From NCBI GenBank assembly GCA_945923775.1, contig CAMELR010000014.1, positions 1 through 58,459 on the forward strand: a DNA stretch of 58,459 nt, written 5' to 3'. The notes beneath the pieces are model-generated. The model saw nothing but the letters and a program-made list of their open reading frames with translations, was not told the DNA's origin and ran no database searches. The DNA is from an uncultured Clostridia bacterium (GTDB lineage Bacteria; Bacillota; Clostridia; Oscillospirales; Ruminococcaceae). Below, piece after piece: positions 1-58,459 of this stretch. The position numbers were made by a program, and so were the translations under genes. Every line of letters begins with the position of its first letter. Position 1 is the first letter of the stretch.

Positions 1-30
1 GAGCAAAAAGGCGGTCAACTGATTTTACCG

Positions 31-60
31 AACAGCTTCCGGAAGGAGGCTGTTTTCGTT
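31..60 (+). terminator. Likely terminator of a gene lying left of the window
   Basis: An AACAGC / GCTGTT stem enclosing TTCC/GGAA is followed by a T-rich stretch (TTTTCGTTTT). No gene precedes it inside the window, so it probably ends a + strand gene beyond the left edge. Confidence 0.4.
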
Positions 61-185
61 TTACAGGCGTGGGAACGGCGCACGCTTGATTCGGAATTCT
101 TGTGCCCTGGCTGTTTTCCGATAGTATCATGTTTAAATCCGTAAAATGGGGCGATAAAATTCCGGAACAAAATATTACTTACCTC

Positions 186-239
186 TTGACAAAACCTTCC
201 TGAGGTGGTATAATCAAATCAAGATATCAAAATGATATC
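186..239 (+). promoter_or_regulatory. Promoter and dyad operator of the SPFH operon
   Basis: TTGACA at 186-191 and TATAAT at 209-214 are separated by 17 bp. Just downstream, over the expected transcription start, lies a perfect 7-bp inverted repeat GATATCA-AAA-TGATATC (223-239). A dyad in this position normally acts as a repressor site. The ribbon-helix-helix protein encoded third in the operon is a candidate ligand, which is inference. Confidence 0.75.
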
Positions 240-271
240 ACATTGAATATGAGGTAACGGGAGGTATTGAC

Positions 272-1222
272 ATGAAAGAGAAAACAACGAACTACGAGGA
301 AAAGGAGCTGCGCGCCCCGAGCGGCTGGGCGGTGCTGTTCCTGACGATAATTCTGTATCTGGCGGCGATCGGTCTGCTGATATTCTGCGCCGTAAACATT
401 GACGAGTACAGCTTTTCCGGATACGACGCCGGAATGATCGTCTGCATAATCTGGCTGTGCATAGGCTGGGTGCCGTTCATCGGACTGCGCGTTATAAAGC
501 CCAACGAGGCGCTGGTGCTGACCCTGTTCGGAAAGTACATCGGCACGCTCAAGCGCGAGGGATTCTATTTTGTGAACATTTTCAGCGTTCCTGCGGTCCC
601 TAAGGTGCAGGAAGGCGGCAAGCCGGGAGTTCCGCACACGAAAATTTCCCTCAAGACCATGACCCACGACAACCGCAGGCAGAAGATAAACGACCAGCTC
701 GGAAACCCGATAGAAGTCGGGATAGTAGTGGTATGGCGCGTTGTGAACACCGCGAAGGCTCTGTTCAACGTGGACGACTACGAGGACTTCATGTCGATAC
801 AGGCGGATTCCACATTGCGCGACGTAGTGAGGTGCTATCCGTACGACTCCACCGATTCTGACGAGAAGTCGCTGCGCGGCTCTTCACAGGAGGTCTGCGA
901 GCAGCTCAAGGCTACCCTCCAGGAGCGCGTCGAGCACGCCGGTCTGGAGATAATCGAGGCGCGGATAACCCACCTTGCATACGCGCCCGAGATAGCCGCC
1001 GCAATGCTCCAGCGCCAGCAGGCGACCGCAATAATCGAAGCGCGCCAGAAGATAGTAGACGGCGCGGTCGGAATGGTGGAGATGGCTCTGAACAAGCTGA
1101 GCGAGAGCAACGTCTGCGAGCTTGACGAGGAGCGCAAGGCGCAGATGGTGAGCAACCTGCTTGTAGTGCTCTGCGGCAACAAGGATGCTCAGCCGATAGT
1201 GAACAGCGGCTCCATCTATTAA
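272..1222 (+). CDS. SPFH/Band-7 domain membrane protein
   Basis: This 316-residue protein has two hydrophobic segments near the N-terminus (about residues 19-45 and 53-73). They are followed by a prohibitin/stomatin-type SPFH domain, recognisable from [19 protein letters not shown], then [22 protein letters not shown] and the helical end [24 protein letters not shown] proteins oligomerise on membranes as scaffolds and often partner with membrane proteases. That fits the next gene, an intramembrane protease homologue. The start is set by GGGAGGT ahead of the ATG. It is first in a tight four-gene operon (9-bp gap, a short gap, then an ATGA overlap). The exact role is not known. Confidence 0.85.
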
Positions 1223-1231
1223 GGAGGACGT

Positions 1232-2026
1232 ATGACGGATATCGTTTTTTCAGCGGAAAGCATTGCCTCGCTTGTGATAATGGCGGCGCTCGGGATAGGT
1301 ATCCCGGTGGCGGCGGCTCTGGTGTGGAGATTCGCACTGCACAAAGGTACGATGAAAGCCACCTTCATCGGCGCGGGAATGTTCTTCCTGTTTGCAATCA
1401 TACTTGAGCGGCTGCTCCATATGGTCATGATTCCGGTGGTGTCCGGAAATATCGTGCTGTACGTTGTATACGGCGCAGTCGCTGCGGGAGTATTCGAGGA
1501 AACAGCGCGTTTCCTGAGCTTCCAGTTCCTGATGAAGAACAGCCGCAGCGCTGAAAACGCGGTGTCCTACGGGCTGGGTCACGGCGGCTTTGAGGCGCTG
1601 TACCTCCTCGGGCTGACCGCAGTGAGCGCGCTGATGATGGCGGCTTCCGTGAACTCGATGGGAGTCAGCGAATTTATAAACAGCGCTTCCGGCGGCAGCG
1701 ACGCTGTAGCCCAGCAGCTCATGGCGCAGCTTGCGGGCTTTGCGCAGTCGAGCTATTCCGGAGCGGCGCTGGCGGTTTTCGAGCGTATAGTTGCTATGGC
1801 GCTGCACGTTTCGCTTTCCGTTCTGGTGATGGAGGCGGTCATGGTAAGGGGCAGAATGTGGCTCTATCCTGCGGCGATAGTTATTCACGCGCTGATGGAC
1901 GTTCCCGCGGTGCTGTACCAGTGCGGCGCGATCAATATTATCGTGTGCGAGGTAATTGTGGCGGTGTTCACGGCGGTGTGGGCAGTTGTCGCGGTGAAGA
2001 GATACAAGTACCTCAGAACAAAGTAA
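1232..2026 (+). CDS. YhfC-family predicted intramembrane glutamic protease
   Basis: This is a 264-residue, highly hydrophobic protein with about seven or eight membrane segments. The motifs FEETARFLSF (about residues 89-98) and NAVSYGLGHGGFEALYL (about 108-124) carry the conserved Glu and His expected of the YhfC/DUF2324 group, related to Abi/CPBP-like glutamic membrane proteases. A third conserved patch, HALMDVPAVLYQ, lies near the C-terminus. AAGGAGG precedes the ATG. Pairing with an SPFH scaffold recalls FtsH-HflKC-type protease/scaffold partnerships; applying that here is inference. The substrate is unknown. Confidence 0.8.
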   Translation: MTDIVFSAESIASLVIMAALGIGIPVAAALVWRFALHKGTMKATFIGAGMFFLFAIILERLLHMVMIPVVSGNIVLYVVYGAVAAGVFEETARFLSFQFLMKNSRSAENAVSYGLGHGGFEALYLLGLTAVSALMMAASVNSMGVSEFINSASGGSDAVAQQLMAQLAGFAQSSYSGAALAVFERIVAMALHVSLSVLVMEAVMVRGRMWLYPAAIVIHALMDVPAVLYQCGAINIIVCEVIVAVFTAVWAVVAVKRYKYLRTK

Positions 2027-2047
2027 CAGGGCAGGGAGGTGAGCCGC

Positions 2048-2233
2048 ATGGCTGACGGCGAAAAGAAGGAAAAGAAGCAGATACCTCTGCGGCTCTCCGC
2101 GACGCTTTACAACGAGCTTATGCAGTGGGCGGAGGACGATTTCCGCTCGGTGAACGGGCAGATAGAGTACCTGCTGACCGAGTGCGTGAAGTACCGCAAG
2201 AAGCACTCAAAGCCGGAAAAGGAGGACGAATGA
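2048..2233 (+). CDS. Small Arc/MetJ-type ribbon-helix-helix protein
   Basis: This is a 61-residue basic protein. The segment KQIPLRLSATLYNELMQWAEDD followed by FRSVNGQIEYLLTECV has the strand-helix-helix layout of Arc-type DNA-binding proteins. The ATG at 2048 is preferred to the GTG at 2039 because GGGAGGT lies 7 bases upstream of it and would overlap the GTG. It ends in an ATGA overlap with the next gene. RHH proteins bind DNA as dimers on short dyads; the operon's own leader dyad at 223-239 is an attractive target, though this is untested. Confidence 0.7.
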   Translation: MADGEKKEKKQIPLRLSATLYNELMQWAEDDFRSVNGQIEYLLTECVKYRKKHSKPEKEDE

Positions 2234-2592
2234 ACGACGGTGTTGTGTATCTCCTGAGCTACCTCATACTGCCGGTTCTGCTGATAGTTGTGGGACTTGT
2301 CATTTGGAGGTTCCCGCCGGGGTACGGCGGGAGCGTGGGCTACAGGACGAAGCGTTCCCGCAGCAGCCAGCAGGCGTGGGATTTCGCGCAGGTGTACTGG
2401 GGCAGGCTGATTCTGGTGATGAGCATTCCTATGCTGGTTATTTCCGTGGGCGCGGGAGTGTTCCAGATAGTAAAGCCGCTGAGTGAGGAGACCGGGCTGC
2501 TGGTGTTCTGTGTTGTCATGACGGTTCAGCTTGTTCCGCTGTTTGTGAGCATAGGGGTCACGGAATCAGCTTTGAAAAGGCGATTTGAATAG
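2230..2592 (+). CDS. SdpI-family membrane protein
   Basis: This is a 120-residue protein with three predicted membrane segments. It carries the SdpI/YhfL signature after the first helix: a GYRTKRSRSSQQAWDFAQ region in which the Gly-Tyr-Arg-Thr and Trp are typical. In Bacillus, SdpI gives immunity to the SdpC toxin and also acts in signalling; most homologues have no known toxin partner. The ATG overlaps the stop of the preceding RHH gene (ATGA), so the two are translationally coupled. No toxin gene is visible nearby, so an immunity role is not claimed. Confidence 0.75.
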   Translation: MNDGVVYLLSYLILPVLLIVVGLVIWRFPPGYGGSVGYRTKRSRSSQQAWDFAQVYWGRLILVMSIPMLVISVGAGVFQIVKPLSEETGLLVFCVVMTVQLVPLFVSIGVTESALKRRFE

Positions 2593-2596
2593 AAAA

Positions 2597-2627
2597 AACA
2601 GGGCAAGCTATAGCGGCTTGCCCTGTT
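2597..2627. terminator. Bidirectional terminator between convergent genes
   Basis: A 12-bp stem AACAGGGCAAGC / GCTTGCCCTGTT has a 7-nt loop. It is flanked by an A run on the left, which is a T run for the minus strand, so it can serve both the SdpI operon and the opposing DUF308 gene. Confidence 0.8.
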
Positions 2628-2662
2628 AAAATATGTCGTCTGAAACGGTTCAGAGATCCGCA

Positions 2663-3256
2663 TTAATCGTCGCGTTCTTCGCATTCGCCTTCGATAACGT
2701 CGGGGCGCTGGTGCTTGATTATCTTGATAGCGGTGATGGCAGTGATGAGGTTCAGAATGCCCTCTGAAAGTATCGAGATACCGAGAAGTATCATAAGAAG
2801 GCTGCTGCCCGCGCCAGGTCTCAGCATGAGCGCCAGACCAAGTATACCAGTAATGACCGCCATCGCGAAAATCAGCCACCATCTGCCGAGACCGAATTTC
2901 TTGGCTTCAAATGCGGTCTGGATTTTCAGAACGCCGTCAAGCAGGAAGAACAGTCCCATAGCGCTGCATACGAATATCATCAGGCTTGCGGGGTTTATCA
3001 GAACGATGACGCCAAGCGCGATAAGGATAATTCCCGAGGTGAGGTCGTGCTGGAACGCCAGCCGGTAGAGATCCTTAGAAAAGTACCCCGCCATTCTGAC
3101 GGCTCCGAAAACTATCATGACGATTCCGATGAGAACGCCGATAAGCCCCGAGAAAACCTCGGGCAGGCAGATGAGCAGAATACCCAGCACGCACAGCGCT
3201 GCGGACATCACGATATAGCCGATCTTTGCGGCTCTCATAGGTAAAACAGAACGCAT
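2663..3256 (-). CDS. DUF308 / HdeD-like six-helix membrane protein
   Basis: This 197-residue protein has six hydrophobic helices in three similar pairs, each with the small-residue-rich pattern typical of the HdeD/DUF308 family (for example GILLICLPEVFSGLIGVLIG and GVIVLINPASLMIFV). The C-terminus is acidic and cytoplasmic-looking (ending EGECEERDD). HdeD of E. coli is linked to acid resistance; for most Gram-positive homologues the role is unknown. GGAGGG precedes the ATG. It is monocistronic and convergent with the SPFH operon. An extended -10 (TGATATAAT) lies upstream near 3315-3325. Confidence 0.75.
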   Translation of the reverse strand: MRSVLPMRAAKIGYIVMSAALCVLGILLICLPEVFSGLIGVLIGIVMIVFGAVRMAGYFSKDLYRLAFQHDLTSGIILIALGVIVLINPASLMIFVCSAMGLFFLLDGVLKIQTAFEAKKFGLGRWWLIFAMAVITGILGLALMLRPGAGSSLLMILLGISILSEGILNLITAITAIKIIKHQRPDVIEGECEERDD

Positions 3257-3392
3257 AGAAATCCCTCCAGTAGGTATTGAAGCCGCACCGGAAACCGGTG
3301 TGCCTTTATTCTTACTGATATTATATCACAAGTTTACAGACATTAAAACGGTCAATTTTTCCTGAATGGGGGGGAAACGCGCGGCTCCGGGG

Positions 3393-4178
3393 TCAGGTAA
3401 GCCCGCAGAGGGTTTCGATTTCCTTTACCCACTTGACGGGGTAGCAGGCGAGGAGCTCCTCGTGGCGCAGGTCATGCTCGTGTATCACCGGGTGAGCGAA
3501 GTGCTTCAGGTAACGCGCGCGGTACTTTTCGCCCATTTTCAGCGCGTAGAAAATATGTATCTCACCGTGCCTGGGGTCGATCTTGTCCGGCAGTGGAGTC
3601 ATCATGTCGGAGCCGAACTGGTTCGCGACGCTCTCCTTTGAAACGAACGGCATGCCGTTTCCGTCGGGACCCTTCATCATGCCCATGAATTTTCTGCCGT
3701 ATTCGCCGTTTTCCTGCATGGATTTTTCGGCGCGCTTCTTCATGAATCCCTTCTTGTATTCGCCGTCGTGTATCAGCGGGTAGATCATCGGGACTCCGAT
3801 TTTTACGAGCAGTCCGGTTTTGAATTTCCCAGCCTGGTCGAGGTCGGAGCTTCCGAGTATTCCGTAGTCCATCGTGATTTTTTCACGCGCCGCTAGCAGC
3901 CCTACGAACGAACCTCCCAGCGAGCACCCGTAGACCGCGCAGACGTGTCCTCCGTGCTTTGCGGTGATGTAGTCCTCGATTTTCGAGACCTCCTCGAGCA
4001 TGGTGGGGAATGTGGAGCTTTCGGTCTCGTCGAAACCGTCGTAGGATACCACGCACACCCGGAACTTCTCCTGAAGCAGCGGGATAACCTCGCCGAAGTT
4101 CGTTTTCCAGTAGCAGCACGTTCCCGGGAGCAACATTATTGCCGGTTTTGTTTCGTCGCCAAATTCGTATACTGTCAT
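3393..4178 (-). CDS. Alpha/beta-hydrolase family protein
   Basis: This is a 261-residue protein with an alpha/beta-hydrolase core. The oxyanion-side LLPGTCCYW motif follows the first strand, and the nucleophile elbow GCSLGG (G-x-S-x-G, Ser near residue 89) lies about where expected. A late EHDLRHEELLACYP segment could supply the catalytic His. There is no signal peptide, so it is probably cytoplasmic. AAGGAG is positioned ahead of the ATG. The substrate cannot be told; it may be a lipase-like or peptidase-like esterase. Confidence 0.75.
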   Translation of the reverse strand: MTVYEFGDETKPAIMLLPGTCCYWKTNFGEVIPLLQEKFRVCVVSYDGFDETESSTFPTMLEEVSKIEDYITAKHGGHVCAVYGCSLGGSFVGLLAAREKITMDYGILGSSDLDQAGKFKTGLLVKIGVPMIYPLIHDGEYKKGFMKKRAEKSMQENGEYGRKFMGMMKGPDGNGMPFVSKESVANQFGSDMMTPLPDKIDPRHGEIHIFYALKMGEKYRARYLKHFAHPVIHEHDLRHEELLACYPVKWVKEIETLCGLT

Positions 4179-4199
4179 TTCTGGATCTCCTTTTAATAT

Positions 4200-4270
4200 G
4201 TTAGATAAAGCTAACCGTGCTTTATAATAATCATCAGACTGATTATATCACACAATTTTCATTTTTGCAA
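4200..4270 (-). promoter_or_regulatory. Promoter and possible operator of the hydrolase gene
   Basis: On the minus strand TTGCAA (4265-4270) and TATAAT (4242-4247) are 17 bp apart. Between promoter and start codon lies a GTTAG-ATAAAG-CTAAC dyad (4200-4215) that could be an operator. Confidence 0.6.
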
Positions 4271-4312
4271 CCCTCTTAATTGTGAAAACCACATGAAATG
4301 TTAAGTGCCTAC

Positions 4313-4334
4313 AAATCGCATGGTAATGCGATTT
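4313..4334. repeat. Perfect 9-bp inverted repeat in the hydrolase/ABC intergenic region
   Basis: AAATCGCAT-GGTA-ATGCGATTT forms a perfect hairpin or protein-binding dyad between the two divergent promoters. There is no T tract, so it is more likely a regulator site than a terminator. The rest of the region (4179-4524) holds the two promoters and no gene. Confidence 0.6.
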
Positions 4335-4434
4335 TCCGCGCTGTTATGCGGCTATGGTTTTGCAAACAAATTAACATAGTTAAATTTGCTGAAAATGGCT
4401 TGACAAATGGGCTAAAATATGTCAGAATAGCGGG

Positions 4435-4463
4435 TTTACATTAAAAAAAATATGTACTATAAT
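4435..4463 (+). promoter_or_regulatory. Promoter of the ABC exporter operon
   Basis: TTTACA (4435-4440) and TATAAT (4458-4463) are spaced 17 bp. A second weaker possibility, TTGACA at 4400 with CAGAAT at 4423, lies upstream. Confidence 0.6.
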
Positions 4464-4524
4464 AATAAGGCAACTAATCAATGCGAATGGCATGACAGAC
4501 AACAACACAAGGAGGAATAAAAGC

Positions 4525-6306
4525 ATGTTAAAAACACTTGCGGCGCAGATAAAGCAATATAAGCGATCGACGCTGCTTACCCCCCTATTTACAGTGCTGG
4601 AAGTCGTGATGGAGGTACTTATCCCGTTCGTCACGGCGGCTATAATCGACAAGGGCATTAACGCCGGAGATATATCCAAGGTGTACATCTACGGCGGCGT
4701 TATGCTCATCATGGCGTTCATGAGCCTTGCGTTCGGCGTACTCGCCGGCAAGTTCGCCGCGAACGCTTCCGCGGGATTCGCATGTAATCTCCGTGACGCG
4801 ATGTTCACCAATATCCAGCAGTTCTCTTTCTCGAACATAGATAAATTCAGCACCGCTGGCCTCGTTACACGTATGACCACCGACGTCACCAACCTTCAGA
4901 ACGCATTCCAGATGATAATACGCATTGCTGTAAGAGCTCCTATCATGCTCATAAGCAGCATCGTAATGTGCATGATCATCAACGTGCGTATCAGCCTGAT
5001 ATTCCTCGGCGCGATGGTGGTTCTGGGTAGCGTGCTCGCTATCATCGTTTCCAAGGCCACTAAGGTGTTCGACCAGGTTTTCCCGAGGTACGACGACCTC
5101 AACGCCAGCGTTCAGGAGAATATCTCCGGTATCCGCGTCGTAAAGGGCTTCGTACGCGAGCAGCACGAGAACGAAAAGTTCGTGAACGCTTCCGGAAGCC
5201 TCTACAAGATGTTCATTAAGGCGGAGAAGATCATATCCTGGAACAACCCGGTTATGATGTTCGTTATTTACGCGTGCATTCTGCTGATATCCTGGTTCGG
5301 CGCGCAGTTCATCGTAGGCGGCACCCTCACCACCGGCGAGCTTACCTCCCTGTTCAGCTACATTATGAGCGCGCTGATGTCCCTTATGATGCTTTCCATG
5401 ATCTTCGTTATGATCACCATGTCGGTAGCGAGCGCACGCCGTATCTGCGAGGTGCTCAACGAAAAGTCCGATATCACCAACCCGGAGAAACCCGTTATGG
5501 AGATCACAGACGGCTCCATTGACTTTGACCACGTGAACTTCACATACAAGCACAAGTCCGATCAGCTCAAGGCGAAGAAGTCCGACCTTGACGGCGGCGA
5601 GGAGATACTCAACGATATCGACCTGCACATACATTCCGGCGAGACCATCGGGATCATAGGCGGCACGGGCTGCGGCAAGTCCACATTCGCGAGCCTCATC
5701 AGCCGTCTGTACGACGTAGACAGCGGCTCTGTCAGCGTAGGCGGCGTAGACGTTCGCAAGTACGACCTCGAGCTGCTCCGCGACAAGGTAGCCGTAGTGC
5801 TCCAGAAGAACGTGCTGTTCTCCGGAACGATACTCGACAACCTCCGCTGGGGCAATGAGAACGCCACCGAAGCGGAGTGCGAGGAAGCATGCAGACTTGC
5901 CTGCGCAGATGAGTTCATCGAGAGAATGCCCGACCGCTACAACACGATGATAGAGCAGGGCGGCGCGAACGTATCCGGCGGTCAGAAGCAGAGGCTCTGT
6001 ATCGCAAGAGCGCTGCTGAAGAGCCCGAAGATACTTATACTCGACGATTCCACCAGCGCGGTCGACACCGCGACCGACGCGAAGATACGCCAGGCGTTCG
6101 CCGAGAAGATCCCCGGAACGACGAAGATCATCATTGCGCAGCGAATCTCCAGCGTTAAGGACGCAGACCGCATAATCGTAATGGACGACGGCAGGATCTG
6201 CGGATTTGCTCCGCACGACGAGCTGTTAAAGACCAACGAGATCTACCGTGAGATATACACGCTCCAGACCCAGTCCGGCGGCGATTTCGACAAACCTAAT
6301 GAATAA
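4525..6306 (+). CDS. ABC exporter half-transporter with degenerate ATP site (TmrA/LmrC-like)
   Basis: This is a 593-residue type IV ABC half-exporter, with six membrane helices (to about residue 300) followed by an ATPase domain. Walker A is GGTGCGKST and the signature is VSGGQKQR. The Walker B end is LILDDST, with Asp in place of the catalytic Glu, and the H-loop reads IIAQRIS, with Gln in place of His. This is the pattern of the non-catalytic partner in heterodimeric exporters such as TM287/288 and LmrCD. The ATG at 4525 is chosen over the one at 4492 because AAGGAGG lies just ahead. The catalytic partner follows 14 bp downstream. The substrate (drug, lipid or peptide) is not predictable. 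Confidence 0.9.
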   Translation: MLKTLAAQIKQYKRSTLLTPLFTVLEVVMEVLIPFVTAAIIDKGINAGDISKVYIYGGVMLIMAFMSLAFGVLAGKFAANASAGFACNLRDAMFTNIQQFSFSNIDKFSTAGLVTRMTTDVTNLQNAFQMIIRIAVRAPIMLISSIVMCMIINVRISLIFLGAMVVLGSVLAIIVSKATKVFDQVFPRYDDLNASVQENISGIRVVKGFVREQHENEKFVNASGSLYKMFIKAEKIISWNNPVMMFVIYACILLISWFGAQFIVGGTLTTGELTSLFSYIMSALMSLMMLSMIFVMITMSVASARRICEVLNEKSDITNPEKPVMEITDGSIDFDHVNFTYKHKSDQLKAKKSDLDGGEEILNDIDLHIHSGETIGIIGGTGCGKSTFASLISRLYDVDSGSVSVGGVDVRKYDLELLRDKVAVVLQKNVLFSGTILDNLRWGNENATEAECEEACRLACADEFIERMPDRYNTMIEQGGANVSGGQKQRLCIARALLKSPKILILDDSTSAVDTATDAKIRQAFAEKIPGTTKIIIAQRISSVKDADRIIVMDDGRICGFAPHDELLKTNEIYREIYTLQTQSGGDFDKPNE

Positions 6307-6320
6307 GGAGGCGGAAACAG

Positions 6321-8255
6321 ATGGCAATGGGAAACAGGCGTCAGCCTGCTGCGATAAATCGCAAGAACATGGATTTCAAAGTGCTGGGCAGAGTGCTCGG
6401 CTATATGATGAAGCGCTATAAATTCCGCTTCATACTGGTTCTAGTGTGCATACTCATCACGGCTGTATCCACCCTGGTGGGAATGCTGTTCATGCAGAGC
6501 CTCATCGACGACTACATCACGCCGATGCTGAATACGGTGAACGCCGGCGGCACCGCGGATTTCGCTCCGCTGCTCGGGGCGCTGGTGCGTATCGCGCTGA
6601 TATACGTGGTGGGCATTATAAGCTCCTTCACCTATAACAGACTGATGATCTACATTACCCAGGGAACCATGCGCGACCTCAGAAACGACATTTTCACACA
6701 CATGGAATCCCTCCCGATAAAATATTTCGACACAAACGCTCACGGCGACATCATGTCCATCTACACCAACGACGTTGACACGCTCCGCCAGCTTATCAGC
6801 CAGAGCATTCCGCAGATGGTGAATTCGCTGGTAACGCTGATAATCACATTTGTCAGCATGATAGTGCTGAGCATTCCGCTGACAATTCTCACCGTTGTTA
6901 TGGTGCTGGTAATGATGTTTGCCGCAAGCAAGATAGGCGGCAAGTCCGCAAAGTACTTCGGCGCACAGCAGAAGGACCTTGGTATCGTAAACGGTTACAT
7001 CGAGGAAATGATGGAAGGTCAGAAGGTAGTCAAGGTATTCAACCACGAGGAGAAGAACATGGAGAGCTTCAGAAAGCTCAACGATCAGCTCCGCGTTTCC
7101 GCAGACAATGCGAACAAGTTCGCGAATATCCTCATGCCTGTCAGCGCGAACCTCGGAAATATCAGCTACGTGCTCTGCGTTGCAGTAGGCGCGGTGCTTT
7201 CCCTGGTGCTCGGCTCCGACGTGACCGGACTTACCCTCGGTTCGCTGGTCGCGTTCCTTACGCTGAACAAGAGCTTCTCACAGCCGGTTATACAGGTCAG
7301 CCAGCAGCTCAACGCCGTTGTCATGGCTATGGCGGGCGCGAAGCGTGTATTTAAGCTGCTTGACGAAAAGCCCGAGACCGACGAAGGCTATGTTGAGCTT
7401 GTAAACGCAAACATCGCCGAGGAAGGCACGATCACCGAGTCCGAAAAGCGCACCGGCGTATGGGCGTGGAAGCACCCGCACACCGCAGACGGCACCGTAT
7501 CCTACCGCAAGATGGAGGGCAGCGTTGTATTCGACGGCGTAGACTTCGGCTATAACGAGGACAAGATGGTGCTCCATGACATCAAGCTCCACGCGGAACC
7601 CGGACAGAAGATAGCGTTCGTAGGCTCCACCGGCGCGGGCAAGACCACCATCACGAACCTCATCAACCGTTTCTACGACATTCAGGACGGCAAGATACGC
7701 TACGACGACATCAACATCAACAAGATAAAGAAGGCGGATCTCCGCCGTTCACTGGGACTGGTTCTCCAGGATACCCACCTGTTCACCGGCACGGTAATGG
7801 ACAATATCCGTTACGGACGTCTTGACGCCACCGACGAGGAGTGTATCGCGGCTGCAAAGCTCGCGAATGCTCACAGCTTCGTGAAGCGCCTTCCGGACGG
7901 CTACAACACCATGCTGACCGGCGACGGCGCGAACCTCTCGCAGGGTCAGCGCCAGCTTCTTGCGATAGCGAGAGCGGCAGTCGCAGACCCGCCCGTGCTG
8001 ATACTCGACGAGGCTACGTCCTCCATCGACACCAGAACCGAGCGCCTTGTACAGGACGGCATGGATAAGCTAATGCATGGCAGAACAACGTTCGTCATCG
8101 CGCACAGACTGTCCACGGTACGCAATTCCGACTGCATAATGGTACTCGAGCAGGGCAGGATAATCGAGCGCGGAAGCCACGACAAGCTCATCAAGGAGCA
8201 GGGACGCTACTATCAGCTCTACACCGGCAAGCCGGCTAAGAAAGCGGCTGAGTAA
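6321..8255 (+). CDS. ABC exporter half-transporter with canonical ATP site (TmrB/LmrD-like)
   Basis: This 644-residue half-exporter is co-transcribed with the previous gene. Its motifs are complete: Walker A GSTGAGKTT, signature LSQGQRQ, Walker B LILDEAT with the catalytic Glu, and H-loop IAHRLS. There is a longer linker between the membrane and nucleotide domains (about residues 345-395), as often seen in the second subunit of heterodimers. Together the two genes should make one exporter with a single hydrolysing site. GGAGGCGG precedes the ATG. No regulator gene adjoins it, so its inducer is unknown. Confidence 0.9.
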   Translation: MAMGNRRQPAAINRKNMDFKVLGRVLGYMMKRYKFRFILVLVCILITAVSTLVGMLFMQSLIDDYITPMLNTVNAGGTADFAPLLGALVRIALIYVVGIISSFTYNRLMIYITQGTMRDLRNDIFTHMESLPIKYFDTNAHGDIMSIYTNDVDTLRQLISQSIPQMVNSLVTLIITFVSMIVLSIPLTILTVVMVLVMMFAASKIGGKSAKYFGAQQKDLGIVNGYIEEMMEGQKVVKVFNHEEKNMESFRKLNDQLRVSADNANKFANILMPVSANLGNISYVLCVAVGAVLSLVLGSDVTGLTLGSLVAFLTLNKSFSQPVIQVSQQLNAVVMAMAGAKRVFKLLDEKPETDEGYVELVNANIAEEGTITESEKRTGVWAWKHPHTADGTVSYRKMEGSVVFDGVDFGYNEDKMVLHDIKLHAEPGQKIAFVGSTGAGKTTITNLINRFYDIQDGKIRYDDININKIKKADLRRSLGLVLQDTHLFTGTVMDNIRYGRLDATDEECIAAAKLANAHSFVKRLPDGYNTMLTGDGANLSQGQRQLLAIARAAVADPPVLILDEATSSIDTRTERLVQDGMDKLMHGRTTFVIAHRLSTVRNSDCIMVLEQGRIIERGSHDKLIKEQGRYYQLYTGKPAKKAAE

Positions 8256-8273
8256 GTCAGCAGAATAACACAG

Positions 8274-8310
8274 CGGCAGGTCGATAAGTCGGCCTGCCGA
8301 TTTTGTATTA
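8274..8310. terminator. Terminator between ABC operon and convergent gene
   Basis: CGGCAGG / CCTGCCG stem (8274-8280 and 8293-8299) followed by ATTTTGTATTATTTTT. Confidence 0.7.
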
Positions 8311-9420
8311 TTTTTGAAGTGCCTTGTAGTACCAGTCCGGAGTATCGCCGAAATCCTCCGCAAGCTTGTCGCCGTATTCATCGCGAATCTTGGCGCAGAG
8401 CAGCGCGAATTCCCGGAGGATAGGCTGCGACTCGCCTTCCTTTTCCATTTCGTAATTTTGCTCGGCAAGTGTGTTGATATCAAAGTTGCAGCCGCTAATA
8501 TCCAGCCACACGCGGAAGGTGTACCCATCGGAAAGTTTCTGAATATACGCGCGGTATGTGAATCCGTGGCTGTCGCGGCAGTAATATTCGCCCAGCCAGC
8601 CGGGATTTCCCTTTTGGTGCGTGAATCCCGTTCCGGCGAACGCCTTTTTCATCACCGGGATATCCGCAAGATGAGGGATCGGCTTCTTGTCACTGCTGTA
8701 TGTATAACGCTTTGGCATGGGAAGCATTTTTTTCATAACCCCATCAAGATACTTGAAGTGATTCGCTTTAAGCTCTGTGAATCTATTGTTTTCTTCCCTG
8801 GAGAAAACGCATTTCGTTTTTGCTTCAACAGGATTTCCGAGATAGGGTGTCAGCTTTTGGATAACGATGGAGGAATCACGCGGTTCGGGGTCGGCTGTGA
8901 CCTCGATACATACCAAAATCATAACGCGTTTCAGACCGTCGTCATAGCATCGTTCCTGCGCAATATAGTTCGAGAAAAAGTGAACGTTTGTGAGTTTGGA
9001 AATATCAGCATTTTCCCATAATAAGTCGGGAGCGGGCGCGGAGGTTTCTTCACCGAGCCAGTTCACGCCGCTGAGCAGGACGTGCCCGAACGGAATATTA
9101 AAGGGGCGCGGTATTTTTGAAAACACTGCGAAGATATCGTCATAGTCCGATTTATCGGCGAAAAGCTCCCCGGATAACCAGTTTTCCGTGTAGCTGCATA
9201 TCATCGGTTCATCTTCTGCTGATTTGAAGTACTTTTTAAGTTCCGGCAGCTTTTCAAGCACATTTGATATAGTCCTGTCACTGGATACGGTACTTGCCGC
9301 AAATGCAAGGTCAGACCAGCCAAACCCAAGCTCCGAAAGCATATTCTGAATGTATGACTGAGCGTCCTTAAACTTTACTTTATCCGCGATATTGAACCTG
9401 TATATATTGAAAACTCTCAT
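8308..9420 (-). CDS. Protein of unknown function, 370 residues
   Basis: I do not recognise this family. The protein is soluble, acidic and aromatic-rich, with no signal peptide or membrane segment. Its C-terminal third (from about residue 240) has a compact pattern ending in a predicted helical segment. The ATG at 9420 is chosen rather than the upstream ATG at 9438 because GAGGT lies 6 bases ahead of it. A good promoter (TTGACA at 9485-9490, TATACT at 9462-9467, minus strand, 17-bp spacer) drives it as a single gene. Codon use resembles the neighbours except that it is somewhat less GC-rich, so it may be a later arrival. Confidence 0.65.
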   Translation of the reverse strand: MRVFNIYRFNIADKVKFKDAQSYIQNMLSELGFGWSDLAFAASTVSSDRTISNVLEKLPELKKYFKSAEDEPMICSYTENWLSGELFADKSDYDDIFAVFSKIPRPFNIPFGHVLLSGVNWLGEETSAPAPDLLWENADISKLTNVHFFSNYIAQERCYDDGLKRVMILVCIEVTADPEPRDSSIVIQKLTPYLGNPVEAKTKCVFSREENNRFTELKANHFKYLDGVMKKMLPMPKRYTYSSDKKPIPHLADIPVMKKAFAGTGFTHQKGNPGWLGEYYCRDSHGFTYRAYIQKLSDGYTFRVWLDISGCNFDINTLAEQNYEMEKEGESQPILREFALLCAKIRDEYGDKLAEDFGDTPDWYYKALQK

Positions 9421-9495
9421 GATTACCTCAAAAACCATTTGATTTTGTTTGTGATGATATCAGTATAGCATAAGAAGCAGAAAATGTCAATAGAA

Positions 9496-9536
9496 AAGGG
9501 AGAACCTTTCGATTCTCCCTTCAGTTTGTCAAAAAA
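9496..9536. repeat. Inverted copy of the aspS terminator hairpin (left arm)
   Basis: A GGGAGAACC...GGTTCTCCC-type hairpin followed by CAGTTTGTCAAAAA. It is a near-identical inverted copy of the hairpin at 9841-9881, so the palindromic repeat between them is framed by two outward-facing arms. Confidence 0.7.
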
Positions 9537-9570
9537 ATTGTTGTTTGGCGGTGAATTAGGCTGAGATTAT

Positions 9571-9808
9571 GTTTCCGAAACAGTCCACTGGACTGTTTCG
9601 GAGGATAGGCGTTAGCAAGACTTAATGCGGCTCGTGGGGGAAAACTCTTGTTTTCCCCCACACCCCTTTAGCGCTTTTTTCCGTTTAGCTGCGCGCCGGC
9701 GCGCAGAGTTTCCGCGCTTCTGCGCGGAGGTTTCGCCTTCGGCGACGAGGGCGCTGCCCTCGACTCGCAAGGGGGACTAGTCCCCCTTGACTCCCGATTG
9801 GGGGTTGC
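9571..9808 (+). repeat. Modular palindromic repeat, copy A
   Basis: About 240 bp without coding potential, built of consecutive perfect palindromes. They include a 13-bp-arm hairpin around CAGTCCACTGGACTG, GCGCGCCGGCGCGC, CCGCGC/GCGCGG, CGAGGGCGCTGCCCTCG, and GGGGGACTAGTCCCCC ending in GGGGTTGC. A second copy in the opposite orientation lies at 20481-20768. Stems differ between copies by compensatory changes, showing the structure itself is kept. It resembles REP/MITE-like dispersed elements; the mobilising enzyme is not visible. Confidence 0.75.
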
Positions 9809-9840
9809 TGGAAGGCGAAATGCACTCGCGCAAATTCTAG

Positions 9841-9881
9841 TTTTTCGACAAGCTGAAGGGAGAACCTTTCGGTTCTCCCTT
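9841..9881 (-). terminator. Terminator of aspS
   Basis: On the minus strand a GGGAGAACC / GGTTCTCCC hairpin follows the aspS stop codon within 20 bp. It is the right-hand member of the inverted pair that frames the palindromic repeat. Confidence 0.65.
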
Positions 9882-9897
9882 AGTGTTATTCTGAAAA

Positions 9898-11670
9898 TCA
9901 CATCTGCTTGCGAACCTTGATGTGAACCTCGCGGAGCTGCTGCTCTGTAACCTCGGTAGGCGCGCCGAGGAGCAGATCCTGCGCGTTGGAGTTCAGCGGG
10001 AACGCGATTACCTCGCGGATACTCTCCTCGCCGGTGAGCAGCATGATCATGCGGTCAACGCCGGGAGCCATACCAGCATGAGGCGGAGCGCCGAACTTGA
10101 ATGCGTTGTAGAGCGCACCGAACTTGCTTGCAACGTCCTCCTCGGTGTAGCCTGCGATCTCGAACGCCTTGATCATGATGTCGAGGTCGTGGTTGCGGAC
10201 AGCGCCGGAGGAAAGCTCAACGCCGTTGCATACGATGTCGTACTGATAAGCGAGGATATCCAGCGGATCCTTGTTCAGCAGTGCGTCCAGACCGCCCTGC
10301 GGCATGGAGAACGGGTTGTGTGTGAAGATGATCTTTCCGGTCTCCTCGTCAAGCTCGTACATCGGGAAGTCAACGATGAAGCACAGCTCGAAGCGGCTCT
10401 CGTCGATTAGGTTCATGCGCTTTGCGACCTCGGTGCGGATCTGTCCGGCGAACTTCGGAGCGTTCTTCTTGGTGTCGGCGATGAAGTAAAGCACGTCGCC
10501 TTCCTGGAGCTCGCAGCGGGTCGCCAGCTCCTTGCGCTGGTCGTCGTTGAGGAACTTGTCGATCGGGCCGTTGTACTTGAACATGCCGTTCTCGCCCGGC
10601 TCTACCTTGAAGTAGCCCAGACCCTTCATGCCGACTTCCTGTACTGCGAAGTCCTCCATGCTCTTGAAGAAGGTCTTGGACTGCTTAGCCATTCCGGGAA
10701 CGCGGATACCACGTACGGTCTTTTTGCAGAAGGGCTTGAAGTCGCTGTCAACGAACAGGTCTGACAGTTCCTTGATCATCAGCGGGTTGCGCAGGTCAGG
10801 CTTGTCTGAACCGTAGGTGAGCATTGCTTCCTTGTAGGTTATGCGTCTGAACGGAGCAGGGGACACCTGCTTGTCGGAGAATTCGGAGAAGGTCGCGGAA
10901 AGGACTTCCTCAGCCACTGCGAAAACGTCCTCCTGGGTAGCGAAGCTCATCTCAAAGTCGAGCTGATAGAACTCTCCAGGGGAACGGTCGGCTCTTGCGT
11001 CCTCGTCGCGGAAGCAGGGAGCGATCTGGAAGTACTTGTCGAAGCCGGAAACCATGTAGATCTGCTTGAAGATCTGCGGAGCCTGCGGCAGAGCGTAGAA
11101 CTTGCCGTGGTGCTTACGGCTGGGGATCAGGTAGTCTCTTGCGCCCTCAGGGGAGGAGGTGGACAGGATAGGAGTCTGAAGCTCCAGGAAGCCCATGCTG
11201 CTCATCTTGTTGCGCAGGAAGCTGATTATCTTGGAACGGAGCACGATGTTGTCGTGCATTTTCTTGTTTCTGAGGTCGAGGTAGCGGTACTTCAGGCGGA
11301 CGTCCTCGCGGGTCTCGCGGGAGGTAGCCACTTCGAACGGAAGCTGCTCCGTTACCTTGCCGAGGATACGTACTTCCTCAGCCTCGATCTCGACCGTACC
11401 GGTCTCTATCTTGTCGTTGTAGGTGCTTTCATCGCGCTTTAAAACGGTGCCTGCGATGGAAACCGCGCACTCCTTGTGAATGCCCTCGAGCAGCTTCTCA
11501 TTGTGGAACACTACCTGAACTACGCCGTAGTGGTCGCGCAGGTCGACGAACATGATACCGCCGTGGTCGCGGATATTCTCTACCCAGCCGGCAGCCCTTA
11601 CCTTTTTGCCTATATCGTTTTCAGTCACCGCGTTGCAGTACTGCGTGCGGTATTCGTTTTCTCTGAACAA
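9898..11670 (-). CDS. aspS: Aspartate--tRNA ligase (class II)
   Basis: This enzyme charges tRNA-Asp with aspartate in the cytoplasm. It is a full-length bacterial-type AspRS of about 590 residues. The N-terminal OB fold includes RDHGGIMFVDLRDHYGVVQV. Class II motif 2 is FRDEDARADRSPGEFYQLD. The bacterial insertion (GAD) domain spans about residues 285-410, and motif 3 is PPHAGMAPGVDRMIMLL. Candidate starts are all TTG. The TTG at 11670 has AAAGGA nine bases upstream, whereas the TTG at 11688 has no ribosome site, so 11670 is preferred. It is transcribed alone from the promoter at 11826-11854. Confidence 0.96.
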   Translation of the reverse strand: MFRENEYRTQYCNAVTENDIGKKVRAAGWVENIRDHGGIMFVDLRDHYGVVQVVFHNEKLLEGIHKECAVSIAGTVLKRDESTYNDKIETGTVEIEAEEVRILGKVTEQLPFEVATSRETREDVRLKYRYLDLRNKKMHDNIVLRSKIISFLRNKMSSMGFLELQTPILSTSSPEGARDYLIPSRKHHGKFYALPQAPQIFKQIYMVSGFDKYFQIAPCFRDEDARADRSPGEFYQLDFEMSFATQEDVFAVAEEVLSATFSEFSDKQVSPAPFRRITYKEAMLTYGSDKPDLRNPLMIKELSDLFVDSDFKPFCKKTVRGIRVPGMAKQSKTFFKSMEDFAVQEVGMKGLGYFKVEPGENGMFKYNGPIDKFLNDDQRKELATRCELQEGDVLYFIADTKKNAPKFAGQIRTEVAKRMNLIDESRFELCFIVDFPMYELDEETGKIIFTHNPFSMPQGGLDALLNKDPLDILAYQYDIVCNGVELSSGAVRNHDLDIMIKAFEIAGYTEEDVASKFGALYNAFKFGAPPHAGMAPGVDRMIMLLTGEESIREVIAFPLNSNAQDLLLGAPTEVTEQQLREVHIKVRKQM

Positions 11671-11825
11671 TTCCTTCAATCCTTTCAATATATAAATTGT
11701 CGCCGCCTGACAGGCGGAAAAGTTACTCAGCTACGGTCACAGCGATTATGACCGGCATTGTTATGCCGCATTATATCACAGCCTTTCGGCACAGAGTTCC
11801 CCTGCGCCACATAATTCAACAATTT

Positions 11826-11854
11826 ATTATATCACTAAAATGCGGAATTGTCAA
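11826..11854 (-). promoter_or_regulatory. aspS promoter and structured leader
   Basis: Minus-strand TTGACA (11849-11854) and TATAAT (11826-11831) are 17 bp apart. The roughly 150-nt leader contains hairpins such as CCGCCTGACAGGCGG (11703-11717) and CGGCAT/ATGCCG. I saw no T-box specifier/antiterminator core. Confidence 0.8.
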
Positions 11855-11908
11855 TATTTTATACGGTATACGCGAAAATTTACCCGGAAATTTTCCGGAG
11901 CCGCCTGC

Positions 11909-12226
11909 TCACATCTCTTTCAGCTCGTAATAACCGAATCTGTCGTTGATGGTGAACGCGTCGCAGCCCTCGATGTACCGTATGCTGTATTCCGAGCCGT
12001 TGTTCATCACAAGAACGCCCTCTGTCGTTCCCCTTTTCAGCAGCGGAGCGTCCGCTTTGCAGCTCCAGTCAGCGCCGGAGATCGGGATAACTCTGCCGTT
12101 TATCTCCACATGCTCCATATCTGAGGGCGAAACGAAGTTCCCCATCATGAACGCCAGCGCTCCGGCGAGTATCGCCAGCAGTGCGCCTCCGGTAACAAAA
12201 GTCGCCATGAATCCTAATTTGTTCAT
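11909..12226 (-). CDS. Small single-pass membrane protein of unknown function
   Basis: This is a 105-residue protein with one N-terminal membrane segment (about residues 8-29). The small extracytoplasmic domain carries two Cys residues about 47 residues apart (about C56 and C103). I recognise no family. AAGGGG precedes the ATG. It lies between aspS and the VanW gene on the same strand, with about 125 bp to the upstream gene, so it could be read through from the VanW promoter. Confidence 0.55.
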   Translation of the reverse strand: MNKLGFMATFVTGGALLAILAGALAFMMGNFVSPSDMEHVEINGRVIPISGADWSCKADAPLLKRGTTEGVLVMNNGSEYSIRYIEGCDAFTINDRFGYYELKEM

Positions 12227-12350
12227 ATAATTACCCCTTTCCGCCGCCTTCCGCTCTGCGGAAGTTCCCCCGGCGATGATCCTGCGCGGTATGCGCTCCG
12301 ACGCGGTTCCGGAACGCGCCGCGCGTATTGCCCAAGTTTGCTCAATGAAT

Positions 12351-13205
12351 TCAAGTGAGCCGTCTTAACCCGGGAGTGATTATCTGGCTGCTGGGTATAA
12401 GCGAGTAGTCGTACATCACCTTTGAATGGTTGTCCAGCACCAGTTCCCGGCGTATCACCCGGCGCTCCTGGTCGAGTACCACGCGGTACACCCGGCTGAC
12501 CCGGAAGAACTCGCCGTCCTCCTCGATGTAGCCCTGATCCTCCTCGGTTATGCGGTATATGTATGGGAACGGCTCCTGTGCGCGGAGCTCGCCGTACAGC
12601 GTGCTCTCGTCCAGCCAGACCAGAAGCTGCACCGGACGGTCGCTCGTGTTTTTGAAACGGTAGTCCACGTTTTTGTAGAAAACGCTGGTGCCGATTCCGA
12701 ACGGCACCCGTCTGCCGGAATCAGGGAAGAGCGCGTCAGAATGGTGCACCAGTTCGGTCACGGTGAGCGGGCTGTTCAGCACCAGCCAGTGTATCAGATT
12801 CGCGAGCTGGCACAGCCCTCCGCCGACTCCGCGCCCGAGTTTCCCGGCGCTTATCACAAGTCCGTCAAGGTATCCGCGCTTTGCTGAGGGTTCGCCGACG
12901 AGCTTCCAGAACGAGAACGTTTCCCCTGGCTGAACGACTATCCCGTTTATCTGCGCCGCAGCAAGCCGGAGGTTCACCAGCTTGTTTCGCTGGAGCTCCA
13001 TATCGACTCCCTCCAGGCGGCGCAGCGCGTTGGAGGAGTGGCTCTTAACAACAGCGCTGAACGGAACTGTGTTGCGGGTACGGGCGAATGTTTCTCCGCT
13101 GAATCTGTCGTGGATATCTCTGAGCAGATATTCTTTCCGAAGTGAAATGTGATAGCAAGCCGGTGACAGTTCGCAGAACAATTTTCGTTTTTTTATGGCA
13201 GACAC
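12351..13205 (-). CDS. VanW family protein
   Basis: This VanW-domain protein is about 281-284 residues long. Characteristic stretches are KLFCELSPACYHISLRKEY at the N-terminus, RNKLVNLRLAAAQINGIVVQPGETFSFW in the middle, and GRGVGGGLCQLANLIHWL. VanW proteins accompany some glycopeptide-resistance clusters and many surface proteins; their biochemical role is unsettled. There is no signal peptide here. The start is odd. The GTG at 13205 overlaps its own ribosome site, while the homologous start position is an ATA at 13194-13196, placed ideally 6 bases after GGAGGTG. No vanR/S or ligase genes are near, so a resistance role is not suggested. Confidence 0.85.
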   Translation of the reverse strand: MSAIKKRKLFCELSPACYHISLRKEYLLRDIHDRFSGETFARTRNTVPFSAVVKSHSSNALRRLEGVDMELQRNKLVNLRLAAAQINGIVVQPGETFSFWKLVGEPSAKRGYLDGLVISAGKLGRGVGGGLCQLANLIHWLVLNSPLTVTELVHHSDALFPDSGRRVPFGIGTSVFYKNVDYRFKNTSDRPVQLLVWLDESTLYGELRAQEPFPYIYRITEEDQGYIEEDGEFFRVSRVYRVVLDQERRVIRRELVLDNHSKVMYDYSLIPSSQIITPGLRRLT

Positions 13206-13232
13206 CTCCGTTTCACGACATTCTCTATAATT

Positions 13233-13260
13233 ATTATAGCAGATTTTTGCAGGAAGTCAA
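13233..13260 (-). promoter_or_regulatory. Promoter of the VanW gene
   Basis: TTGACT (13255-13260) and TATAAT (13233-13238) on the minus strand, 16-bp spacer. Confidence 0.65.
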
Positions 13261-13324
13261 TTACAGTTGTATTACGATTTGGTTACAAAACGGTTACAAG
13301 TGTTGTGAATCACCGGAATTAAAA

Positions 13325-13352
13325 ACCGGACAGCCTTGCAAAACTGTCCGGT
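13325..13352 (-). terminator. Terminator of the choloylglycine hydrolase gene
   Basis: ACCGGACAG / CTGTCCGGT stem followed on the minus strand by TTTTTAA. Confidence 0.8.
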
Positions 13353-13361
13353 GAGCGGTGT

Positions 13362-14336
13362 TCAGTTCTGGAAATAAACGTCTTCCTGCTGGAGCATGGG
13401 GTATCTTATCAGCTCCCGGCTGTCGAGGTCGGCGCGGTGCATATCTACGGCGCTGATACGGCGGTTGAGGTAGGTCGTGTAGTAGTACACTCCGGTCTGG
13501 GCGTTCCAGCAGGAGGTGTAGATCGTGATCTCGAACTTTCCGGGCGCGACCTCGCAGCAGCCGCGGGTCTGCTCCACGGAGCTGAGAATGTGGAAAAACT
13601 GCTCCACGCTCTCCGCCTCGGAGCTTCCGGAGCGGGAGTTGTTCCGCGTGAATGCGACCCGCGCGAACCTCGAAGCGGACGAAAGGTCGCCGGGAAGCCC
13701 GACCGCGCCCATTCCGCGGCTGTAGCGGGTGAGCTCCAGGCCTTCCGCGAAGGTGTTCTGCGGGTCTCTCGGGGAAAGCCCCATGTAGTTGTTGAGCATT
13801 GCCATCTGCTGTTCGAATGGGGGATTGTTCGTCAGCACTCCCGCCTTGTTTTCGTGGATCTGCAGCCCCTTTTCGGTGGACTCCACCACGATACAGCCCG
13901 ATTTGTCCGCGATTATCCAGTGGAGCTGAGCGGCTGGGAGCTGCTCACTGAACGGCGTTCCGGTGAGGTTCATTCCGGAGATAAGCTCCCGAGCCTGGGA
14001 AAGCTCCGCGCACTGGGAGAGTACCCAGGGGATAAACTCGAACTGCGCGACGTTCCGCACGCCTTCGCGCGGCTGGGCGTACTTCGCGTTGCCCACGAAA
14101 TTCAGCCCCGCCATGCCGAGCCCCTTCTCGTTCACGGCGTCGTAGTAGAGCGGGTAGCCTCCCGCAACGTGAGCCATTCCGATGATCGCGTAGTGATTCG
14201 AGAGAGTTCCTTCGTGCCGGAATTCAAACGGGAATTCCCGCGGAGTTATCGTGATCTCCTCGCCGTATGAAAATTCGTAATCCAGGGTCCTTCCCATGTA
14301 GAAGCATTCCGTCTGGTAGGTCGCCGCAGTGCACAT
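13362..14336 (-). CDS. Choloylglycine (bile salt) hydrolase, Ntn family
   Basis: This 324-residue linear-amide hydrolase is cytoplasmic and has no signal peptide. The Met is followed by the nucleophile Cys2, exposed after Met removal. The residues known from Clostridium perfringens CBAH all have counterparts: Arg16 and Asp19 in GRTLDYE, Asn79 in GLNF, Asn170 in GVLTNN, and Arg223 in SASRFARVAF. Overall similarity to CBAH is high along the whole length (GLPGDLSSASR, FFHILSSVEQTRG, YTSCWN). It would cleave glycine/taurine conjugates of bile acids, although penicillin V acylase activity cannot be excluded from sequence. It has its own promoter (14393-14421) and terminator. Confidence 0.9.
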   Translation of the reverse strand: MCTAATYQTECFYMGRTLDYEFSYGEEITITPREFPFEFRHEGTLSNHYAIIGMAHVAGGYPLYYDAVNEKGLGMAGLNFVGNAKYAQPREGVRNVAQFEFIPWVLSQCAELSQARELISGMNLTGTPFSEQLPAAQLHWIIADKSGCIVVESTEKGLQIHENKAGVLTNNPPFEQQMAMLNNYMGLSPRDPQNTFAEGLELTRYSRGMGAVGLPGDLSSASRFARVAFTRNNSRSGSSEAESVEQFFHILSSVEQTRGCCEVAPGKFEITIYTSCWNAQTGVYYYTTYLNRRISAVDMHRADLDSRELIRYPMLQQEDVYFQN

Positions 14337-14392
14337 TTTATGTTCCTCGCTTTCCTGTTGTTGGAGATATTATGCCCATTCGTGCAAAAAGT

Positions 14393-14421
14393 ATTATAGC
14401 ACTTTTGCGGCCGTCGGTCAA
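14393..14421 (-). promoter_or_regulatory. Promoter of the choloylglycine hydrolase gene
   Basis: Minus strand TTGACC (14416-14421), TATAAT (14393-14398), 17-bp spacer. Confidence 0.75.
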
Positions 14422-14498
14422 CGGTTATGGGCAATAAATCATCAAATTATCACAGTTTTGCCTGAAAATATTTGTATGCAGTTACAATTATACATCAC

Positions 14499-14527
14499 TT
14501 GACAATTTACGCGCAAGGTACTATAAT
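14499..14527 (+). promoter_or_regulatory. Promoter of the nucleotide-sugar dehydrogenase operon
   Basis: TTGACA (14499-14504) and TATAAT (14522-14527) with a 17-bp spacer; the leader is about 75 nt. Confidence 0.85.
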
Positions 14528-14610
14528 ATAATAGTTAAGCTGTGTCCGATGAAACAGCATTTTTTACGTTAAAAAGTTAAAAATAAAATTTCCATCAGGG
14601 GGAAAACGAT

Positions 14611-15804
14611 ATGAAAATAACCGTAGCGGGAACAGGTTACGTCGGGCTTTCTATGGCAGTTCTTCTGTCGCAGAACAACGACGTCACCGCAGTAGACATA
14701 GTTCCGGAAAAGGTGGAGCTTCTGAATTCCAGGAAGTCGCCCATCGCTGATAAATACATCGAGGAGTACCTCGCAGAAAAGCCGCTGAGCCTCGCCGCCA
14801 CCACCGACTGGCGCCCGGCGTACGCCTCGGCTGACATCGTGGTCATCGCCACCCCGACTAACTACGACGCGGAGAAGAACTACTTCGACACCTCGTCGGT
14901 GGAAAGCGTTATCGAGCAGGTGTTCTCCGTTAACGATCACTGCACTATCGTTGTGAAGTCCACCGTGCCGGTCGGATTCACTGCGGGACTGCACAAGAAG
15001 TACCCGGAAAACGCGCACCGCATTATCTTCTCGCCGGAGTTCCTCCGCGAAGGTCAGGCGCTGTACGACAACCTGTATCCCTCCCGAATTATCGTGGGAG
15101 CGCCGCAGGAGTGGGCGGATTCCGTGGAGCGCGCGAACGTATTCGCGGAGCTTCTCCAGCAGGGCGCGATAAAGCAGGATATCCCGACGCTGCACCTGAA
15201 CCCCACCGAGGCCGAGGCGGTCAAGCTGTTCAGCAATACCTACCTCGCACTGCGCGTGGCTTACTTCAATGAGCTGGACACCTACGCTGAGATGAAGGGA
15301 CTCAACGCCCGTGAGATAATCGACGGCGTAGGCCTCGACCCGCGCATCGGGCCGCACTATAATAATCCTAGCTTCGGCTACGGCGGATACTGCCTGCCGA
15401 AGGACACCAAGCAGCTTCTCGCAAATTACGCGGACGTCCCCAACGACATCATCACTGCGATAGTAAACGCCAACAAGACCCGTAAGGACTACATCGCGGA
15501 TCGTATCGCGTCGATGGAGCCGCAGACCGTCGGAGTTTACAGGCTGACGATGAAGTCCAACTCGGACAACTTCCGCCAGAGCGCTATACAGGGGATCATG
15601 AAGCGCCTAGAAAAGCGCGGCATAAAGGTGATAATCTTCGAGCCGACCCTGAAGGAAGGACAGAGCTTCTATAACTACGAGGTGTGCAGGGATTTCGACG
15701 AATTCAAGCGCCGCTCCGACGTTATACTCGCGAACCGCATGAGCGCCGAGCTTAACGATGTAAGCGATAAGGTATACACGAGGGACCTTTACAGCAGAGA
15801 CTAA
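14611..15804 (+). CDS. UDP-glucose 6-dehydrogenase-like nucleotide sugar dehydrogenase
   Basis: This 397-residue enzyme has the three-domain UDP-sugar dehydrogenase layout. An N-terminal Rossmann fold ([15 protein letters not shown]) carries the ATPTNYD motif. The central helix has FSPEFLREG, followed by [25 protein letters not shown]. The catalytic Cys lies in [14 protein letters not shown] (about residue 260). It oxidises UDP-glucose, or a related UDP-sugar, to the uronate using two NAD+, feeding capsule or exopolysaccharide synthesis. A strong AGGGGGA site precedes the ATG. No glycosyltransferase cluster adjoins it; the next gene, 26 bp on, is a histidine kinase. Confidence 0.88.
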
Positions 15805-15830
15805 AAAATTACAGATGGGGGTGATTCCCG

Positions 15831-18695
15831 ATGGATTCGATTATTTCAGGAACTTTCAGAATGGTTATCCGCAGGGGTTTCCCCCATCAGCTCTATTTCG
15901 ACGAGGATTTCATGCGGATAATCGGCACGGAGGACAACTCCGACCCCGAGAAAAACTACCGTCTGTGGGAGGAGTGCGTCCACCCGGACGACATGCCGCT
16001 GATAAAAGAGGCGATAGAGAGCACTCAGCACAATATCCTCGCCGAGGTGAAGTACCGCTGGCGCCACAAGACCCGCGGACTTTACACCGCTTACAGCACA
16101 GGAATGCTTGCAGGCAGGGAGGACGGCTGCGTCACCATCTATGGATTTTTCAAGGGCGTACCCGCCGACCGCACTCAGCTCTACGGCTACGACCCGGATC
16201 TTCAGCTCCTGACCAGGCTCCTTGCGGAGAAAATGCTGGACAGCTTCGCGTTCTGCGCGCTGGTCGACCTACGGCAGAACAAGCTCATGCTGCTCAACGA
16301 TTACTTCAACACCGGTTCCTCTGCGGGCTGCGAGTGCGGCTACGACGAGTGGCTTGAGGGGTTCCAGTTCTGCATTCACCCGGACGACCGGGAGCGCCTT
16401 GTCGAACTGCTCACCCGGGGGAATCTTGCAAACTCGCTTTCAAAATCAGATGAGGCGCACGGCGAGTTTCGCTTTATGCGTCCTGACGGCCCATGCTGGG
16501 TAAACCTGAGGCTGGTGAGAATGAAGCAGCGCCTTGCCGGGCGTTACCCTGAGTTTATTGTGTTCCGTCCCATCGCCGCAGACCACCGCGCCGTATTCAT
16601 GGAGGAGCTGCGCAACCGCCTGATAAACGGCCTTGCTATCCCCTATATGATCCTCGACCTTATCGACCTGCGCGCGGGCAGCTTCTATTCCTCCTGGGAC
16701 AATCAGGGGCTTTTCGCGGAGCACTTCAACGAGATAGGAAGCTACAGCGAGGCGTTGGATCGCTTCGTTGAAAACTGCGGGTGCAGCTTCGCGGACAGAA
16801 ACGCGATACTTTTCAATTTCAGCGTGGAGCACATGGCAGAGCGCTTCCGGGCAGGGGAAAAGATGATCGAGTGCGAGGTCTGCCGCGACCCGGAAGGTCA
16901 GCCGGAGTGGCTGCGAATCCAGGCGTTCATGTCCTCCGCCGACGAAAACGGAGAGCCGGCGCTGGCTATACTCAGCGTTCAGCAGGTGACTACCGAGAAG
17001 CTGCGGGAGCTTCGCTATCAGCAGCGGCTTGAAAAGGCGCTCCGCACGGAGAGCCAGTACAGGCAGGCTATCCTGTCCAACGCCATCGCGGTGTACACAT
17101 TTAACATTACCGAGGACACGATATACGACGAGATAATCGAGCAGGAGGGCGTTGACGCGCTGCTTCCCCAGATGGGGCTTACTGTGCCGTGCTCCTATAA
17201 CGAGTACATCAGCAAAAAATCCGAACTTTTCGTTGACCGCCAGACCGCAGAGAATTTCCGCAGGACGTTCTGCACACGCACCCTTGCGGATATGTACAAC
17301 AGCCACCGCCGCAGCTTTGATACGGAGTATGAATTCAAGATCGGCAGCAGGGTCGGGTACTTCCGCGAGGCGGTGATACTCACTCAGGATATGGAGACCG
17401 GCGACCTCTGGGGGCTGACCTACGTCCGGGACGTAACCGGCGAACACGACCAGGCTAAGCGGGTGGAACAGGCTCTGCGCGACGCCTTCGACCAGGCGCA
17501 GCACGCGAACTCCGCAAAGACGATATTCATGAGCCAGATGAGCCACGATATCCGCACGCCGCTGAACGCGATACTCGGAATGTCCACGATAGCGCAGGAG
17601 CACATCAGCGACGCCGCCCGGGTCAACGACTGCCTCGAAAAAATACAGACCTCCGGACATCAGCTCCTGGAGATAATCAACAACGTCCTCGACCTTTCGG
17701 CGATAGAGAGCGGCAAAACCACCCTTGCCAGCGAGCCGTTCGACCTGAAGGTGTTCATCGACGACACCGCGGGTACGATACGCGCGCTGACCGACAAGAA
17801 GCGTCAGCGCTTCGTCGTGGAGATATCCGAGGGGATAAATTATTCGGTAATAGGCGACCAGGCGAAGCTGCGGCAGTTACTTATGAACATACTCAGCAAC
17901 GCCGTGAAGTACACCCCGGACGGCGGCGAGATACAGTTCTCCGTGAAGGAGCTGAACCCCGACCACCACGGTGTGTGCCGCTATCTTTTCACGGTGAAGG
18001 ATAACGGTATCGGCATGAGCCAGGAGTTCCTGCACAAGATATACGACCCGTTCGTCCGCGCCGACGACCACCGCATAAGCGGCATACAGGGAACAGGTCT
18101 CGGAATGGCGATCGCGATAAACATCGCCCGCATGATGAACGGCGACATCGGAATAAACAGCGAAGTCGGCAAGGGCTCGGTGTTTGAAGTCACCGTCGCG
18201 CTGAAAAAGGGCGCGGAGGAGCCTGCGTACATCGGCGGCATTTCCATGGAGGAGCAGCCGCGGCGCGAGCGCATGTCGGACTACGACTTCGGCGGGAAGC
18301 GCGTACTGCTTGCGGAGGATCTCGAATTCAACGCGGAGATAGCGTCGGAGTTCCTTGCGGAAGCGGGGCTTGTCACTGAAACCGCGTGCAACGGCGCTGA
18401 GGCGGTGGAGAAGTTCGGCAGTTCGCCGGAGGGCTACTACAGCCTTATCTTCATGGATATCCAGATGCCGGTGCTGGACGGCTACCAGGCGGCGGACAAA
18501 ATACGCGCCCTCGACCGTCCCGACGCGAAAACCGTGCCGATAGTCGCGATGACTGCAAACGCGTTCATAGAGGACGTCAAGACCGCAAAGGAACACGGAA
18601 TGAACGGGCACGTTGCAAAGCCGCTGGAGGTAAGGGAGCTTACCGCGGCTCTGAAAAAGTGGATACCCGGCTATAAAACTAAGAATCAGAGTTGA
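15831..18695 (+). CDS. Cytoplasmic PAS-containing hybrid histidine kinase / response regulator
   Basis: This 954-residue protein has no membrane segment. Several PAS-like regions occupy the first 550 residues; HPDD-type motifs recur at about 45 and 180. A coiled linker leads to the HisKA box MSHDIRTPLNAILG (His near residue 570). The HATPase domain has NILSNAVKYTPDGG, DNGIGMS and GTGLGMAI. The C-terminal receiver has acidic residues in LLAEDLEFN and the phospho-acceptor Asp in FMDIQMPVLDGYQ (about residue 874), ending with MTANAF. It should pass phosphate internally to its receiver. No output or HPt gene is adjacent, so its target is unknown. GGGGGTGA precedes the ATG, and it is probably co-transcribed with the dehydrogenase. 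Confidence 0.88.
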   Translation: MDSIISGTFRMVIRRGFPHQLYFDEDFMRIIGTEDNSDPEKNYRLWEECVHPDDMPLIKEAIESTQHNILAEVKYRWRHKTRGLYTAYSTGMLAGREDGCVTIYGFFKGVPADRTQLYGYDPDLQLLTRLLAEKMLDSFAFCALVDLRQNKLMLLNDYFNTGSSAGCECGYDEWLEGFQFCIHPDDRERLVELLTRGNLANSLSKSDEAHGEFRFMRPDGPCWVNLRLVRMKQRLAGRYPEFIVFRPIAADHRAVFMEELRNRLINGLAIPYMILDLIDLRAGSFYSSWDNQGLFAEHFNEIGSYSEALDRFVENCGCSFADRNAILFNFSVEHMAERFRAGEKMIECEVCRDPEGQPEWLRIQAFMSSADENGEPALAILSVQQVTTEKLRELRYQQRLEKALRTESQYRQAILSNAIAVYTFNITEDTIYDEIIEQEGVDALLPQMGLTVPCSYNEYISKKSELFVDRQTAENFRRTFCTRTLADMYNSHRRSFDTEYEFKIGSRVGYFREAVILTQDMETGDLWGLTYVRDVTGEHDQAKRVEQALRDAFDQAQHANSAKTIFMSQMSHDIRTPLNAILGMSTIAQEHISDAARVNDCLEKIQTSGHQLLEIINNVLDLSAIESGKTTLASEPFDLKVFIDDTAGTIRALTDKKRQRFVVEISEGINYSVIGDQAKLRQLLMNILSNAVKYTPDGGEIQFSVKELNPDHHGVCRYLFTVKDNGIGMSQEFLHKIYDPFVRADDHRISGIQGTGLGMAIAINIARMMNGDIGINSEVGKGSVFEVTVALKKGAEEPAYIGGISMEEQPRRERMSDYDFGGKRVLLAEDLEFNAEIASEFLAEAGLVTETACNGAEAVEKFGSSPEGYYSLIFMDIQMPVLDGYQAADKIRALDRPDAKTVPIVAMTANAFIEDVKTAKEHGMNGHVAKPLEVRELTAALKKWIPGYKTKNQS

Positions 18696-18700
18696 ACAGA

Positions 18701-19549
18701 ATGAAAAGAATAGTTACGATACAGGATTTTTCCTGCGTTGGGAGCTGCTCGCTGACCGCCGCGATACCGGTGCTGTCGGCGGCGGGGGTGGAGTGCTGCG
18801 GAATTCCGACGGCGCTTCTTTCGAACCACACGGGATTCCCGACGTTTTACAGCATAGACCTCACGGAGGAGCTGGCTCCGATAAGCGAGCAGCTCAAGCG
18901 CGAGCACATTGATTTTGACGGCGTTTACACCGGATACATTGCTTCCATCGACCAGATAGAGCACATCGAGGAGTTCATACGCCGTTTCAGAAAGCCGGGG
19001 GATCCGCTGTTCATCGACCCGGTGATGGGCGACAACGGAAAGATGTACGCTGCGCTCACCGACGACTACCCGGCGAGAATGCGGAAGTTCATCGAGGGCG
19101 CGGACATCATCACCCCGAACATCACGGAGGCATGCCTGCTGACCGGGCGCAGCTTCAATCCCTGCCCGACGCTCCACGAGACGAAGGAAATGCTCCGGGA
19201 GCTGTGCGGATTCGGCGTGAAGTTCGCGGTCATCACCGGATTTTCGGAGAAGGGGCAGCTAGGTGCGGTCGGCTGCTTTGACGGCGCCTTCACCGAGTGC
19301 CTCACCCCGAAGAAGGACGTTGCATGCTCCGGCACCGGGGACGTTTTCGCCTCGGCGCTGCTTGGAGCGGTGCTGCGCGGCGCGGATTATCCGCAGGCTC
19401 TGGAGATAGCTACGAAGTTCACATACGCGGCTGTGGAGTACACCGCCGAGGCGCCCGACCGCAGATTCTACGGGATACACTTCCAGCCAGTGCTCGGGGA
19501 GTATATCCGAATGCTGGAGCGCGTTGAAACGGGGCGGTCTGATGGCTGA
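18701..19549 (+). CDS. Pyridoxal/pyridoxamine kinase (ribokinase superfamily)
   Basis: This is a 282-residue PfkB/ribokinase-fold kinase of the PdxY/PdxK type. It has the N-terminal IQDFSCVGSCSLTAAIPVL and the PTALLSNHTGFP substrate-side region. DPVMGDNGKMY and the anion-hole motif SGTGDVFASALLG, with its catalytic Asp, are also present. It would phosphorylate vitamin B6 vitamers in salvage to pyridoxal phosphate. The ATG at 18701 follows the kinase stop by 5 bp, although a TTG at 18692 is possible. It overlaps the next transporter gene by 8 bp. Confidence 0.88.
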   Translation: MKRIVTIQDFSCVGSCSLTAAIPVLSAAGVECCGIPTALLSNHTGFPTFYSIDLTEELAPISEQLKREHIDFDGVYTGYIASIDQIEHIEEFIRRFRKPGDPLFIDPVMGDNGKMYAALTDDYPARMRKFIEGADIITPNITEACLLTGRSFNPCPTLHETKEMLRELCGFGVKFAVITGFSEKGQLGAVGCFDGAFTECLTPKKDVACSGTGDVFASALLGAVLRGADYPQALEIATKFTYAAVEYTAEAPDRRFYGIHFQPVLGEYIRMLERVETGRSDG

Positions 19550-20429
19550 GCAGAAAAAGAAGGGGCTTTCCCGGCTGAATAAGGCGATACTGTTCCTGAT
19601 AACATCGGCGTTTTTCTTCGCGCTGATGAACATGTTCGTGCGGCTTTCCGGCGATGTCCCGACCATTCAAAAGACGTTCTTCCGGAACTTCTTTGCGCTG
19701 TTCATTGCGAGCGGCGCGATGATAAAGAACCGCTGCTCCATAGTCCCGCCGAAGGGCGCAAGGTTTGACCTGTTCATGCGTGCGGCGTGCGGATACGCCG
19801 GGGTCGTGCTGAACTTCTACGCGATAGACCGGCTGAGCATTTCGGACGCTTCGCTGCTGAACAAAATGTCGCCGTTTTTCGCGATCATCTTTTCGACATT
19901 CCTGTTGAAGGAGCGCGCGAATAAGGTGCAGTGGGCGATAATCCTGACTGCGTTCGTCGGCGCGCTTTTCGTTATCAAGCCGTCCTTCCAGAATGCGGAG
20001 CTGGGAGCTTCCATCGCGGGATTTTGCGGGGGAATGTGCGCGGGCGCGGCGTATACTTTCGTCCGCCGGGCAACGGGGAAGGGCGTCAAGAGCTACTATG
20101 TGGTGTTCTTCTTCTCGGCGTTTTCGACGCTTGTGGCGTTCCCGCTTATGCTGCTGGATTTCAAGCCCATGACCCTGGCGCAGACCCTCATGCTGGTAGG
20201 CTCGGGAGTCAGCGCGGCGATCGCGCAGTTCTGCATAACTACGGCGTATTCCTATGCTCCGGCGAAGGAGGTCTCGATCTACGATTATTCGCAGATAATC
20301 TTCGCGGCGCTCATCGGGTTCGTGGTGCTGGATCAGATCCCGGACGTGCTCAGTTTCGTGGGCTACGCGGTGATAATCGCAGCGGCTTTCGTGATGTTCA
20401 GATATAACAACCGGAAAACGAAGGAATGA
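19542..20429 (+). CDS. DMT/EamA-family transporter
   Basis: This 295-residue protein has ten hydrophobic helices in two EamA repeats. A conserved early motif MNMFVRLSGDVPTIQKTFFRN and the second-repeat segment TTAYSYAPAKEVSIYDYSQIIFAALIGF are typical of drug/metabolite exporters of the RhaT-like branch. The ATG at 19542 lies inside the end of the pyridoxal kinase gene, so translation is coupled. The link to a B6 kinase hints at a related vitamin or metabolite substrate, but that is inference. A perfect 24-bp palindrome (20441-20464) ends the operon. Confidence 0.85.
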   Translation: MAEQKKKGLSRLNKAILFLITSAFFFALMNMFVRLSGDVPTIQKTFFRNFFALFIASGAMIKNRCSIVPPKGARFDLFMRAACGYAGVVLNFYAIDRLSISDASLLNKMSPFFAIIFSTFLLKERANKVQWAIILTAFVGALFVIKPSFQNAELGASIAGFCGGMCAGAAYTFVRRATGKGVKSYYVVFFFSAFSTLVAFPLMLLDFKPMTLAQTLMLVGSGVSAAIAQFCITTAYSYAPAKEVSIYDYSQIIFAALIGFVVLDQIPDVLSFVGYAVIIAAAFVMFRYNNRKTKE

Positions 20430-20440
20430 AAAAGAGAACA

Positions 20441-20464
20441 GCCGATAAATTATAATTTATCGGC
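20441..20464 (+). terminator. Palindromic terminator after the DMT gene
   Basis: GCCGATAAATTA immediately followed by its exact reverse complement TAATTTATCGGC, 12 bp after the stop codon; there is no clear T tract. Confidence 0.55.
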
Positions 20465-20480
20465 AAGTGTTCCACTCGTT

Positions 20481-20768
20481 GCAACCCCTAATCGGGAGTC
20501 AAGGGGGACGCGTCCCCCTTGCGAGTCGAGGGCAGCGCCCTCGTCGCCGTTAGGCGAAATCTCCGCACGAAGTGCGGCACTCTGCGCGCTGGCGCGCAGT
20601 TACTCCGTGCGGAAGCACGGCTAAACGGCAAAAGAGCGCTAAAGGGGTGTGGGTCGGGGAGACAAACGAAGTTTGTCTGAGAAACGTAAGAGTTTTCCCC
20701 CACAAGCAACATATAAAATCTAGTTGCGCCTTTCCTCCTCAACAGTCCGGTGGACTGTTGAGGAAGCA
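20481..20768 (-). repeat. Modular palindromic repeat, copy B
   Basis: Inverse orientation relative to copy A at 9571-9808. Modules occur in the same order: GCAACCCC end, GGGGGACGCGTCCCCC, CGAGGGCAGCGCCCTCG, TCGCC/GGCGA, CCGCAC/GTGCGG, GCGCGCTGGCGCGC, then AAGAGCGCTAAAGGGGTGTGGG, and finally a hairpin around CAGTCCGGTGGACTG. Two extra hairpins absent from copy A are inserted (CCGTGC/GCACGG and GACAAAC/GTTTGTC). It lies between the terminators of two convergent transporter genes. Confidence 0.75.
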
Positions 20769-20804
20769 TATTTCTAGCCGGAATATGCAAATATAAACAA
20801 TTAA

Positions 20805-20830
20805 ATGGCTGCCCTAAAAAGAGCAGCCAT
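20805..20830 (-). terminator. Terminator of the EamA transporter gene
   Basis: ATGGCTGC / GCAGCCAT stem, 19 bp beyond the stop codon on the minus strand. Confidence 0.6.
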
Positions 20831-20848
20831 CTTTGTATTATCCGAGTA

Positions 20849-21712
20849 TTATCCGACCAGCATGAGCAGCGTTCCCGCGACAAGTATCGCAAGACCTGCA
20901 GCGGAGCGTTTCGTGAGCTTTTCGTGGAACACTATGTAGGAGAACAGTATCGACACGAGGATACTGAGCTTGTCTATCGGAACAACGACGCTGGCAGGGC
21001 CGTCCTGAAGCGCCTTGTAGTAGCACAGCCAGGAGCCGCCGGTAGCGAGTCCCGAGAGGGCGATGAACAGCAGCTCGCGCTTGTCCAGTCCGCGGAGCTT
21101 ATCCGCCTTGCCCGTCACAGGGACCATCAGCCATGCCATCACCAGGACTACCGCGGTGCGTATCGCAGTGCCGAGGTCGGAGCTTACGCCGTCGATACCT
21201 ATTTTACCGAGTATCGAGGTCAGCGCGGCGAATACCGCCGAGAGGATCGCGTAGGGAAGCCACTTCGCGCTGCCTGAGCCTGGGCTGTCGGTTTTCTTCT
21301 TTTCGATCATCAGCAGGGTTCCGGCGAGGATCATCACCATGCATACGCATTTCAGCGGAGAAATGCTCTCGTGCAGGAAGATGAAAGCGAGCGCCATCGT
21401 AAGCACCGTGCTGGATTTGTCCACCGGCACGACCTTGTTTACATCGCCGACCTGAAGCGCCCTGAAATAGCACAGCCAGGAACCGCCGGTGGCAAGTCCC
21501 GAAAGCACGAGGAACAGCCATGTTTTGCCGCTTATGTCCGTGATACCGCTCCAGGAGCCGGTTATCAGGGTCATGAGTATCGCCATGATAAGCACCACGA
21601 TGGTGCGCAGCGCGGTTGCTACGGTAGAATCAGTCTTGCGGATACCGCATTTTGCGAGAATTGAAGTTACGCCGGCAAAGAACGCCGACCCGGCCGCGAA
21701 TACCAGCCACAT
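20849..21712 (-). CDS. EamA-family transporter with clear internal duplication
   Basis: This 287-residue protein has ten helices in two EamA halves. The halves are still obviously alike: SGLATGGSWLCYFRALQVGD with VVPVDKSS, against SGLATGGSWLCYYKALQDGP with VVPIDKLS. This branch (cd YicL/YdcZ-like) is often annotated as a general permease; the substrate is unknown. The ATG at 21712 is preferred to the GTG at 21721, because AAAGGA is correctly spaced only for the former. It is a single gene, convergent with the other DMT transporter. Confidence 0.85.
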   Translation of the reverse strand: MWLVFAAGSAFFAGVTSILAKCGIRKTDSTVATALRTIVVLIMAILMTLITGSWSGITDISGKTWLFLVLSGLATGGSWLCYFRALQVGDVNKVVPVDKSSTVLTMALAFIFLHESISPLKCVCMVMILAGTLLMIEKKKTDSPGSGSAKWLPYAILSAVFAALTSILGKIGIDGVSSDLGTAIRTAVVLVMAWLMVPVTGKADKLRGLDKRELLFIALSGLATGGSWLCYYKALQDGPASVVVPIDKLSILVSILFSYIVFHEKLTKRSAAGLAILVAGTLLMLVG

Positions 21713-21889
21713 AAAACGCACTTCCTTTGAGTGAGGAAAAATCAGGCACGCCTCGCAGGATACCTGTTTATATTATTGTATCACGTATTGACGCGGCTGT
21801 CAATGAGATATACAACATCGGTATGGCTGTTGAATCATAATTCGCAGCTGCGGTTTTCTAAAAAATAGCTGATAATTTATCTCAGGTCA

Positions 21890-21919
21890 TTGACATAATG
21901 GCATTATATGTAGTATAAT
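21890..21919 (+). promoter_or_regulatory. Promoter of the GGDEF gene
   Basis: TTGACA (21890-21895) and TATAAT (21914-21919), 18-bp spacer. Confidence 0.75.
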
Positions 21920-21950
21920 TAATATATATTTCATGTCGAAGGGGTGGACT

Positions 21951-23903
21951 ATGGAAAGCAGAAAATGCATTGCTGTGCTTATCGAGAAACCTAGCCTGGA
22001 TTATCAGTCCGGGATACTGGAGGGCATATACAGATCGGCATTCAGCCATGACGCCAATGTGGCGGTATTTTGCGTAACAAGTACACGCAGCGACGAGGCT
22101 TACCATATCGGGGAAATGGTGATTTTTTCGCTTCTGGGGGATTGTTCCAGGTTTTCGGGCGTGATATACCTTCCGGATACCATCGACTATTCCATGCGCG
22201 ACGCCCTTATCACCGAAAAACTCGTCGAGGCTTCCAGAAAAATAAATATCCCGGTCGTGACCATCGACGGCAATTACGATGAGTTCCCCTGTTTCCTCTC
22301 AGACGACTCTGAGCCGATACAGTTCCTGGTGGATCACCTCTCCGCCGAGCACGGCTGTAAGGATATCGCGTTCGTTACCGGAATAAAGAACCACCCGCAT
22401 GCTGAGCACCGCATGGAAGCGTTCAGCCGGGCAATGTCGAAAAATAACCTTGAAATACGCGAAAACCGCATGTTTTACGGGGATTTCTGGCGCACCTGCG
22501 GCGAAGATGTCGTAAGCTCCCTGCTGGCGGGGGAAAGCGGACTTCCGCAAGCGATAATATGCGCGAACAGCTACATGGCGGACGGAATATACGAAGCGCT
22601 GTACAAGCGCGGACTCCGCGTGCCGAGGGATATAAAGCTCGCGTGCTACGGCGAAAAGACCGAAACCTCGGAGTACCTCTCCGCAACTATACGAACCACA
22701 GATAACCTCGGATTCTCAGCCTGCGAGGGTCTGTTCAGCATGATAAACGGCGGCGGCATTCCCCGCGTCAACCGCATTCCCACCAAGTTCCAGAAACGCC
22801 CCGCGCTGACCTGCGGCTGCATTCACCCGGACGAATACAATCTGCTGGATTTCCGCGCGAAGGATCCCAACGAGATCAGCGATTTCTTCACCGAGTACAA
22901 CACCATGAGCGAGAGCCTGATAAGGCGCCCGAACCTCCGCGAGACCCTGTGGACTGCGAACTGGTATACCCACCTGTTCGGGGATTTCACCAGATTCAGC
23001 GTATGCATGTGCGACAATGTGGTGAAGCCCGAGCTGTCGCTTGACGAAAACGATGTCTGCGTAAGCTACACCGATGAACTGCTGATAGCGCTCGACCACA
23101 AACGCCTCCCCGACGGGACCTCCGACGCATTCGTGGGAACTGACAGGCGGTTTCCGGTCAGCGAGGTGTACCCTTCGCTGTTCAGCGCCGACGGAGAACC
23201 CTCCGCGTATGTTTTCCGGCAGCTCCATTTCATAGACCGCTGCTACGGATTCGCCGTACTTTCATACGGAAATAAAATAACAACTCCGCAGGCAAACTTT
23301 GATTTCTGGGTGAACGTCCTTGCAAACGCTGTAGAATCCCAGCGCCGCCTGGCTATAATGCGGTACCTTTATAAAAAGGTCAACCAGGACGCCGTTACGG
23401 ACTCAATGACCGGACTTTTCAACAGAAACGGTTTCAACTCCATGCTTCCGCAGATGGCAGCCGAGGCGCGGGAGGCTGGAAAGCCCTTCCTGCTGATAAT
23501 GTCCGATCTGAACGGACTGAAATACGTAAACGACACCTTCGGCCACAGCGAGGGCGACAACCTGATAAAGACCGCCGCCGGACTGCTTTCCGGCACCCAC
23601 ATCAGCGGAGCCTCCTGCGAAAAGAACTTCCGTATCGGCGGCGACGAATTCGTGAAGGCCGCTTACGGCGATATAACTCAGCAGGGAATCGACGATTTCC
23701 GCCGGGAGATAAGCGAAAAGGTGAACAGCACCAACCGCACTTCCGGAAAGCCGTACCCGATCTACATGTCGGTAGGGACCTGCCTGCGCAGCCCCGGCGA
23801 TATCACGGACTGCGACAAAATGCTCTCCAGCGCTGACGAAGCGATGTACGCCGACAAGATACGCCTGAAATCAGCGACAGGCTTCGACCCCAAAAGAAAA
23901 TGA
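21951..23903 (+). CDS. Diguanylate cyclase with LacI-type ligand-binding sensor domain
   Basis: This is a 650-residue protein. Residues 1-290 resemble the periplasmic-binding-like core of LacI/GalR regulators: VAVFCVTSTRS, GVIYLPDT, AFVTGIKNHPHAEHRMEAF, QAIICANSYMADGIYEAL and RVPRDIKLACYGE. It lacks both the HTH and any signal or membrane segment. A middle domain (about 300-475) is followed by a GGDEF domain starting TDSMTGLFNRNGFN, with the intact active-site motif FRIGGDEFV. No allosteric RxxD I-site is seen ahead of it. It should make c-di-GMP in the cytosol in response to a small ligand, probably a sugar. The ATG at 21951 has AAGGGG upstream. Confidence 0.82.
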   Translation: MESRKCIAVLIEKPSLDYQSGILEGIYRSAFSHDANVAVFCVTSTRSDEAYHIGEMVIFSLLGDCSRFSGVIYLPDTIDYSMRDALITEKLVEASRKINIPVVTIDGNYDEFPCFLSDDSEPIQFLVDHLSAEHGCKDIAFVTGIKNHPHAEHRMEAFSRAMSKNNLEIRENRMFYGDFWRTCGEDVVSSLLAGESGLPQAIICANSYMADGIYEALYKRGLRVPRDIKLACYGEKTETSEYLSATIRTTDNLGFSACEGLFSMINGGGIPRVNRIPTKFQKRPALTCGCIHPDEYNLLDFRAKDPNEISDFFTEYNTMSESLIRRPNLRETLWTANWYTHLFGDFTRFSVCMCDNVVKPELSLDENDVCVSYTDELLIALDHKRLPDGTSDAFVGTDRRFPVSEVYPSLFSADGEPSAYVFRQLHFIDRCYGFAVLSYGNKITTPQANFDFWVNVLANAVESQRRLAIMRYLYKKVNQDAVTDSMTGLFNRNGFNSMLPQMAAEAREAGKPFLLIMSDLNGLKYVNDTFGHSEGDNLIKTAAGLLSGTHISGASCEKNFRIGGDEFVKAAYGDITQQGIDDFRREISEKVNSTNRTSGKPYPIYMSVGTCLRSPGDITDCDKMLSSADEAMYADKIRLKSATGFDPKRK

Positions 23904-23995
23904 CCCAGGACCTTCCCGTGCGCTGCGGCGCAGGAGGGTCTTTGACGTCCCGGGAGGTATTTGCAAAAAGTATCCCGCGGAGCTGCCGCCATGTC

Positions 23996-24024
23996 TTGAC
24001 TATTCCTGTGAAAAGATGTATAAT
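23996..24024 (+). promoter_or_regulatory. Promoter of the RNA methyltransferase operon
   Basis: TTGACT (23996-24001) and TATAAT (24019-24024), 17-bp spacer. The -10 covers the in-frame ATG at 24016, which rules that codon out as the start. Confidence 0.8.
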
Positions 24025-24063
24025 GAAAGGTACTCAATTTCAAAGAAAAGGATACTATATAAT

Positions 24064-25287
24064 ATGGAAAGAAACTATCCCAAGGCGACCATCACCGAAA
24101 AGGGCGAGAGGGCACTCCGCGGCGGACACCCGTGGGTCTATGCCGACGAGGTCACGGAGGTCTCCGGCGAATACGAAAACGGCGGTCTTGCCGACGTTTT
24201 CAGCCGCAAGGGGCGCTATCTCGGCACAGGTTACATAAACGACAACTCCAAGATACGCATACGCGTCATCTCCCGCAACGCCAACGACAAATTCGACCGG
24301 GACTTCTACGCGCGCAGAATTCGTTACGCGCTGGACTACCGCCGCACCGTCATGGGCGCGGAGGACTTCCGCTGCTGCCGTCTCATATTCGGAGAGGCTG
24401 ACAGCTTTCCCGGATTCACCGTCGACAGATTCGGGGACGTCCTTGTTGCGCAGGTGCTGTCCCTCGGCACGGAGCGCGTAAAGGACGCGCTCTACGAGCT
24501 TCTTGTGCAGACCCTCGCGGATATGGGCGAGCATATCTCCGCAATATACGAGCGCAACGACGTTAAGATACGCGAGCTTGAGGGCATGGAGGAATACAAG
24601 GGCTTCTGGGCTGGCGCGGGGCTTCGCACCGACCTTTCCGGCGTGACCGAAATAACCGAAAACGGCATCAAATACACCGTGGACTACATCAACGGCCAGA
24701 AAACCGGATTCTTCCTCGACCAGAAGTACAACCGCCAGGCTATCCGCCGCATTGCGGAGGGGCGTACCGTCCTCGACTGCTTCACGCATACCGGCTCGTT
24801 CGCGCTGAACGCCGCCGCAGCCGGAGCAAAGTCCGTGACCGCCGTGGATATCTCAGCGGACGCCATCGAGATGACCCGCCGCAACGCGGAGCAGAACGGC
24901 TTCACCAACGTGGAGTTCCGGCAGGCTGACGTGTTCGACCTGCTCACCGAGCTTTACCGCGCGGGAGGCCACCCCTATGACTTTATAATCCTCGACCCTC
25001 CTGCGTTCACGAAAAGCTCCAGCACCGTAAGGGCGGCGGAGCGCGGTTACAAGGAGATAAACCTCAAGGCGATGAGGCTGCTGCCAAGGGGCGGCTACCT
25101 CGCGACCTGCTCCTGTTCGCACTTCATGACTGAAACGCTGTTCCGGCATATGCTCCATGACGCAGCCGCCGACGCGGGAGTCTCGCTGCGGCAGATAGAG
25201 GCTCGCAGGCAGGCTCCGGATCACCCGATACTCTGGAACGTTCCCGAGACGGATTACCTCAAGTTCTATATTTTCCAGGTGGTGTGA
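24064..25287 (+). CDS. PUA-domain class I SAM-dependent rRNA methyltransferase (RlmI/RlmK-like)
   Basis: This 407-residue protein begins with a PUA-like RNA-binding domain, containing GHPWVYADEV and FSRKGRYLGTGYIN. A central RlmI-type domain has the conserved NGQKTGFFLDQKYNR. The Rossmann methyltransferase domain has motif I DCFTHTGSFALNAAAAGA, VDIS, and the catalytic-loop motif ILDPPAFTKS. The C-terminal CSCS Cys motif of the m5C-forming RlmI branch is present. It is expected to make 5-methylcytosine in 23S rRNA. The ATG at 24064 is chosen because the longer frame would start inside the promoter. Confidence 0.88.
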   Translation: MERNYPKATITEKGERALRGGHPWVYADEVTEVSGEYENGGLADVFSRKGRYLGTGYINDNSKIRIRVISRNANDKFDRDFYARRIRYALDYRRTVMGAEDFRCCRLIFGEADSFPGFTVDRFGDVLVAQVLSLGTERVKDALYELLVQTLADMGEHISAIYERNDVKIRELEGMEEYKGFWAGAGLRTDLSGVTEITENGIKYTVDYINGQKTGFFLDQKYNRQAIRRIAEGRTVLDCFTHTGSFALNAAAAGAKSVTAVDISADAIEMTRRNAEQNGFTNVEFRQADVFDLLTELYRAGGHPYDFIILDPPAFTKSSSTVRAAERGYKEINLKAMRLLPRGGYLATCSCSHFMTETLFRHMLHDAAADAGVSLRQIEARRQAPDHPILWNVPETDYLKFYIFQVV

Positions 25288-25288
25288 T

Positions 25289-25567
25289 ATGCAGCTTACC
25301 GAAAAAGACCTGCTCCCGGGAACCGTCGTGCAGCACTTCAAGCGCGGAATGCTCCCGGAAAGCGAGCGCGCGGACAGCGCGATGTACCTTTACGAGATAC
25401 TCGGAGTGGCTCACCACACAGAGACCGGAGAAATGCTGGTTGTGTACCGCGCGCTCTACGGCGAGCACAGAATATGCGCCCGCCCGCTTGAGATGTTCCT
25501 TTCCGAGACCGACCGTGAGAAATACCCCGATGCAAGACAGAAATACCGGTTCGAGCCGGTGAAATAG
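25289..25567 (+). CDS. DUF1653 domain protein
   Basis: This 92-residue protein matches the DUF1653 pattern: an opening PGTVVQHFKRGMLPE, the central YEILGVAHHTETGEMLVVYRALYG, and the end ICARPLEMFLSETDREKYP. The family is a small beta-barrel of unknown function, often found as a stand-alone protein in Firmicutes. It begins one base after the methyltransferase stop, so the two are co-transcribed and translationally coupled. Confidence 0.85.
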   Translation: MQLTEKDLLPGTVVQHFKRGMLPESERADSAMYLYEILGVAHHTETGEMLVVYRALYGEHRICARPLEMFLSETDREKYPDARQKYRFEPVK

Positions 25568-25591
25568 CGACATTCCAGAAAGAAGCGACCA

Positions 25592-26989
25592 ATGAGATCA
25601 GCAAAATACGTTGATATGTGCAGCGGCCCCGTGCTGCGCAAGATGATAGTTTTTACACTTCCGATAATGTTTTCGGGGCTTTTCCAACTGCTTTTCAATG
25701 CGACCGATATCATCGTCGTGGGAAGATTTGCCGGCGATAACGCGCTTGCCGCGGTAGGCTCGAACACTGCGCTCATCAACTTAATGACCAACCTGTTTAT
25801 CGGCATTTCCATCGGCGCGAACGTTGTGGCGGCGCGCTACTGCGGCGCGAAAAACTATGCCGAGCTTAACAGGACCGTCCACACGGCGATGCTGCTCAGC
25901 GTTATCAGCGGATTCCTGCTGATGGCGGCTGGACTTCTGTTCGCGGAGCAGATACTCGGGCTGATGTCCACGCCGGAGAGCATTCTCGGCATGGCTTCGG
26001 ATTACCTGCGGCTCTACTTCTGCGGAATGCCGTTCATGATGATCTACAACTTCGGAAACGCGCTCCTGCGCGCCGCCGGAGACACCCGCCGTCCTCTGAT
26101 ATACCTCATCTGCGGCGGTGTAGTCAACGTGCTGCTCGACCTGCTGTTCGTTATCGCGCTGGATATGAGCGCCGCCGGAGTAGGTCTTGCGACCGCGATA
26201 TCCCAGGGAGTTTCAGCGGCGCTGATGGTTCGCTGCCTCATGCGCGAGAAGGACGAGAACGGTCTGAAGCTCCGACTGAAAAACCTGCGTATCCACAAAG
26301 ACAAGCTGCTGATGATACATAAAATCGGGCTTCCCGCAGGATTCCAGGGAACGGTGTTCTCGCTCTCGAACGTGGTTATTCAAAGCTCAATCAACCTGTT
26401 CGGCGAAGCAGTCATCGCGGGTAACTCCGCGGCGGCAAGCATAGAGGGATTCGTCTACATGGCGATGAACTCCTGCTATCAGTCCACGCTGTCGTTCACC
26501 AGCGCGAACCTCGGCGCAGGGAAATACGAGCGTATCAACAAGATACTCCGCTGCGGACTGCTGTGCGTGGTGGCGGTGTGGGCTATCCTGGGTCTGGGCG
26601 TTGCGATGACATTCAGCCGGCCGCTGCTCAGCATCTACACCTCCGGCGACGAGGCTATAAACGCCGGCGTGCGCCGTATGATGTACGTCTGCGGCACCTA
26701 CTTCCTGTGCGGCATTATGGACGTTATGGTTGGCTCCCTGCGCGGAATGGGCTATTCAGTCACGCCGATGATAGTTTCGCTGCTCGGCGCGTGCGGACTG
26801 AGACTTGTGTGGCTCGGGACGGTGTTCCAGATGGAGCAGTTCCATACGCCGGACACCGTGTACCTGTCCTATCCGGTCTCATGGGTGATAACGGTCGCGG
26901 CGCATGTTATCTGCTTCTTCATATGCCGGAGCAGGCTCAAAAAGAAGGTCCAGCTCCGGAAAACGGAAAGTGTTCCGGAGGCGCAGTAA
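25592..26989 (+). CDS. MATE-family multidrug/Na+ antiporter
   Basis: This 465-residue, twelve-helix MATE transporter has typical length and landmarks: FTLPIMFSGLFQLLFNATDIIVVGRFAG at the first helices, MMIYNFGNALLRAAGDTRRPL in helix 4, and the second-half equivalents GLPAGFQGTVFSLSNVVIQ and NSCYQSTLSFTSANLGAGK. It is probably an exporter of cationic compounds driven by Na+ or H+. A weak purine-rich site precedes the ATG 24 bp after the DUF1653 gene, so it is likely the third gene of the operon. A strong terminator follows at 27014. Confidence 0.9.
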   Translation: MRSAKYVDMCSGPVLRKMIVFTLPIMFSGLFQLLFNATDIIVVGRFAGDNALAAVGSNTALINLMTNLFIGISIGANVVAARYCGAKNYAELNRTVHTAMLLSVISGFLLMAAGLLFAEQILGLMSTPESILGMASDYLRLYFCGMPFMMIYNFGNALLRAAGDTRRPLIYLICGGVVNVLLDLLFVIALDMSAAGVGLATAISQGVSAALMVRCLMREKDENGLKLRLKNLRIHKDKLLMIHKIGLPAGFQGTVFSLSNVVIQSSINLFGEAVIAGNSAAASIEGFVYMAMNSCYQSTLSFTSANLGAGKYERINKILRCGLLCVVAVWAILGLGVAMTFSRPLLSIYTSGDEAINAGVRRMMYVCGTYFLCGIMDVMVGSLRGMGYSVTPMIVSLLGACGLRLVWLGTVFQMEQFHTPDTVYLSYPVSWVITVAAHVICFFICRSRLKKKVQLRKTESVPEAQ

Positions 26990-27013
26990 GGGCGGTTTAG
27001 CAATTCGGAACTG

Positions 27014-27043
27014 ACGGGCAGGCGGTACGCCTGTCCGTTTTTT
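27014..27043 (+). terminator. Rho-independent terminator after the MATE gene
   Basis: ACGGGCAGGCG / CGCCTGTCCGT stem with a GTA loop, followed by TTTTTAT. Confidence 0.9.
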
Positions 27044-27111
27044 ATATTGAAATCGCGCGTATGGAATGGAAAATCCCGTGCGGGAACTCTATGGAATTTT
27101 GCATAGGAAAA

Positions 27112-27138
27112 AGGGCGCCTTTCATTGAAAGACGCCCT
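27112..27138 (-). terminator. Terminator of the Cys-rich small gene
   Basis: AGGGCGTCTTTC / GAAAGGCGCCCT-type hairpin followed on the minus strand by TTTTTCC. Confidence 0.75.
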
Positions 27139-27233
27139 CTGTCGCTGCTCAGGAGCGTGTTAAGGTCTGACGAGCCGGGCCGTCGGCGATCACACGCTCA
27201 CTGACGCCGGATCAGGCTATACCCGGGAAGCGA

Positions 27234-27386
27234 TCAGCAGCCGCAGTTATTACCGCAGTTGTTGCCGCCACAGCCGCAGCCATTGTCGCAGCCGTTACCG
27301 CAGCCATTGCCGCAGACGCAGAACAGGATAAGAATAAGAATGATGATCCAGCAGCAGTTGCCGCCGCCAACGTTGAAGCATGACAT
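27234..27386 (-). CDS. 50-residue Cys/Gly-rich protein (high-cysteine HCB-13-like)
   Basis: This is a short gene easily missed by ORF calling. The protein starts MSCFNVGGGNCC and has one very hydrophobic helix (WIIILILILFCVC, about residues 13-25). It then continues as Cys-Gly-Asn repeats of the kind CGNGCGNGCDNGCGC to the stop. In total 14 of the 50 residues are Cys. AGGAGG sits 7 bases ahead of the ATG, and a terminator follows at 27112-27138, so it is a genuine transcription unit. Similar proteins in Clostridia carry the label chorion-class high-cysteine HCB protein 13; the function is unknown. It is divergent from the ClpC-like gene. Confidence 0.75.
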   Translation of the reverse strand: MSCFNVGGGNCCWIIILILILFCVCGNGCGNGCDNGCGCGGNNCGNNCGC

Positions 27387-27450
27387 ATTCGTGTCCTCCT
27401 ATTACTATAGTAGAAATTTCCGCTTCCCTCTGAAGCTTCCGTTTCATAGT

Positions 27451-27531
27451 ACATAGTATGCAGAGTGCAAAAATCTGTTACAGAAATTTTCCTGCTGATG
27501 AAATAAATTCCTGACTTCTGCTCATACTATG
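27451..27531. promoter_or_regulatory. Divergent regulatory region with mirrored CATACTATGT boxes
   Basis: ACATAGTATG (27452-27461) and CATACTATGT (27522-27531) are perfect inverted copies. Each sits where a -10 element would lie for the gene it faces: the Cys-rich gene to the left and the ClpC-like gene to the right. The core CATACTA fits the CATnnTA -10 of forespore sigma factors, but no strong -35 is evident. Promoter identity is inferred. Confidence 0.45.
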
Positions 27532-27555
27532 TGTATCAACGAGGAGGTCAACAAC

Positions 27556-29928
27556 ATGAATTCAATAAGCGGATTTTCTGATAGTGCGGTGAAGGCGCTC
27601 AATTCGGCGCTTGGAGCCGCTATGGGATACGGTCACACCTATCTCGGCAGCGAGCACATGCTTTACGGGCTGGTAAGCGACGACGGCTTTCCGTCCGCGG
27701 CGGTGCTGCGGCGGTACGGCATAGGGCGCAATGAAGTCCTGCGGCGGCTGGAAACGCTGGTCGGCAAGGGCAGGCCTACCCGCCTGAGCATGAACGACCT
27801 CACGCCGCGTTCGCGCAGGCTGATGGAAAACGCGCTCTCATTTGCCGCCGCCGAGGACAAGCGCAAGGCGGGGACGGAGCACCTTCTCCGCGCGGTGGTG
27901 CTCGACCGGGAGTGCTGCGCCTGGTCGATACTCGCGGAGCTTGGCGTGAACATGGTGAAGCTCGCGGGGGAGGTCTGCGCGCAGCGCTATGTCGAGCCGG
28001 ACTTCCAGCAGAGCGAAAAGGAGCGCCGCGCGAAATTCCCGGCGCTCACGAAATACGGCAGGGACCTCACCGAGCTTGCGGCCTCCGGGAAGCTCGACCC
28101 GGTGATAGGCAGGGAGCAGGAGACCGACCGCCTTATAAGGGTGCTGCTGCGGCGCTGCAAGAATAATCCCTGCCTCATCGGGGACGCCGGAGTCGGCAAG
28201 ACCGCCGTAGTGGAGGGATTCGCGCAGCGCATAGCGGCGGGGAGCGTCCCACAGGGGCTTCTGGGGAAGCGGATATATTCCCTCGACCTGACGGCGATGC
28301 TCGCCGGCGCGAAGTACCGCGGCGACTTTGAGGAGCGCCTTAAAAGCGTGATAGAGGAGGCCGCCGGCTGCCAGAATGTGATACTGTTTATAGATGAGCT
28401 TCACAGCATTGTCGGCACCGGAGCCGCCGAGGGTGCGATAGACGCGGCAAACATTCTGAAACCGCAGCTTGCCCGGGGCGAGATATGCCTTATAGGAGCC
28501 ACCACCACCGAGGAGTACCGCCGCTTCATCGAGAAGGACAGCGCGCTTGAGCGGAGATTCCAGCCGATAACCGTGGAGCAGCCGACGGAAGCGCAGACCC
28601 TGGAGATACTCCGTGGAATGCGGCACAGCTACGAGACCCACCACTGCGTTACGATAACCGACGCGGCGCTTGAGGAAGCGGTAAGGCTGTCAGTGAGGTA
28701 TATCACCGACCGCAACCTCCCGGACAAGGCTCTTGACCTTGTGGACGAAGCGGCGGCGCGGGTGCGCTCGGGAGCTCCGAATGCTCCGTATGCCCGCAGG
28801 CTTTCAGAGGTGCGCAGGGGTCTAGCAGGAGTAAAATCCGCTGCGGAGGCGGAGAAGCTCCGCAATGAGGAATATGCGCTGGTGAAGGCGCTGAGCGGCG
28901 GTGTCGGCGCGACAGTCGACCGGCAGGACATCGCATGCGCCGCTTCTGCGGTGACCGGGATACCGGCGCAGAAGCTCTCGCAGGACGAAGCCGCGCGGCT
29001 CTCCGGGCTTGAGGAGCAGCTCCGCAGGCGCGTGGTAGGTCAGGACAAGGCGGTGGAGCTGGTCGCGAATGCGGTCCGCCGCGGGAGAACGGGGCTTAAA
29101 GAGCCTGACCGCCCTACCTGCTCGTTTTTGTTCCTCGGGCAGACCGGAGTGGGAAAGACTGAGCTGGCTAAGGCGCTTGCGGAAGCGGTTTTCGGCGATG
29201 AGAAGCGCATGATACGCTTTGATATGTCGGAGTTCATGGAGAAGCACTCGGTTTCGAAGCTGATAGGATCGCCTCCCGGCTACGTGGGATTCGAGGAGGA
29301 GGGGCAGCTCATTAAAAGGGTCAGGAGCGCTCCCTATTCAGTCGTGCTGTTCGACGAGGTGGAGAAGGCTCACCCGGACGTGCTGAATCTGCTTCTTCAG
29401 ATACTCGAAGAGGGGACACTTACCGCCGCCGACGGCAAGCGGGCGGATTTCCGGAGCTCCATCGTGATAATGACCGGAAATATCGGCGCGGAGCAGCTCT
29501 CTAAAAACACGCTGGGGTTCGGGTCGGGGCAGCCGGACGACGGGGAATCCGAAGTCATGTCGGAGCTGAAAAAGCGGTTCAGCCCGGAGCTTATCAACCG
29601 AATAGACAACGTGGTAGTGTTCCGCAAGCTGGGCGAGGAGCAGATGGAATCCATCTGCCGCATACTTCTGCGGAAACTCGCGGCGCGCGCTCAGCTCTGC
29701 GGCATAGAGCTGAGCTTCACCAACGACGCCGTGAAGCACCTCTGCCGCGACAGCTCCTCCGGCAGGGAGCGCGGCATGGGGGCGCGTCCGCTCCGCAGGA
29801 CGATCACCGCGGAAATCGAGAACATGCTCTCCGGAATGATGATCTCCGGCGGACTGAGAAGCGGCTCCAGAGCGGAGGTCTGCGAGCAGTCCGGACTGCT
29901 TTCTGTCAGGGTGCTTTCAACTCAATAA
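27556..29928 (+). CDS. ClpC/ClpB-type AAA+ unfoldase (Hsp100)
   Basis: This is a 790-residue protein with the full Hsp100 plan. A double Clp_N repeat spans about residues 5-145. The first AAA+ ATPase has Walker [10 protein letters not shown] and Walker [14 protein letters not shown] short coiled linker runs over about 405-445. The second ATPase has GQTGVGKTE and [14 protein letters not shown], and is followed by the ClpB D2-small domain. The linker is too short for a ClpB M-domain, so it is ClpC-like; I see no clear ClpP-loop tripeptide, which leaves ClpP partnership open. The start at 27556 follows GAGGAGG. It is not next to ctsR/mcsAB, unlike the usual clpC operon. Confidence 0.88.
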
Positions 29929-29957
29929 AATTTTTTCAACTTTTTTTGAAAAAATAC

Positions 29958-29986
29958 TTGACAAATCACATTCAACATGATATAAT
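29958..29986 (+). promoter_or_regulatory. Promoter of tRNA-fMet
   Basis: TTGACA (29958-29963) and an extended TGATATAAT (-10 at 29981-29986), 17-bp spacer. An AGTACTCA/TGAGTACT inverted repeat (29992-30020) lies between promoter and tRNA. Confidence 0.85.
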
Positions 29987-30025
29987 AGATGAGTACTCAA
30001 GAGAAACACTCCTGAGTACTGATAT

Positions 30026-30102
<77 letters not shown>

Positions 30103-30107
30103 CTTCT

Positions 30108-30147
30108 AAAGCCTTTATTCATGCAGTTTCGCTGAATAAAGGCTTTT
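30108..30147 (+). terminator. Terminator of tRNA-fMet
   Basis: Fourteen-bp stem AAAGCCTTTATTCA / TGAATAAAGGCTTT followed by TTCGTTTT. Confidence 0.9.
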
Positions 30148-30265
30148 CGTTTTATATGCCTTAGATTACGGTTTTATAGCAGTTTTTATAGCAGTTGTAT
30201 TCCTCAGACCTGATTACAGCACGGTTTACGCCCTCTTGATCTTTTCAGGAGGGCGTTTTTAGTTT

Positions 30266-30583
30266 TTATTTATTAAAGCCAAACGCCGACTGATAGTTGT
30301 GTATTATTTTTATTGTGTTCTCATTTTCCCAATCGACCAGCTTTACACGGCGGGACCTTTCTTTTTCGTTGTATAGAACTGCTGGGCGTTCTCTTAACGG
30401 CGGCTGCGCATTTTTCGCACTGTCGGCGATCATGGGGTATATGTGGAGTAAACTTTGGCAGTTGAGCATAATAAAGGTTAGCCCGGGGCGCATGACCTCG
30501 TGGGATTTTCTTGTAATCTGGCTGTTGTCTTTTGTGCTCAAATCGTTGACAAAAAACCTCATTTGATTGATATTTAACGTCAA
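30266..30583 (-). CDS. Doubtful ORF, possibly a relic
   Basis: This is an open frame of 105 codons in the 0.5-kb gap between tRNA-fMet and tRNA-Ser. It has no good ribosome site and no recognisable domain. A stretch near the N-terminus (NDLSTKDNSQITRKSHEVM) faintly recalls the start of phage Rha/antirepressor proteins, so it might be a fragment of a departed element. The rest of 30148-30612 shows nothing else. Confidence 0.2.
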   Translation of the reverse strand: MTLNINQMRFFVNDLSTKDNSQITRKSHEVMRPGLTFIMLNCQSLLHIYPMIADSAKNAQPPLRERPAVLYNEKERSRRVKLVDWENENTIKIIHNYQSAFGFNK

Positions 30584-30612
30584 ATGGTTGATACTTACAA
30601 ATCAAAGAAAAT

Positions 30613-30644
30613 GGCTTAACAGTGCGAGTTCGCGCCGTTAAGCC
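30613..30644 (-). terminator. Terminator of the tRNA-Thr/tRNA-Ser unit
   Basis: GGCTTAAC / GTTAAGCC stem, followed on the minus strand by ATTTTCTTT. Confidence 0.7.
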
Positions 30645-30654
30645 AACTTTTCTA

Positions 30655-30743
30655 TGGCGGAGAGGAAGGGATTCGAACCCTTGTGGAGTTGCCCCCAAAC
30701 GGTTTTCAAGACCGCCTCGTTATGACCGCTTCGATACCTCTCC
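30655..30743 (-). tRNA. tRNA-Ser (TGA)
   Basis: 89 nt with a long variable arm, GGAGAGG / CCTCTCC acceptor stem, anticodon loop CTTGAAA reading TGA, and an encoded CCA end. Confidence 0.95.
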
Positions 30744-30751
30744 AAAAAAAA

Positions 30752-30827
30752 TGGAGCTGCTAATCGGAGTCGAACCGATGACCTCATCCTTACCAAGGAT
30801 GTGCTCTACCAACTGAGCCATAGCAGC
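30752..30827 (-). tRNA. tRNA-Thr (GGT)
   Basis: 76 nt, GCTGCTA / TAGCAGC acceptor, anticodon loop TTGGTAA reading GGT, encoded CCA. It is transcribed ahead of tRNA-Ser. Confidence 0.95.
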
Positions 30828-30889
30828 ATCTCATTTTTTTATTCCATCAGGTTTTTGAGTTTTTATCTCTTGCCCCTGACGACTATATT

Positions 30890-30918
30890 ATTATAGCACG
30901 AGAAGTCTAATTTGTCAA
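30890..30918 (-). promoter_or_regulatory. Promoter of the tRNA-Thr/tRNA-Ser unit
   Basis: Minus strand TTGACA (30913-30918) and TATAAT (30890-30895), 17 bp apart. The remainder of the 466-bp gap to tRNA-Pro (to 31247) is AT-rich with no visible gene. Confidence 0.85.
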
Positions 30919-31247
30919 TACTTTTTTCAAAAAAAATATAAAAAATTCTAAATTATTTTTTTACAGCCCATAACTCGTATTATAGAGCCATTTGTCAAGT
31001 TCTAGTTCACAGCAGGGAGCTTAAAAAATATTATTTTTCACCATATATAATCAGATTTTTATTTTGAACTATAAAAATTAACGATTATTTCCACCGACTT
31101 TTTATCAGGTTCAGAGCAATTACATTCTGATATAGTCACCTAACAAATCAGTACATACTAACTATAGTACAATAATTTCCAAAATCTCTACGCTTATTTA
31201 TGCTCACTCTTTTATATTGAATAAAATAAATTTTTTCAAAAAAGGTA

Positions 31248-31276
31248 TTGACAAAGTAGCTTTTCTGTGATATAAT
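31248..31276 (+). promoter_or_regulatory. Promoter of tRNA-Pro
   Basis: TTGACA (31248-31253) and extended TGATATAAT (-10 at 31271-31276), 17-bp spacer. Confidence 0.85.
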
Positions 31277-31294
31277 ATAACACGTTGAAAGCAA

Positions 31295-31371
31295 CTGGGT
31301 GTGGCGCAGATTGGTAGCGCGCTACCTTGGGGTGGTAGAGGCCGCAGGTTCAAATCCTGTCACTCAGACCA
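31295..31371 (+). tRNA. tRNA-Pro (GGG), integration target
   Basis: 77 nt, CTGGGTG / CACTCAG acceptor, anticodon loop TTGGGGT reading GGG, encoded CCA. Its last 48 bases are repeated exactly at 40959-41006, showing it is the attachment site of the neighbouring element, which keeps the tRNA intact. Confidence 0.96.
31324..31371 (+). repeat. Left attachment repeat (attL) within tRNA-Pro
   Basis: 48-bp direct repeat, identical to 40959-41006, from ACCTTGGGGTGG to CACTCAGACCA. Confidence 0.93.
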
Positions 31372-31377
31372 ACAAAA

Positions 31378-31423
31378 AACCGCTTTGCAATGCCGAATAA
31401 GGCTTGCAAGGCGGTTTTTGTTT
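31378..31423 (+). terminator. Element-borne replacement terminator for tRNA-Pro
   Basis: AACCGC-TTTGCAA / TTGCAAG-GCGGTT hairpin with TTTTTGTTTT. The original chromosomal terminator (CCGCTCGGGC ... GGGCGGTTTTT) now lies beyond the right repeat at 41016-41045. Confidence 0.8.
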
Positions 31424-31443
31424 TATACGGGAAAAATCCCGAT

Positions 31444-31499
31444 AGTGCGCTATTAGTGCGCCATTACCGTTAAATCTCCCTTAACGATACTTAACAACA
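31444..31499 (+). repeat. Left-end paired direct repeats (probable integrase arm sites)
   Basis: AGTGCGCTATT (31444-31454) is followed at once by AGTGCGCCATT (31455-31465), period 11. The same unit occurs three times near the right end (40825-40864). A second pair, CTTAACGATA / CTTAACAACA with period 10, is at 31480-31499. Shared repeats at both ends of an element are typical of arm-type sites bound by the integrase N-terminal domain. Confidence 0.7.
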
Positions 31500-31539
31500 C
31501 GATACACAGCCGCTCCGGTTCCGGGCGGCTTTTCTGCTT

Positions 31540-32769
31540 TCATGAGATGTTTTTCTCCTTTTCAGCAGGCTTTTGCAGCAGCATAATATCAAGAGCTTTC
31601 GCCGCCTCTACGTCCGCTTCTTCCAGAACATGAAGATATTTGTTCGTGGTTTCAATGTCGCCGTGTCCTAGCCGTCCTTGAACTTGTTTGATGTTTACGC
31701 CGGCATAGAGCAGCAATGTAGCCGATGTGTGCCGCAGGCTGTGAAATTTCCGGTGCCGTAAGCCGTGCCGCTCCAGGAACTTGCTGAACTGTTTCGTTGG
31801 AGTTTGCGGGTTCATTATTTCGCCGTTCCAGGTAGTGAACAGCCAGCCGCCGTTTATCCACTGAGTTCCGAGCCGAGCCGCCTCTCTTGCCTTTTCGACT
31901 CTCAGCAGCTTTATCAGCTCCAGGCAGCTTTGATTTACTGTTACGGTTCGCACCTCGTAGTCTTTCGGGGGCTTGATTACCGTCTTTTGCCCTTTGAGCT
32001 TTACCGCCGCTCGTTCAATGGTGATCTTCGACTGCTCAAAATCCACATCGGAGAATTTCAGCGCAACCAGTTCACCGCGCCGCGCTCCCATGAAGATAGC
32101 AAGCTGTATCAGGGTCTGAAACTGGATATCCTCTGTTTCCAGACAAGCCAGCATTTGAGCGGCTTCCTGTTTGCTGAATATCTCAATTTTCGGCTGCTTG
32201 ACTTTCGGGATCGTCAGCTTTTCGGTCTTTGCAGGCGTTTCCGGTATCAGTCCGAGCTTGACAGCCTGCTTGAATATTGACTGCAACACGGTCAGATATC
32301 GCCTGATCGTAGAGGGGGAGATCGTTTCGCCGCTCTCTTTCTCCCCTGCTCTGGTGGATTTCGGCATTTCCGAAAGCTGCTGTATATACTGCTGAACGTG
32401 AGCGGCTGTGATGTCCTTTAGCTTGAAATGCCCCAGCGCAGGGACAATAAGGCTCCTGATCTGCTCCTGATAGAATGCATATGTTGTAGGCGATAACGTT
32501 CCCTTTGCGATTTCAAGATACTTTTCGCAGAAGTCGGAAAGCCTGATCGTAGGGTCAGCCACACCGCCGCGCATACACTTTTCCTCAAACTGCACCGCCT
32601 GACGGTTCAGCTCCTTTTCAACCTGCTTTGCGGTCATGCCGGGTTCGGGCTTATAGGTCATTGTGTACGGTTTGAGCCTGTTTCCGCTGCTGTCATAGCC
32701 GCGATATACCCTGATCGTGTAGCTGATGATCTCGCCGGATTTATTCTTTCTTGGGGTTATTGCTGCCAT
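31540..32769 (-). CDS. Tyrosine site-specific integrase
   Basis: This is a 409-residue phage/ICE-type integrase. An N-terminal arm-binding region (RVYRGYDSSGNRLKPYTMTY) precedes a SAM-like core-binding domain (about 75-195). The catalytic domain carries Arg in MGARRGELVAL, His-x-x-Arg in HSLRHTSATLLLYAG, His in GRLGHGD and the nucleophile Tyr in NKYLHVLEEA. It sits about 170 bp from the attL repeat, pointing toward it, the classical place for a tRNA-site integrase. Its start overlaps the end of the XRE regulator by 29 bp, so regulator and integrase are co-expressed. Confidence 0.95.
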   Translation of the reverse strand: MAAITPRKNKSGEIISYTIRVYRGYDSSGNRLKPYTMTYKPEPGMTAKQVEKELNRQAVQFEEKCMRGGVADPTIRLSDFCEKYLEIAKGTLSPTTYAFYQEQIRSLIVPALGHFKLKDITAAHVQQYIQQLSEMPKSTRAGEKESGETISPSTIRRYLTVLQSIFKQAVKLGLIPETPAKTEKLTIPKVKQPKIEIFSKQEAAQMLACLETEDIQFQTLIQLAIFMGARRGELVALKFSDVDFEQSKITIERAAVKLKGQKTVIKPPKDYEVRTVTVNQSCLELIKLLRVEKAREAARLGTQWINGGWLFTTWNGEIMNPQTPTKQFSKFLERHGLRHRKFHSLRHTSATLLLYAGVNIKQVQGRLGHGDIETTNKYLHVLEEADVEAAKALDIMLLQKPAEKEKNIS

Positions 32770-33757
32770 TGTTGGGCGCTCCTTTCTGCTCTTTCAGCTT
32801 GAAATTTTCATCGTATTTGTCGAGGTAGGTTTGAAGTGCCTTAGCCTCTAGCAGATCTATTTCAAATCTTTCTTGATAAAATTCTTTTAACTGCTTGTCG
32901 TTTTGGGTTTGCGCGATGTAATTATTTGCTTCATCAAGCTTATCAATCAAACTCTTTCTAATTTTCTGGTTCTTCTCCGCAAAGTATATAGAAAAATCAG
33001 CATTTGCCTGAGTATCTTCAATCAATGCGTCTATCCCCTTTGATAGTTTAAAATGTTCGAGATCGGCATTATCCTGATAGCATGATGAACAATCAGCCTG
33101 CGAATTAATATAAAAGCCTAAATCGCTTTCTAACATTTCATCAAATTCACGCTTAATCAGATTGTAAATATATTCGCTGTCGGTCTTTCTAAAGCAATCG
33201 CTCCCGCAGTTTTGACAGTCAATTATATCATCGGGATTATGTTCATTATACCGTCGGCACTTGGGCTTGCCTAAGCAATCACCATTTAGCCTTAAACCGT
33301 CAAAAAATTCATCGTCATTTATTACCGGATCAATGACCTGCTCCCAATACTTTTTATTTATCGCAATCCGCTCCAGTTCGCCGAGATGTTCAATAACACC
33401 TTTTATTCGACTGTTTTCTAACAGCAGATTAACCTTTAATCCTTTGCTATTAATTTCTACAAGGTTATTGACTGCTTTTTCAGATAGCCCCGTAACCTCG
33501 CACGCAACATGGATTTTTTGTGACGGATCAACGCTCCGAACATCAGAACGCCCAAGCAGGTAATCAGCAGAAACATTGTAATAATCGGCGAGTTTGGCAA
33601 GAACCACGACATCAGGAACACGCAAACCTTTTTCGTAATATTCAAGGCTGGCGCGGCTTATTTCCAGCTCGTCAGCGGCTGTTTGCCGGGAAACGCCTTT
33701 TATTTCCCTCTGCTCAATAAGCCTTTGCGGGAAAATCTCTTTTGTATTTGCATTCAT
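32741..33757 (-). CDS. XRE-family regulator with long Cys-rich C-terminal domain
   Basis: This is a 338-residue protein. Residues 10-72 form a Cro/CI-type HTH (LIEQREIKGVSRQTAADELEISRASLEYYEKG, then YYNVSADYLLGRSD), about as in phage repressors. The remaining 260 residues are unusual. They are helical and acidic with a cluster of cysteines (about 165-255: GDCLGKPKCRRY, DCQNCGSDCF, DCSSCY), which suggests a metal-binding or redox-sensing module, followed by a coiled coil. It is probably the element's main repressor, acting on the divergent region 33760-33940. It lies upstream of and overlaps the integrase gene. Confidence 0.8.
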   Translation of the reverse strand: MNANTKEIFPQRLIEQREIKGVSRQTAADELEISRASLEYYEKGLRVPDVVVLAKLADYYNVSADYLLGRSDVRSVDPSQKIHVACEVTGLSEKAVNNLVEINSKGLKVNLLLENSRIKGVIEHLGELERIAINKKYWEQVIDPVINDDEFFDGLRLNGDCLGKPKCRRYNEHNPDDIIDCQNCGSDCFRKTDSEYIYNLIKREFDEMLESDLGFYINSQADCSSCYQDNADLEHFKLSKGIDALIEDTQANADFSIYFAEKNQKIRKSLIDKLDEANNYIAQTQNDKQLKEFYQERFEIDLLEAKALQTYLDKYDENFKLKEQKGAPNNGSNNPKKE

Positions 33758-33831
33758 TTGTTACACCTCGCCACATTGCATTATTCGGTTTGCTATGTTT
33801 GTTGCTATTTGTTTTTTGCCCGCAACACACG

Positions 33832-33860
33832 TTGACAAGTTAGAGAAAAAGTGCTATAAT
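33832..33860 (+). promoter_or_regulatory. Rightward promoter of the element's replication/HTH operon
   Basis: TTGACA (33832-33837) and TATAAT (33855-33860), 17-bp spacer, divergent from the XRE gene. Nearby repeats include TTGCTATgtTTGTTGCTATT (33790-33810) and two copies of CAATCATCAT (33874 and 33914), likely regulator sites. Confidence 0.75.
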
Positions 33861-33944
33861 GGAGATACAGCAACAATCATCATAACCATTATAGCGCAAA
33901 AAAACATTTGTGTCAATCATCATTACAGAAAAGAGGTGGAAAAA

Positions 33945-34136
33945 TTGAAGAATTCAGAGATCAGAGCAGCGGCAAAAGCGAGCGGCGTGTATCTGTATGA
34001 GGTAGCGGTAAAGCTCCACATATCAGAGCCTACAATGACGCGCCTCATGAGAAATGAGCTGGACGAAAAGAAAAAGGGCGAACTGCTCGAAATAATCGCG
34101 AATGTCGCCGCTGAGAAGTCCGCCGCTCAGGCATAA
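33945..34136 (+). CDS. Small HTH protein (excisionase/Cro-like)
   Basis: This 63-residue protein reads KNSEIRAAAKASGVYLYEVAVKLHISEPTMTRLMRNELDE, a compact helix-turn-helix common near the start of right-going operons in clostridial integrated elements. The start is TTG, preceded by AGAGGTGG. Its role could be the anti-repressor or excisionase partner of the XRE protein; that is inference from position. Confidence 0.7.
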   Translation: MKNSEIRAAAKASGVYLYEVAVKLHISEPTMTRLMRNELDEKKKGELLEIIANVAAEKSAAQA

Positions 34137-34152
34137 AAAAGAGCCGCCTGAC

Positions 34153-34326
34153 GTGTACCACCACATCAGACGGCAAAGAGCAACCCACCAACTACGAATT
34201 GAAAAGGTTAAGCTCCCGAAAATTGCCAAAGAAAACGGAATTACCGAGCGACAGGCAAGAACAATACTTGACCGTTTAAAAGCGACAGGCAGAGTGTCAG
34301 TCAAAGGTGCTTTCCGGGAAGTATGA
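34153..34326 (+). CDS. Short winged-helix-like ORF, possibly frameshifted
   Basis: The translated segment KVKLPKIAKENGITERQARTILDRLKATGRVSVKG looks like a winged HTH. The start is uncertain (GTG at 34153, no clear ribosome site). After the stop, another frame continues to 34401 with a coherent acidic tail (KYDKNFESGAVTTSPAKK then DYDEPLWDD), which suggests one ancestral gene broken by a frameshift. It lies between the small HTH gene and the DnaC-like gene. Confidence 0.4.
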   Translation: MYHHIRRQRATHQLRIEKVKLPKIAKENGITERQARTILDRLKATGRVSVKGAFREV

Positions 34327-34413
34327 CAAAAACTTTGAGAGCGGCGCAGTTACCACCAGTCCGGCGAAAAAGGACTATGACGAGCCGCTCTGGGACGACT
34401 AGGAGGGAAAACA

Positions 34414-35268
34414 ATGTCAGATTTATTCAGCGGGTTTGCGCAGGAGCTTTCAGAAAAAGCCCGGAACGCGAACCCGGAACCAGAAAAGCAGTACATGGGC
34501 GAGGACGGTTTCCTTCATTGCAGTATCTGTCATGAGCCGGTACAGATGAAAGCGCCGGAGGAATGCCGCAACATCTTTCCCAGCGGAATAATGGACAAGC
34601 ATTTCCGCTGTGTAAGGGAGCGAATCGAACGTGACGAGGCAGAACGGAAACGCCGGAAAGCAGAGGAACGCATTGCCGAGCTCCAGCGGATATGCTTCAC
34701 AGACCCGGCGTATATGCGGCATACATTCGAGCAGGACAAGGGATATTCTCCGGCAGCCCGCAAAGTAGCCGAATGGTACGTTGATACATACCACGAGCGG
34801 CGTGCGAACAACGAGGGCTTAATGTTCATGGGCGACACTGGAACGGGCAAGACTTTTTACGCCTGCTGTATCGCAAACGCGTTGATACGCAAAGGCGTTG
34901 CGGTTTGGGTCACAACCATGCAGCCGCTCCTCCGGAAAGCCGGAGATTTCAGCAAGGCTGACGAGGTAATGCGCCAGGTGCAGAGCATTGACCTGCTGAT
35001 ACTCGACGATTTCGGCACCAGCCAGAACAGCGCCCGTAATCTCGATCTTATGTTTGAGATAATCGACACCAGAGCGCGCAGCGGTTTGCCGCTGATAATC
35101 ACAACGAACCTTGCGCCGCATGATTTCAAGGAGCCGCCGCTCGAACTCAAACGCATATACAGCCGGATAAAAGAGATGTGCTGGAGCAGCGCAGACAGCC
35201 CGGTCAGAATGAGCGGCGCGGATCTCCGTGAGATCCGGGCAAAGAGCGCACACAATTACGGAAAATAA
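34414..35268 (+). CDS. DnaC/IstB-like AAA+ ATPase, putative helicase loader
   Basis: This 284-residue protein has an N-terminal Cys/His zinc-finger-like segment (CSICHEPV about residue 32, with HFRC about 70) and a charged coiled coil. The AAA+ domain has Walker A GDTGTGKTF, Walker B LLILDDFGTS and sensor-1 LIITTN. This is the DnaC/DnaI helicase-loader arrangement seen in phages and integrative elements, where it recruits the host replicative helicase to an element origin. AGGAGG precedes the ATG. The large repeat-rich non-coding region begins immediately downstream, a plausible place for such an origin. Confidence 0.82.
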   Translation: MSDLFSGFAQELSEKARNANPEPEKQYMGEDGFLHCSICHEPVQMKAPEECRNIFPSGIMDKHFRCVRERIERDEAERKRRKAEERIAELQRICFTDPAYMRHTFEQDKGYSPAARKVAEWYVDTYHERRANNEGLMFMGDTGTGKTFYACCIANALIRKGVAVWVTTMQPLLRKAGDFSKADEVMRQVQSIDLLILDDFGTSQNSARNLDLMFEIIDTRARSGLPLIITTNLAPHDFKEPPLELKRIYSRIKEMCWSSADSPVRMSGADLREIRAKSAHNYGK

Positions 35269-36245
35269 AAAAGCCCTGCAAAGCCATTGACGTGGTTTGT
35301 CTGGTTTTTCGTAAGAAAAAAGCCGCCCTGACGGCGGCGAGGGCAAACATACGGAGCGAAGCGACCAACTTCTGAACTCACAGAGCAAACCCTATTGCTT
35401 ATATTATATCTCAAAAAGGGGTTGACTTATAAGCGGAGTTGACTATTTATAGACAGCATTTTCCGCCTCCCAAAGGGCGGGAAAATGCGGAGGTGTTGCG
35501 CCAATTCGCAATAACGCCGGTCAACAATTCTCGGCTTTAATTTCCTACCGCCGTACCGCCTCCGGTTCAAGTTCTTTCAAGTTTTGCGCCGCTCGCTGAT
35601 GTGTAGTTTTGTCAAGGTTCTGGACTTATACGCACACGAGCGGGTAACAGGTTTTCACAAGTTCGCCCCCGTTTACGCGCGCGTGAAAGGTCAAGTTTTG
35701 TCAGGTTTTTTCTCCGAAGAAGCCGGGCGGCTTACAGCTCAATCAGGCGGATAAACGCCGATGTTCTGAAACCCCATAGCGGGAAAAATAACTCAGGTTT
35801 TCTCAGGTTCGCCGCTCTGGGTTACGCTAACAAATGCTAACCTCTCTCGCGCGTGGAACCGTAGCAAAACGTAGCAATTCCCGCTATAATTTCGCCGTCA
35901 AAAATCTCAACGAACAGAGAGCGAACAGAGAGAAAATCGCACTTTGAACTCCGAGCGAACTCCGAGAAATTCCGGGTTGAACCTCGAGGGAACCTCGAGA
36001 ATTAACGCCGAGAACGGCACCGAAATGTTAGGAAATGTTAAGGTTGAGCCGCTCATAATATTGATAGGAAATGCTAGGGTTCTGCTCCATATATGCCAGT
36101 AAAGGAGAGAGCCGCTCACGTGCCCGGAAAGGCGCACAAGGAGCGGCTCTTTTGCGGTATAGGTAGTTACACCCCTCCGACCAGAAACGCGCCCAGAGCG
36201 GCGCAGAACGCAAAAGGGAGCGCACACCGCGCTCCCTCTGCCATA
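35269..36245. other. 977-bp non-coding region of the element
   Basis: I see no credible gene. The region starts with a GCCGCC/GGCGGC hairpin (35321-35337) after the DnaC-like gene. It then has an inverted repeat CATTTTCCGCC ... GGGCGGGAAAATG (35457-35488), a TTGCG/CGCAA hairpin (35496-35511), and a GTTGACTTATAAGCGGA / GTTGACTATTTATAG direct repeat (35421-35453). From 35566 on it carries the array of paired direct repeats. It may be a replication or partition region. Confidence 0.6.
35566..36082 (+). repeat. Array 1 of paired 10/11-bp direct repeats
   Basis: Twelve pairs, each two tandem copies of one short unit: 35566 TTCAAGTTCT/TTCAAGTTTT; 35601 and 35645 weaker; 35690 GTCAAGTTTT/GTCAGGTTTT; 35792 CTCAGGTTTT/CTCAGGTTCG; 35826 GCTAACAAAT/GCTAACCTCT; 35860 CGTAGCAAAA/CGTAGCAATT; 35911 CGAACAGAGAG twice; 35945 TGAACTCCGAG/CGAACTCCGAG; 35978 TGAACCTCGAG/GGAACCTCGAG; 36022 GAAATGTTAG/GAAATGTTAA; 36063 GATAGGAAAT/GCTAGGGTTC. 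Starts of neighbouring pairs are mostly 33-35 or 41-45 bp apart. Units differ between pairs but match within a pair. Confidence 0.8.
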
Positions 36246-36641
36246 TTACTGCACGTGCAGCTCATTTTTCAGCCCGTTCTGTAACACCTGCGAGAAGTTC
36301 AGCCCCGCCCGTTCTGCCATAGTGTTTAACCATGCCGGAATTGTGAGGGTTTTCTTTACCGCCTTGTTATCGTAGTAGCGGCGATACTCGAGCGTATCGC
36401 ACATAACCAGAGTGACGATCTCTCCCTCTCCTGCCTTGACCGCCTTAATGTCGCTCGCTGCGGGGATTGCTTTGCCGTTCTCCTCCATGTTGTAGAGGGT
36501 CAAACACAGCGCGTCAGAGGCTGCCTCGAGCCCGTCTGCCATGTCCTCGCCCTGCGTGAAGCAGTTGCTCAAATCGGGGAATGTGATTGAATAGCCCTCG
36601 CTCTCGGGCTTGAAAATTGCCGGATATACGTATTTAGCCAT
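36246..36641 (-). CDS. hicB: HicB-family antitoxin
   Basis: This 131-residue protein begins with the partial RNase-H-like HicB fold (YVYPAIFKPESEGYSITFPDLSNCFTQGEDMADGLEAASDAL). It ends with a ribbon-helix-helix DNA-binding tail (KKTLTIPAWLNTMAERAGLNFSQVLQNGLKNEL). It neutralises the HicA mRNA interferase and represses the operon. It is encoded downstream of HicA; AGGAGG precedes the ATG. Confidence 0.9.
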   Translation of the reverse strand: MAKYVYPAIFKPESEGYSITFPDLSNCFTQGEDMADGLEAASDALCLTLYNMEENGKAIPAASDIKAVKAGEGEIVTLVMCDTLEYRRYYDNKAVKKTLTIPAWLNTMAERAGLNFSQVLQNGLKNELHVQ

Positions 36642-36678
36642 TGTGTAACCTCCTTATATAGCCCAGCGGCTAGGGGGC

Positions 36679-36864
36679 TTATTTCAGCCCCGCCGCTTTT
36701 CTTATGCTCTGCTCTGTACCGTTCTTGACCTCCTCGGTGTTATGTCTGCCTACCGGGAAAGATTCGCTGGTCACTGGGCTGTACCATAGCTCGTGGCGTT
36801 TGCCCTCTCGGACTAGGTAACAGCCGATTTTCTTTAGCTGCCGCTTTATCTCTCCGTATGTCAC
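36679..36864 (-). CDS. hicA: HicA-family mRNA interferase toxin
   Basis: This 61-residue protein matches the HicA double-stranded-RNA-binding fold: an N-terminal GEIKRQLKKIGCYLVREGKRHELWYSP, with the catalytic His in the RHELW segment, and the C-terminal GRHNTEEVKNGTEQSIRKAAGL. It cleaves mRNA when freed from HicB. The start is the GTG at 36864, six bases after AGGAGGT; a longer frame upstream would begin inside the promoter. The promoter at 36889-36917 carries a 10-bp direct-repeat pair. Confidence 0.9.
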   Translation of the reverse strand: MTYGEIKRQLKKIGCYLVREGKRHELWYSPVTSESFPVGRHNTEEVKNGTEQSIRKAAGLK

Positions 36865-36888
36865 CTCATGACCTCCTCTCTGTATATT

Positions 36889-36951
36889 ATTATAGCACGT
36901 ATTAGCACGTGTGTCAATAGGTTTTTGAAAAAAATATGTATTTACACGTGT
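36889..36951 (-). promoter_or_regulatory. hicAB promoter and operator repeats
   Basis: Minus strand TTGACA (36912-36917) and TATAAT (36889-36894), 17-bp spacer. The spacer is a tandem pair TAGCACGTAT / TAGCACGTGT (36893-36912, period 10). A related palindrome ACACGTGT lies at 36944-36951. These are probably the HicB operator. Confidence 0.75.
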
Positions 36952-37122
36952 TTTTTTATTATCTCCGATAGAGGAGAGAGAATGCAGGCAGATTTTCAAT
37001 AACCGGGCTTAATTCTTGAAAAACGGGCTCTTAATTTGAAAAATCGTCACAAAATCAGCCTAAAATTGAAATTAACACGCCCATTTTGCGAATTTTCCGC
37101 AAAATCAACGTTGTAAATTGTA

Positions 37123-37601
37123 CCTAAGAAACGCTAAGGTTCGCGCACGTGCGAGGACATCGAAGCAAGAGCGAAGCTAGAGAACCGGCGCAAAAATGCG
37201 CTCGTTCGGAGATGTTCCCGACATAAAAGGCGGGGACATATAAGCGCCGCTCAGAGGCTCGGAGCTACAACGAAGTGAGAGCGAAGTGAGAGAACTGCCG
37301 CCCAGAGCAGTAGCCCTCAGAACGAGGGGGAGTCAATTTGACTTTGCCTTGAACAGTCGAGAACGCCGCCGACCGGGCGCGGTTCTCCTGCTCCTTATGC
37401 TCGCAGCCGTTCCGATCGAGGAGGCGGGAGCTGCTGAAATGCTTAGAAATGCTTAGATTGAAAACGCCTAGCAGCCGGAGCAAATCACCTAGAACCCGGA
37501 ACGAACCACCAAAACCCCGGAGCGGAACGCCTAAGACTGGTATACTCTTGCAGGGCTAAACGTGGCACGGCGGCAAATCTGGAGCGTTTGAGAGCGTTTC
37601 A
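37123..37601 (+). repeat. Array 2 of paired direct repeats, including a 21-bp tandem repeat
   Basis: Pairs: 37123 CCTAAGAAAC/GCTAAGGTTC; 37161 CGAAGCAAGAG/CGAAGCTAGAG; 37271 CGAAGTGAGAG twice; 37436 GAAATGCTTA twice; 37582 GAGCGTTTGA/GAGCGTTTCA. At 37465-37540 a 21-bp unit (consensus CRCCTARNAMCCGGARCRAA) is repeated about 3.6 times. The CGAANNNNGAG frame is the same as in array 1 and in the same orientation, although the two arrays are separated by hicBA. Confidence 0.78.
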
Positions 37602-37920
37602 GAATATAGCCACCATTCCGGATAGAAAAAGAGCCGCTCTTTAGTGAGCGGCTCCTCCAATTTTGTCCAGTCAACCGGACGTTTTGCGCAGTCGTGTATT
37701 TTGTGCAATCGAGTTCACAAGCTCTCCCCCCTTTTGCCGGAAATCCTCGCGCGGAGCTCTCGACCTCTCGAGGCTCTAACCCCATTCCCAGTAAGGAATG
37801 AACCCACAGACCGCACAACAGAGCCAAGCAAGGCAAACCAACGCCGGGCATTGAGCGGCTCTCCTCTCCCCGCTGCCACTCGAAAAAGGGGGGGAGTGTT
37901 TGGTAAAGCCAAAAATGCCG

Positions 37921-38045
37921 GGGTGATATAGTTTGCTCTGAATTGAGTGCAAATCGCTTAAAATTTGCCGCATTTTTGCCCGAAAAAGCCCGATTTTCGC
38001 CCGAAATACAAAACTATATCACCCAAAACGGCAAAAGTGATATAG
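37921..38045. repeat. Long inverted repeat GGGTGATATAGTTT with internal phased repeats
   Basis: GGGTGATATAGTTT (37921-37934) and its exact complement AAACTATATCACCC (38011-38024). TGCCG/CGGCA flanks extend the symmetry, and a third half-site GTGATATAG lies at 38037-38045. Inside the loop GCCCGA recurs at 37978, 37988 and 37999 (10- and 11-bp steps). It has no coding sense and may be an origin- or partition-type site, or an operator. Confidence 0.65.
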
Positions 38046-38133
38046 GTAGTGTAATTTTTTCGTGAACAGAAAAAGAGCCGCTCCCTCCGGAACGGCTCCT
38101 CTTACTATTCGGCGCTCTGGTCCTCTCCGCTGC

Positions 38134-38406
38134 TCATTTCTTGAATAAATCCGAATGGGTACCCGTGCGGTATAACTGGAGCTCTCCGGCGGTCTGCTTA
38201 TAAACGAGGAGCCAATCAGGCTCGATGTGGCATTCCCGATAACCGGAATAGTTCCCGGTCAACTGATGGTCTTTATTCTTTTCCGGAAGAGCGGCGGGAA
38301 TACGCAGCGTATCAATGGCAGTGTGCAGCAGTTCCATTTTGTAGCCGCGCTTTGCGCAGGTCTTAAAGTCCTTTTTGAATATGGACGAAAAGCGTACATC
38401 AAGCAT
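38134..38406 (-). CDS. YafQ/RelE-family mRNA interferase toxin
   Basis: This 90-residue toxin of the RelE superfamily, YafQ branch, has FSSIFKKDFKTCAKRGYKMELL at the N-terminus. The C-terminal HIEPDWLLVYKQTAGELQLYRTGTHSDLF contains the expected His, Tyr and Phe of the active site. It would cut ribosome-bound mRNA. The ATG at 38406 follows GGAGGA by 7 bases; the antitoxin stop lies immediately upstream, so the two are translationally coupled. Confidence 0.88.
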   Translation of the reverse strand: MLDVRFSSIFKKDFKTCAKRGYKMELLHTAIDTLRIPAALPEKNKDHQLTGNYSGYRECHIEPDWLLVYKQTAGELQLYRTGTHSDLFKK

Positions 38407-38408
38407 TG

Positions 38409-38612
38409 TCAATCCTCCGCAAGGCTCTTAAACAAATCATCAGTGGAGCCGGTGAATAATGTGCCGCCGCCGTTCTCTATCTCCTCAATAGCCGCCCGCG
38501 TTTTCTCGTTCGGTTCCTCGCCCTTATAGCCGCCGAACAGCGTTACAAATGCCTCTATCTGTTCATCGGTCAGACCGTCCAATATACACAGTGCTCTCTC
38601 TCTTGTACTCAT
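38409..38612 (-). CDS. Cognate antitoxin of the YafQ toxin
   Basis: This 67-residue acidic protein reads STRERALCILDGLTDEQIEAFVTLFGGY, followed by a flexible tail ending FTGSTDDLFKSLAED. This type of short acidic partner precedes YafQ toxins in many Firmicutes, and its C-terminal tail is expected to wrap the toxin. It has no obvious DNA-binding fold of its own, which may explain the RHH gene upstream. AAGGGG precedes the ATG. Confidence 0.75.
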   Translation of the reverse strand: MSTRERALCILDGLTDEQIEAFVTLFGGYKGEEPNEKTRAAIEEIENGGGTLFTGSTDDLFKSLAED

Positions 38613-38624
38613 AAAATCACCCCT

Positions 38625-38822
38625 TTACAGCTCTATTTCCTCGCCCGTATCAGTTCTATACTGCTCTTTAAGAGCGGCTTTAATATATCCTTGTAATTTA
38701 AGCCCTTTGTCCTCAGCTGCCTTTTGTAGCGCCTGCTTTGAGCCTTTTTTTACCTGCAAGCGTACATCATCATACGCTTTTTTTGCGTATGCGTTTTTCA
38801 GCTCTGCTTGTGTTTTCGGCAT
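38625..38822 (-). CDS. Arc-like RHH protein, first gene of the toxin-antitoxin operon
   Basis: This 65-residue basic protein reads KKAYDDVRLQVKKGSKQALQKAAEDKGLKLQGYIKAALKEQY, the common clostridial Arc-type ribbon-helix-helix pattern. It is transcribed 12 bp ahead of the antitoxin. Together the three genes look like a TA operon whose repressor is a separate protein. The three CATGTACATG palindromes in the upstream region are its probable operators. Confidence 0.75.
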   Translation of the reverse strand: MPKTQAELKNAYAKKAYDDVRLQVKKGSKQALQKAAEDKGLKLQGYIKAALKEQYRTDTGEEIEL

Positions 38823-38843
38823 ATTATTTCACCTCCCCATTAT

Positions 38844-38949
38844 ATTATACTACTTTTCACCCATCATGTACATGTACAAAATAGACGAATATTCATGTAC
38901 ATGTTTGTGAACTCTGTCTATTGAAATATACATGTACATGTAGTATAAT
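38844..38949. promoter_or_regulatory. Divergent promoters with three CATGTACATG operators
   Basis: Palindromes CATGTACATG lie at 38865-38874, 38894-38903 and 38931-38940. Leftward promoter: TGTACA (38867-38872) and TATAAT (38844-38849), overlapped by the first site. Rightward promoter: TTGAAA (38921-38926) and TATAAT (38944-38949), 17-bp spacer, containing the third site. One repressor could control both the TA operon and the HIRAN gene. Confidence 0.8.
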
Positions 38950-38995
38950 ATAATCAAGCTCAAGAGAGCAAAAAACACAGAAAGGACATAAAGCC

Positions 38996-39415
38996 ATGAA
39001 ATCAAAAGTTATGACGATCGCTAACCATCTTGTAAAACAGGGTATGAGCCGCTCGGCTGCAATGGTTCAGGCATGGATCACCGTCAAGCTCCGCAGGATA
39101 GACACCAAGACCGCCGGAGTTACTCACGGGAACCGCCAGAAGCTCCTCGCACGCCTGTCCCGGTATTCTCCGGAGGACATCACAATCAAGCTCCAGCATG
39201 AGCAGGAGAACGCAGCGGACAAGAACGCCGTGCAGGTTATAGCTGCCGTTAAGGGCAAGGGCTCTGCGGTCATGGGCTACCTCAATAGACAGCTTGCCGC
39301 CGCGATCGCGCCGCTCCTGGATAAGGGAAAAGCTGTTGCAAGTTCATTCAGAGCAATCACAGGCGGCGCGGAGTATTACCTTAACTACGGCTTGAATATC
39401 AGTATTGCCGTATGA
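38996..39415 (+). CDS. HIRAN-domain-like protein
   Basis: This is a 139-residue protein. The C-terminal two thirds (ITIKLQHEQENAADKNAVQVIAAVKGKGSAVMGYLNRQLAAAIAPLLDKG) has the HIRAN-domain arrangement, where L-x-R-E-P-x-N-x-x-D-x-N-A is followed by a GYLP-type turn. HIRAN domains bind 3' single-strand DNA ends at stalled forks or damaged DNA. The N-terminal 55 residues are a helical, basic segment (SRSAAMVQAWITVKLRRID). It is controlled by the CATGTACATG region. Function in element replication or repair is inference. Confidence 0.7.
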   Translation: MKSKVMTIANHLVKQGMSRSAAMVQAWITVKLRRIDTKTAGVTHGNRQKLLARLSRYSPEDITIKLQHEQENAADKNAVQVIAAVKGKGSAVMGYLNRQLAAAIAPLLDKGKAVASSFRAITGGAEYYLNYGLNISIAV

Positions 39416-39417
39416 GA

Positions 39418-39452
39418 AAAGCCCTTGCAACAGCGAATTGCAAAGGCTTTCA
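39418..39452 (+). terminator. Terminator of the HIRAN gene
   Basis: AAAGCC-C-TTGCAA / TTGCAA-A-GGCTTT hairpin directly after the stop codon. Confidence 0.6.
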
Positions 39453-39455
39453 GTT

Positions 39456-39515
39456 GAGCGGCTGTGTGATACAAAACCACCCCGAACATGGTTATTGTAC
39501 CACACAGCGCCGCTC
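39456..39515. repeat. 60-bp near-perfect long hairpin
   Basis: GAGCGGC-TGTGTG-A-TACAAAACCA on the left pairs with TGGTTATTGTA-C-CACACA-GC-GCCGCTC on the right around a 9-nt loop. There is no T tract, and a terminator precedes it, so it may be a cruciform, single-strand origin or structured RNA rather than a terminator. Confidence 0.6.
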
Positions 39516-39550
39516 TTGTCAAGACTTTATGAAAGGATTTTTTATATATC

Positions 39551-39955
39551 ATGAGAGAACCCATAAAGACGACCCCGGAAGAACTGGCGGAACTGCTGGC
39601 GCTGTGTCATGAGAACATACGCATAGCCGACATGACAGACGCGCGGGGCATATACGACCAGTATATAACGAAGTACGGCGCGAACCGCGACCCGGATTAT
39701 ACCGCCGTTGTAGCGCTTGGAACGCTGTACCGCACCGGGTACATACTGGGACAGAGGAGCGAGAGAGCCAGGCGCGCCGCTCGCGTCAAGCCGTTCACAG
39801 GCGGCGAACAGCAGGCATTTGAAAACAGCTTAAAGCTGGGGGCAATGCTTAACGAGTACATGAGCGCGGGCGGCTCGATCTCCAAGCTGCTGGAGCTTAT
39901 CAACCAGGTGGACAAAGCAAAGGAACTGAAAGGCGGTGCCGCTCATGGCGTATAG
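39551..39955 (+). CDS. Unknown protein of the element, 134 residues
   Basis: I do not recognise a family. It is soluble and mostly helical, starting MREPIKTTPEELAELLALCHENIR. A basic middle (GQRSERARRAARVKPF) is followed by a helical C-terminus. Its end overlaps the ImmA/IrrE gene by 11 bp, so the two are coupled and may work together. Confidence 0.6.
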   Translation: MREPIKTTPEELAELLALCHENIRIADMTDARGIYDQYITKYGANRDPDYTAVVALGTLYRTGYILGQRSERARRAARVKPFTGGEQQAFENSLKLGAMLNEYMSAGGSISKLLELINQVDKAKELKGGAAHGV

Positions 39956-40442
39956 TTCACCACTTACAGGCGAGTATTTACGCGCGTTCGAGCGGCACGC
40001 GACGAAGAACGACCCGAAGCGCGGCGGCGCAACGGTGCCATGCTGGGAGATCGTGGCGTATGCTGCGGATATCCTGGATATAGCCGCGCGGAAACTGGGG
40101 GATAGCCTGGATATGTGCCGCCTGGCGCGCAGCTTGGGAATAGACAAGATAGTATTTAACAGCAATGCGCAAATGCTAAAGCCCGGTCAATATGGTATTA
40201 TCACGATTAACGCAGACAATAAGACCACCATAGTGCTGCGGGACGAGCTGGAACGCGAAGAAAAGCGCTTTACGCTGGCGCATGAAATTTGGCACTACTG
40301 TTTGCACGTCCGGAGCAGCGGGGGGGGGGATTACTCCATATTCAGCAGCGCCATTATAGAGCAGGAAGCGGAAATATTCGCGGCGGCGCTCATGTATCTA
40401 CTAGACCAGAGGACAGCACAGAGAGCGGCGCACGCCGCATAA
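39945..40442 (+). CDS. ImmA/IrrE-family metallopeptidase
   Basis: This 165-residue protein has the zinc-protease motif HEIWHY in RFTLAHEIWHYCLHV and a downstream EQEAEIFAAALMYL helix supplying the third ligand, the standard ImmA/IrrE pattern. In ICEBs1, ImmA cleaves the ImmR repressor to induce excision, so an analogous role against the XRE protein is plausible, though here the genes are far apart. A run of ten G (40320-40329) lies in the coding region right after the active site. The ATG at 39945 is preferred to an upstream GTG. Confidence 0.85.
   Translation: MAYSSPLTGEYLRAFERHATKNDPKRGGATVPCWEIVAYAADILDIAARKLGDSLDMCRLARSLGIDKIVFNSNAQMLKPGQYGIITINADNKTTIVLRDELEREEKRFTLAHEIWHYCLHVRSSGGGDYSIFSSAIIEQEAEIFAAALMYLLDQRTAQRAAHAA
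40320..40329 (+). repeat. G10 homopolymer inside the ImmA/IrrE gene
   Basis: Ten consecutive G encode Gly-Gly-Gly-Asp just after the HExxH helix. Tracts of this length are slippage-prone and can switch genes on and off. Confidence 0.8.
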
Positions 40443-40462
40443 TGCGAAAGGAGCAAAGCACA

Positions 40463-40762
40463 ATGAGCAAGAACACAGATCGCCCGGCATTCGAGCCGGC
40501 AGAAATCACCGTTGACGGTGACACTCTTAAAATCAAGCGAAACAAGGACACAAAGAAAAGCGCGCAGGAACTAAGCACATATATACACGCGCTGAACCTG
40601 ACAGCAGAGCAGAACAACGAGTTGATAGCTCTGATAATAGAGCACGTCCAGAACGCAGAGCGCGGGGCATTTGCCGCCGGGCTGCTGGCAGCAGAGAACG
40701 GTGGCGGCTACACAGAACCGAGCGGCGGACATGGCACATCAGCGGACAGTTTTCCACAATGA
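40463..40762 (+). CDS. Unknown protein of the element, 99 residues
   Basis: No family is recognised. An N-terminal beta-like stretch (AEITVDGDTLKIKRNKDTKK) is followed by a helical segment (SAQELSTYIHALNLTAEQNNELIALIIEHVQNAERGAF) and a Gly/Ser-rich tail. AAAGGAG precedes the ATG. It is the last gene before the right attachment site, probably in one unit with the ImmA gene. Confidence 0.6.
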   Translation: MSKNTDRPAFEPAEITVDGDTLKIKRNKDTKKSAQELSTYIHALNLTAEQNNELIALIIEHVQNAERGAFAAGLLAAENGGGYTEPSGGHGTSADSFPQ

Positions 40763-40824
40763 GAACAGGCGTGGCAAACACCCCGCTTTCTCCTTTTAAA
40801 GGGAGCGGCGAGCGCTATAATTTG

Positions 40825-40948
40825 AGTGCGCCATTAGTGCGCCATCGTGATGAAAGTGCGCCATACGAAACGAAATGAAATAAAACGCAAAATGCCGATA
40901 TACTGCATAATAGCGCCGCTCATTGAATACTGCAAAAAACTGCAAAAC
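40825..40948 (+). repeat. Right-end paired direct repeats (probable integrase arm sites)
   Basis: AGTGCGCCATT (40825-40835) is followed at once by AGTGCGCCATC (40836-40846), with a third AGTGCGCCAT at 40855-40864. These are the same units as at the left end. A further pair, ACTGCAAAAA / ACTGCAAAAC with period 10, lies at 40929-40948, just before attR. Confidence 0.7.
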
Positions 40949-40958
40949 GTCAAAAATC

Positions 40959-41006
40959 ACCTTGGGGTGGTAGAGGCCGCAGGTTCAAATCCTGTCACTC
41001 AGACCA
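40959..41006 (+). repeat. Right attachment repeat (attR)
   Basis: Exact 48-bp copy of the tRNA-Pro 3' half; not a functional tRNA gene because the 5' half is missing. Confidence 0.93.
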
Positions 41007-41175
41007 GCAAAAAACCGCTCGGGCAATAGTCCGGGCGGTTTTTCTTTTGCTTTTAGAACAGTGTAAATTGGCTTGTGGAGCGGCTTGACGGGTGTCAGGG
41101 TGCTCTTTTGCTTTGGTGCAAATCACAGTATGGAAGATTTTGGTGTTTGATAATTTTTTGAAGTTTTGCGGGCAT

Positions 41176-41262
41176 TTCTAAAATTTTTCTAAAATTTCTG
41201 CTCGGCGATTGATTTTTCTAAAATCACGAAACAGCAGCACGGTAATTATGTGCTGCTGTTTT
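41176..41262. other. Repeats and terminator right of attR
   Basis: TTCTAAAATTT occurs twice in tandem (41176-41186, 41187-41197, period 11), with a third TTCTAAAAT at 41216. A hairpin AACAGCAGCAC / GTGCTGCTGTT with TTTTTGTG (41230-41262) ends the region before the RloB-like gene. Confidence 0.6.
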
Positions 41263-41267
41263 TGTGT

Positions 41268-41924
41268 TTATTCTTTCAGACTCTCCAGGAACTCAATCGC
41301 CTCATAAACCGTTGAAAACGTCAGGCACTGAGTACAAAGCCACCGGTTTCTATCATCGGTGTCCTCAACACCTGGTAATCCCTGTGACAGAAGATTGGTG
41401 ACGGTCTTTCTTGCGTTTATTACGGCGGTAGGATAATTGACTGCGATTTTTGAAATCGCATCGAAATCACCTTTTTTATAGGAAGGCTCTTTTGAGGTAA
41501 GTTTGTTCAGCATTCGCTCTTTTTCCGCAACTGTCTGAATTGACGGAGCTGACATCTCATAGTGAAGCATGAGCCAATACTCAATACAGCCGGTAGTCAT
41601 CAATAGCCGTATGCGGATATTTGGTCTCTTCCGCAGGATTCTCAAACGCTTGATGATACGCATTCTGCTGTCCCACTTTGGTACATCTACGGTTTCCACA
41701 TCGAAGAAAAACCATATCTCGTCTGTTACTTCGGCATTATTCTTATATTTCTGGTCATTCCTGTATTTCCCGTCAGCTTCGTCAAAGGTACCGGTTGATT
41801 TCGGGCGATGAATAACGGCAATGTCACGGAATTTCTCTCTAAGGAAGTCAGTGTATGCCTGCTCGCTTTCGCCCTCGCAGAATACTTCAATATATGGTTT
41901 CTCCTTTTTGAGTTTACGAGGCAT
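41268..41924 (-). CDS. RloB-domain protein (probable phage-defence partner)
   Basis: This 218-residue protein begins KPYIEVFCEGESEQAYTDFL, the typical RloB opening with its conserved Glu. The acidic motif EIWFFFDVETVDVPKWDSRM is also TOPRIM-like. RloB proteins form two-gene modules with an AAA ATPase; the same combination occurs in the lactococcal AbiL abortive-infection system and as R-linked ORFs in restriction loci. It overlaps the ATPase gene by one base (TAATG). A nuclease role is inferred from family resemblance. Confidence 0.8.
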   Translation of the reverse strand: MPRKLKKEKPYIEVFCEGESEQAYTDFLREKFRDIAVIHRPKSTGTFDEADGKYRNDQKYKNNAEVTDEIWFFFDVETVDVPKWDSRMRIIKRLRILRKRPNIRIRLLMTTGCIEYWLMLHYEMSAPSIQTVAEKERMLNKLTSKEPSYKKGDFDAISKIAVNYPTAVINARKTVTNLLSQGLPGVEDTDDRNRWLCTQCLTFSTVYEAIEFLESLKE

Positions 41925-43225
41925 TATTCCACCTCCTCAAGCTCAATGTCCGGCGTTGCGCCGTATTTTCCGACAAGGTAGCCCTTGCGTATGTTGTCGG
42001 TGGTTCTGGTGGAGAACTCGCTTATGCTGTACAGCTCCGACGTGCCGTCTTTGGTATTCTTGTCGGCAAAATAGAGCTGATCCTTGCGGAGCAGTTCCAT
42101 GCTCATAAGTTCGGTATCGTGCGTTGTGAACACGATTTGTGCGCCGTTTGGGTTGGAAGAACGGCTCTGAAACTTCGAGATGATGTAATTCACCAGCATC
42201 GGGTGCAGCTCTCTTTCCAGCTCGTCCACAAGCAGGATTCCACCGGTGCGAAGGGCGGATTCTATCGCAGGTGCTATTGCCATCAGCTTTCGTGTGCCGT
42301 CCGATTCATCGGACAGATCAAGAGAAAACAGTTCCCTCTGTCCGTCTTTATTCTCACCGAAATGGCTCGCCTTGGCAGTAACTTGACCCATGCGCAGATG
42401 AACCTCGGAATGCCCGGAAGCCTCAGACAGCGTCTGCATGAACTGCGTGAGAGCAGCCTTTATTCCCTCGGGCATATTGTCCGGCAGCTCGTCGTTGTTC
42501 TCGATATCCTTGTTATTGAACTCAAACTGCATATCCTCGATACCGAGGTCTGCTGCCTTTGCATAATCGGATATTGCTTTGAGCATATTCTTGTCCTCAT
42601 AATAATCCAGAAGCGGACTTGGAATATCCGAATAATCTCTCGAAAAGAAAACACACTCCCTGAACCATTTCATTGCGCCTATGCAGGCAGAATCATTCAT
42701 TGTGCAGGCTATCGAAAAGAACAGCTGGTTCGGCGCAACGGTCTCGCTAATAAGCTTTCGTCTGGGCTTTTCCTCTGTAAAGGCAAAGCTCTGCCCCTCT
42801 CTTGAAAACACTAACGCTTTCTGCTTTTTTGGTGCGTGATACAGGTATTCGCTGACGACCTTCTCACGAGTAGCCGAAAAACCGTACCAGTATTTTACCC
42901 CGTTCATGACATACACAAAATGGAACTCGGAAGGCTCGTCTTTTGAGTAATCGTTGAGCGCAAAGGGCATGACGGGAATCTCCGCCTTTTCGTGCTGGGT
43001 GCGCTGAGCGTTCCTGATGAACTGAACCGCCAGCCAGAACGCGCGGATAACATTGCTCTTGCCACCGCCGTTTTTTCCGTATATCGCTGCTCCGGGAAGA
43101 AGCTTTGTGTTATTTGTGTACGGTATCAGGCTGTTCTTGAATGTGACAAGCCCGGTTGCCTCCATAGACAGCACGGCTTCGTCACGGAACGACCTGTAAT
43201 TCTTGAATCTGAATTCGATAAGCAT
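41924..43225 (-). CDS. AAA/OLD-like ATPase, partner of RloB
   Basis: This 433-residue ABC-type ATPase of the AAA_15/AAA_21 group begins IEFRFKNYRSFRDEAVLSMEATG. It has Walker A in GAAIYGKNGGGKSNV, a long helical insertion (about 90-290), and the conserved end part GGILLVDELERELHPMLV (Walker B) with QIVFTTHDTELM (His switch). Such ATPases sense phage DNA or damage and activate a nuclease partner. With the RloB gene it makes a predicted abortive-infection module next to the island's right end. Confidence 0.85.
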   Translation of the reverse strand: MLIEFRFKNYRSFRDEAVLSMEATGLVTFKNSLIPYTNNTKLLPGAAIYGKNGGGKSNVIRAFWLAVQFIRNAQRTQHEKAEIPVMPFALNDYSKDEPSEFHFVYVMNGVKYWYGFSATREKVVSEYLYHAPKKQKALVFSREGQSFAFTEEKPRRKLISETVAPNQLFFSIACTMNDSACIGAMKWFRECVFFSRDYSDIPSPLLDYYEDKNMLKAISDYAKAADLGIEDMQFEFNNKDIENNDELPDNMPEGIKAALTQFMQTLSEASGHSEVHLRMGQVTAKASHFGENKDGQRELFSLDLSDESDGTRKLMAIAPAIESALRTGGILLVDELERELHPMLVNYIISKFQSRSSNPNGAQIVFTTHDTELMSMELLRKDQLYFADKNTKDGTSELYSISEFSTRTTDNIRKGYLVGKYGATPDIELEEVE

Positions 43226-43377
43226 TTGTCCACCTCCGATTATCTATATGGATAGTATACCACCATTTCAAATAAAACGCAAGCGAAAAAATCAAAAATA
43301 TTGATATTTTTGTTCTGATTTCGTCAGAACCTTTGGATTATCCAAAAAAATCCCGCCCATAAAGAGCGGGAGAAATA

Positions 43378-44535
43378 TCAGAATTTGATAAAGTCGTCAA
43401 GCTCCGTGGAAAGTATCCGCTTGCGCTCGTTGCTGATATGAGTGTATATATTTCCGGTGGTTTCTATATCGGCATGGCGTAACCACGTCTGTATCGCCTT
43501 GATATCCCAGCCCATATCGTACAGCATACTTGCTGTGCTGTGCCGCAGGTCGTGATACCTCATCGGCTTCAGATTATGCGTCTTGAGCACGCGCTGAAAC
43601 GAGCGAGTCAGACAATCCGGGCGAAACGGCTTGCCGTCCTCCCTGACGAAAACATAATCCGACTGATAGTACTCGCCACCGAACAACCTGCGGTATTCCG
43701 CCTGCTTGTCCCTAAGGTTAAGCAGTACTTCCTTTACCGCAGGTATAAGGTCAAATGTTGCGGCGCTGCCTTGAGTCTTTGCCCTGTCTTTTGCTTCAAT
43801 GGTGGAGCCTTTTACGACCGTATTCTCGATGGTGAGCGTGTTATTTTCAAAGTCTATCGCGCTCCATTTAAGCCCCAGAGCCTCGGAGCGGCGAAGACCG
43901 TAGTACAGCGTAACGAACACTATCTCGTGCAGAACATTCCCCTCAAAAGCTTTCAGCAGCGCATTTGCCTCGTCCCTGTTGAGGAACACATATTCGTCCT
44001 GCTGAGAGCTTTCCTTGGTAGCAAGCGGTACTCCGTCAGCAGGGTTTCGGGTAATAAGTCCCTCTATGATCGCCTTACGCATAATGGAGCGCAGTATCGA
44101 AGATATGCTCTTCATCGTCTTGTGAGAAAGTGTGCCGCTCCGCTTGTCGGCTCGTCCGCCAACAGCTTTCTGGGAGTAGAATACAGATACATCCCGGGGA
44201 GTGATCTCGCAGAGCGGCTTCTTGCCGAAGTACGGTATAAGCTGCTTCTCGACCTGATTCCGGTAGCGGTCAAATGTAGATTTCTCCAGGGTAGGGCGCT
44301 TAACCTCCAGCCACTCACGGGCGTAGTCGGTGAACAGCGTGCCCGAATCCACCGAAAGCTGCTCCAGCCCCCGGTATTTCTGCAAAAGGTCGGGTATCAT
44401 CGCAACCGCACGGCGGCGGTTGTTGTGAGCGTCTAGCCCCGTACTGACCCATTTTGTACGGGCTTTGCCGCTCTTGTCCTTATAGGCAAGCACAACATAG
44501 AGCTTGCCGGATTTGATATGTACACTGCCTGTCAT
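43378..44535 (-). CDS. Second tyrosine integrase
   Basis: This 385-residue integrase has an arm-binding domain (GSVHIKSGKLYVVLAYKDKSG), a core-binding domain (about 60-165) and a catalytic domain. Catalytic residues are Arg in YYGLRRSEALGL, His-x-x-Arg in YHDLRHSTASMLY, His in WLRHADI and Tyr in NIYTHIS. It belongs to a different branch from the tRNA-Pro integrase. The ATG at 44535 is the usual start by domain content, although no strong ribosome site is seen. No direct repeat marking its own attachment sites was found, so the RloB/ATPase module may be the remains of its cargo. Confidence 0.9.
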   Translation of the reverse strand: MTGSVHIKSGKLYVVLAYKDKSGKARTKWVSTGLDAHNNRRRAVAMIPDLLQKYRGLEQLSVDSGTLFTDYAREWLEVKRPTLEKSTFDRYRNQVEKQLIPYFGKKPLCEITPRDVSVFYSQKAVGGRADKRSGTLSHKTMKSISSILRSIMRKAIIEGLITRNPADGVPLATKESSQQDEYVFLNRDEANALLKAFEGNVLHEIVFVTLYYGLRRSEALGLKWSAIDFENNTLTIENTVVKGSTIEAKDRAKTQGSAATFDLIPAVKEVLLNLRDKQAEYRRLFGGEYYQSDYVFVREDGKPFRPDCLTRSFQRVLKTHNLKPMRYHDLRHSTASMLYDMGWDIKAIQTWLRHADIETTGNIYTHISNERKRILSTELDDFIKF

Positions 44536-44554
44536 GATCGGCAGGGAGATCAAC

Positions 44555-44692
44555 ATGCTGAAAAACGTCCGCAGCCTGACTTTCCGTCTGTTTACCGACA
44601 AGGAGGACGCGCAGAATCACTGCAATGTCGGAAACGGAAAGCTCGTGCTTGACTTCATCTGCAACTGGATATCGCAGGTGAACGGCGAGTAA
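44555..44692 (+). CDS. Small protein of 45 residues, antisense-overlapping neighbour of integrase 2
   Basis: GGGAG lies correctly ahead of the ATG. The product reads KNVRSLTFRLFTDKEDAQNH, then a GNGKLVLDFICNW patch. No family is recognised. It may be a genuine small gene or the end of a gene cut by integration. A strong hairpin follows (44726-44764). Confidence 0.4.
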   Translation: MLKNVRSLTFRLFTDKEDAQNHCNVGNGKLVLDFICNWISQVNGE

Positions 44693-44725
44693 TTGCTTCG
44701 CAGTTCGCCGTGGATCGATTATAAT

Positions 44726-44764
44726 CAAGGCAGCACCGTGTGTAGTCCAAACGGTGCTGCCTTG
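44726..44764. terminator. Strong bidirectional terminator
   Basis: Fourteen-bp perfect stem CAAGGCAGCACCGT / ACGGTGCTGCCTTG with an 11-nt loop, followed by AATTTTG. It serves the GNAT gene (minus strand) and the small ORF. Confidence 0.8.
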
Positions 44765-44776
44765 AATTTTGTATAT

Positions 44777-45376
44777 TCAGTTTTCTTTCACCAGGTCGAA
44801 CAGATATGCGCTGTCGTCAAGCTTCCTGGTGCGGATATTTGTCATTCCGAGGTGGACGTATTTGTCGCGTTTCAGAGCGGCGTCCGTCTCAAGGAGCACG
44901 GGTACGCCGCGTTTTCGTCCTTCGTCGAAAGCGATATCTAGCGCCTTTCGCATGAATCCCTGCCCCTGATACTGCTTGCGGACCACCAGCATTCCAACGA
45001 AAATATAGGGTTTCTTTTGCTTCTTTAAGGTGGTTTCGTACGATTCGCCGCCTTTTTTAATGGCTGAAAGCATATTTACCGCGCCTTTGAAACCGAGCGT
45101 CCGGAACACGGTTTTCAGCAGAATAAATCCGGCGGACGCCGGCAGCTTATCCTTTGAAAATTTGTAAGCTGCGAATGCTTCGTGCTTATCGCTTGTGCTG
45201 TAAAGACAGCCTCCTGCCAGCATTGCGCGGACGTATCCGCATATGTATTCCTTTACGCTGTCCCTTCCGCTATATAGAAATGACATTCCCTTTTCGCCGT
45301 CGGCGTAATTGTAATCAGCGAAAGCCTCGCCTATTTCCTCGATCTCATTTTCGCTCAATTCAGTAACCTTTACCAT
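44777..45376 (-). CDS. GNAT-family N-acetyltransferase
   Basis: This 199-residue protein carries the acetyl-CoA-binding pattern VGMLVVRKQYQGQGFMRKALDIAFDEGRKRG (R/Q-x-x-G-x-G/A) and then LLETDAALKRDKYVHLGM, the usual end of motif B. The acceptor substrate is not predictable. AAGGGA precedes the ATG. The upstream neighbour on the same strand ends 12 bp before it, so they form a two-gene operon. Confidence 0.82.
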   Translation of the reverse strand: MVKVTELSENEIEEIGEAFADYNYADGEKGMSFLYSGRDSVKEYICGYVRAMLAGGCLYSTSDKHEAFAAYKFSKDKLPASAGFILLKTVFRTLGFKGAVNMLSAIKKGGESYETTLKKQKKPYIFVGMLVVRKQYQGQGFMRKALDIAFDEGRKRGVPVLLETDAALKRDKYVHLGMTNIRTRKLDDSAYLFDLVKEN

Positions 45377-45388
45377 GATGTCCCTTCT

Positions 45389-46030
45389 TTATTTGGCTGA
45401 CGGGCTTTGATCCCCAACAAACCAGTAATCGCACATATCTCCTCCGGAAGCGAGCGTCTGCTTGCGAATGAGCTTCGCGTGCATGAGGCTCGCCGTTACC
45501 AGGTCTATTTCACACATGACAGGAAGCACTTCAAGATAACCCTCTCTGCGTGCGAAATCGTTCAGCGGACATCTGGTGAAATGGTAATAGAATCCCTCCG
45601 AATGCTTGGTTTTATCAAAATTGAAATCCCATGAAAACTCTTTGTACTGCGGGTGAACTTCCAGCCACTCTGCATTCTGGTGCATCTTTTTTTCAAGCTT
45701 GTCAAGCCCGGATCTGTTGGCGTTCATGAATATCCCGACTGCTTTCATGATCGGGAATCCCATTACCTCATGAGTGATTTCGCGCAGGCCGTCAACGCTT
45801 ATTTTTCCGTCTGCTGCTTTCCATACTGCAAGGAATATCAGACATTCGTACAGGTTCGAAGCCATGGGATTATCCTTACCAATGTCGTCCGAGCGGTTAA
45901 GCATGTCGCGGTAAATTGCGTCTGTTTTCTGTACCAGCAAAGCGGTTTCTTCTTTTCCGAACCGCTTGGTAAGGCTCTTTTTGACAAGCGGCATTATCAT
46001 TTTCCAGTACTTGTTCGTGTATTCCATCAT
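45389..46030 (-). CDS. L-2-amino-thiazoline-4-carboxylic acid hydrolase family protein
   Basis: This 213-residue protein matches the ATC-hydrolase family: a Cys in FTRCPLNDFARREGY, then PVMCEIDLVTASLMHAKLIRKQTLASGGDMCDYWF, where the C-x-x-D and terminal G-x-x-C-D pattern is diagnostic. The founding enzyme opens a thiazoline ring in bacterial L-cysteine synthesis from ATC; most clostridial members are uncharacterised and may act on other substrates. AGGAGG precedes the ATG. It is first in a unit with the GNAT gene. Confidence 0.75.
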   Translation of the reverse strand: MMEYTNKYWKMIMPLVKKSLTKRFGKEETALLVQKTDAIYRDMLNRSDDIGKDNPMASNLYECLIFLAVWKAADGKISVDGLREITHEVMGFPIMKAVGIFMNANRSGLDKLEKKMHQNAEWLEVHPQYKEFSWDFNFDKTKHSEGFYYHFTRCPLNDFARREGYLEVLPVMCEIDLVTASLMHAKLIRKQTLASGGDMCDYWFVGDQSPSAK

Positions 46031-46254
46031 AAGATCCGTCCTCCTGCATTCAGTAGAGAGTTAGTCGATACTACCCGAATACATTATATCACAAATGGAC
46101 TGGTATGTCAATAATATAAGTATGATGAAATATTGTTAAAAGCCGGCTGCCATTTGAAGTTGAAATCAACATTTCAAAGTCAGGAATTGCCGCTTTTTCT
46201 GCAAGGTCGGTTACTTTCCCGAAGTATAACGCTTAATTTCGAAAAAAGCATTCG

Positions 46255-46352
46255 TTCTATTGTGATAGAATGATGAAAAATATGCAGACCTCTTGACAAA
46301 TCCGTTCTAATGCAGTAGAATAACATTGTGATCACATTCTATTGCAATAGAA
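46255..46352 (+). promoter_or_regulatory. blaI-type promoter with three dyad operators
   Basis: Near-identical 16-bp dyads TTCTATTGTGATAGAA (46255-46270), TTCTAATGCAGTAGAA (46305-46320) and TTCTATTGCAATAGAA (46337-46352). The promoter TTGACA (46293-46298) / TAGAAT (46316-46321), 17-bp spacer, has the second dyad between its elements and the third over the transcript start. These are expected sites for the BlaI-type repressor encoded next. Confidence 0.85.
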
Positions 46353-46366
46353 AGGAACTCAGAACC

Positions 46367-46726
46367 ATGGAAATCAAACTGTTTGACTCTGAACTGAAAG
46401 TTATGGACATACTCTGGAAGGAGGGCGATACCTCCGCGAAAGAGATCGCGGGAAAGCTGAACGAGCAGGTAGGTTGGAGCAAGACCACCACCTACACAGT
46501 AATAAAAAAGTGCATAGATAAGGGCGCTGTTGGCAGGTCGGAGCCGGGCTTCATCTGCCGCGCGCTCATTTCCCGAAAGGAAGTGCAGGAGGCGGAAACC
46601 AACGAGCTGATCGACAAGATGTACGACGGCTCGTCGGATAAGCTGATAGCGGCTCTGCTGGGCTCCAGACGGCTCACCGCCGAGGAGATACAGAGCCTGA
46701 AAAAGCTGGTGGAGGAGCTGAAATGA
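46367..46726 (+). CDS. BlaI/MecI/CopY-family repressor
   Basis: This 119-residue winged-helix repressor has FDSELKVMDILWKEGDTSAKEIAGKL and the recognition part GWSKTTTYTVIKKCIDKGAV. A helical dimerisation tail contains the region normally cut on induction. It overlaps the sensor protease gene (ATGA), the classical BlaI-BlaR1 pair. The three dyads upstream make autoregulation very likely. No beta-lactamase or penicillin-binding-protein gene follows, so the inducing signal and regulon are unknown. Confidence 0.88.
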   Translation: MEIKLFDSELKVMDILWKEGDTSAKEIAGKLNEQVGWSKTTTYTVIKKCIDKGAVGRSEPGFICRALISRKEVQEAETNELIDKMYDGSSDKLIAALLGSRRLTAEEIQSLKKLVEELK

Positions 46727-48390
46727 CGACTCTGCTCAGCATGACTGTTTCGGCGTCGGTGGTCATCGCGGTGATCATCGTAATTAGGTCGCTGTTTGTT
46801 CACAGGCTGCCCAAGCGGCTGTTCGTGATCCTTTGGGCGGCCGCCGCGCTGAGAATGCTTGTTCCGTTCTCCGTTTCCGTTGATATTCCACATGAAAATA
46901 CACAGCCTGAAAACACTGCCGTGCGCGAATTCACTCCGCCGGAATCCACCGAACCGGATTCCGAAACGAGCGGCGCGCTGAACCGCGAACTGATCCTCGA
47001 AATCGTCTGGGCGGGCGGAGTTGTTCTCTCAATGGGGATAATGACCGTCCTGCACCTTCGCAGCCGCCGGGAGCTTTCCACGGCTCTGCCGCTTGACGAT
47101 ACCGGAATCAGCTCCCGGATTTCAGCAGCAAAACTCCGCCGGAAAATAACCGTAAAGGTAAGCGACCGTGTGACCTCTCCGCTGACCTACGGAGTGGTGA
47201 ATCCGGTGATAATCCTCCCGAAAGACCTGCCCGCAGACAGCGAGGAAATGCGGTTTGCCCTGGCACATGAGTTGGTGCATATCCGCAGATTCGACGTGCT
47301 GTTCAAGATCGTTCTGACCGCCGCAGCATGCGTGCACTGGTTCAATCCGCTGGCTTGGACTATGCTTTCGCTTGCGGGTCGGGATATCGAGCTTTCCTGC
47401 GACGAAGCGGTGCTGAAGCAGCTCGGCTGTAAGCGCGAGGATTACGCGATGGCGCTCATCAGGCTGGAAGAAAGGCGCAGCATTCCCACCGGAGCCGCAT
47501 TCGGCAGGAATGCCGTCCGAGAAAGGATAGAAGCTATCATGAAATTCAAGAAAACTACACTCGCCGGAATCATCGTTTCTGCGTGCCTTATCGCAGGAAC
47601 TACCACCGCGTTTGCCGCGGTAAATTCCGAAAATTCCACACAGGAAGCGGCTCCCGCAGTTGAACAGGAAGCCGTCTACAACACGAACCACGACGGCATT
47701 GATGATGTCGACGTCGAGTGGTGGACATACGATGAGTACAAGAACTGGCTCGAGCAGGAGAAGCAGAACATCGCCGAGCTAGTAAAGCAGGGAGCCTCCA
47801 GCTGGACGCGTGACCGCGGGGAATTCATATGGACTCAGGAGGTCGCAGACGAAACCATCGCGCTCTACGAGCAGAATCTTGAGGATATCAGAAACGGCGC
47901 ACGTATCTCAAAATCCGTGAACGGAAGCGACGATGTGATGATATTCGAATCGCCCGACGGGTCAAATATCCTGGTTGAGGACAACGGCGGTCAGACCAGC
48001 GCAGATGATGAATTTTATCAGTATGTCGTTGAAGACGATGGCACGGTGCTTTACTCTGATGATTCAGAACTTGCGACACACACGACCAAAGACAGCAGCA
48101 TGCCGGAGGAAGATTTCGCCGAGTTTTACAGCAAATATGAGCAGTATGGACTGACGTATGAGGACAGCAAGCTCTACTACAGGGGTGAACCTGTGCAGTT
48201 CTTTGACGACGTTGTTGCAGAATACTCCACCGCTGACACAACGGAGGTTATGTGGTACCTTAACTCTGACGGCAGCGTAGTACTCACCGCCGAGCGCGGG
48301 GAAGCCAGCGACGGCGTAGGCGAACTTACCGGCGTGAGAGTCGTTTCAGAAGAAGAGCTTGAGCAGAACAGAGCCGATTTCGGTTTCTGA
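46723..48390 (+). CDS. BlaR1/MecR1-like M56 membrane metalloprotease sensor
   Basis: This is a 555-residue protein. The N-terminal part (about 1-290) has four membrane segments around the zinc-protease motif FALAHELVHIRRFDVLFK and a downstream ELSCDEAVL. These are the gluzincin features of M56 sensors that cleave BlaI. After the last membrane helix (near 285) comes an acidic extracytoplasmic domain of about 255 residues. It does not resemble the penicillin-binding sensor of BlaR1: it lacks the S-x-x-K and K-T-G motifs. It should therefore sense something other than beta-lactams. A terminator-like hairpin follows at 48408. Confidence 0.82.
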   Translation: MTTLLSMTVSASVVIAVIIVIRSLFVHRLPKRLFVILWAAAALRMLVPFSVSVDIPHENTQPENTAVREFTPPESTEPDSETSGALNRELILEIVWAGGVVLSMGIMTVLHLRSRRELSTALPLDDTGISSRISAAKLRRKITVKVSDRVTSPLTYGVVNPVIILPKDLPADSEEMRFALAHELVHIRRFDVLFKIVLTAAACVHWFNPLAWTMLSLAGRDIELSCDEAVLKQLGCKREDYAMALIRLEERRSIPTGAAFGRNAVRERIEAIMKFKKTTLAGIIVSACLIAGTTTAFAAVNSENSTQEAAPAVEQEAVYNTNHDGIDDVDVEWWTYDEYKNWLEQEKQNIAELVKQGASSWTRDRGEFIWTQEVADETIALYEQNLEDIRNGARISKSVNGSDDVMIFESPDGSNILVEDNGGQTSADDEFYQYVVEDDGTVLYSDDSELATHTTKDSSMPEEDFAEFYSKYEQYGLTYEDSKLYYRGEPVQFFDDVVAEYSTADTTEVMWYLNSDGSVVLTAERGEASDGVGELTGVRVVSEEELEQNRADFGF

Positions 48391-48407
48391 TAAGTAAAAT
48401 AGCACGG

Positions 48408-48440
48408 GCACCTTCCTGTTTCGGCAGGGAGGTGCGTTTG
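48408..48440 (+). terminator. Terminator after the BlaR1-like gene
   Basis: GCACCTTCCTG / CAGGGAGGTGC stem with TTTCGG loop, then GTTTG. Confidence 0.65.
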
Positions 48441-48495
48441 TATATCAAAGTCGTTTGGCGCAGAAAATACTGATTGACAATTAAATTTAATAGGT

Positions 48496-49179
48496 CGGTT
48501 TAGGGTGTACTGCCTTTCCGTGCCGTTTCTTATGCTGTATGATTTCGGAGCGGTGGTGTTCCGCTCCCGTGGAGACAGCAAGAGACCGCTCGTTGCGCTG
48601 GTGATCTCAGGCGTGGAGAATATACTCCTGAACCTGATTTTCGTAGTTATTTTCAAAATGAACGCAGTCGGAGTAGCTCTCGCGACCGTTATTGCGACTG
48701 CGATCAGCGCGGGAATCGTTATATTCTGGCTGATAAGGGAAAAGGGAGAATTCAGGCTTACGCTTCGCATGTTTGACCGGAGCTGCTTTTCCCAGATAAT
48801 CTGGATAGGAGTACCTGCGGCTTTACAGGGAGTGGTATTCTGCTTTGCGAACATTTTCATTCAGGCGAGCGTCAACCAGTTTGGCTCCGCCGCTGTTGCC
48901 GGGTCGGCTGTCGCTATGACCTTTGAGTACTTCACATATTACGCGATTACATCGCTGGGTCAGGCGGCGACGACTTTTATTTCGCAGAATTATGCGGCGG
49001 GAAGGCTTGACCGCTGCAGAAGAACGCTCCTTATCTGCATGGCGCTGTCGTTTGTATCCTGCGCCGCAATGACCGTTCCGCTGTCGGTATTCTGCCATCA
49101 GACTTCCGCGGCAGTCGGAATTAGCTGCGCGGTTGTTTGGAAACGTATAAGCAGAAAAGAGCAGCGAGCAGATTCATAA
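48496..49179 (+). pseudogene. MATE transporter remnant
   Basis: The reading frame opens abruptly in the middle of a MATE protein (VYCLSVPFLMLYDFGAVVFRSRGDSKRPL equals helix 4 of a full-length transporter). It covers roughly helices 4-9. After PLSVFCHQ it jumps to a short basic C-terminus (CAVVWKRISRKEQ). About 150 N-terminal residues and some 80 internal residues are missing, and there is no ribosome site. It cannot make a working transporter. It is distinct from the intact MATE gene at 25592. Confidence 0.8.
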
Positions 49180-49219
49180 TTGATCTCCTGAGCGCGTAAT
49201 TAACACTTTGCAGCGGGGC

Positions 49220-49248
49220 TTGAAATCAAACGTGAAAAGTGGTATAAT
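49220..49248 (+). promoter_or_regulatory. Promoter of the isomerase/ThuA operon
   Basis: TTGAAA (49220-49225) and TATAAT (49243-49248), 17-bp spacer. Confidence 0.7.
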
Positions 49249-49277
49249 TCAATAAGAAAATACTCAGGAGATGGAAA

Positions 49278-50117
49278 ATGCACAGTCTAAATATATTTCT
49301 GGAACACATATATGAAGCCGCGCAGCAGCGTGGGACTACGTTTGAAAGCATGTTTTCCGAAGCGCGAGAGATGGGGTACACCGGGCTGGAGTGCGACCTC
49401 TGGCGGCTTTCCGGCCGCGCTGATGTCAGGAACATTTTCGAATCCTGCGGACTTCGCGCCGCTTCGATTTATTCAATGTACGATTTCCTCCGGGACACGC
49501 CGGAGAAGTCGCTTGACGGAATGAAGTGCCACCTTGAGACAGCCGCATACTTTGGAGTGGACAAGGTACTTGCGATCCCCGGGTTCTTTCAGCCGGGAGA
49601 CGACAGGGAAGCGGGCTATGCGAAGTTTGCCGAGCGTCTCTCGGTGATGTGCGAATTAGCCGCAGAGTACGGAATTACGGTAACGCTGGAGGATTTTGAC
49701 GACTCGGCCTCGCCCTGCTGCGACACCCAGGGACTGGAGCGGCTGATGAGAGCCGTTCCGGGGCTTGGATTCACATTCGACACCGGAAATTTCGCCTATG
49801 TGCTTGAGGATCCCGCAGAAGCATACGAACGCCTGAAGCCGTATGTCACACATGCTCATCTGAAGGACCGCAGCCGCGAGGTATCACGGCGCAGCGCCGA
49901 CGGCTCCAACGCAAAGCCGGATCTGTCGGGAGCGGAGATGTACCCCAGCGAGACCGGCGGCGGGTACGTCTGTGTGGAGAAGCTTGTAAAGCGAATGCTC
50001 GTCGACGGCTATACCGGGGATTTTTCAGTTGAGCATTTCGGCGCTGTGGATCAGGCTGAATGCATGCGCAGGTCGGCTGAGAACGTAAAACGCTGGATAT
50101 CAGAGGTGACAAAATGA
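49278..50117 (+). CDS. Sugar phosphate isomerase/epimerase (TIM barrel)
   Basis: This 279-residue xylose-isomerase-like/AP-endonuclease-2 fold protein has barrel-end metal ligands typical of the family. They are Glu in [11 protein letters not shown], Asp in [11 protein letters not shown] (about 165), His in [11 protein letters not shown], and Glu in FSVEHFG. Such proteins isomerise or epimerise sugars and inositols, or cleave 3-keto-glycosides. The next gene overlaps by four bases and is ThuA-like. That pairing is frequent in 3-keto-sugar pathways, so a role in disaccharide or glycoside breakdown is inferred. Confidence 0.82.
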
Positions 50118-50827
50118 TACGTGTACTTATCTGGAACGAATACCGCCATGAGAAATGTCAGCCGGAAGTCGCGAAAATATACCCGCAGGGAATGCACGCG
50201 GCAATCGGCGAGTACCTTATGCAGGACGAGGACATAATCGTGAAGCTCGCCTGCCTTGACGACCCGGAGCAGGGTCTGAGCGAGGAAGCGCTCGCGGAGA
50301 CCGACGTGCTCATCTGGTGGGGGCATATGGCGCATGACGAGGTTGCTGAGCGTTCGGTGGAGCGGGTCTGCCGCCGCGTTGGCGAGGGAATGGGCTTCAT
50401 CGGACTTCACTCCGCACACCACAGCAAGGTGTTCAAGCGGCTGACGGGAACCTCCTGCAACCTGAAATGGCGCCACGGCGACCGCGAGCGCGTCTGGACG
50501 GTCGTGCCGTCGCACCCGATAGCACAGGGAGTTCCGGAGCAGTTTGAGCTTCCGATGGAGGAGATGTACGGCGAGCCGTTCGATATCCCGACTCCGGACG
50601 AGGTGGTATTTATGGGGTGGTTTGCCGGGGGAGAGGTATTCCGAAGCGGCGTGACCTACCGCAGGGGCGCCGGAAGAATATTCTACTTCCAGCCGGGGCA
50701 TGAGGAATATCCCACATTCCGAAATAGAAATGTCCTGAGGATAATAAGAAACGCGGTTCACTGGGCAGAGCCGGAGCCAGGAACTCACCAGATCGAATGC
50801 ACGAATCCGGCACCGTTGGAGGGCTGA
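50114..50827 (+). CDS. ThuA-domain protein (glutamine-amidotransferase-like fold)
   Basis: This 237-residue protein starts [26 protein letters not shown] and continues with [15 protein letters not shown]-like and [16 protein letters not shown] segments, which identify the ThuA (trehalose utilisation) family. There is no Cys in the amidotransferase nucleophile position. ThuA proteins act with glucoside 3-dehydrogenases on keto-sugars. It overlaps the isomerase gene (ATGA) and is followed 2 bp later by a small ORF. Confidence 0.85.
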
Positions 50828-50829
50828 CT

Positions 50830-51018
50830 ATGTTTAAAATGGACGACACTGTAAGAATAAAGAAAACCGGAGTTATCGGCTCTATAACCGATATAAGCTG
50901 CGCGGGCGGAAACACGGTTTACGTTATCGACACGGATACCGGCGACGATGAGGAAGGCGGATTCGGCGGCATGTACTCTGTTTTCTACTGCACCGAAGAA
51001 GATCTTGAAAAGGTGTGA
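50830..51018 (+). CDS. Small protein of 62 residues
   Basis: This is an acidic, beta-rich sequence (DDTVRIKKTGVIGSITDIS then TVYVIDTD) resembling a small SH3/KOW-like barrel. It starts two bases after the ThuA stop and ends before a terminator, so it is a real member of the operon. Function unknown. Confidence 0.65.
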   Translation: MFKMDDTVRIKKTGVIGSITDISCAGGNTVYVIDTDTGDDEEGGFGGMYSVFYCTEEDLEKV

Positions 51019-51031
51019 GAACTAATTAAAG

Positions 51032-51065
51032 AAGCGGTCGCATGTTCTGCGGCCGCTTTTTTATG
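51032..51065 (+). terminator. Terminator of the isomerase/ThuA operon
   Basis: AAGCGGTCGCA / TGCGGCCGCTT stem followed by TTTTTA. Confidence 0.9.
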
Positions 51066-51073
51066 CAGTAATC

Positions 51074-52167
51074 TTATACTCTGGTAAATATTTCGGCTTC
51101 CTTGCTGAGCTGATCGGCGATGTTCTTGTTGTCGTCCATTCGGCTGGAGATACGGTTCATATCCGCAACCAGCACCTGAGTGCTTTCAGCGGTGCCGGTA
51201 ACTCCGGTCACGCCTTCCTTTATTGCGGTTGAGATGCTGTCGATGGACTGTGCAATGCTCGTCATGTTTTTGCGAAGCTCCTCAGTTTTCGCCGTAAAAT
51301 CCTTCATGGTGTTTTCGATGTGGTCCGCGTGTTCGCGATATTGAACGCCGGACTGCACAAAGTTCTCAAACTCGGGAAGGATCTGCTGCTGCATGTAGTC
51401 GAGAAGTTCGGTCGCGTGGCCTGACAGGCTGTTTACAGCGGTCTTGACCGTGCCGTTGATTTGCTGGATATTATCCGCAGATTCCTTTGAGGATTCTGCA
51501 AGCTGGCGTATCTCGTCGGCGACTACTGCGAATCCCTTTCCGGCTTCACCCGCGCGCGCCGCCTCAATGGAAGCGTTTATCGCAAGCAGGTTGGTGTTGC
51601 GCGATATCTGCTGTATCTGCTTCGTGAGGCTGTCCACCTGGTTTACGCTCTCGCTGGAAGCAATGTCGTCGCGGAGTTCGTCCACCATTGTAGTTACCTT
51701 CTCGCGGGTAGTGAGCATATTGCTGCGCGCGGAATTCTCAATGCCTTTTCGTTTTCTCCCGCTCCGCTGAATGCAAGCAGATCCGCGAGGTGATAGTTGA
51801 ACTGATCGATTCCGTCCTTGAGAGCCTGGAAATTGTCCATGTCATCAGCGGAAACAAACTGTTCGTATTCATCGAGGGAAGCCGCAAGTCCGGACTGAGT
51901 ATCACGAAGCCCCGCCACGATGTCAAGCATGGAATCGAGGTTTGTGGCAACGATGTGCGACAGCGCCTGAGTGTGCAGCGACTGAGTGTCCTGACGGATC
52001 TCACCGAGCGCCTCTATGCTCAGCATGCTGTTGTCCGCGATTTCGGAAGCGCTGTTGCTTACGCTTTTGATGTTCTTTGTAGAAACGATGTTTGACATCA
52101 CCGACACTAATCCCAGGATCAGTACCGGAATAAGTATCAGGAGTATCATAGTTCCATGTTTTCTCAT
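51074..52167 (-). pseudogene. Methyl-accepting chemotaxis protein, frameshifted and internally deleted
   Basis: The N-terminal frame (to about 51694) has a first membrane helix and a four-helix-bundle-like sensor region. The C-terminal frame (from about 51740) has the MCP signalling tip [34 protein letters not shown]. The two are in different frames, joining near 51735-51745 (GENEKA in one frame, then [14 protein letters not shown] in the other). The second membrane helix and HAMP domain expected between them are absent. So the gene has lost about 100 codons and its frame. The start ATG at 52167 has AAGGGGGG upstream. Confidence 0.75.
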
Positions 52168-52180
52168 CACAGCACCCCCC

Positions 52181-53443
52181 TTAATCAATTACCGAGGCGG
52201 TTATCTCTTTTACGAGATTATCCGCCATTTTCTGCGCGCTCAGGTGTGAGGGATTCCCGGCAAGTATGTTGTCAGCAAATTCCACGCAGGGGGTCCAGAA
52301 CTTGTTGCCCACGCGCTGGAGCTTTCCGTACTCCGACTGAGCAATTACCGCCTGGATCGCTGCAACTTTTGAAACTGCGTCGGAAGCGGCGGCGTTCTTA
52401 TTTGCGGGACCTATGTTGCGCTTTTCAAAGGAAAGAGTCTGGTTCTGCTCGTTGGTGAACCAGTCCGCGAGTTTGTGCGCCCATTCGAGGTGTTCGCTGT
52501 AGTAATTCACGCCCATCATTTTGAAGCCGGTGAACGACGACATCTGCACCTGCTTCCCCGCGACCTGATAGGTGGGGAGCTTGCAGGCGCCGTAGTCGGA
52601 GCCGAACGCCTTTTCGACGTCGGTGCTGTTCCACACTCCGCTTATTGCGGCGATGACCTTTCCAGAAGCCAGTGCTGCGGGGAGGTCGCCGTCGGCGCGG
52701 TTCACGAAAGCCGGGCTGGAGGTCAGCTCCATCAGCTTATTCACTACGTCAGCGCCCTTGATGGAGTTATCCGTGGAGTTCCAGGTGCAGTAGTTGGTAA
52801 CGCCGTCGTCGTTCAGCCCGAGTTCAAGCCCGGTATTGCCGAAGAACGAATACATGTACCAGCCGGAGTTGAACTCCATGCTGAATTCCTTGTTCTTTTC
52901 CTCGCAGACTTCCAGAATGCGTTCCAGTGAAGAAACGTCGTTTTCGTTCAGAAACTTCTTATTATAATAGAGAAAATATCCGTTGTCCGCAGTCATGGGG
53001 TAGGCGTACATAACGCCGTTTATGCTCGCCGCAGCTACCGAATCGGCTGTGTTTGCGGCGCTGATCTCCTCCTGGTTCGGAATAGCAGACAGGACTCCTG
53101 CGGCTGCCATCGCGGAAAGCTGATCGTCTGGCAGGGGGAATACGTCGGCTCCGTTGTGCACGTCGCCAAGGATAACGTCCTTCGTCTTGCTGTCAAGGTT
53201 CTGCTCAATCGTGATGTTGAATTCAGCCTCGCCGCGGTGAGCTTCCTTGAAGCTTTCGATTATTTCGTTCATCGTGTCAAAAGCGGCCTCCTCGGCCCAG
53301 ACCTTCAGCGTGACCTGCTCGATTCCGTCGTCGTTCTGAGCTTCTGACGATGAGCCGGCGGTCTGCACGGGTGAATTCCCGGAGCAGGAACAGAGGCTCA
53401 GCAGTGAAGCGCATAGCAGACATGTAAGTAAAGTTTTTTTCAT
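52181..53443 (-). CDS. ABC-type sugar-binding lipoprotein (extracellular solute-binding family 1)
   Basis: This 420-residue protein has a lipoprotein signal (MKKTLLTCLLCASLLSLCSC, lipid-modified Cys near 18-20) and the MalE-type core: VTLKVWAEEAAFDTMNEIIESFKEA at the first lobe, VFPLPDDQLSAMAAAGVL, and NGVMYAYPMTADNGYFLYYNK at the hinge. It would bind an oligosaccharide or similar solute at the outer membrane face. No permease or ATPase gene is adjacent. It lies just upstream of the broken chemoreceptor, so it may have been its signalling partner, as with Gram-positive sugar-binding proteins that feed chemotaxis. Confidence 0.85.
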   Translation of the reverse strand: MKKTLLTCLLCASLLSLCSCSGNSPVQTAGSSSEAQNDDGIEQVTLKVWAEEAAFDTMNEIIESFKEAHRGEAEFNITIEQNLDSKTKDVILGDVHNGADVFPLPDDQLSAMAAAGVLSAIPNQEEISAANTADSVAAASINGVMYAYPMTADNGYFLYYNKKFLNENDVSSLERILEVCEEKNKEFSMEFNSGWYMYSFFGNTGLELGLNDDGVTNYCTWNSTDNSIKGADVVNKLMELTSSPAFVNRADGDLPAALASGKVIAAISGVWNSTDVEKAFGSDYGACKLPTYQVAGKQVQMSSFTGFKMMGVNYYSEHLEWAHKLADWFTNEQNQTLSFEKRNIGPANKNAAASDAVSKVAAIQAVIAQSEYGKLQRVGNKFWTPCVEFADNILAGNPSHLSAQKMADNLVKEITASVID

Positions 53444-53499
53444 GATTACTGACCTCTTTCGTGAAATAATTATTTACATTATTTTAATGCAACATTACT

Positions 53500-53528
53500 A
53501 TTATACTTATTTCACATGGCTTTGTCAA
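53500..53528 (-). promoter_or_regulatory. Promoter of the solute-binding lipoprotein gene
   Basis: Minus strand TTGACA (53523-53528) and TATAAT (53500-53505), 17-bp spacer. Confidence 0.8.
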
Positions 53529-53633
53529 TATGTTTGACGGGGATTCGGCATTTAATGCCATGTGTTTTGCTGATAGATATTATATATAATTCCAGATGAA
53601 AAAACGATTACATATTATAATAACTTCAATAAA

Positions 53634-53651
53634 TTGTTAATTTTTTATCAA
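53634..53651. promoter_or_regulatory. Candidate Rex (NADH/NAD+ sensor) operator
   Basis: TTGTTAATTTTTTATCAA differs from the clostridial Rex consensus (TTGTTAA-n4-TTAACAA) at one position. It is about 200 bp upstream of the pflB promoter. Rex commonly controls fermentation genes. The distance is large, so function is uncertain. Confidence 0.45.
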
Positions 53652-53819
53652 TGATAGTCAATAAACAATATGTGGATATTGATATATCGGTACTACCAAA
53701 AATACATGATTTGCATAATAGCATTGATACGTTTTGTATATCTAACATATTTCAAGTCCAAGAACACAATATGTTGTGCTTTAAAGAGTGAAAGTCACAG
53801 CTTGTATTAAAAAAGTTCT

Positions 53820-53879
53820 AGTAATTTTTTTGTAAAATCAGAAATTACTCTTGACTTTAAAGAATGTATGTGTTATAAT
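53820..53879 (+). promoter_or_regulatory. pflB promoter with upstream dyad
   Basis: TTGACT (53851-53856) and TATAAT (53874-53879), 17-bp spacer. An AGTAATTT / AAATTACT dyad (53820-53849) directly abuts the -35, and CTTTAAAGARTG occurs at 53779 and 53855. These are possible activator or repressor sites. The remaining gap 53530-53819 is AT-rich with small dyads (GGCATTTAATGCC at 53547) and no gene. Confidence 0.75.
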
Positions 53880-53885
53880 ATTGAC

Positions 53886-54020
53886 AGGTTGGACAGACCA
53901 ACATGAGGACAAGCCCTGCGACGGCAGAAAGTGCGGTGTCAGAACGGAACTAGCAGTAGTTTCAGAAGCACCGTAAACAGCCTCACGGCTGCCCGCAAAT
54001 AATATGGAGGTATTTAGAGA
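53886..54020 (+). ncRNA. Structured 5' leader of pflB
   Basis: About 135 nt with four consecutive hairpins. They are GTTGG-ACAGA-CCAAC (53888-53902), CTGC-GACG-GCAG (53916-53927), a two-part arm CGGTG [GGAACTA-GCAG-TAGTTTC] CACCG (53934-53973), and CAGCC-TCAC-GGCTG (53978-53991). The ribosome site follows. It does not match the ZTP (pfl) riboswitch core that I know. It is possibly a new cis-regulatory RNA. Confidence 0.45.
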
Positions 54021-56273
54021 ATGGCAATGTTAGAACAGTGGAAAGGTTTTAAAGGCAAGATCTGGCAGGAAGAAATAAACACCCGTGACTTCATCCAGAA
54101 CAACTACACACCTTACGACGGCGACGAGTCCTTCCTCGCAGGCCCGGCTGACTCCACCAACAAGCTGTGGGGCAAGGTTCAGCAGCTCCAGAAGGAAGAG
54201 CGCGCAAAGGGCGGCGTTCTGGATATGGATACACATATCGTTTCCGGCATCACATCACATGAGCCCGGCTACATCGATCCCGAGATGAAGGATCTTGAGA
54301 AGATCGTTGGTCTTCAGACTGATAAGCCCCTCAAGAGAGCATTCATGCCCTACGGCGGCATCAAGATGGCTGAGGAGGCTTGCACAACTTACGGTTACAC
54401 ACCGGATCCTGAGCTGCACAAGATCTTCACAGAATATCACAAGACTCACAACCAGGGCGTATTCGACGCTTACACTCCCGAGATGCGCGCTGTAAGAAAG
54501 AACAAGATCATCACCGGTCTTCCCGATACATACGGCCGCGGCCGTATCGTAGGCGACTACAGACGTATCGCCCTCTACGGTATCGACAGACTGGTTGAGG
54601 CTAAGCAGGACGACCTCGCAAACTGCGGCAACGGTAAGATGAGAGATTCCGTTATCCGTCAGCGTGAGGAGCTGGCTGACCAGATCCGCGCACTCAAGCA
54701 GATGAAGGTTATGGCTGCTTCCTACGGCTGCGATATCTCCAAGCCTGCTGCAAACGCACGCGAGGCTGTTCAGTGGACATACTTCGGCTACCTGGCTGCT
54801 ATCAAGACCCAGAACGGCGCTGCAATGTCCATCGGCCGTATCTCTACATTCCTCGATATCTATATCAAGCGTGACCTCGACAACGGCACCCTGACTGAGG
54901 CTGAGGCTCAGGAGCTCATCGACCACCTCGTACTCAAGCTCAGAATGGTTAAGTTCGCTCGTATTCCTTCCTACAACGAGCTGTTCTCCGGCGACCCGGT
55001 ATGGGCTACACTGTCCATCGGCGGTAAGGGTCAGGACGGCCGTTCCATGGTAACAAAGAACGACTTCCGTTTCCTGCACACTCTCGAGAACATGGGCCCG
55101 TCTCCGGAGCCTAACATGACTGTTCTTTACTGCGATAAGCTGCCTGATACCTTCAAGCGCTATGCAGCAGCTATCTCCGTTCGTACCTCCTCTGTTCAGT
55201 ACGAGAACGATGACGTTATGCGTCCTGTTTGGGGCGACGATTATTCCATCTGCTGCTGCGTATCTGCAACACAGACCGGTAAGGAAATGCAGTTCTTCGG
55301 CGCTCGTGCAAACCTCGCTAAGTGCCTGATGTACGCTATCAACGGCGGTATCGACGCTAAGACCAAGGCTCAGGTAGGTCCTGCTTACAGACCGATCACA
55401 TCTGAGTACCTCGATTATGATGAGGTTATGCAGAAGTACGACGCTATGATGACATGGCTCGCTTCCATCTATGTTCACACCCTGAACCTTATCCACTACA
55501 TGCACGATAAGTACAACTACGAGGCTGCCGAGATGGCTCTTATTGATACCAACGTAAGACGTACATTCGCAACTGGTATCGCAGGCTTCTCTCATGTTGT
55601 AGACTCCCTGTCCGCTATCAAGTATGCAAAGGTTAAGTGCATTCGCGACGAAGACGGTATCGTTACTGACTTCGAGATCGAGGGTGACTTCCCCCGCTAC
55701 GGCAACGACGACGACCGTGCTGATGATATCGCTGTATGGCTGCTCGGCACCTTCCTCAAGAAGCTGAAGCAGTGCCACACCTACCGTGATTCCGAGGCTA
55801 CAACTTCTATCCTCACTATCACTTCCAACGTTGTATACGGTAAGGCTACCTCCGCTCTGCCTGACGGCCGTAAGGCTGGCGAGCCGCTCTCTCCTGGTGC
55901 AAACCCCTGCTACGGTGCAGAGAAGAACGGTCTGCTTGCTTCCCTCAACTCTGTTGCTAAGCTTCCTTACGAGTGGGCACTCGATGGTATATCCAACACC
56001 CAGACCATCAACCCTGACGCACTCGGTCACAACGAGGAAGAGCGCGTAACCAACCTGGTTAACGTACTCGACGGTTACTTTGATAAGGGCGCACATCACC
56101 TCAACGTAAACGTATTTGGCAAGGAAAAGCTCATCGACGCTATGGAGCACCCTGAGAAGGAAGAGTACGCAAACTTCACAATCCGTGTATCCGGTTATGC
56201 AGTTAAGTTCATCGACCTGACCAGAGAGCAGCAGCTCGACGTTATTGCAAGAACCTGCCACGATCATATGTAA
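54021..56273 (+). CDS. pflB: Formate C-acetyltransferase (pyruvate formate-lyase)
   Basis: This 750-residue glycyl-radical enzyme converts pyruvate plus CoA to acetyl-CoA plus formate in anaerobic fermentation. The active-site cysteines are in [16 protein letters not shown] (about 410-413), and the glycyl radical site is in [20 protein letters not shown] (Gly near 726). The length equals that of typical PFL. Codon use is strongly biased and distinct from its neighbours, as expected for a very highly expressed gene. It is sensitive to oxygen and needs the activase encoded next. GGAGG precedes the ATG, at the end of a structured leader. Confidence 0.97.
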
Positions 56274-56350
56274 TTAATTACACAAGGCAATATAAAAGGA
56301 CAGCGCTGCGCAATGCGGCGCTGTTCTACTATACTGACAAGGAGAAACCT

Positions 56351-57112
56351 ATGAGTGAGATCAAAGGAAGGATACATTCCACCGAGAGTTTCGGCGCGGC
56401 TGACGGCCCCGGAGTACGGTTCATCGTGTTCGTGCAGGGCTGCCGCATGCGCTGCCGCTACTGCCACAACCCCGACACATGGAGCATGGAAGGCGACGGC
56501 ACCACAGTTGAACTGACGCCGGATGAAGTACTCAGCAAGGCGCTTCGCTACAAGAGTTACTGGAAGAACGGCGGCGGAATCACCGTCAGCGGCGGCGAGC
56601 CCCTCCTGCAAATAGACTTCCTGCTTGAGTTATTCAAGCAGGCGAAGGCCGAGGGAGTAAGCACCTGCATTGACACCGCAGGAAACCCGTTCACCCGGGA
56701 GGAGCCGTTCTTTTCAAAGTTCCAGGAGCTGATGAAGTACACCGACCTGCTGCTTCTTGACCTCAAGGAGATCAACCCGGAGCGTCACAAGAACATCACC
56801 GGCTTCGACAACGCGAATATTCTTGACATGGCGCAGTACCTCAGTGAAATAGGGAAGCCCGTTTGGATCCGCCATGTGCTTGTGCCTGACCTGTCCGATT
56901 TCGATGAGGATCTTGACAAGCTGAACGAGTTCATTAAGACCCTGAAAAATGTTGAGAAGGTGGAGGTGCTTCCTTACCACACCCTCGGCAAATTCAAGTG
57001 GGAGAACCTCGGGATAAAGTACACGCTTGAGGATACGAACCCTCCGTCTGCGGAGCGTATCGACAACGCAAACAAGAGACTCTGCGCAGGAAAGTACGCC
57101 TGTAAGGGCTAA
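56351..57112 (+). CDS. pflA: Pyruvate formate-lyase activating enzyme (radical SAM)
   Basis: This 253-residue radical-SAM enzyme has the cluster motif C-x3-C-x2-C in GCRMRCRYCHNPDTW (Cys31, 35 and 38) and SGGEPLLQ for SAM binding. The conserved DLKEINPERHKNITG and RHVLVPDLSD segments are also present. It installs the glycyl radical on PflB using SAM and a [4Fe-4S] cluster. It lies 77 bp downstream of pflB on the same strand, as in most Firmicutes. AAGGAG precedes the ATG. Confidence 0.96.
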   Translation: MSEIKGRIHSTESFGAADGPGVRFIVFVQGCRMRCRYCHNPDTWSMEGDGTTVELTPDEVLSKALRYKSYWKNGGGITVSGGEPLLQIDFLLELFKQAKAEGVSTCIDTAGNPFTREEPFFSKFQELMKYTDLLLLDLKEINPERHKNITGFDNANILDMAQYLSEIGKPVWIRHVLVPDLSDFDEDLDKLNEFIKTLKNVEKVEVLPYHTLGKFKWENLGIKYTLEDTNPPSAERIDNANKRLCAGKYACKG

Positions 57113-57134
57113 CTGAATTCCATATAAACGCGAA

Positions 57135-57162
57135 CCCCCGGCAGCCTTTCGACTGCCGGGGG
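57135..57162. terminator. Terminator between pflA and the Hsp20 genes
   Basis: CCCCCGGCAG / CTGCCGGGGG stem with an 8-nt loop; weak T tract. Confidence 0.65.
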
Positions 57163-57197
57163 TAAGTTATTCAGGCGGTGCGTTCATGGCTGAGTTA

Positions 57198-57608
57198 TCA
57201 GCCGATCGCAATGTACTTGTTCTGCTTCTCAGGGAGTGCCTCCTTCTTGGGCACTGTCAGTTTCAGCGTGCCGTTTTCGAACTTCGCACTGATGTCCTGC
57301 TCTGTTACTGCGTCGCCGACGTAGAAGCTCCTTGAGTAACTGCCGGAGTAACGCTCGCGGCAGATGTACTTGCCGTTTTCGTCCTTTTCGTCCTTTGAGG
57401 TGTCGCTCTCGGCGCTTATAGTCAGATAACCATCGTTAAGTTCAGCCTTGATGTTGTCCTTCTTGACGCCCGGCAGATCAATGGTGAGATCGTAGCAGTT
57501 GTCGTGCTCCTTGATGTCGGTTTTCATCATGTTGCTTTCTGTTCTGGTGAAGAACGGTGTATTGAAAAAGTCATCAAAAACATTGTTTCTCATGGTGGGG
57601 ATTAACAT
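57198..57608 (-). CDS. Hsp20/alpha-crystallin small heat-shock protein, copy 2
   Basis: This 136-residue small heat-shock protein has an alpha-crystallin domain from about residue 28 (TDIKEHDNCYDLTIDLPGVK) with the conserved NGTLKLTVPK, and a C-terminal tail. It holds unfolding proteins in oligomers. It differs from the upstream copy at about 13 of 136 positions (roughly 90 percent identical), a recent tandem duplication. AAAGGAG precedes the ATG. It lies downstream of copy 1 with a 72-bp gap, presumably in one transcript. Confidence 0.93.
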   Translation of the reverse strand: MLIPTMRNNVFDDFFNTPFFTRTESNMMKTDIKEHDNCYDLTIDLPGVKKDNIKAELNDGYLTISAESDTSKDEKDENGKYICRERYSGSYSRSFYVGDAVTEQDISAKFENGTLKLTVPKKEALPEKQNKYIAIG

Positions 57609-57680
57609 AAGTCATTACTCCTTTCGCAAGTATTTAGGCTTGCTGTGAATTTGCTGTAAATTTATTGGTCAATTGGCTGA

Positions 57681-58091
57681 TCAGCCGATCGAGATGTACT
57701 TGTTCTGCTTCTCAGGAAGCGCCTCTTTCTTGGGTACTGTCAGCTTCAGCGTGCCGTTCTCGAACTTCGCGCTGATGTCCTGCTCGGTTACTGCGTCGCC
57801 TACATAGAAGCTTCTTGAGTAGCTGCCGGAATAACGCTCGCGGCAGATGTACTTGCCGTTGTCGTCCTTCTCGTCCTTGGACGTGTTGCTTTCGGCGCTT
57901 ACGGTGAGGTAGCCGTCGTTAAGCTCAGCCTTGATGTCCTCCTTCTTGACACCCGGCAGGTCGATCATCAGATCGTAGCAGTTGTCGTGTTCCTTGATAT
58001 CGGTTTTCATCATGCTGCTTTCGCTCTTGGTGAAGAACGGGGTATTGAAAAGGTCGTCAAAAACATTGGTTCTCATGGTGGGCATTAACAT
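57681..58091 (-). CDS. Hsp20/alpha-crystallin small heat-shock protein, copy 1
   Basis: This 136-residue protein is the promoter-proximal copy, with the same domain layout as copy 2. The main differences lie in the N-terminal arm (LFNTPFFTKSESS against FFNTPFFTRTESN), the part that usually sets oligomer form and client choice. It is expressed from a promoter overlapped by a CIRCE operator (58222-58264), so heat induction through HrcA is expected. Confidence 0.94.
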   Translation of the reverse strand: MLMPTMRTNVFDDLFNTPFFTKSESSMMKTDIKEHDNCYDLMIDLPGVKKEDIKAELNDGYLTVSAESNTSKDEKDDNGKYICRERYSGSYSRSFYVGDAVTEQDISAKFENGTLKLTVPKKEALPEKQNKYISIG

Positions 58092-58221
58092 AGGTCATTT
58101 CTCCTTTCGCAGATTCTTGGGTCTGCGCTTGATTTTTATTTTATGAACCCTGAGCGGTCCTCCGGAAGTATCCCTAGGGGGTGTACCTCCTTTGTTCCTA
58201 TCTCTCTTTCGTTCTGGTTAT

Positions 58222-58264
58222 AGTATAGCACAACTTTTTAGCACTGTCAAGGGCAGAGTGCTAA
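58222..58264 (-). promoter_or_regulatory. CIRCE operator and promoter of the hsp20 pair
   Basis: TTAGCACTG-n9-GAGTGCTAA (58238-58264) matches the CIRCE consensus with one changed base. On the minus strand the -35 TTGACA (58245-58250) lies inside it and TATACT (58222-58227) is 17 bp on. HrcA repression is the established function of CIRCE. The leader to the first gene is about 125 nt and has a CGCAGA/TCTGCG hairpin directly before the ribosome site. Nothing further is seen to the window's right edge (58265-58459). Confidence 0.9.
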
Positions 58265-58459
58265 TTTTCCTTAAAATGTCACATATTTCACAGAGTTATC
58301 ATATTTCGGTATTGCGGATTCATAGTTTGCACCGACGAAATAGCTTGGTTATGCGATTTGTTGATTATTAGACCGAATTCTGTAAATCGGTGGAAAACTA
58401 TTTCTAAGGCAACACCGCACAAATCCCACAAATTAGGAATTAAGCACGATTAGTAAACA

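Follow-up and report, generated by a model that had tools for sequence, protein, structure and literature searches.

The window, that is, the whole stretch of 58,459 nucleotides that was analysed, contains an element of ~9.6 kb integrated at a tRNA-Pro gene. Its borders, a number of its genes and two repeat pairs close to its ends are as follows:

31324..31371, + strand: left att repeat of 48 bp, an exact direct repeat formed by the 3' end of tRNA-Pro (31295-31371)
31443..31464, + strand: 11-bp pair TAGTGCGCTAT/TAGTGCGCCAT near the left att, probable integrase arm sites, outside the array
31540..32769, - strand: tyrosine integrase (PF00589, E 4.6e-26)
32741..33757, - strand: XRE-family regulator (PF01381)
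34414..35268, + strand: DnaC/IstB-like helicase loader (PF01695 and phrog_50)
36246..36641, - strand: HicB-like antitoxin (PF15919), between the two halves of the array
36679..36999, - strand: HicA toxin (PF07927)
40823..40844, + strand: arm-type 11-bp pair near the right att, from repeat scans
40959..41006, + strand: right att repeat, at a start-to-start distance of 9635 bp from the left one

The element also encodes a YafQ toxin, a HIRAN protein and an IrrE-like protein; no capsid, portal, tail, large-terminase (TerL) or small-terminase (TerS, terS) gene was recognised among its open reading frames (ORFs) scanned. Phage satellites are recognised by an integrase with att repeats at a chromosomal site, here the 48-bp repeat in tRNA-Pro, and by a lack of structural and large-terminase genes, none of which was found among the ORFs scanned; by gene content the element is a phage satellite. 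Pairs like the att-proximal 11-bp pair recur beside the related integrases of loci L062, L063 and L068, and the two att-proximal pairs are probably integrase arm sites, separate from the array that is read below as a packaging array.

Direct repeats in the stretches 35566-36082 and 37123-37601 were counted by a period scan (9-mers, at most 1 mismatch), which yielded 12 tandem pairs, seven with a period of 10 bp and five with a period of 11 bp. The shuffled controls for the pair counts were first-order Markov samples; 200 of these gave means of 0.10 and 0.11 and a maximum of 2 pairs of 10/11 bp for the same stretches. The remaining 23 periods from 6 to 30 each gave no pair, except for one at 15 and one at 21. 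The tandem pairs noted in a preliminary description of this DNA, which had called for a scan and controls of this kind, are real (12 seen versus ~0.2 expected). A strict rule (at least d-1 of d matches), defined without reference to terS, yielded 11 pairs: 7 in 35269-36245, where shuffles averaged 0.01, and 4 in 37000-38130, where they averaged 0.07. Tandem Repeats Finder recovered 9 of these 11 unaided. A looser rule (d-2) gave 9 pairs in 35268-36245 and 4 in 37000-38140 (0.34 and 0.51 in shuffles); under this rule periods 7-9 also yield 3-10 pairs, because the threshold is easier for short periods. The previously reported count of at least 17 sites is reached only if weak pairs are included; the two copies of the weak pairs agree at 8/10 (35790), 7/10 (35826), 6/10 (35649, 36062 and 37126, each) and 4/10 positions (35604). 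Over most of the array the pair starts lie 30-54 bp apart, and gaps of 100-165 bp occur. The pairs were also said to fill the non-coding DNA, which overstates their extent, and 37467-37523 is a 21-bp repeat, different in kind from the 10/11-bp pairs.

Like the iterons of plasmids and phages, the array is built of short direct repeats near one helical turn, but an iteron unit is constant whereas the unit in the window changes from pair to pair. A CRISPR array has a constant repeat with unique spacers, whereas here the repeated part itself is the variable one. The array was rightly set apart from both. Its pairs are likely to be protein-binding sites in direct orientation, with one copy per helical turn and varied words that would be exploited by the binder; as far as the sequence goes, this part of the earlier interpretation stands.

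The words of the pairs led to phage genes. When 43 genomes from the genus were searched by pattern, a GAAC-NNN-GAG pair was present in one other genome only, within the gene preceding a large-terminase gene. The encoded protein is phrog_2412, listed as of unknown function; in L040 and L071 the phrog_2412 gene precedes a gene matching large-terminase families, and it is called TerS here because of this position before TerL. Its predicted fold had no match in the PDB (Foldseek returned one match, at E 9.7). Among 35 relatives in viral contigs, a pair with 9/11 or more matches is present in 25 (in 15 of them with 10/11 or more); it starts at nt 21-40 of the matched stretch, and the words differ from relative to relative; the terS of L071 as viral query gave no confirmed match. 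Of the viral loci L222-L301, 32 of 83 rows among the matches listed pass a crude terS-motif test, the remaining rows being a mix of chance matches and other sites. In prophages of the host family, the phrog_2412 terS genes show pairs of this kind too, and those of PF03592 (Terminase_2) often have a 10-bp pair at about nt 107-120.

A library of terS genes was compiled from the loci with the best protein scores, which are not every match listed, and likeness to the window was not used for ranking. It holds 106 entries, of which 101 are distinct (37 PF03592 and 64 phrog_2412). A pair of at least 10/11 matches was present in 20/64 phrog_2412 genes versus 0/60 downstream and 1/60 upstream stretches. 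For PF03592, a pair of at least 9/10 was present in 7/37 genes versus 1/35 downstream stretches; upstream of these genes other period-10 repeats occur in 7/35, as many as inside. With two mismatches allowed, pairs were found in 38/64 phrog_2412 and 15/37 PF03592 genes; most terS genes of the library are without a near-perfect pair. The PF03592 terS of Streptococcus phage Javan345 has an 11-bp pair at nt 150, so the link between period and class that holds in the host family (10 bp with PF03592, 11 bp with phrog_2412) is not general.

The two copies of a pair change in concert. A protein motif served to anchor 45 of the 64 phrog_2412 genes, which gave 42 distinct pairs; in these the copies agreed at word positions 4-7 in 93, 74, 62 and 86% of cases, compared with 51, 30, 30 and 47% after permutation between genes; the total agreement of 8.05 exceeded the maximum of 2000 permutations (6.62). 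This analysis covered phrog_2412 only. The two copies lie 11 bp apart and are thus in different codon frames, so that their concerted change places the constraint on the DNA of these genes.

The sites of the window were compared with the 101 distinct terS genes. The best match of each listed site is given below, with p values from pair-preserving shuffles:

35566..35585, - strand: 10-bp pair; two best matches tie, one of them on the PF03592 terS site, p 0.16, not significant
35649..35668, - strand: weak 10-bp pair, picked by eye; 19/24 to terS of L123, p 0.005
35690..35709, - strand: 10-bp pair; 20/24 to terS of L126, p 0.010
35790..35809, - strand: 10-bp pair (8/10); 18/24 to terS of L136, p 0.03
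35826..35845, + strand: weak 10-bp pair, picked by eye; 18/24 to terS of L149, p 0.015
35857..35876, + strand: 10-bp pair AACCGTAGCA/AAACGTAGCA; match to terS not significant, p 0.66
35911..35932, + strand: 11-bp pair CGAACAGAGAG x2; terS of L087 and L088 has the identical pair, 25/26, p 0.005
35945..35966, + strand: 11-bp pair GAACTCCGAG x2; its word pair recurs in terS of L166, 23/26, p 0.005
35978..35999, + strand: 11-bp pair GAACCTCGAG x2; 19/26 to terS of L174, p 0.045
36021..36040, + strand: 10-bp pair; 18/24 to terS of L147, p 0.04
36062..36081, + strand: weak 10-bp pair, picked by eye; 19/24 to terS of L128, p 0.005
37126..37145, + strand: weak 10-bp pair, picked by eye; 19/24 to terS of L128, p 0.005
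37161..37182, + strand: 11-bp pair GAAGCAAGAG/GAAGCTAGAG; 23/26 to terS of L075 (same genus), p 0.005
37271..37292, + strand: 11-bp pair GAAGTGAGAG x2; 23/26 to terS of L075, p 0.005
37436..37455, + strand: 10-bp pair GAAATGCTTA x2; 18/24 to terS of L136, p 0.02; like a pair near 8331 in L342
37582..37601, + strand: 10-bp pair GAGCGTTTGA/GAGCGTTTCA; no terS match, p 0.91

Eight of the 11 strict pairs match a terS gene better than pair-preserving shuffles do (p≤0.05). All five strict 11-bp pairs match phrog_2412, at nt 29-35, and three strict 10-bp pairs (35690, 36021 and 37436) each match PF03592; no significant match among the 101 genes was found for the strict pairs at 35566, 35857 and 37582. 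The summed match of the 11 strict pairs was 217, whereas shuffles averaged 181.5 (maximum 190 of 300). Their best matches fell on the pair position of terS in 9.7 of 11 cases, versus a shuffle mean of 3.1 (maximum 6.8 of 300), the at-site windows for these position counts having been fixed after it was seen where the terS pairs sit. A wider set of 20 sites, which also takes in weak ones, was listed after the terS pairs were known; its weak members picked by eye are 35604, 35649, 35826, 36062, 37126 plus three sites of the 21-bp repeat. Of the 20, 13 match at p≤0.05, and all eight 10-bp sites among these 13 match PF03592, at nt 105-127; the p values of the weak sites are flattering, because several were picked by eye partly after the likeness to terS had been noticed. 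The three sites drawn from the 21-bp repeat (37467-37523) had no significant terS match against pair-preserving shuffles. On-site best matches of the 20 sites amounted to 15.7, compared with 4.5 in shuffles and 1.1 in random host DNA. The likeness ends with the pair: at the 13 matching sites, identity to terS drops from 0.81 within the site to 0.24 and 0.28 over the 20 bp on either side. Matches occur in both orientations. The exact words of the pairs at 35978 (GAACCTCGAG), 37271 (GAAGTGAGAG) and 37436 (GAAATGCTTA) had 0 matches in viral contigs. A strict scan for terS-type sites, with thresholds set by hand, found 6 sites in the element and 0 in 46 kb of flanking host DNA.

Similar arrays are present in other elements, one of them from Apilactobacillus. 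The same strict scan found sites in the satellites L116 (1), L118 (2), L119 (2), L342 (3), L343 (3), L344 (1) and L235 (5), and 0 in L117 and L362. Strict pairs exceeded the shuffled numbers in L116 (4 versus 0.07), L118 (2 versus 0.01), L342 (3 versus 0.04), L343 (3 versus 0.02), L344 (2 versus 0.03), L362 (6 versus 0.22) and L235 (8 versus 0.03); L117 had 1 versus 0.03 and L119 had 0 versus 0.02. A search for the array pattern in 396 genomes of the family matched 25, many by chance, and led to short arrays in G301 and G302. The elements concerned (L342 and L343) were found by array pattern alone and have integrases 66% and 62% identical to that of the window; no structural gene was recognised among the five ORFs scanned in each, and the G301 element is flanked by repeats that, judged by eye, are much like the att core of the window. 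The expectation that pairs persist in homologous elements while their words change was borne out in these two but not in 13 further loci, retrieved as relatives by integrase or DnaC, in which the strict scan found 0 sites.

When region A was compared by blastn with 50,697 phage records, 77 matched at E≤10 (best 4e-3), 71 of the 77 from Streptococcus; among the best 20 of the 77, 19 are satellite phages of Streptococcus in which the matching DNA is unannotated. Region B gave weak matches only, both against the phage records and against 247 genomes of the family. The Streptococcus satellite phages (Javan series) bear an integrase, as the window element does, and two of them (L116 and L118) carry rows of pairs in unannotated DNA; they differ from it in host and genes. 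Javan354 carries two types of site in a row. The first has 26/26 bases in common with the terS of phage Javan345 (E 2e-3; PF03592) and 22/22 bases with 11 Lactococcus records (E 0.3 each), the terS of TP901-1 included; 9 of these 11 matches are annotated as terminase small subunit or subunit 1. TP901-1 TerS matches phrog_51 and phrog_1595 and does not match PF03592 at E 0.01. The terS pair of the Javan345/TP901-1 type has a period of 11 and starts at nt 144-150. The second type has matches in EJ-1, Javan316, Javan420 and Javan476, each time at nt 38 of the gene that precedes TerL, and the proteins encoded by this gene in EJ-1 and Javan316 are phrog_2412. Matches of the Javan354 sites in Cellulophaga, Listeria and Gordonia look like chance.

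The words match sites inside terS genes, and the expected binder is therefore the small terminase of a helper phage, its likely job being DNA packaging. Taken together, the non-coding DNA of the satellite probably holds a library of packaging-site mimics that would serve many helper phages with terminases of two classes. Phages carry a DNA site within their own terS gene, which their TerS would be expected to read at the start of packaging. Each mimic consists of two adjacent 10/11-bp words that could be read by adjacent helix-turn-helix domains of the TerS ring. Since neighbouring helix-turn-helix domains in TerS rings sit about one DNA turn apart, as stated in part of PMC4737164, two adjacent ring subunits could read equal words in direct orientation. 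The word differs among phages, and the satellite would have gathered words for phrog_2412 and PF03592 TerS, placed in either orientation, which would allow any helper that happens to be active to begin packaging on satellite DNA with its own terminase. From the sequences we infer that TerS would bind these sites, that packaging would take place on the satellite, and that one word may stand for one helper.

A precedent is found in pac sites of the SPP1/SF6 type, which, as in the excerpts of PMC6316719 and PMC4737164, lie over the terS stretch encoding the DNA-binding domain (this overlap is described for SPP1 in PMC6316719) and contain direct repeats. The comparison is one of descriptions, and the phage SPP1 has a single large pac site whereas the window has many short sites with varied words in a satellite. 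The PF03592 TerS of L149, from the host family, is homologous to 3zqp/3zqq, i.e. SF6 TerS. The isolated SF6 TerS domain is described in the same part of PMC4737164 as binding pac without specificity in vitro, which weakens a simple reading of words by the protein.

The matches to terS would also be expected of a decoy array, whose sites soak up the TerS of many phages and so block packaging while the satellite is packaged by other means, and satellites often interfere with their helpers. A decoy alone, however, would give the satellite no spread, and the ORFs scanned revealed neither a terS gene nor another packaging site; we consider a decoy improbable, though decoy and packaging roles could coexist. 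The array follows the helicase-loader gene, and 11-bp repeats lie just upstream of dnaC in the relatives L032, L033, L036 and L039, as would suit iterons of a replication origin beside the DnaC-like gene, bound by an initiator of the satellite or the helper. The constancy of an iteron unit, set against the varying words of the window and their matches to terS sites, makes such an origin very unlikely, as does the presence of arrays in satellites annotated with VapE or a P4-type primase in place of DnaC.

Operators, whether for a regulator of the element (HicB, XRE) or for a late activator of a phage, are a still more doubtful explanation: regulator genes adjoin the array and phage late activators act near terS, but the phage counterparts of the sites lie inside the terS coding sequence, L342 has an array yet none of its five ORFs scanned is HicA or HicB, and a single regulator would not require pair-specific words. 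The binding of HicB, RHH or XRE proteins for replication, partition or regulation, proposed in the preliminary description, is accordingly unsupported, the words matching sites inside terS genes. Least credible of all is an origin of the sites as terS genes in decay: a number of pairs are readable as terS codons, but the low identity in the 20-bp flanks (0.24 and 0.28) and the matches in both orientations speak against such remnants. Target duplications of transposition were considered as well and rejected, because the words have a family pattern in common and also match terS.

Satellites with a copy of a helper's packaging site are known, and islands of the SaPIbov5 type carry a cos packaging site. 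According to passages of PMC10111431, 11capE shares a 258-bp region with the helper cos site, and satellites with one or two helper packaging sites appear there and in part of PMC13376191. The window element is like these in bearing copies of helper packaging sites under the packaging reading, but they have one or two such sites whereas it has a row, for two TerS classes and with many words. The PICMI authors, in the portion of PMC10803314 concerned, could not identify a cos or pac site. The main text of the Javan paper (PMC6813308) has 0 occurrences of 'packaging', 'terminase' and 'direct repeat'. In the open-access literature, among the matches listed, no title or abstract opening describes an array of different terS-type sites.

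We lean towards the view that satellites of several Bacillota lineages keep a packaging-address library, in which rows of two-word sites, one per terminase, come and go with the turnover of helpers; TerS would then use the word pairs as its recognition code, and the helper range of a satellite would be readable from its sequence. Start-site recognition by TerS is called 'unclear and controversial' in a passage of one review (PMC9611059), and in a passage of another (PMC11389934) the matching of helpers and satellites by cos/pac motifs is said to be hampered because the motifs are small, degenerate or unknown. A direct repeat of two phage-specific words, whose copies change together in phrog_2412 terS despite the codon frame and which satellites reproduce in rows, would be a testable recognition code from which it could be predicted which phages move which satellites. 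If true, it would also account for the continued mobility of a single satellite among many different helpers. Pairs of 10 bp were also seen in the non-coding DNA of an integrase-primase element from Apilactobacillus, of which a so-called plasmid is an exact head-to-tail repeat with a period of 6765.

Tandem 11-bp pairs lie near both ends of the element and of two related elements, L342 and L343, at the following positions:

31443-31464, window element, one end
40823-40844, window element, other end
4314 and 11184, L342, near both ends
4119 and 13241, L343, near both ends

The repeated word is element-specific, differing among the three, and these pairs are probably integrase arm sites. Within the array region, a 21-bp repeat (2.7 copies, window 37467-37523) matched neither terS class, phrog_2412 or PF03592, and is possibly a site for a terminase of a third class.

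Several prophages carry 10-bp repeats of another kind, AAATGTCCTA being an example, upstream of terS (coordinates of the oriented loci):

1336-1387, L075
1367, L123
1332, L125
1365, L127

The 10-bp repeats upstream of prophage terS are perhaps late-activator sites or additional pac parts. In phage or prophage relatives, 11-bp repeats were found directly upstream of dnaC:

5509-5550, L033
5613-5680, L036, within ORF 5114-5986
3421-3510, L039
4785-4840, L032

These may be replication iterons.

The Apilactobacillus kunkeei HNS-8 locus (L362; plasmid unnamed2, CP094921.1, positions 1-13561), as deposited, consists of one unit repeated exactly, head to tail, with a period of 6765 and 100% identity. 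The unit is an integrase and P4-type primase element with 10-bp pairs, and the plasmid record probably represents a phage satellite in excised or concatemeric form.

Outside the window element, an RloB-like gene (41268-41924) lies directly beyond the right att site, and a tandem duplication (period 483 bp, 88% matches) occupies 57197-58111.
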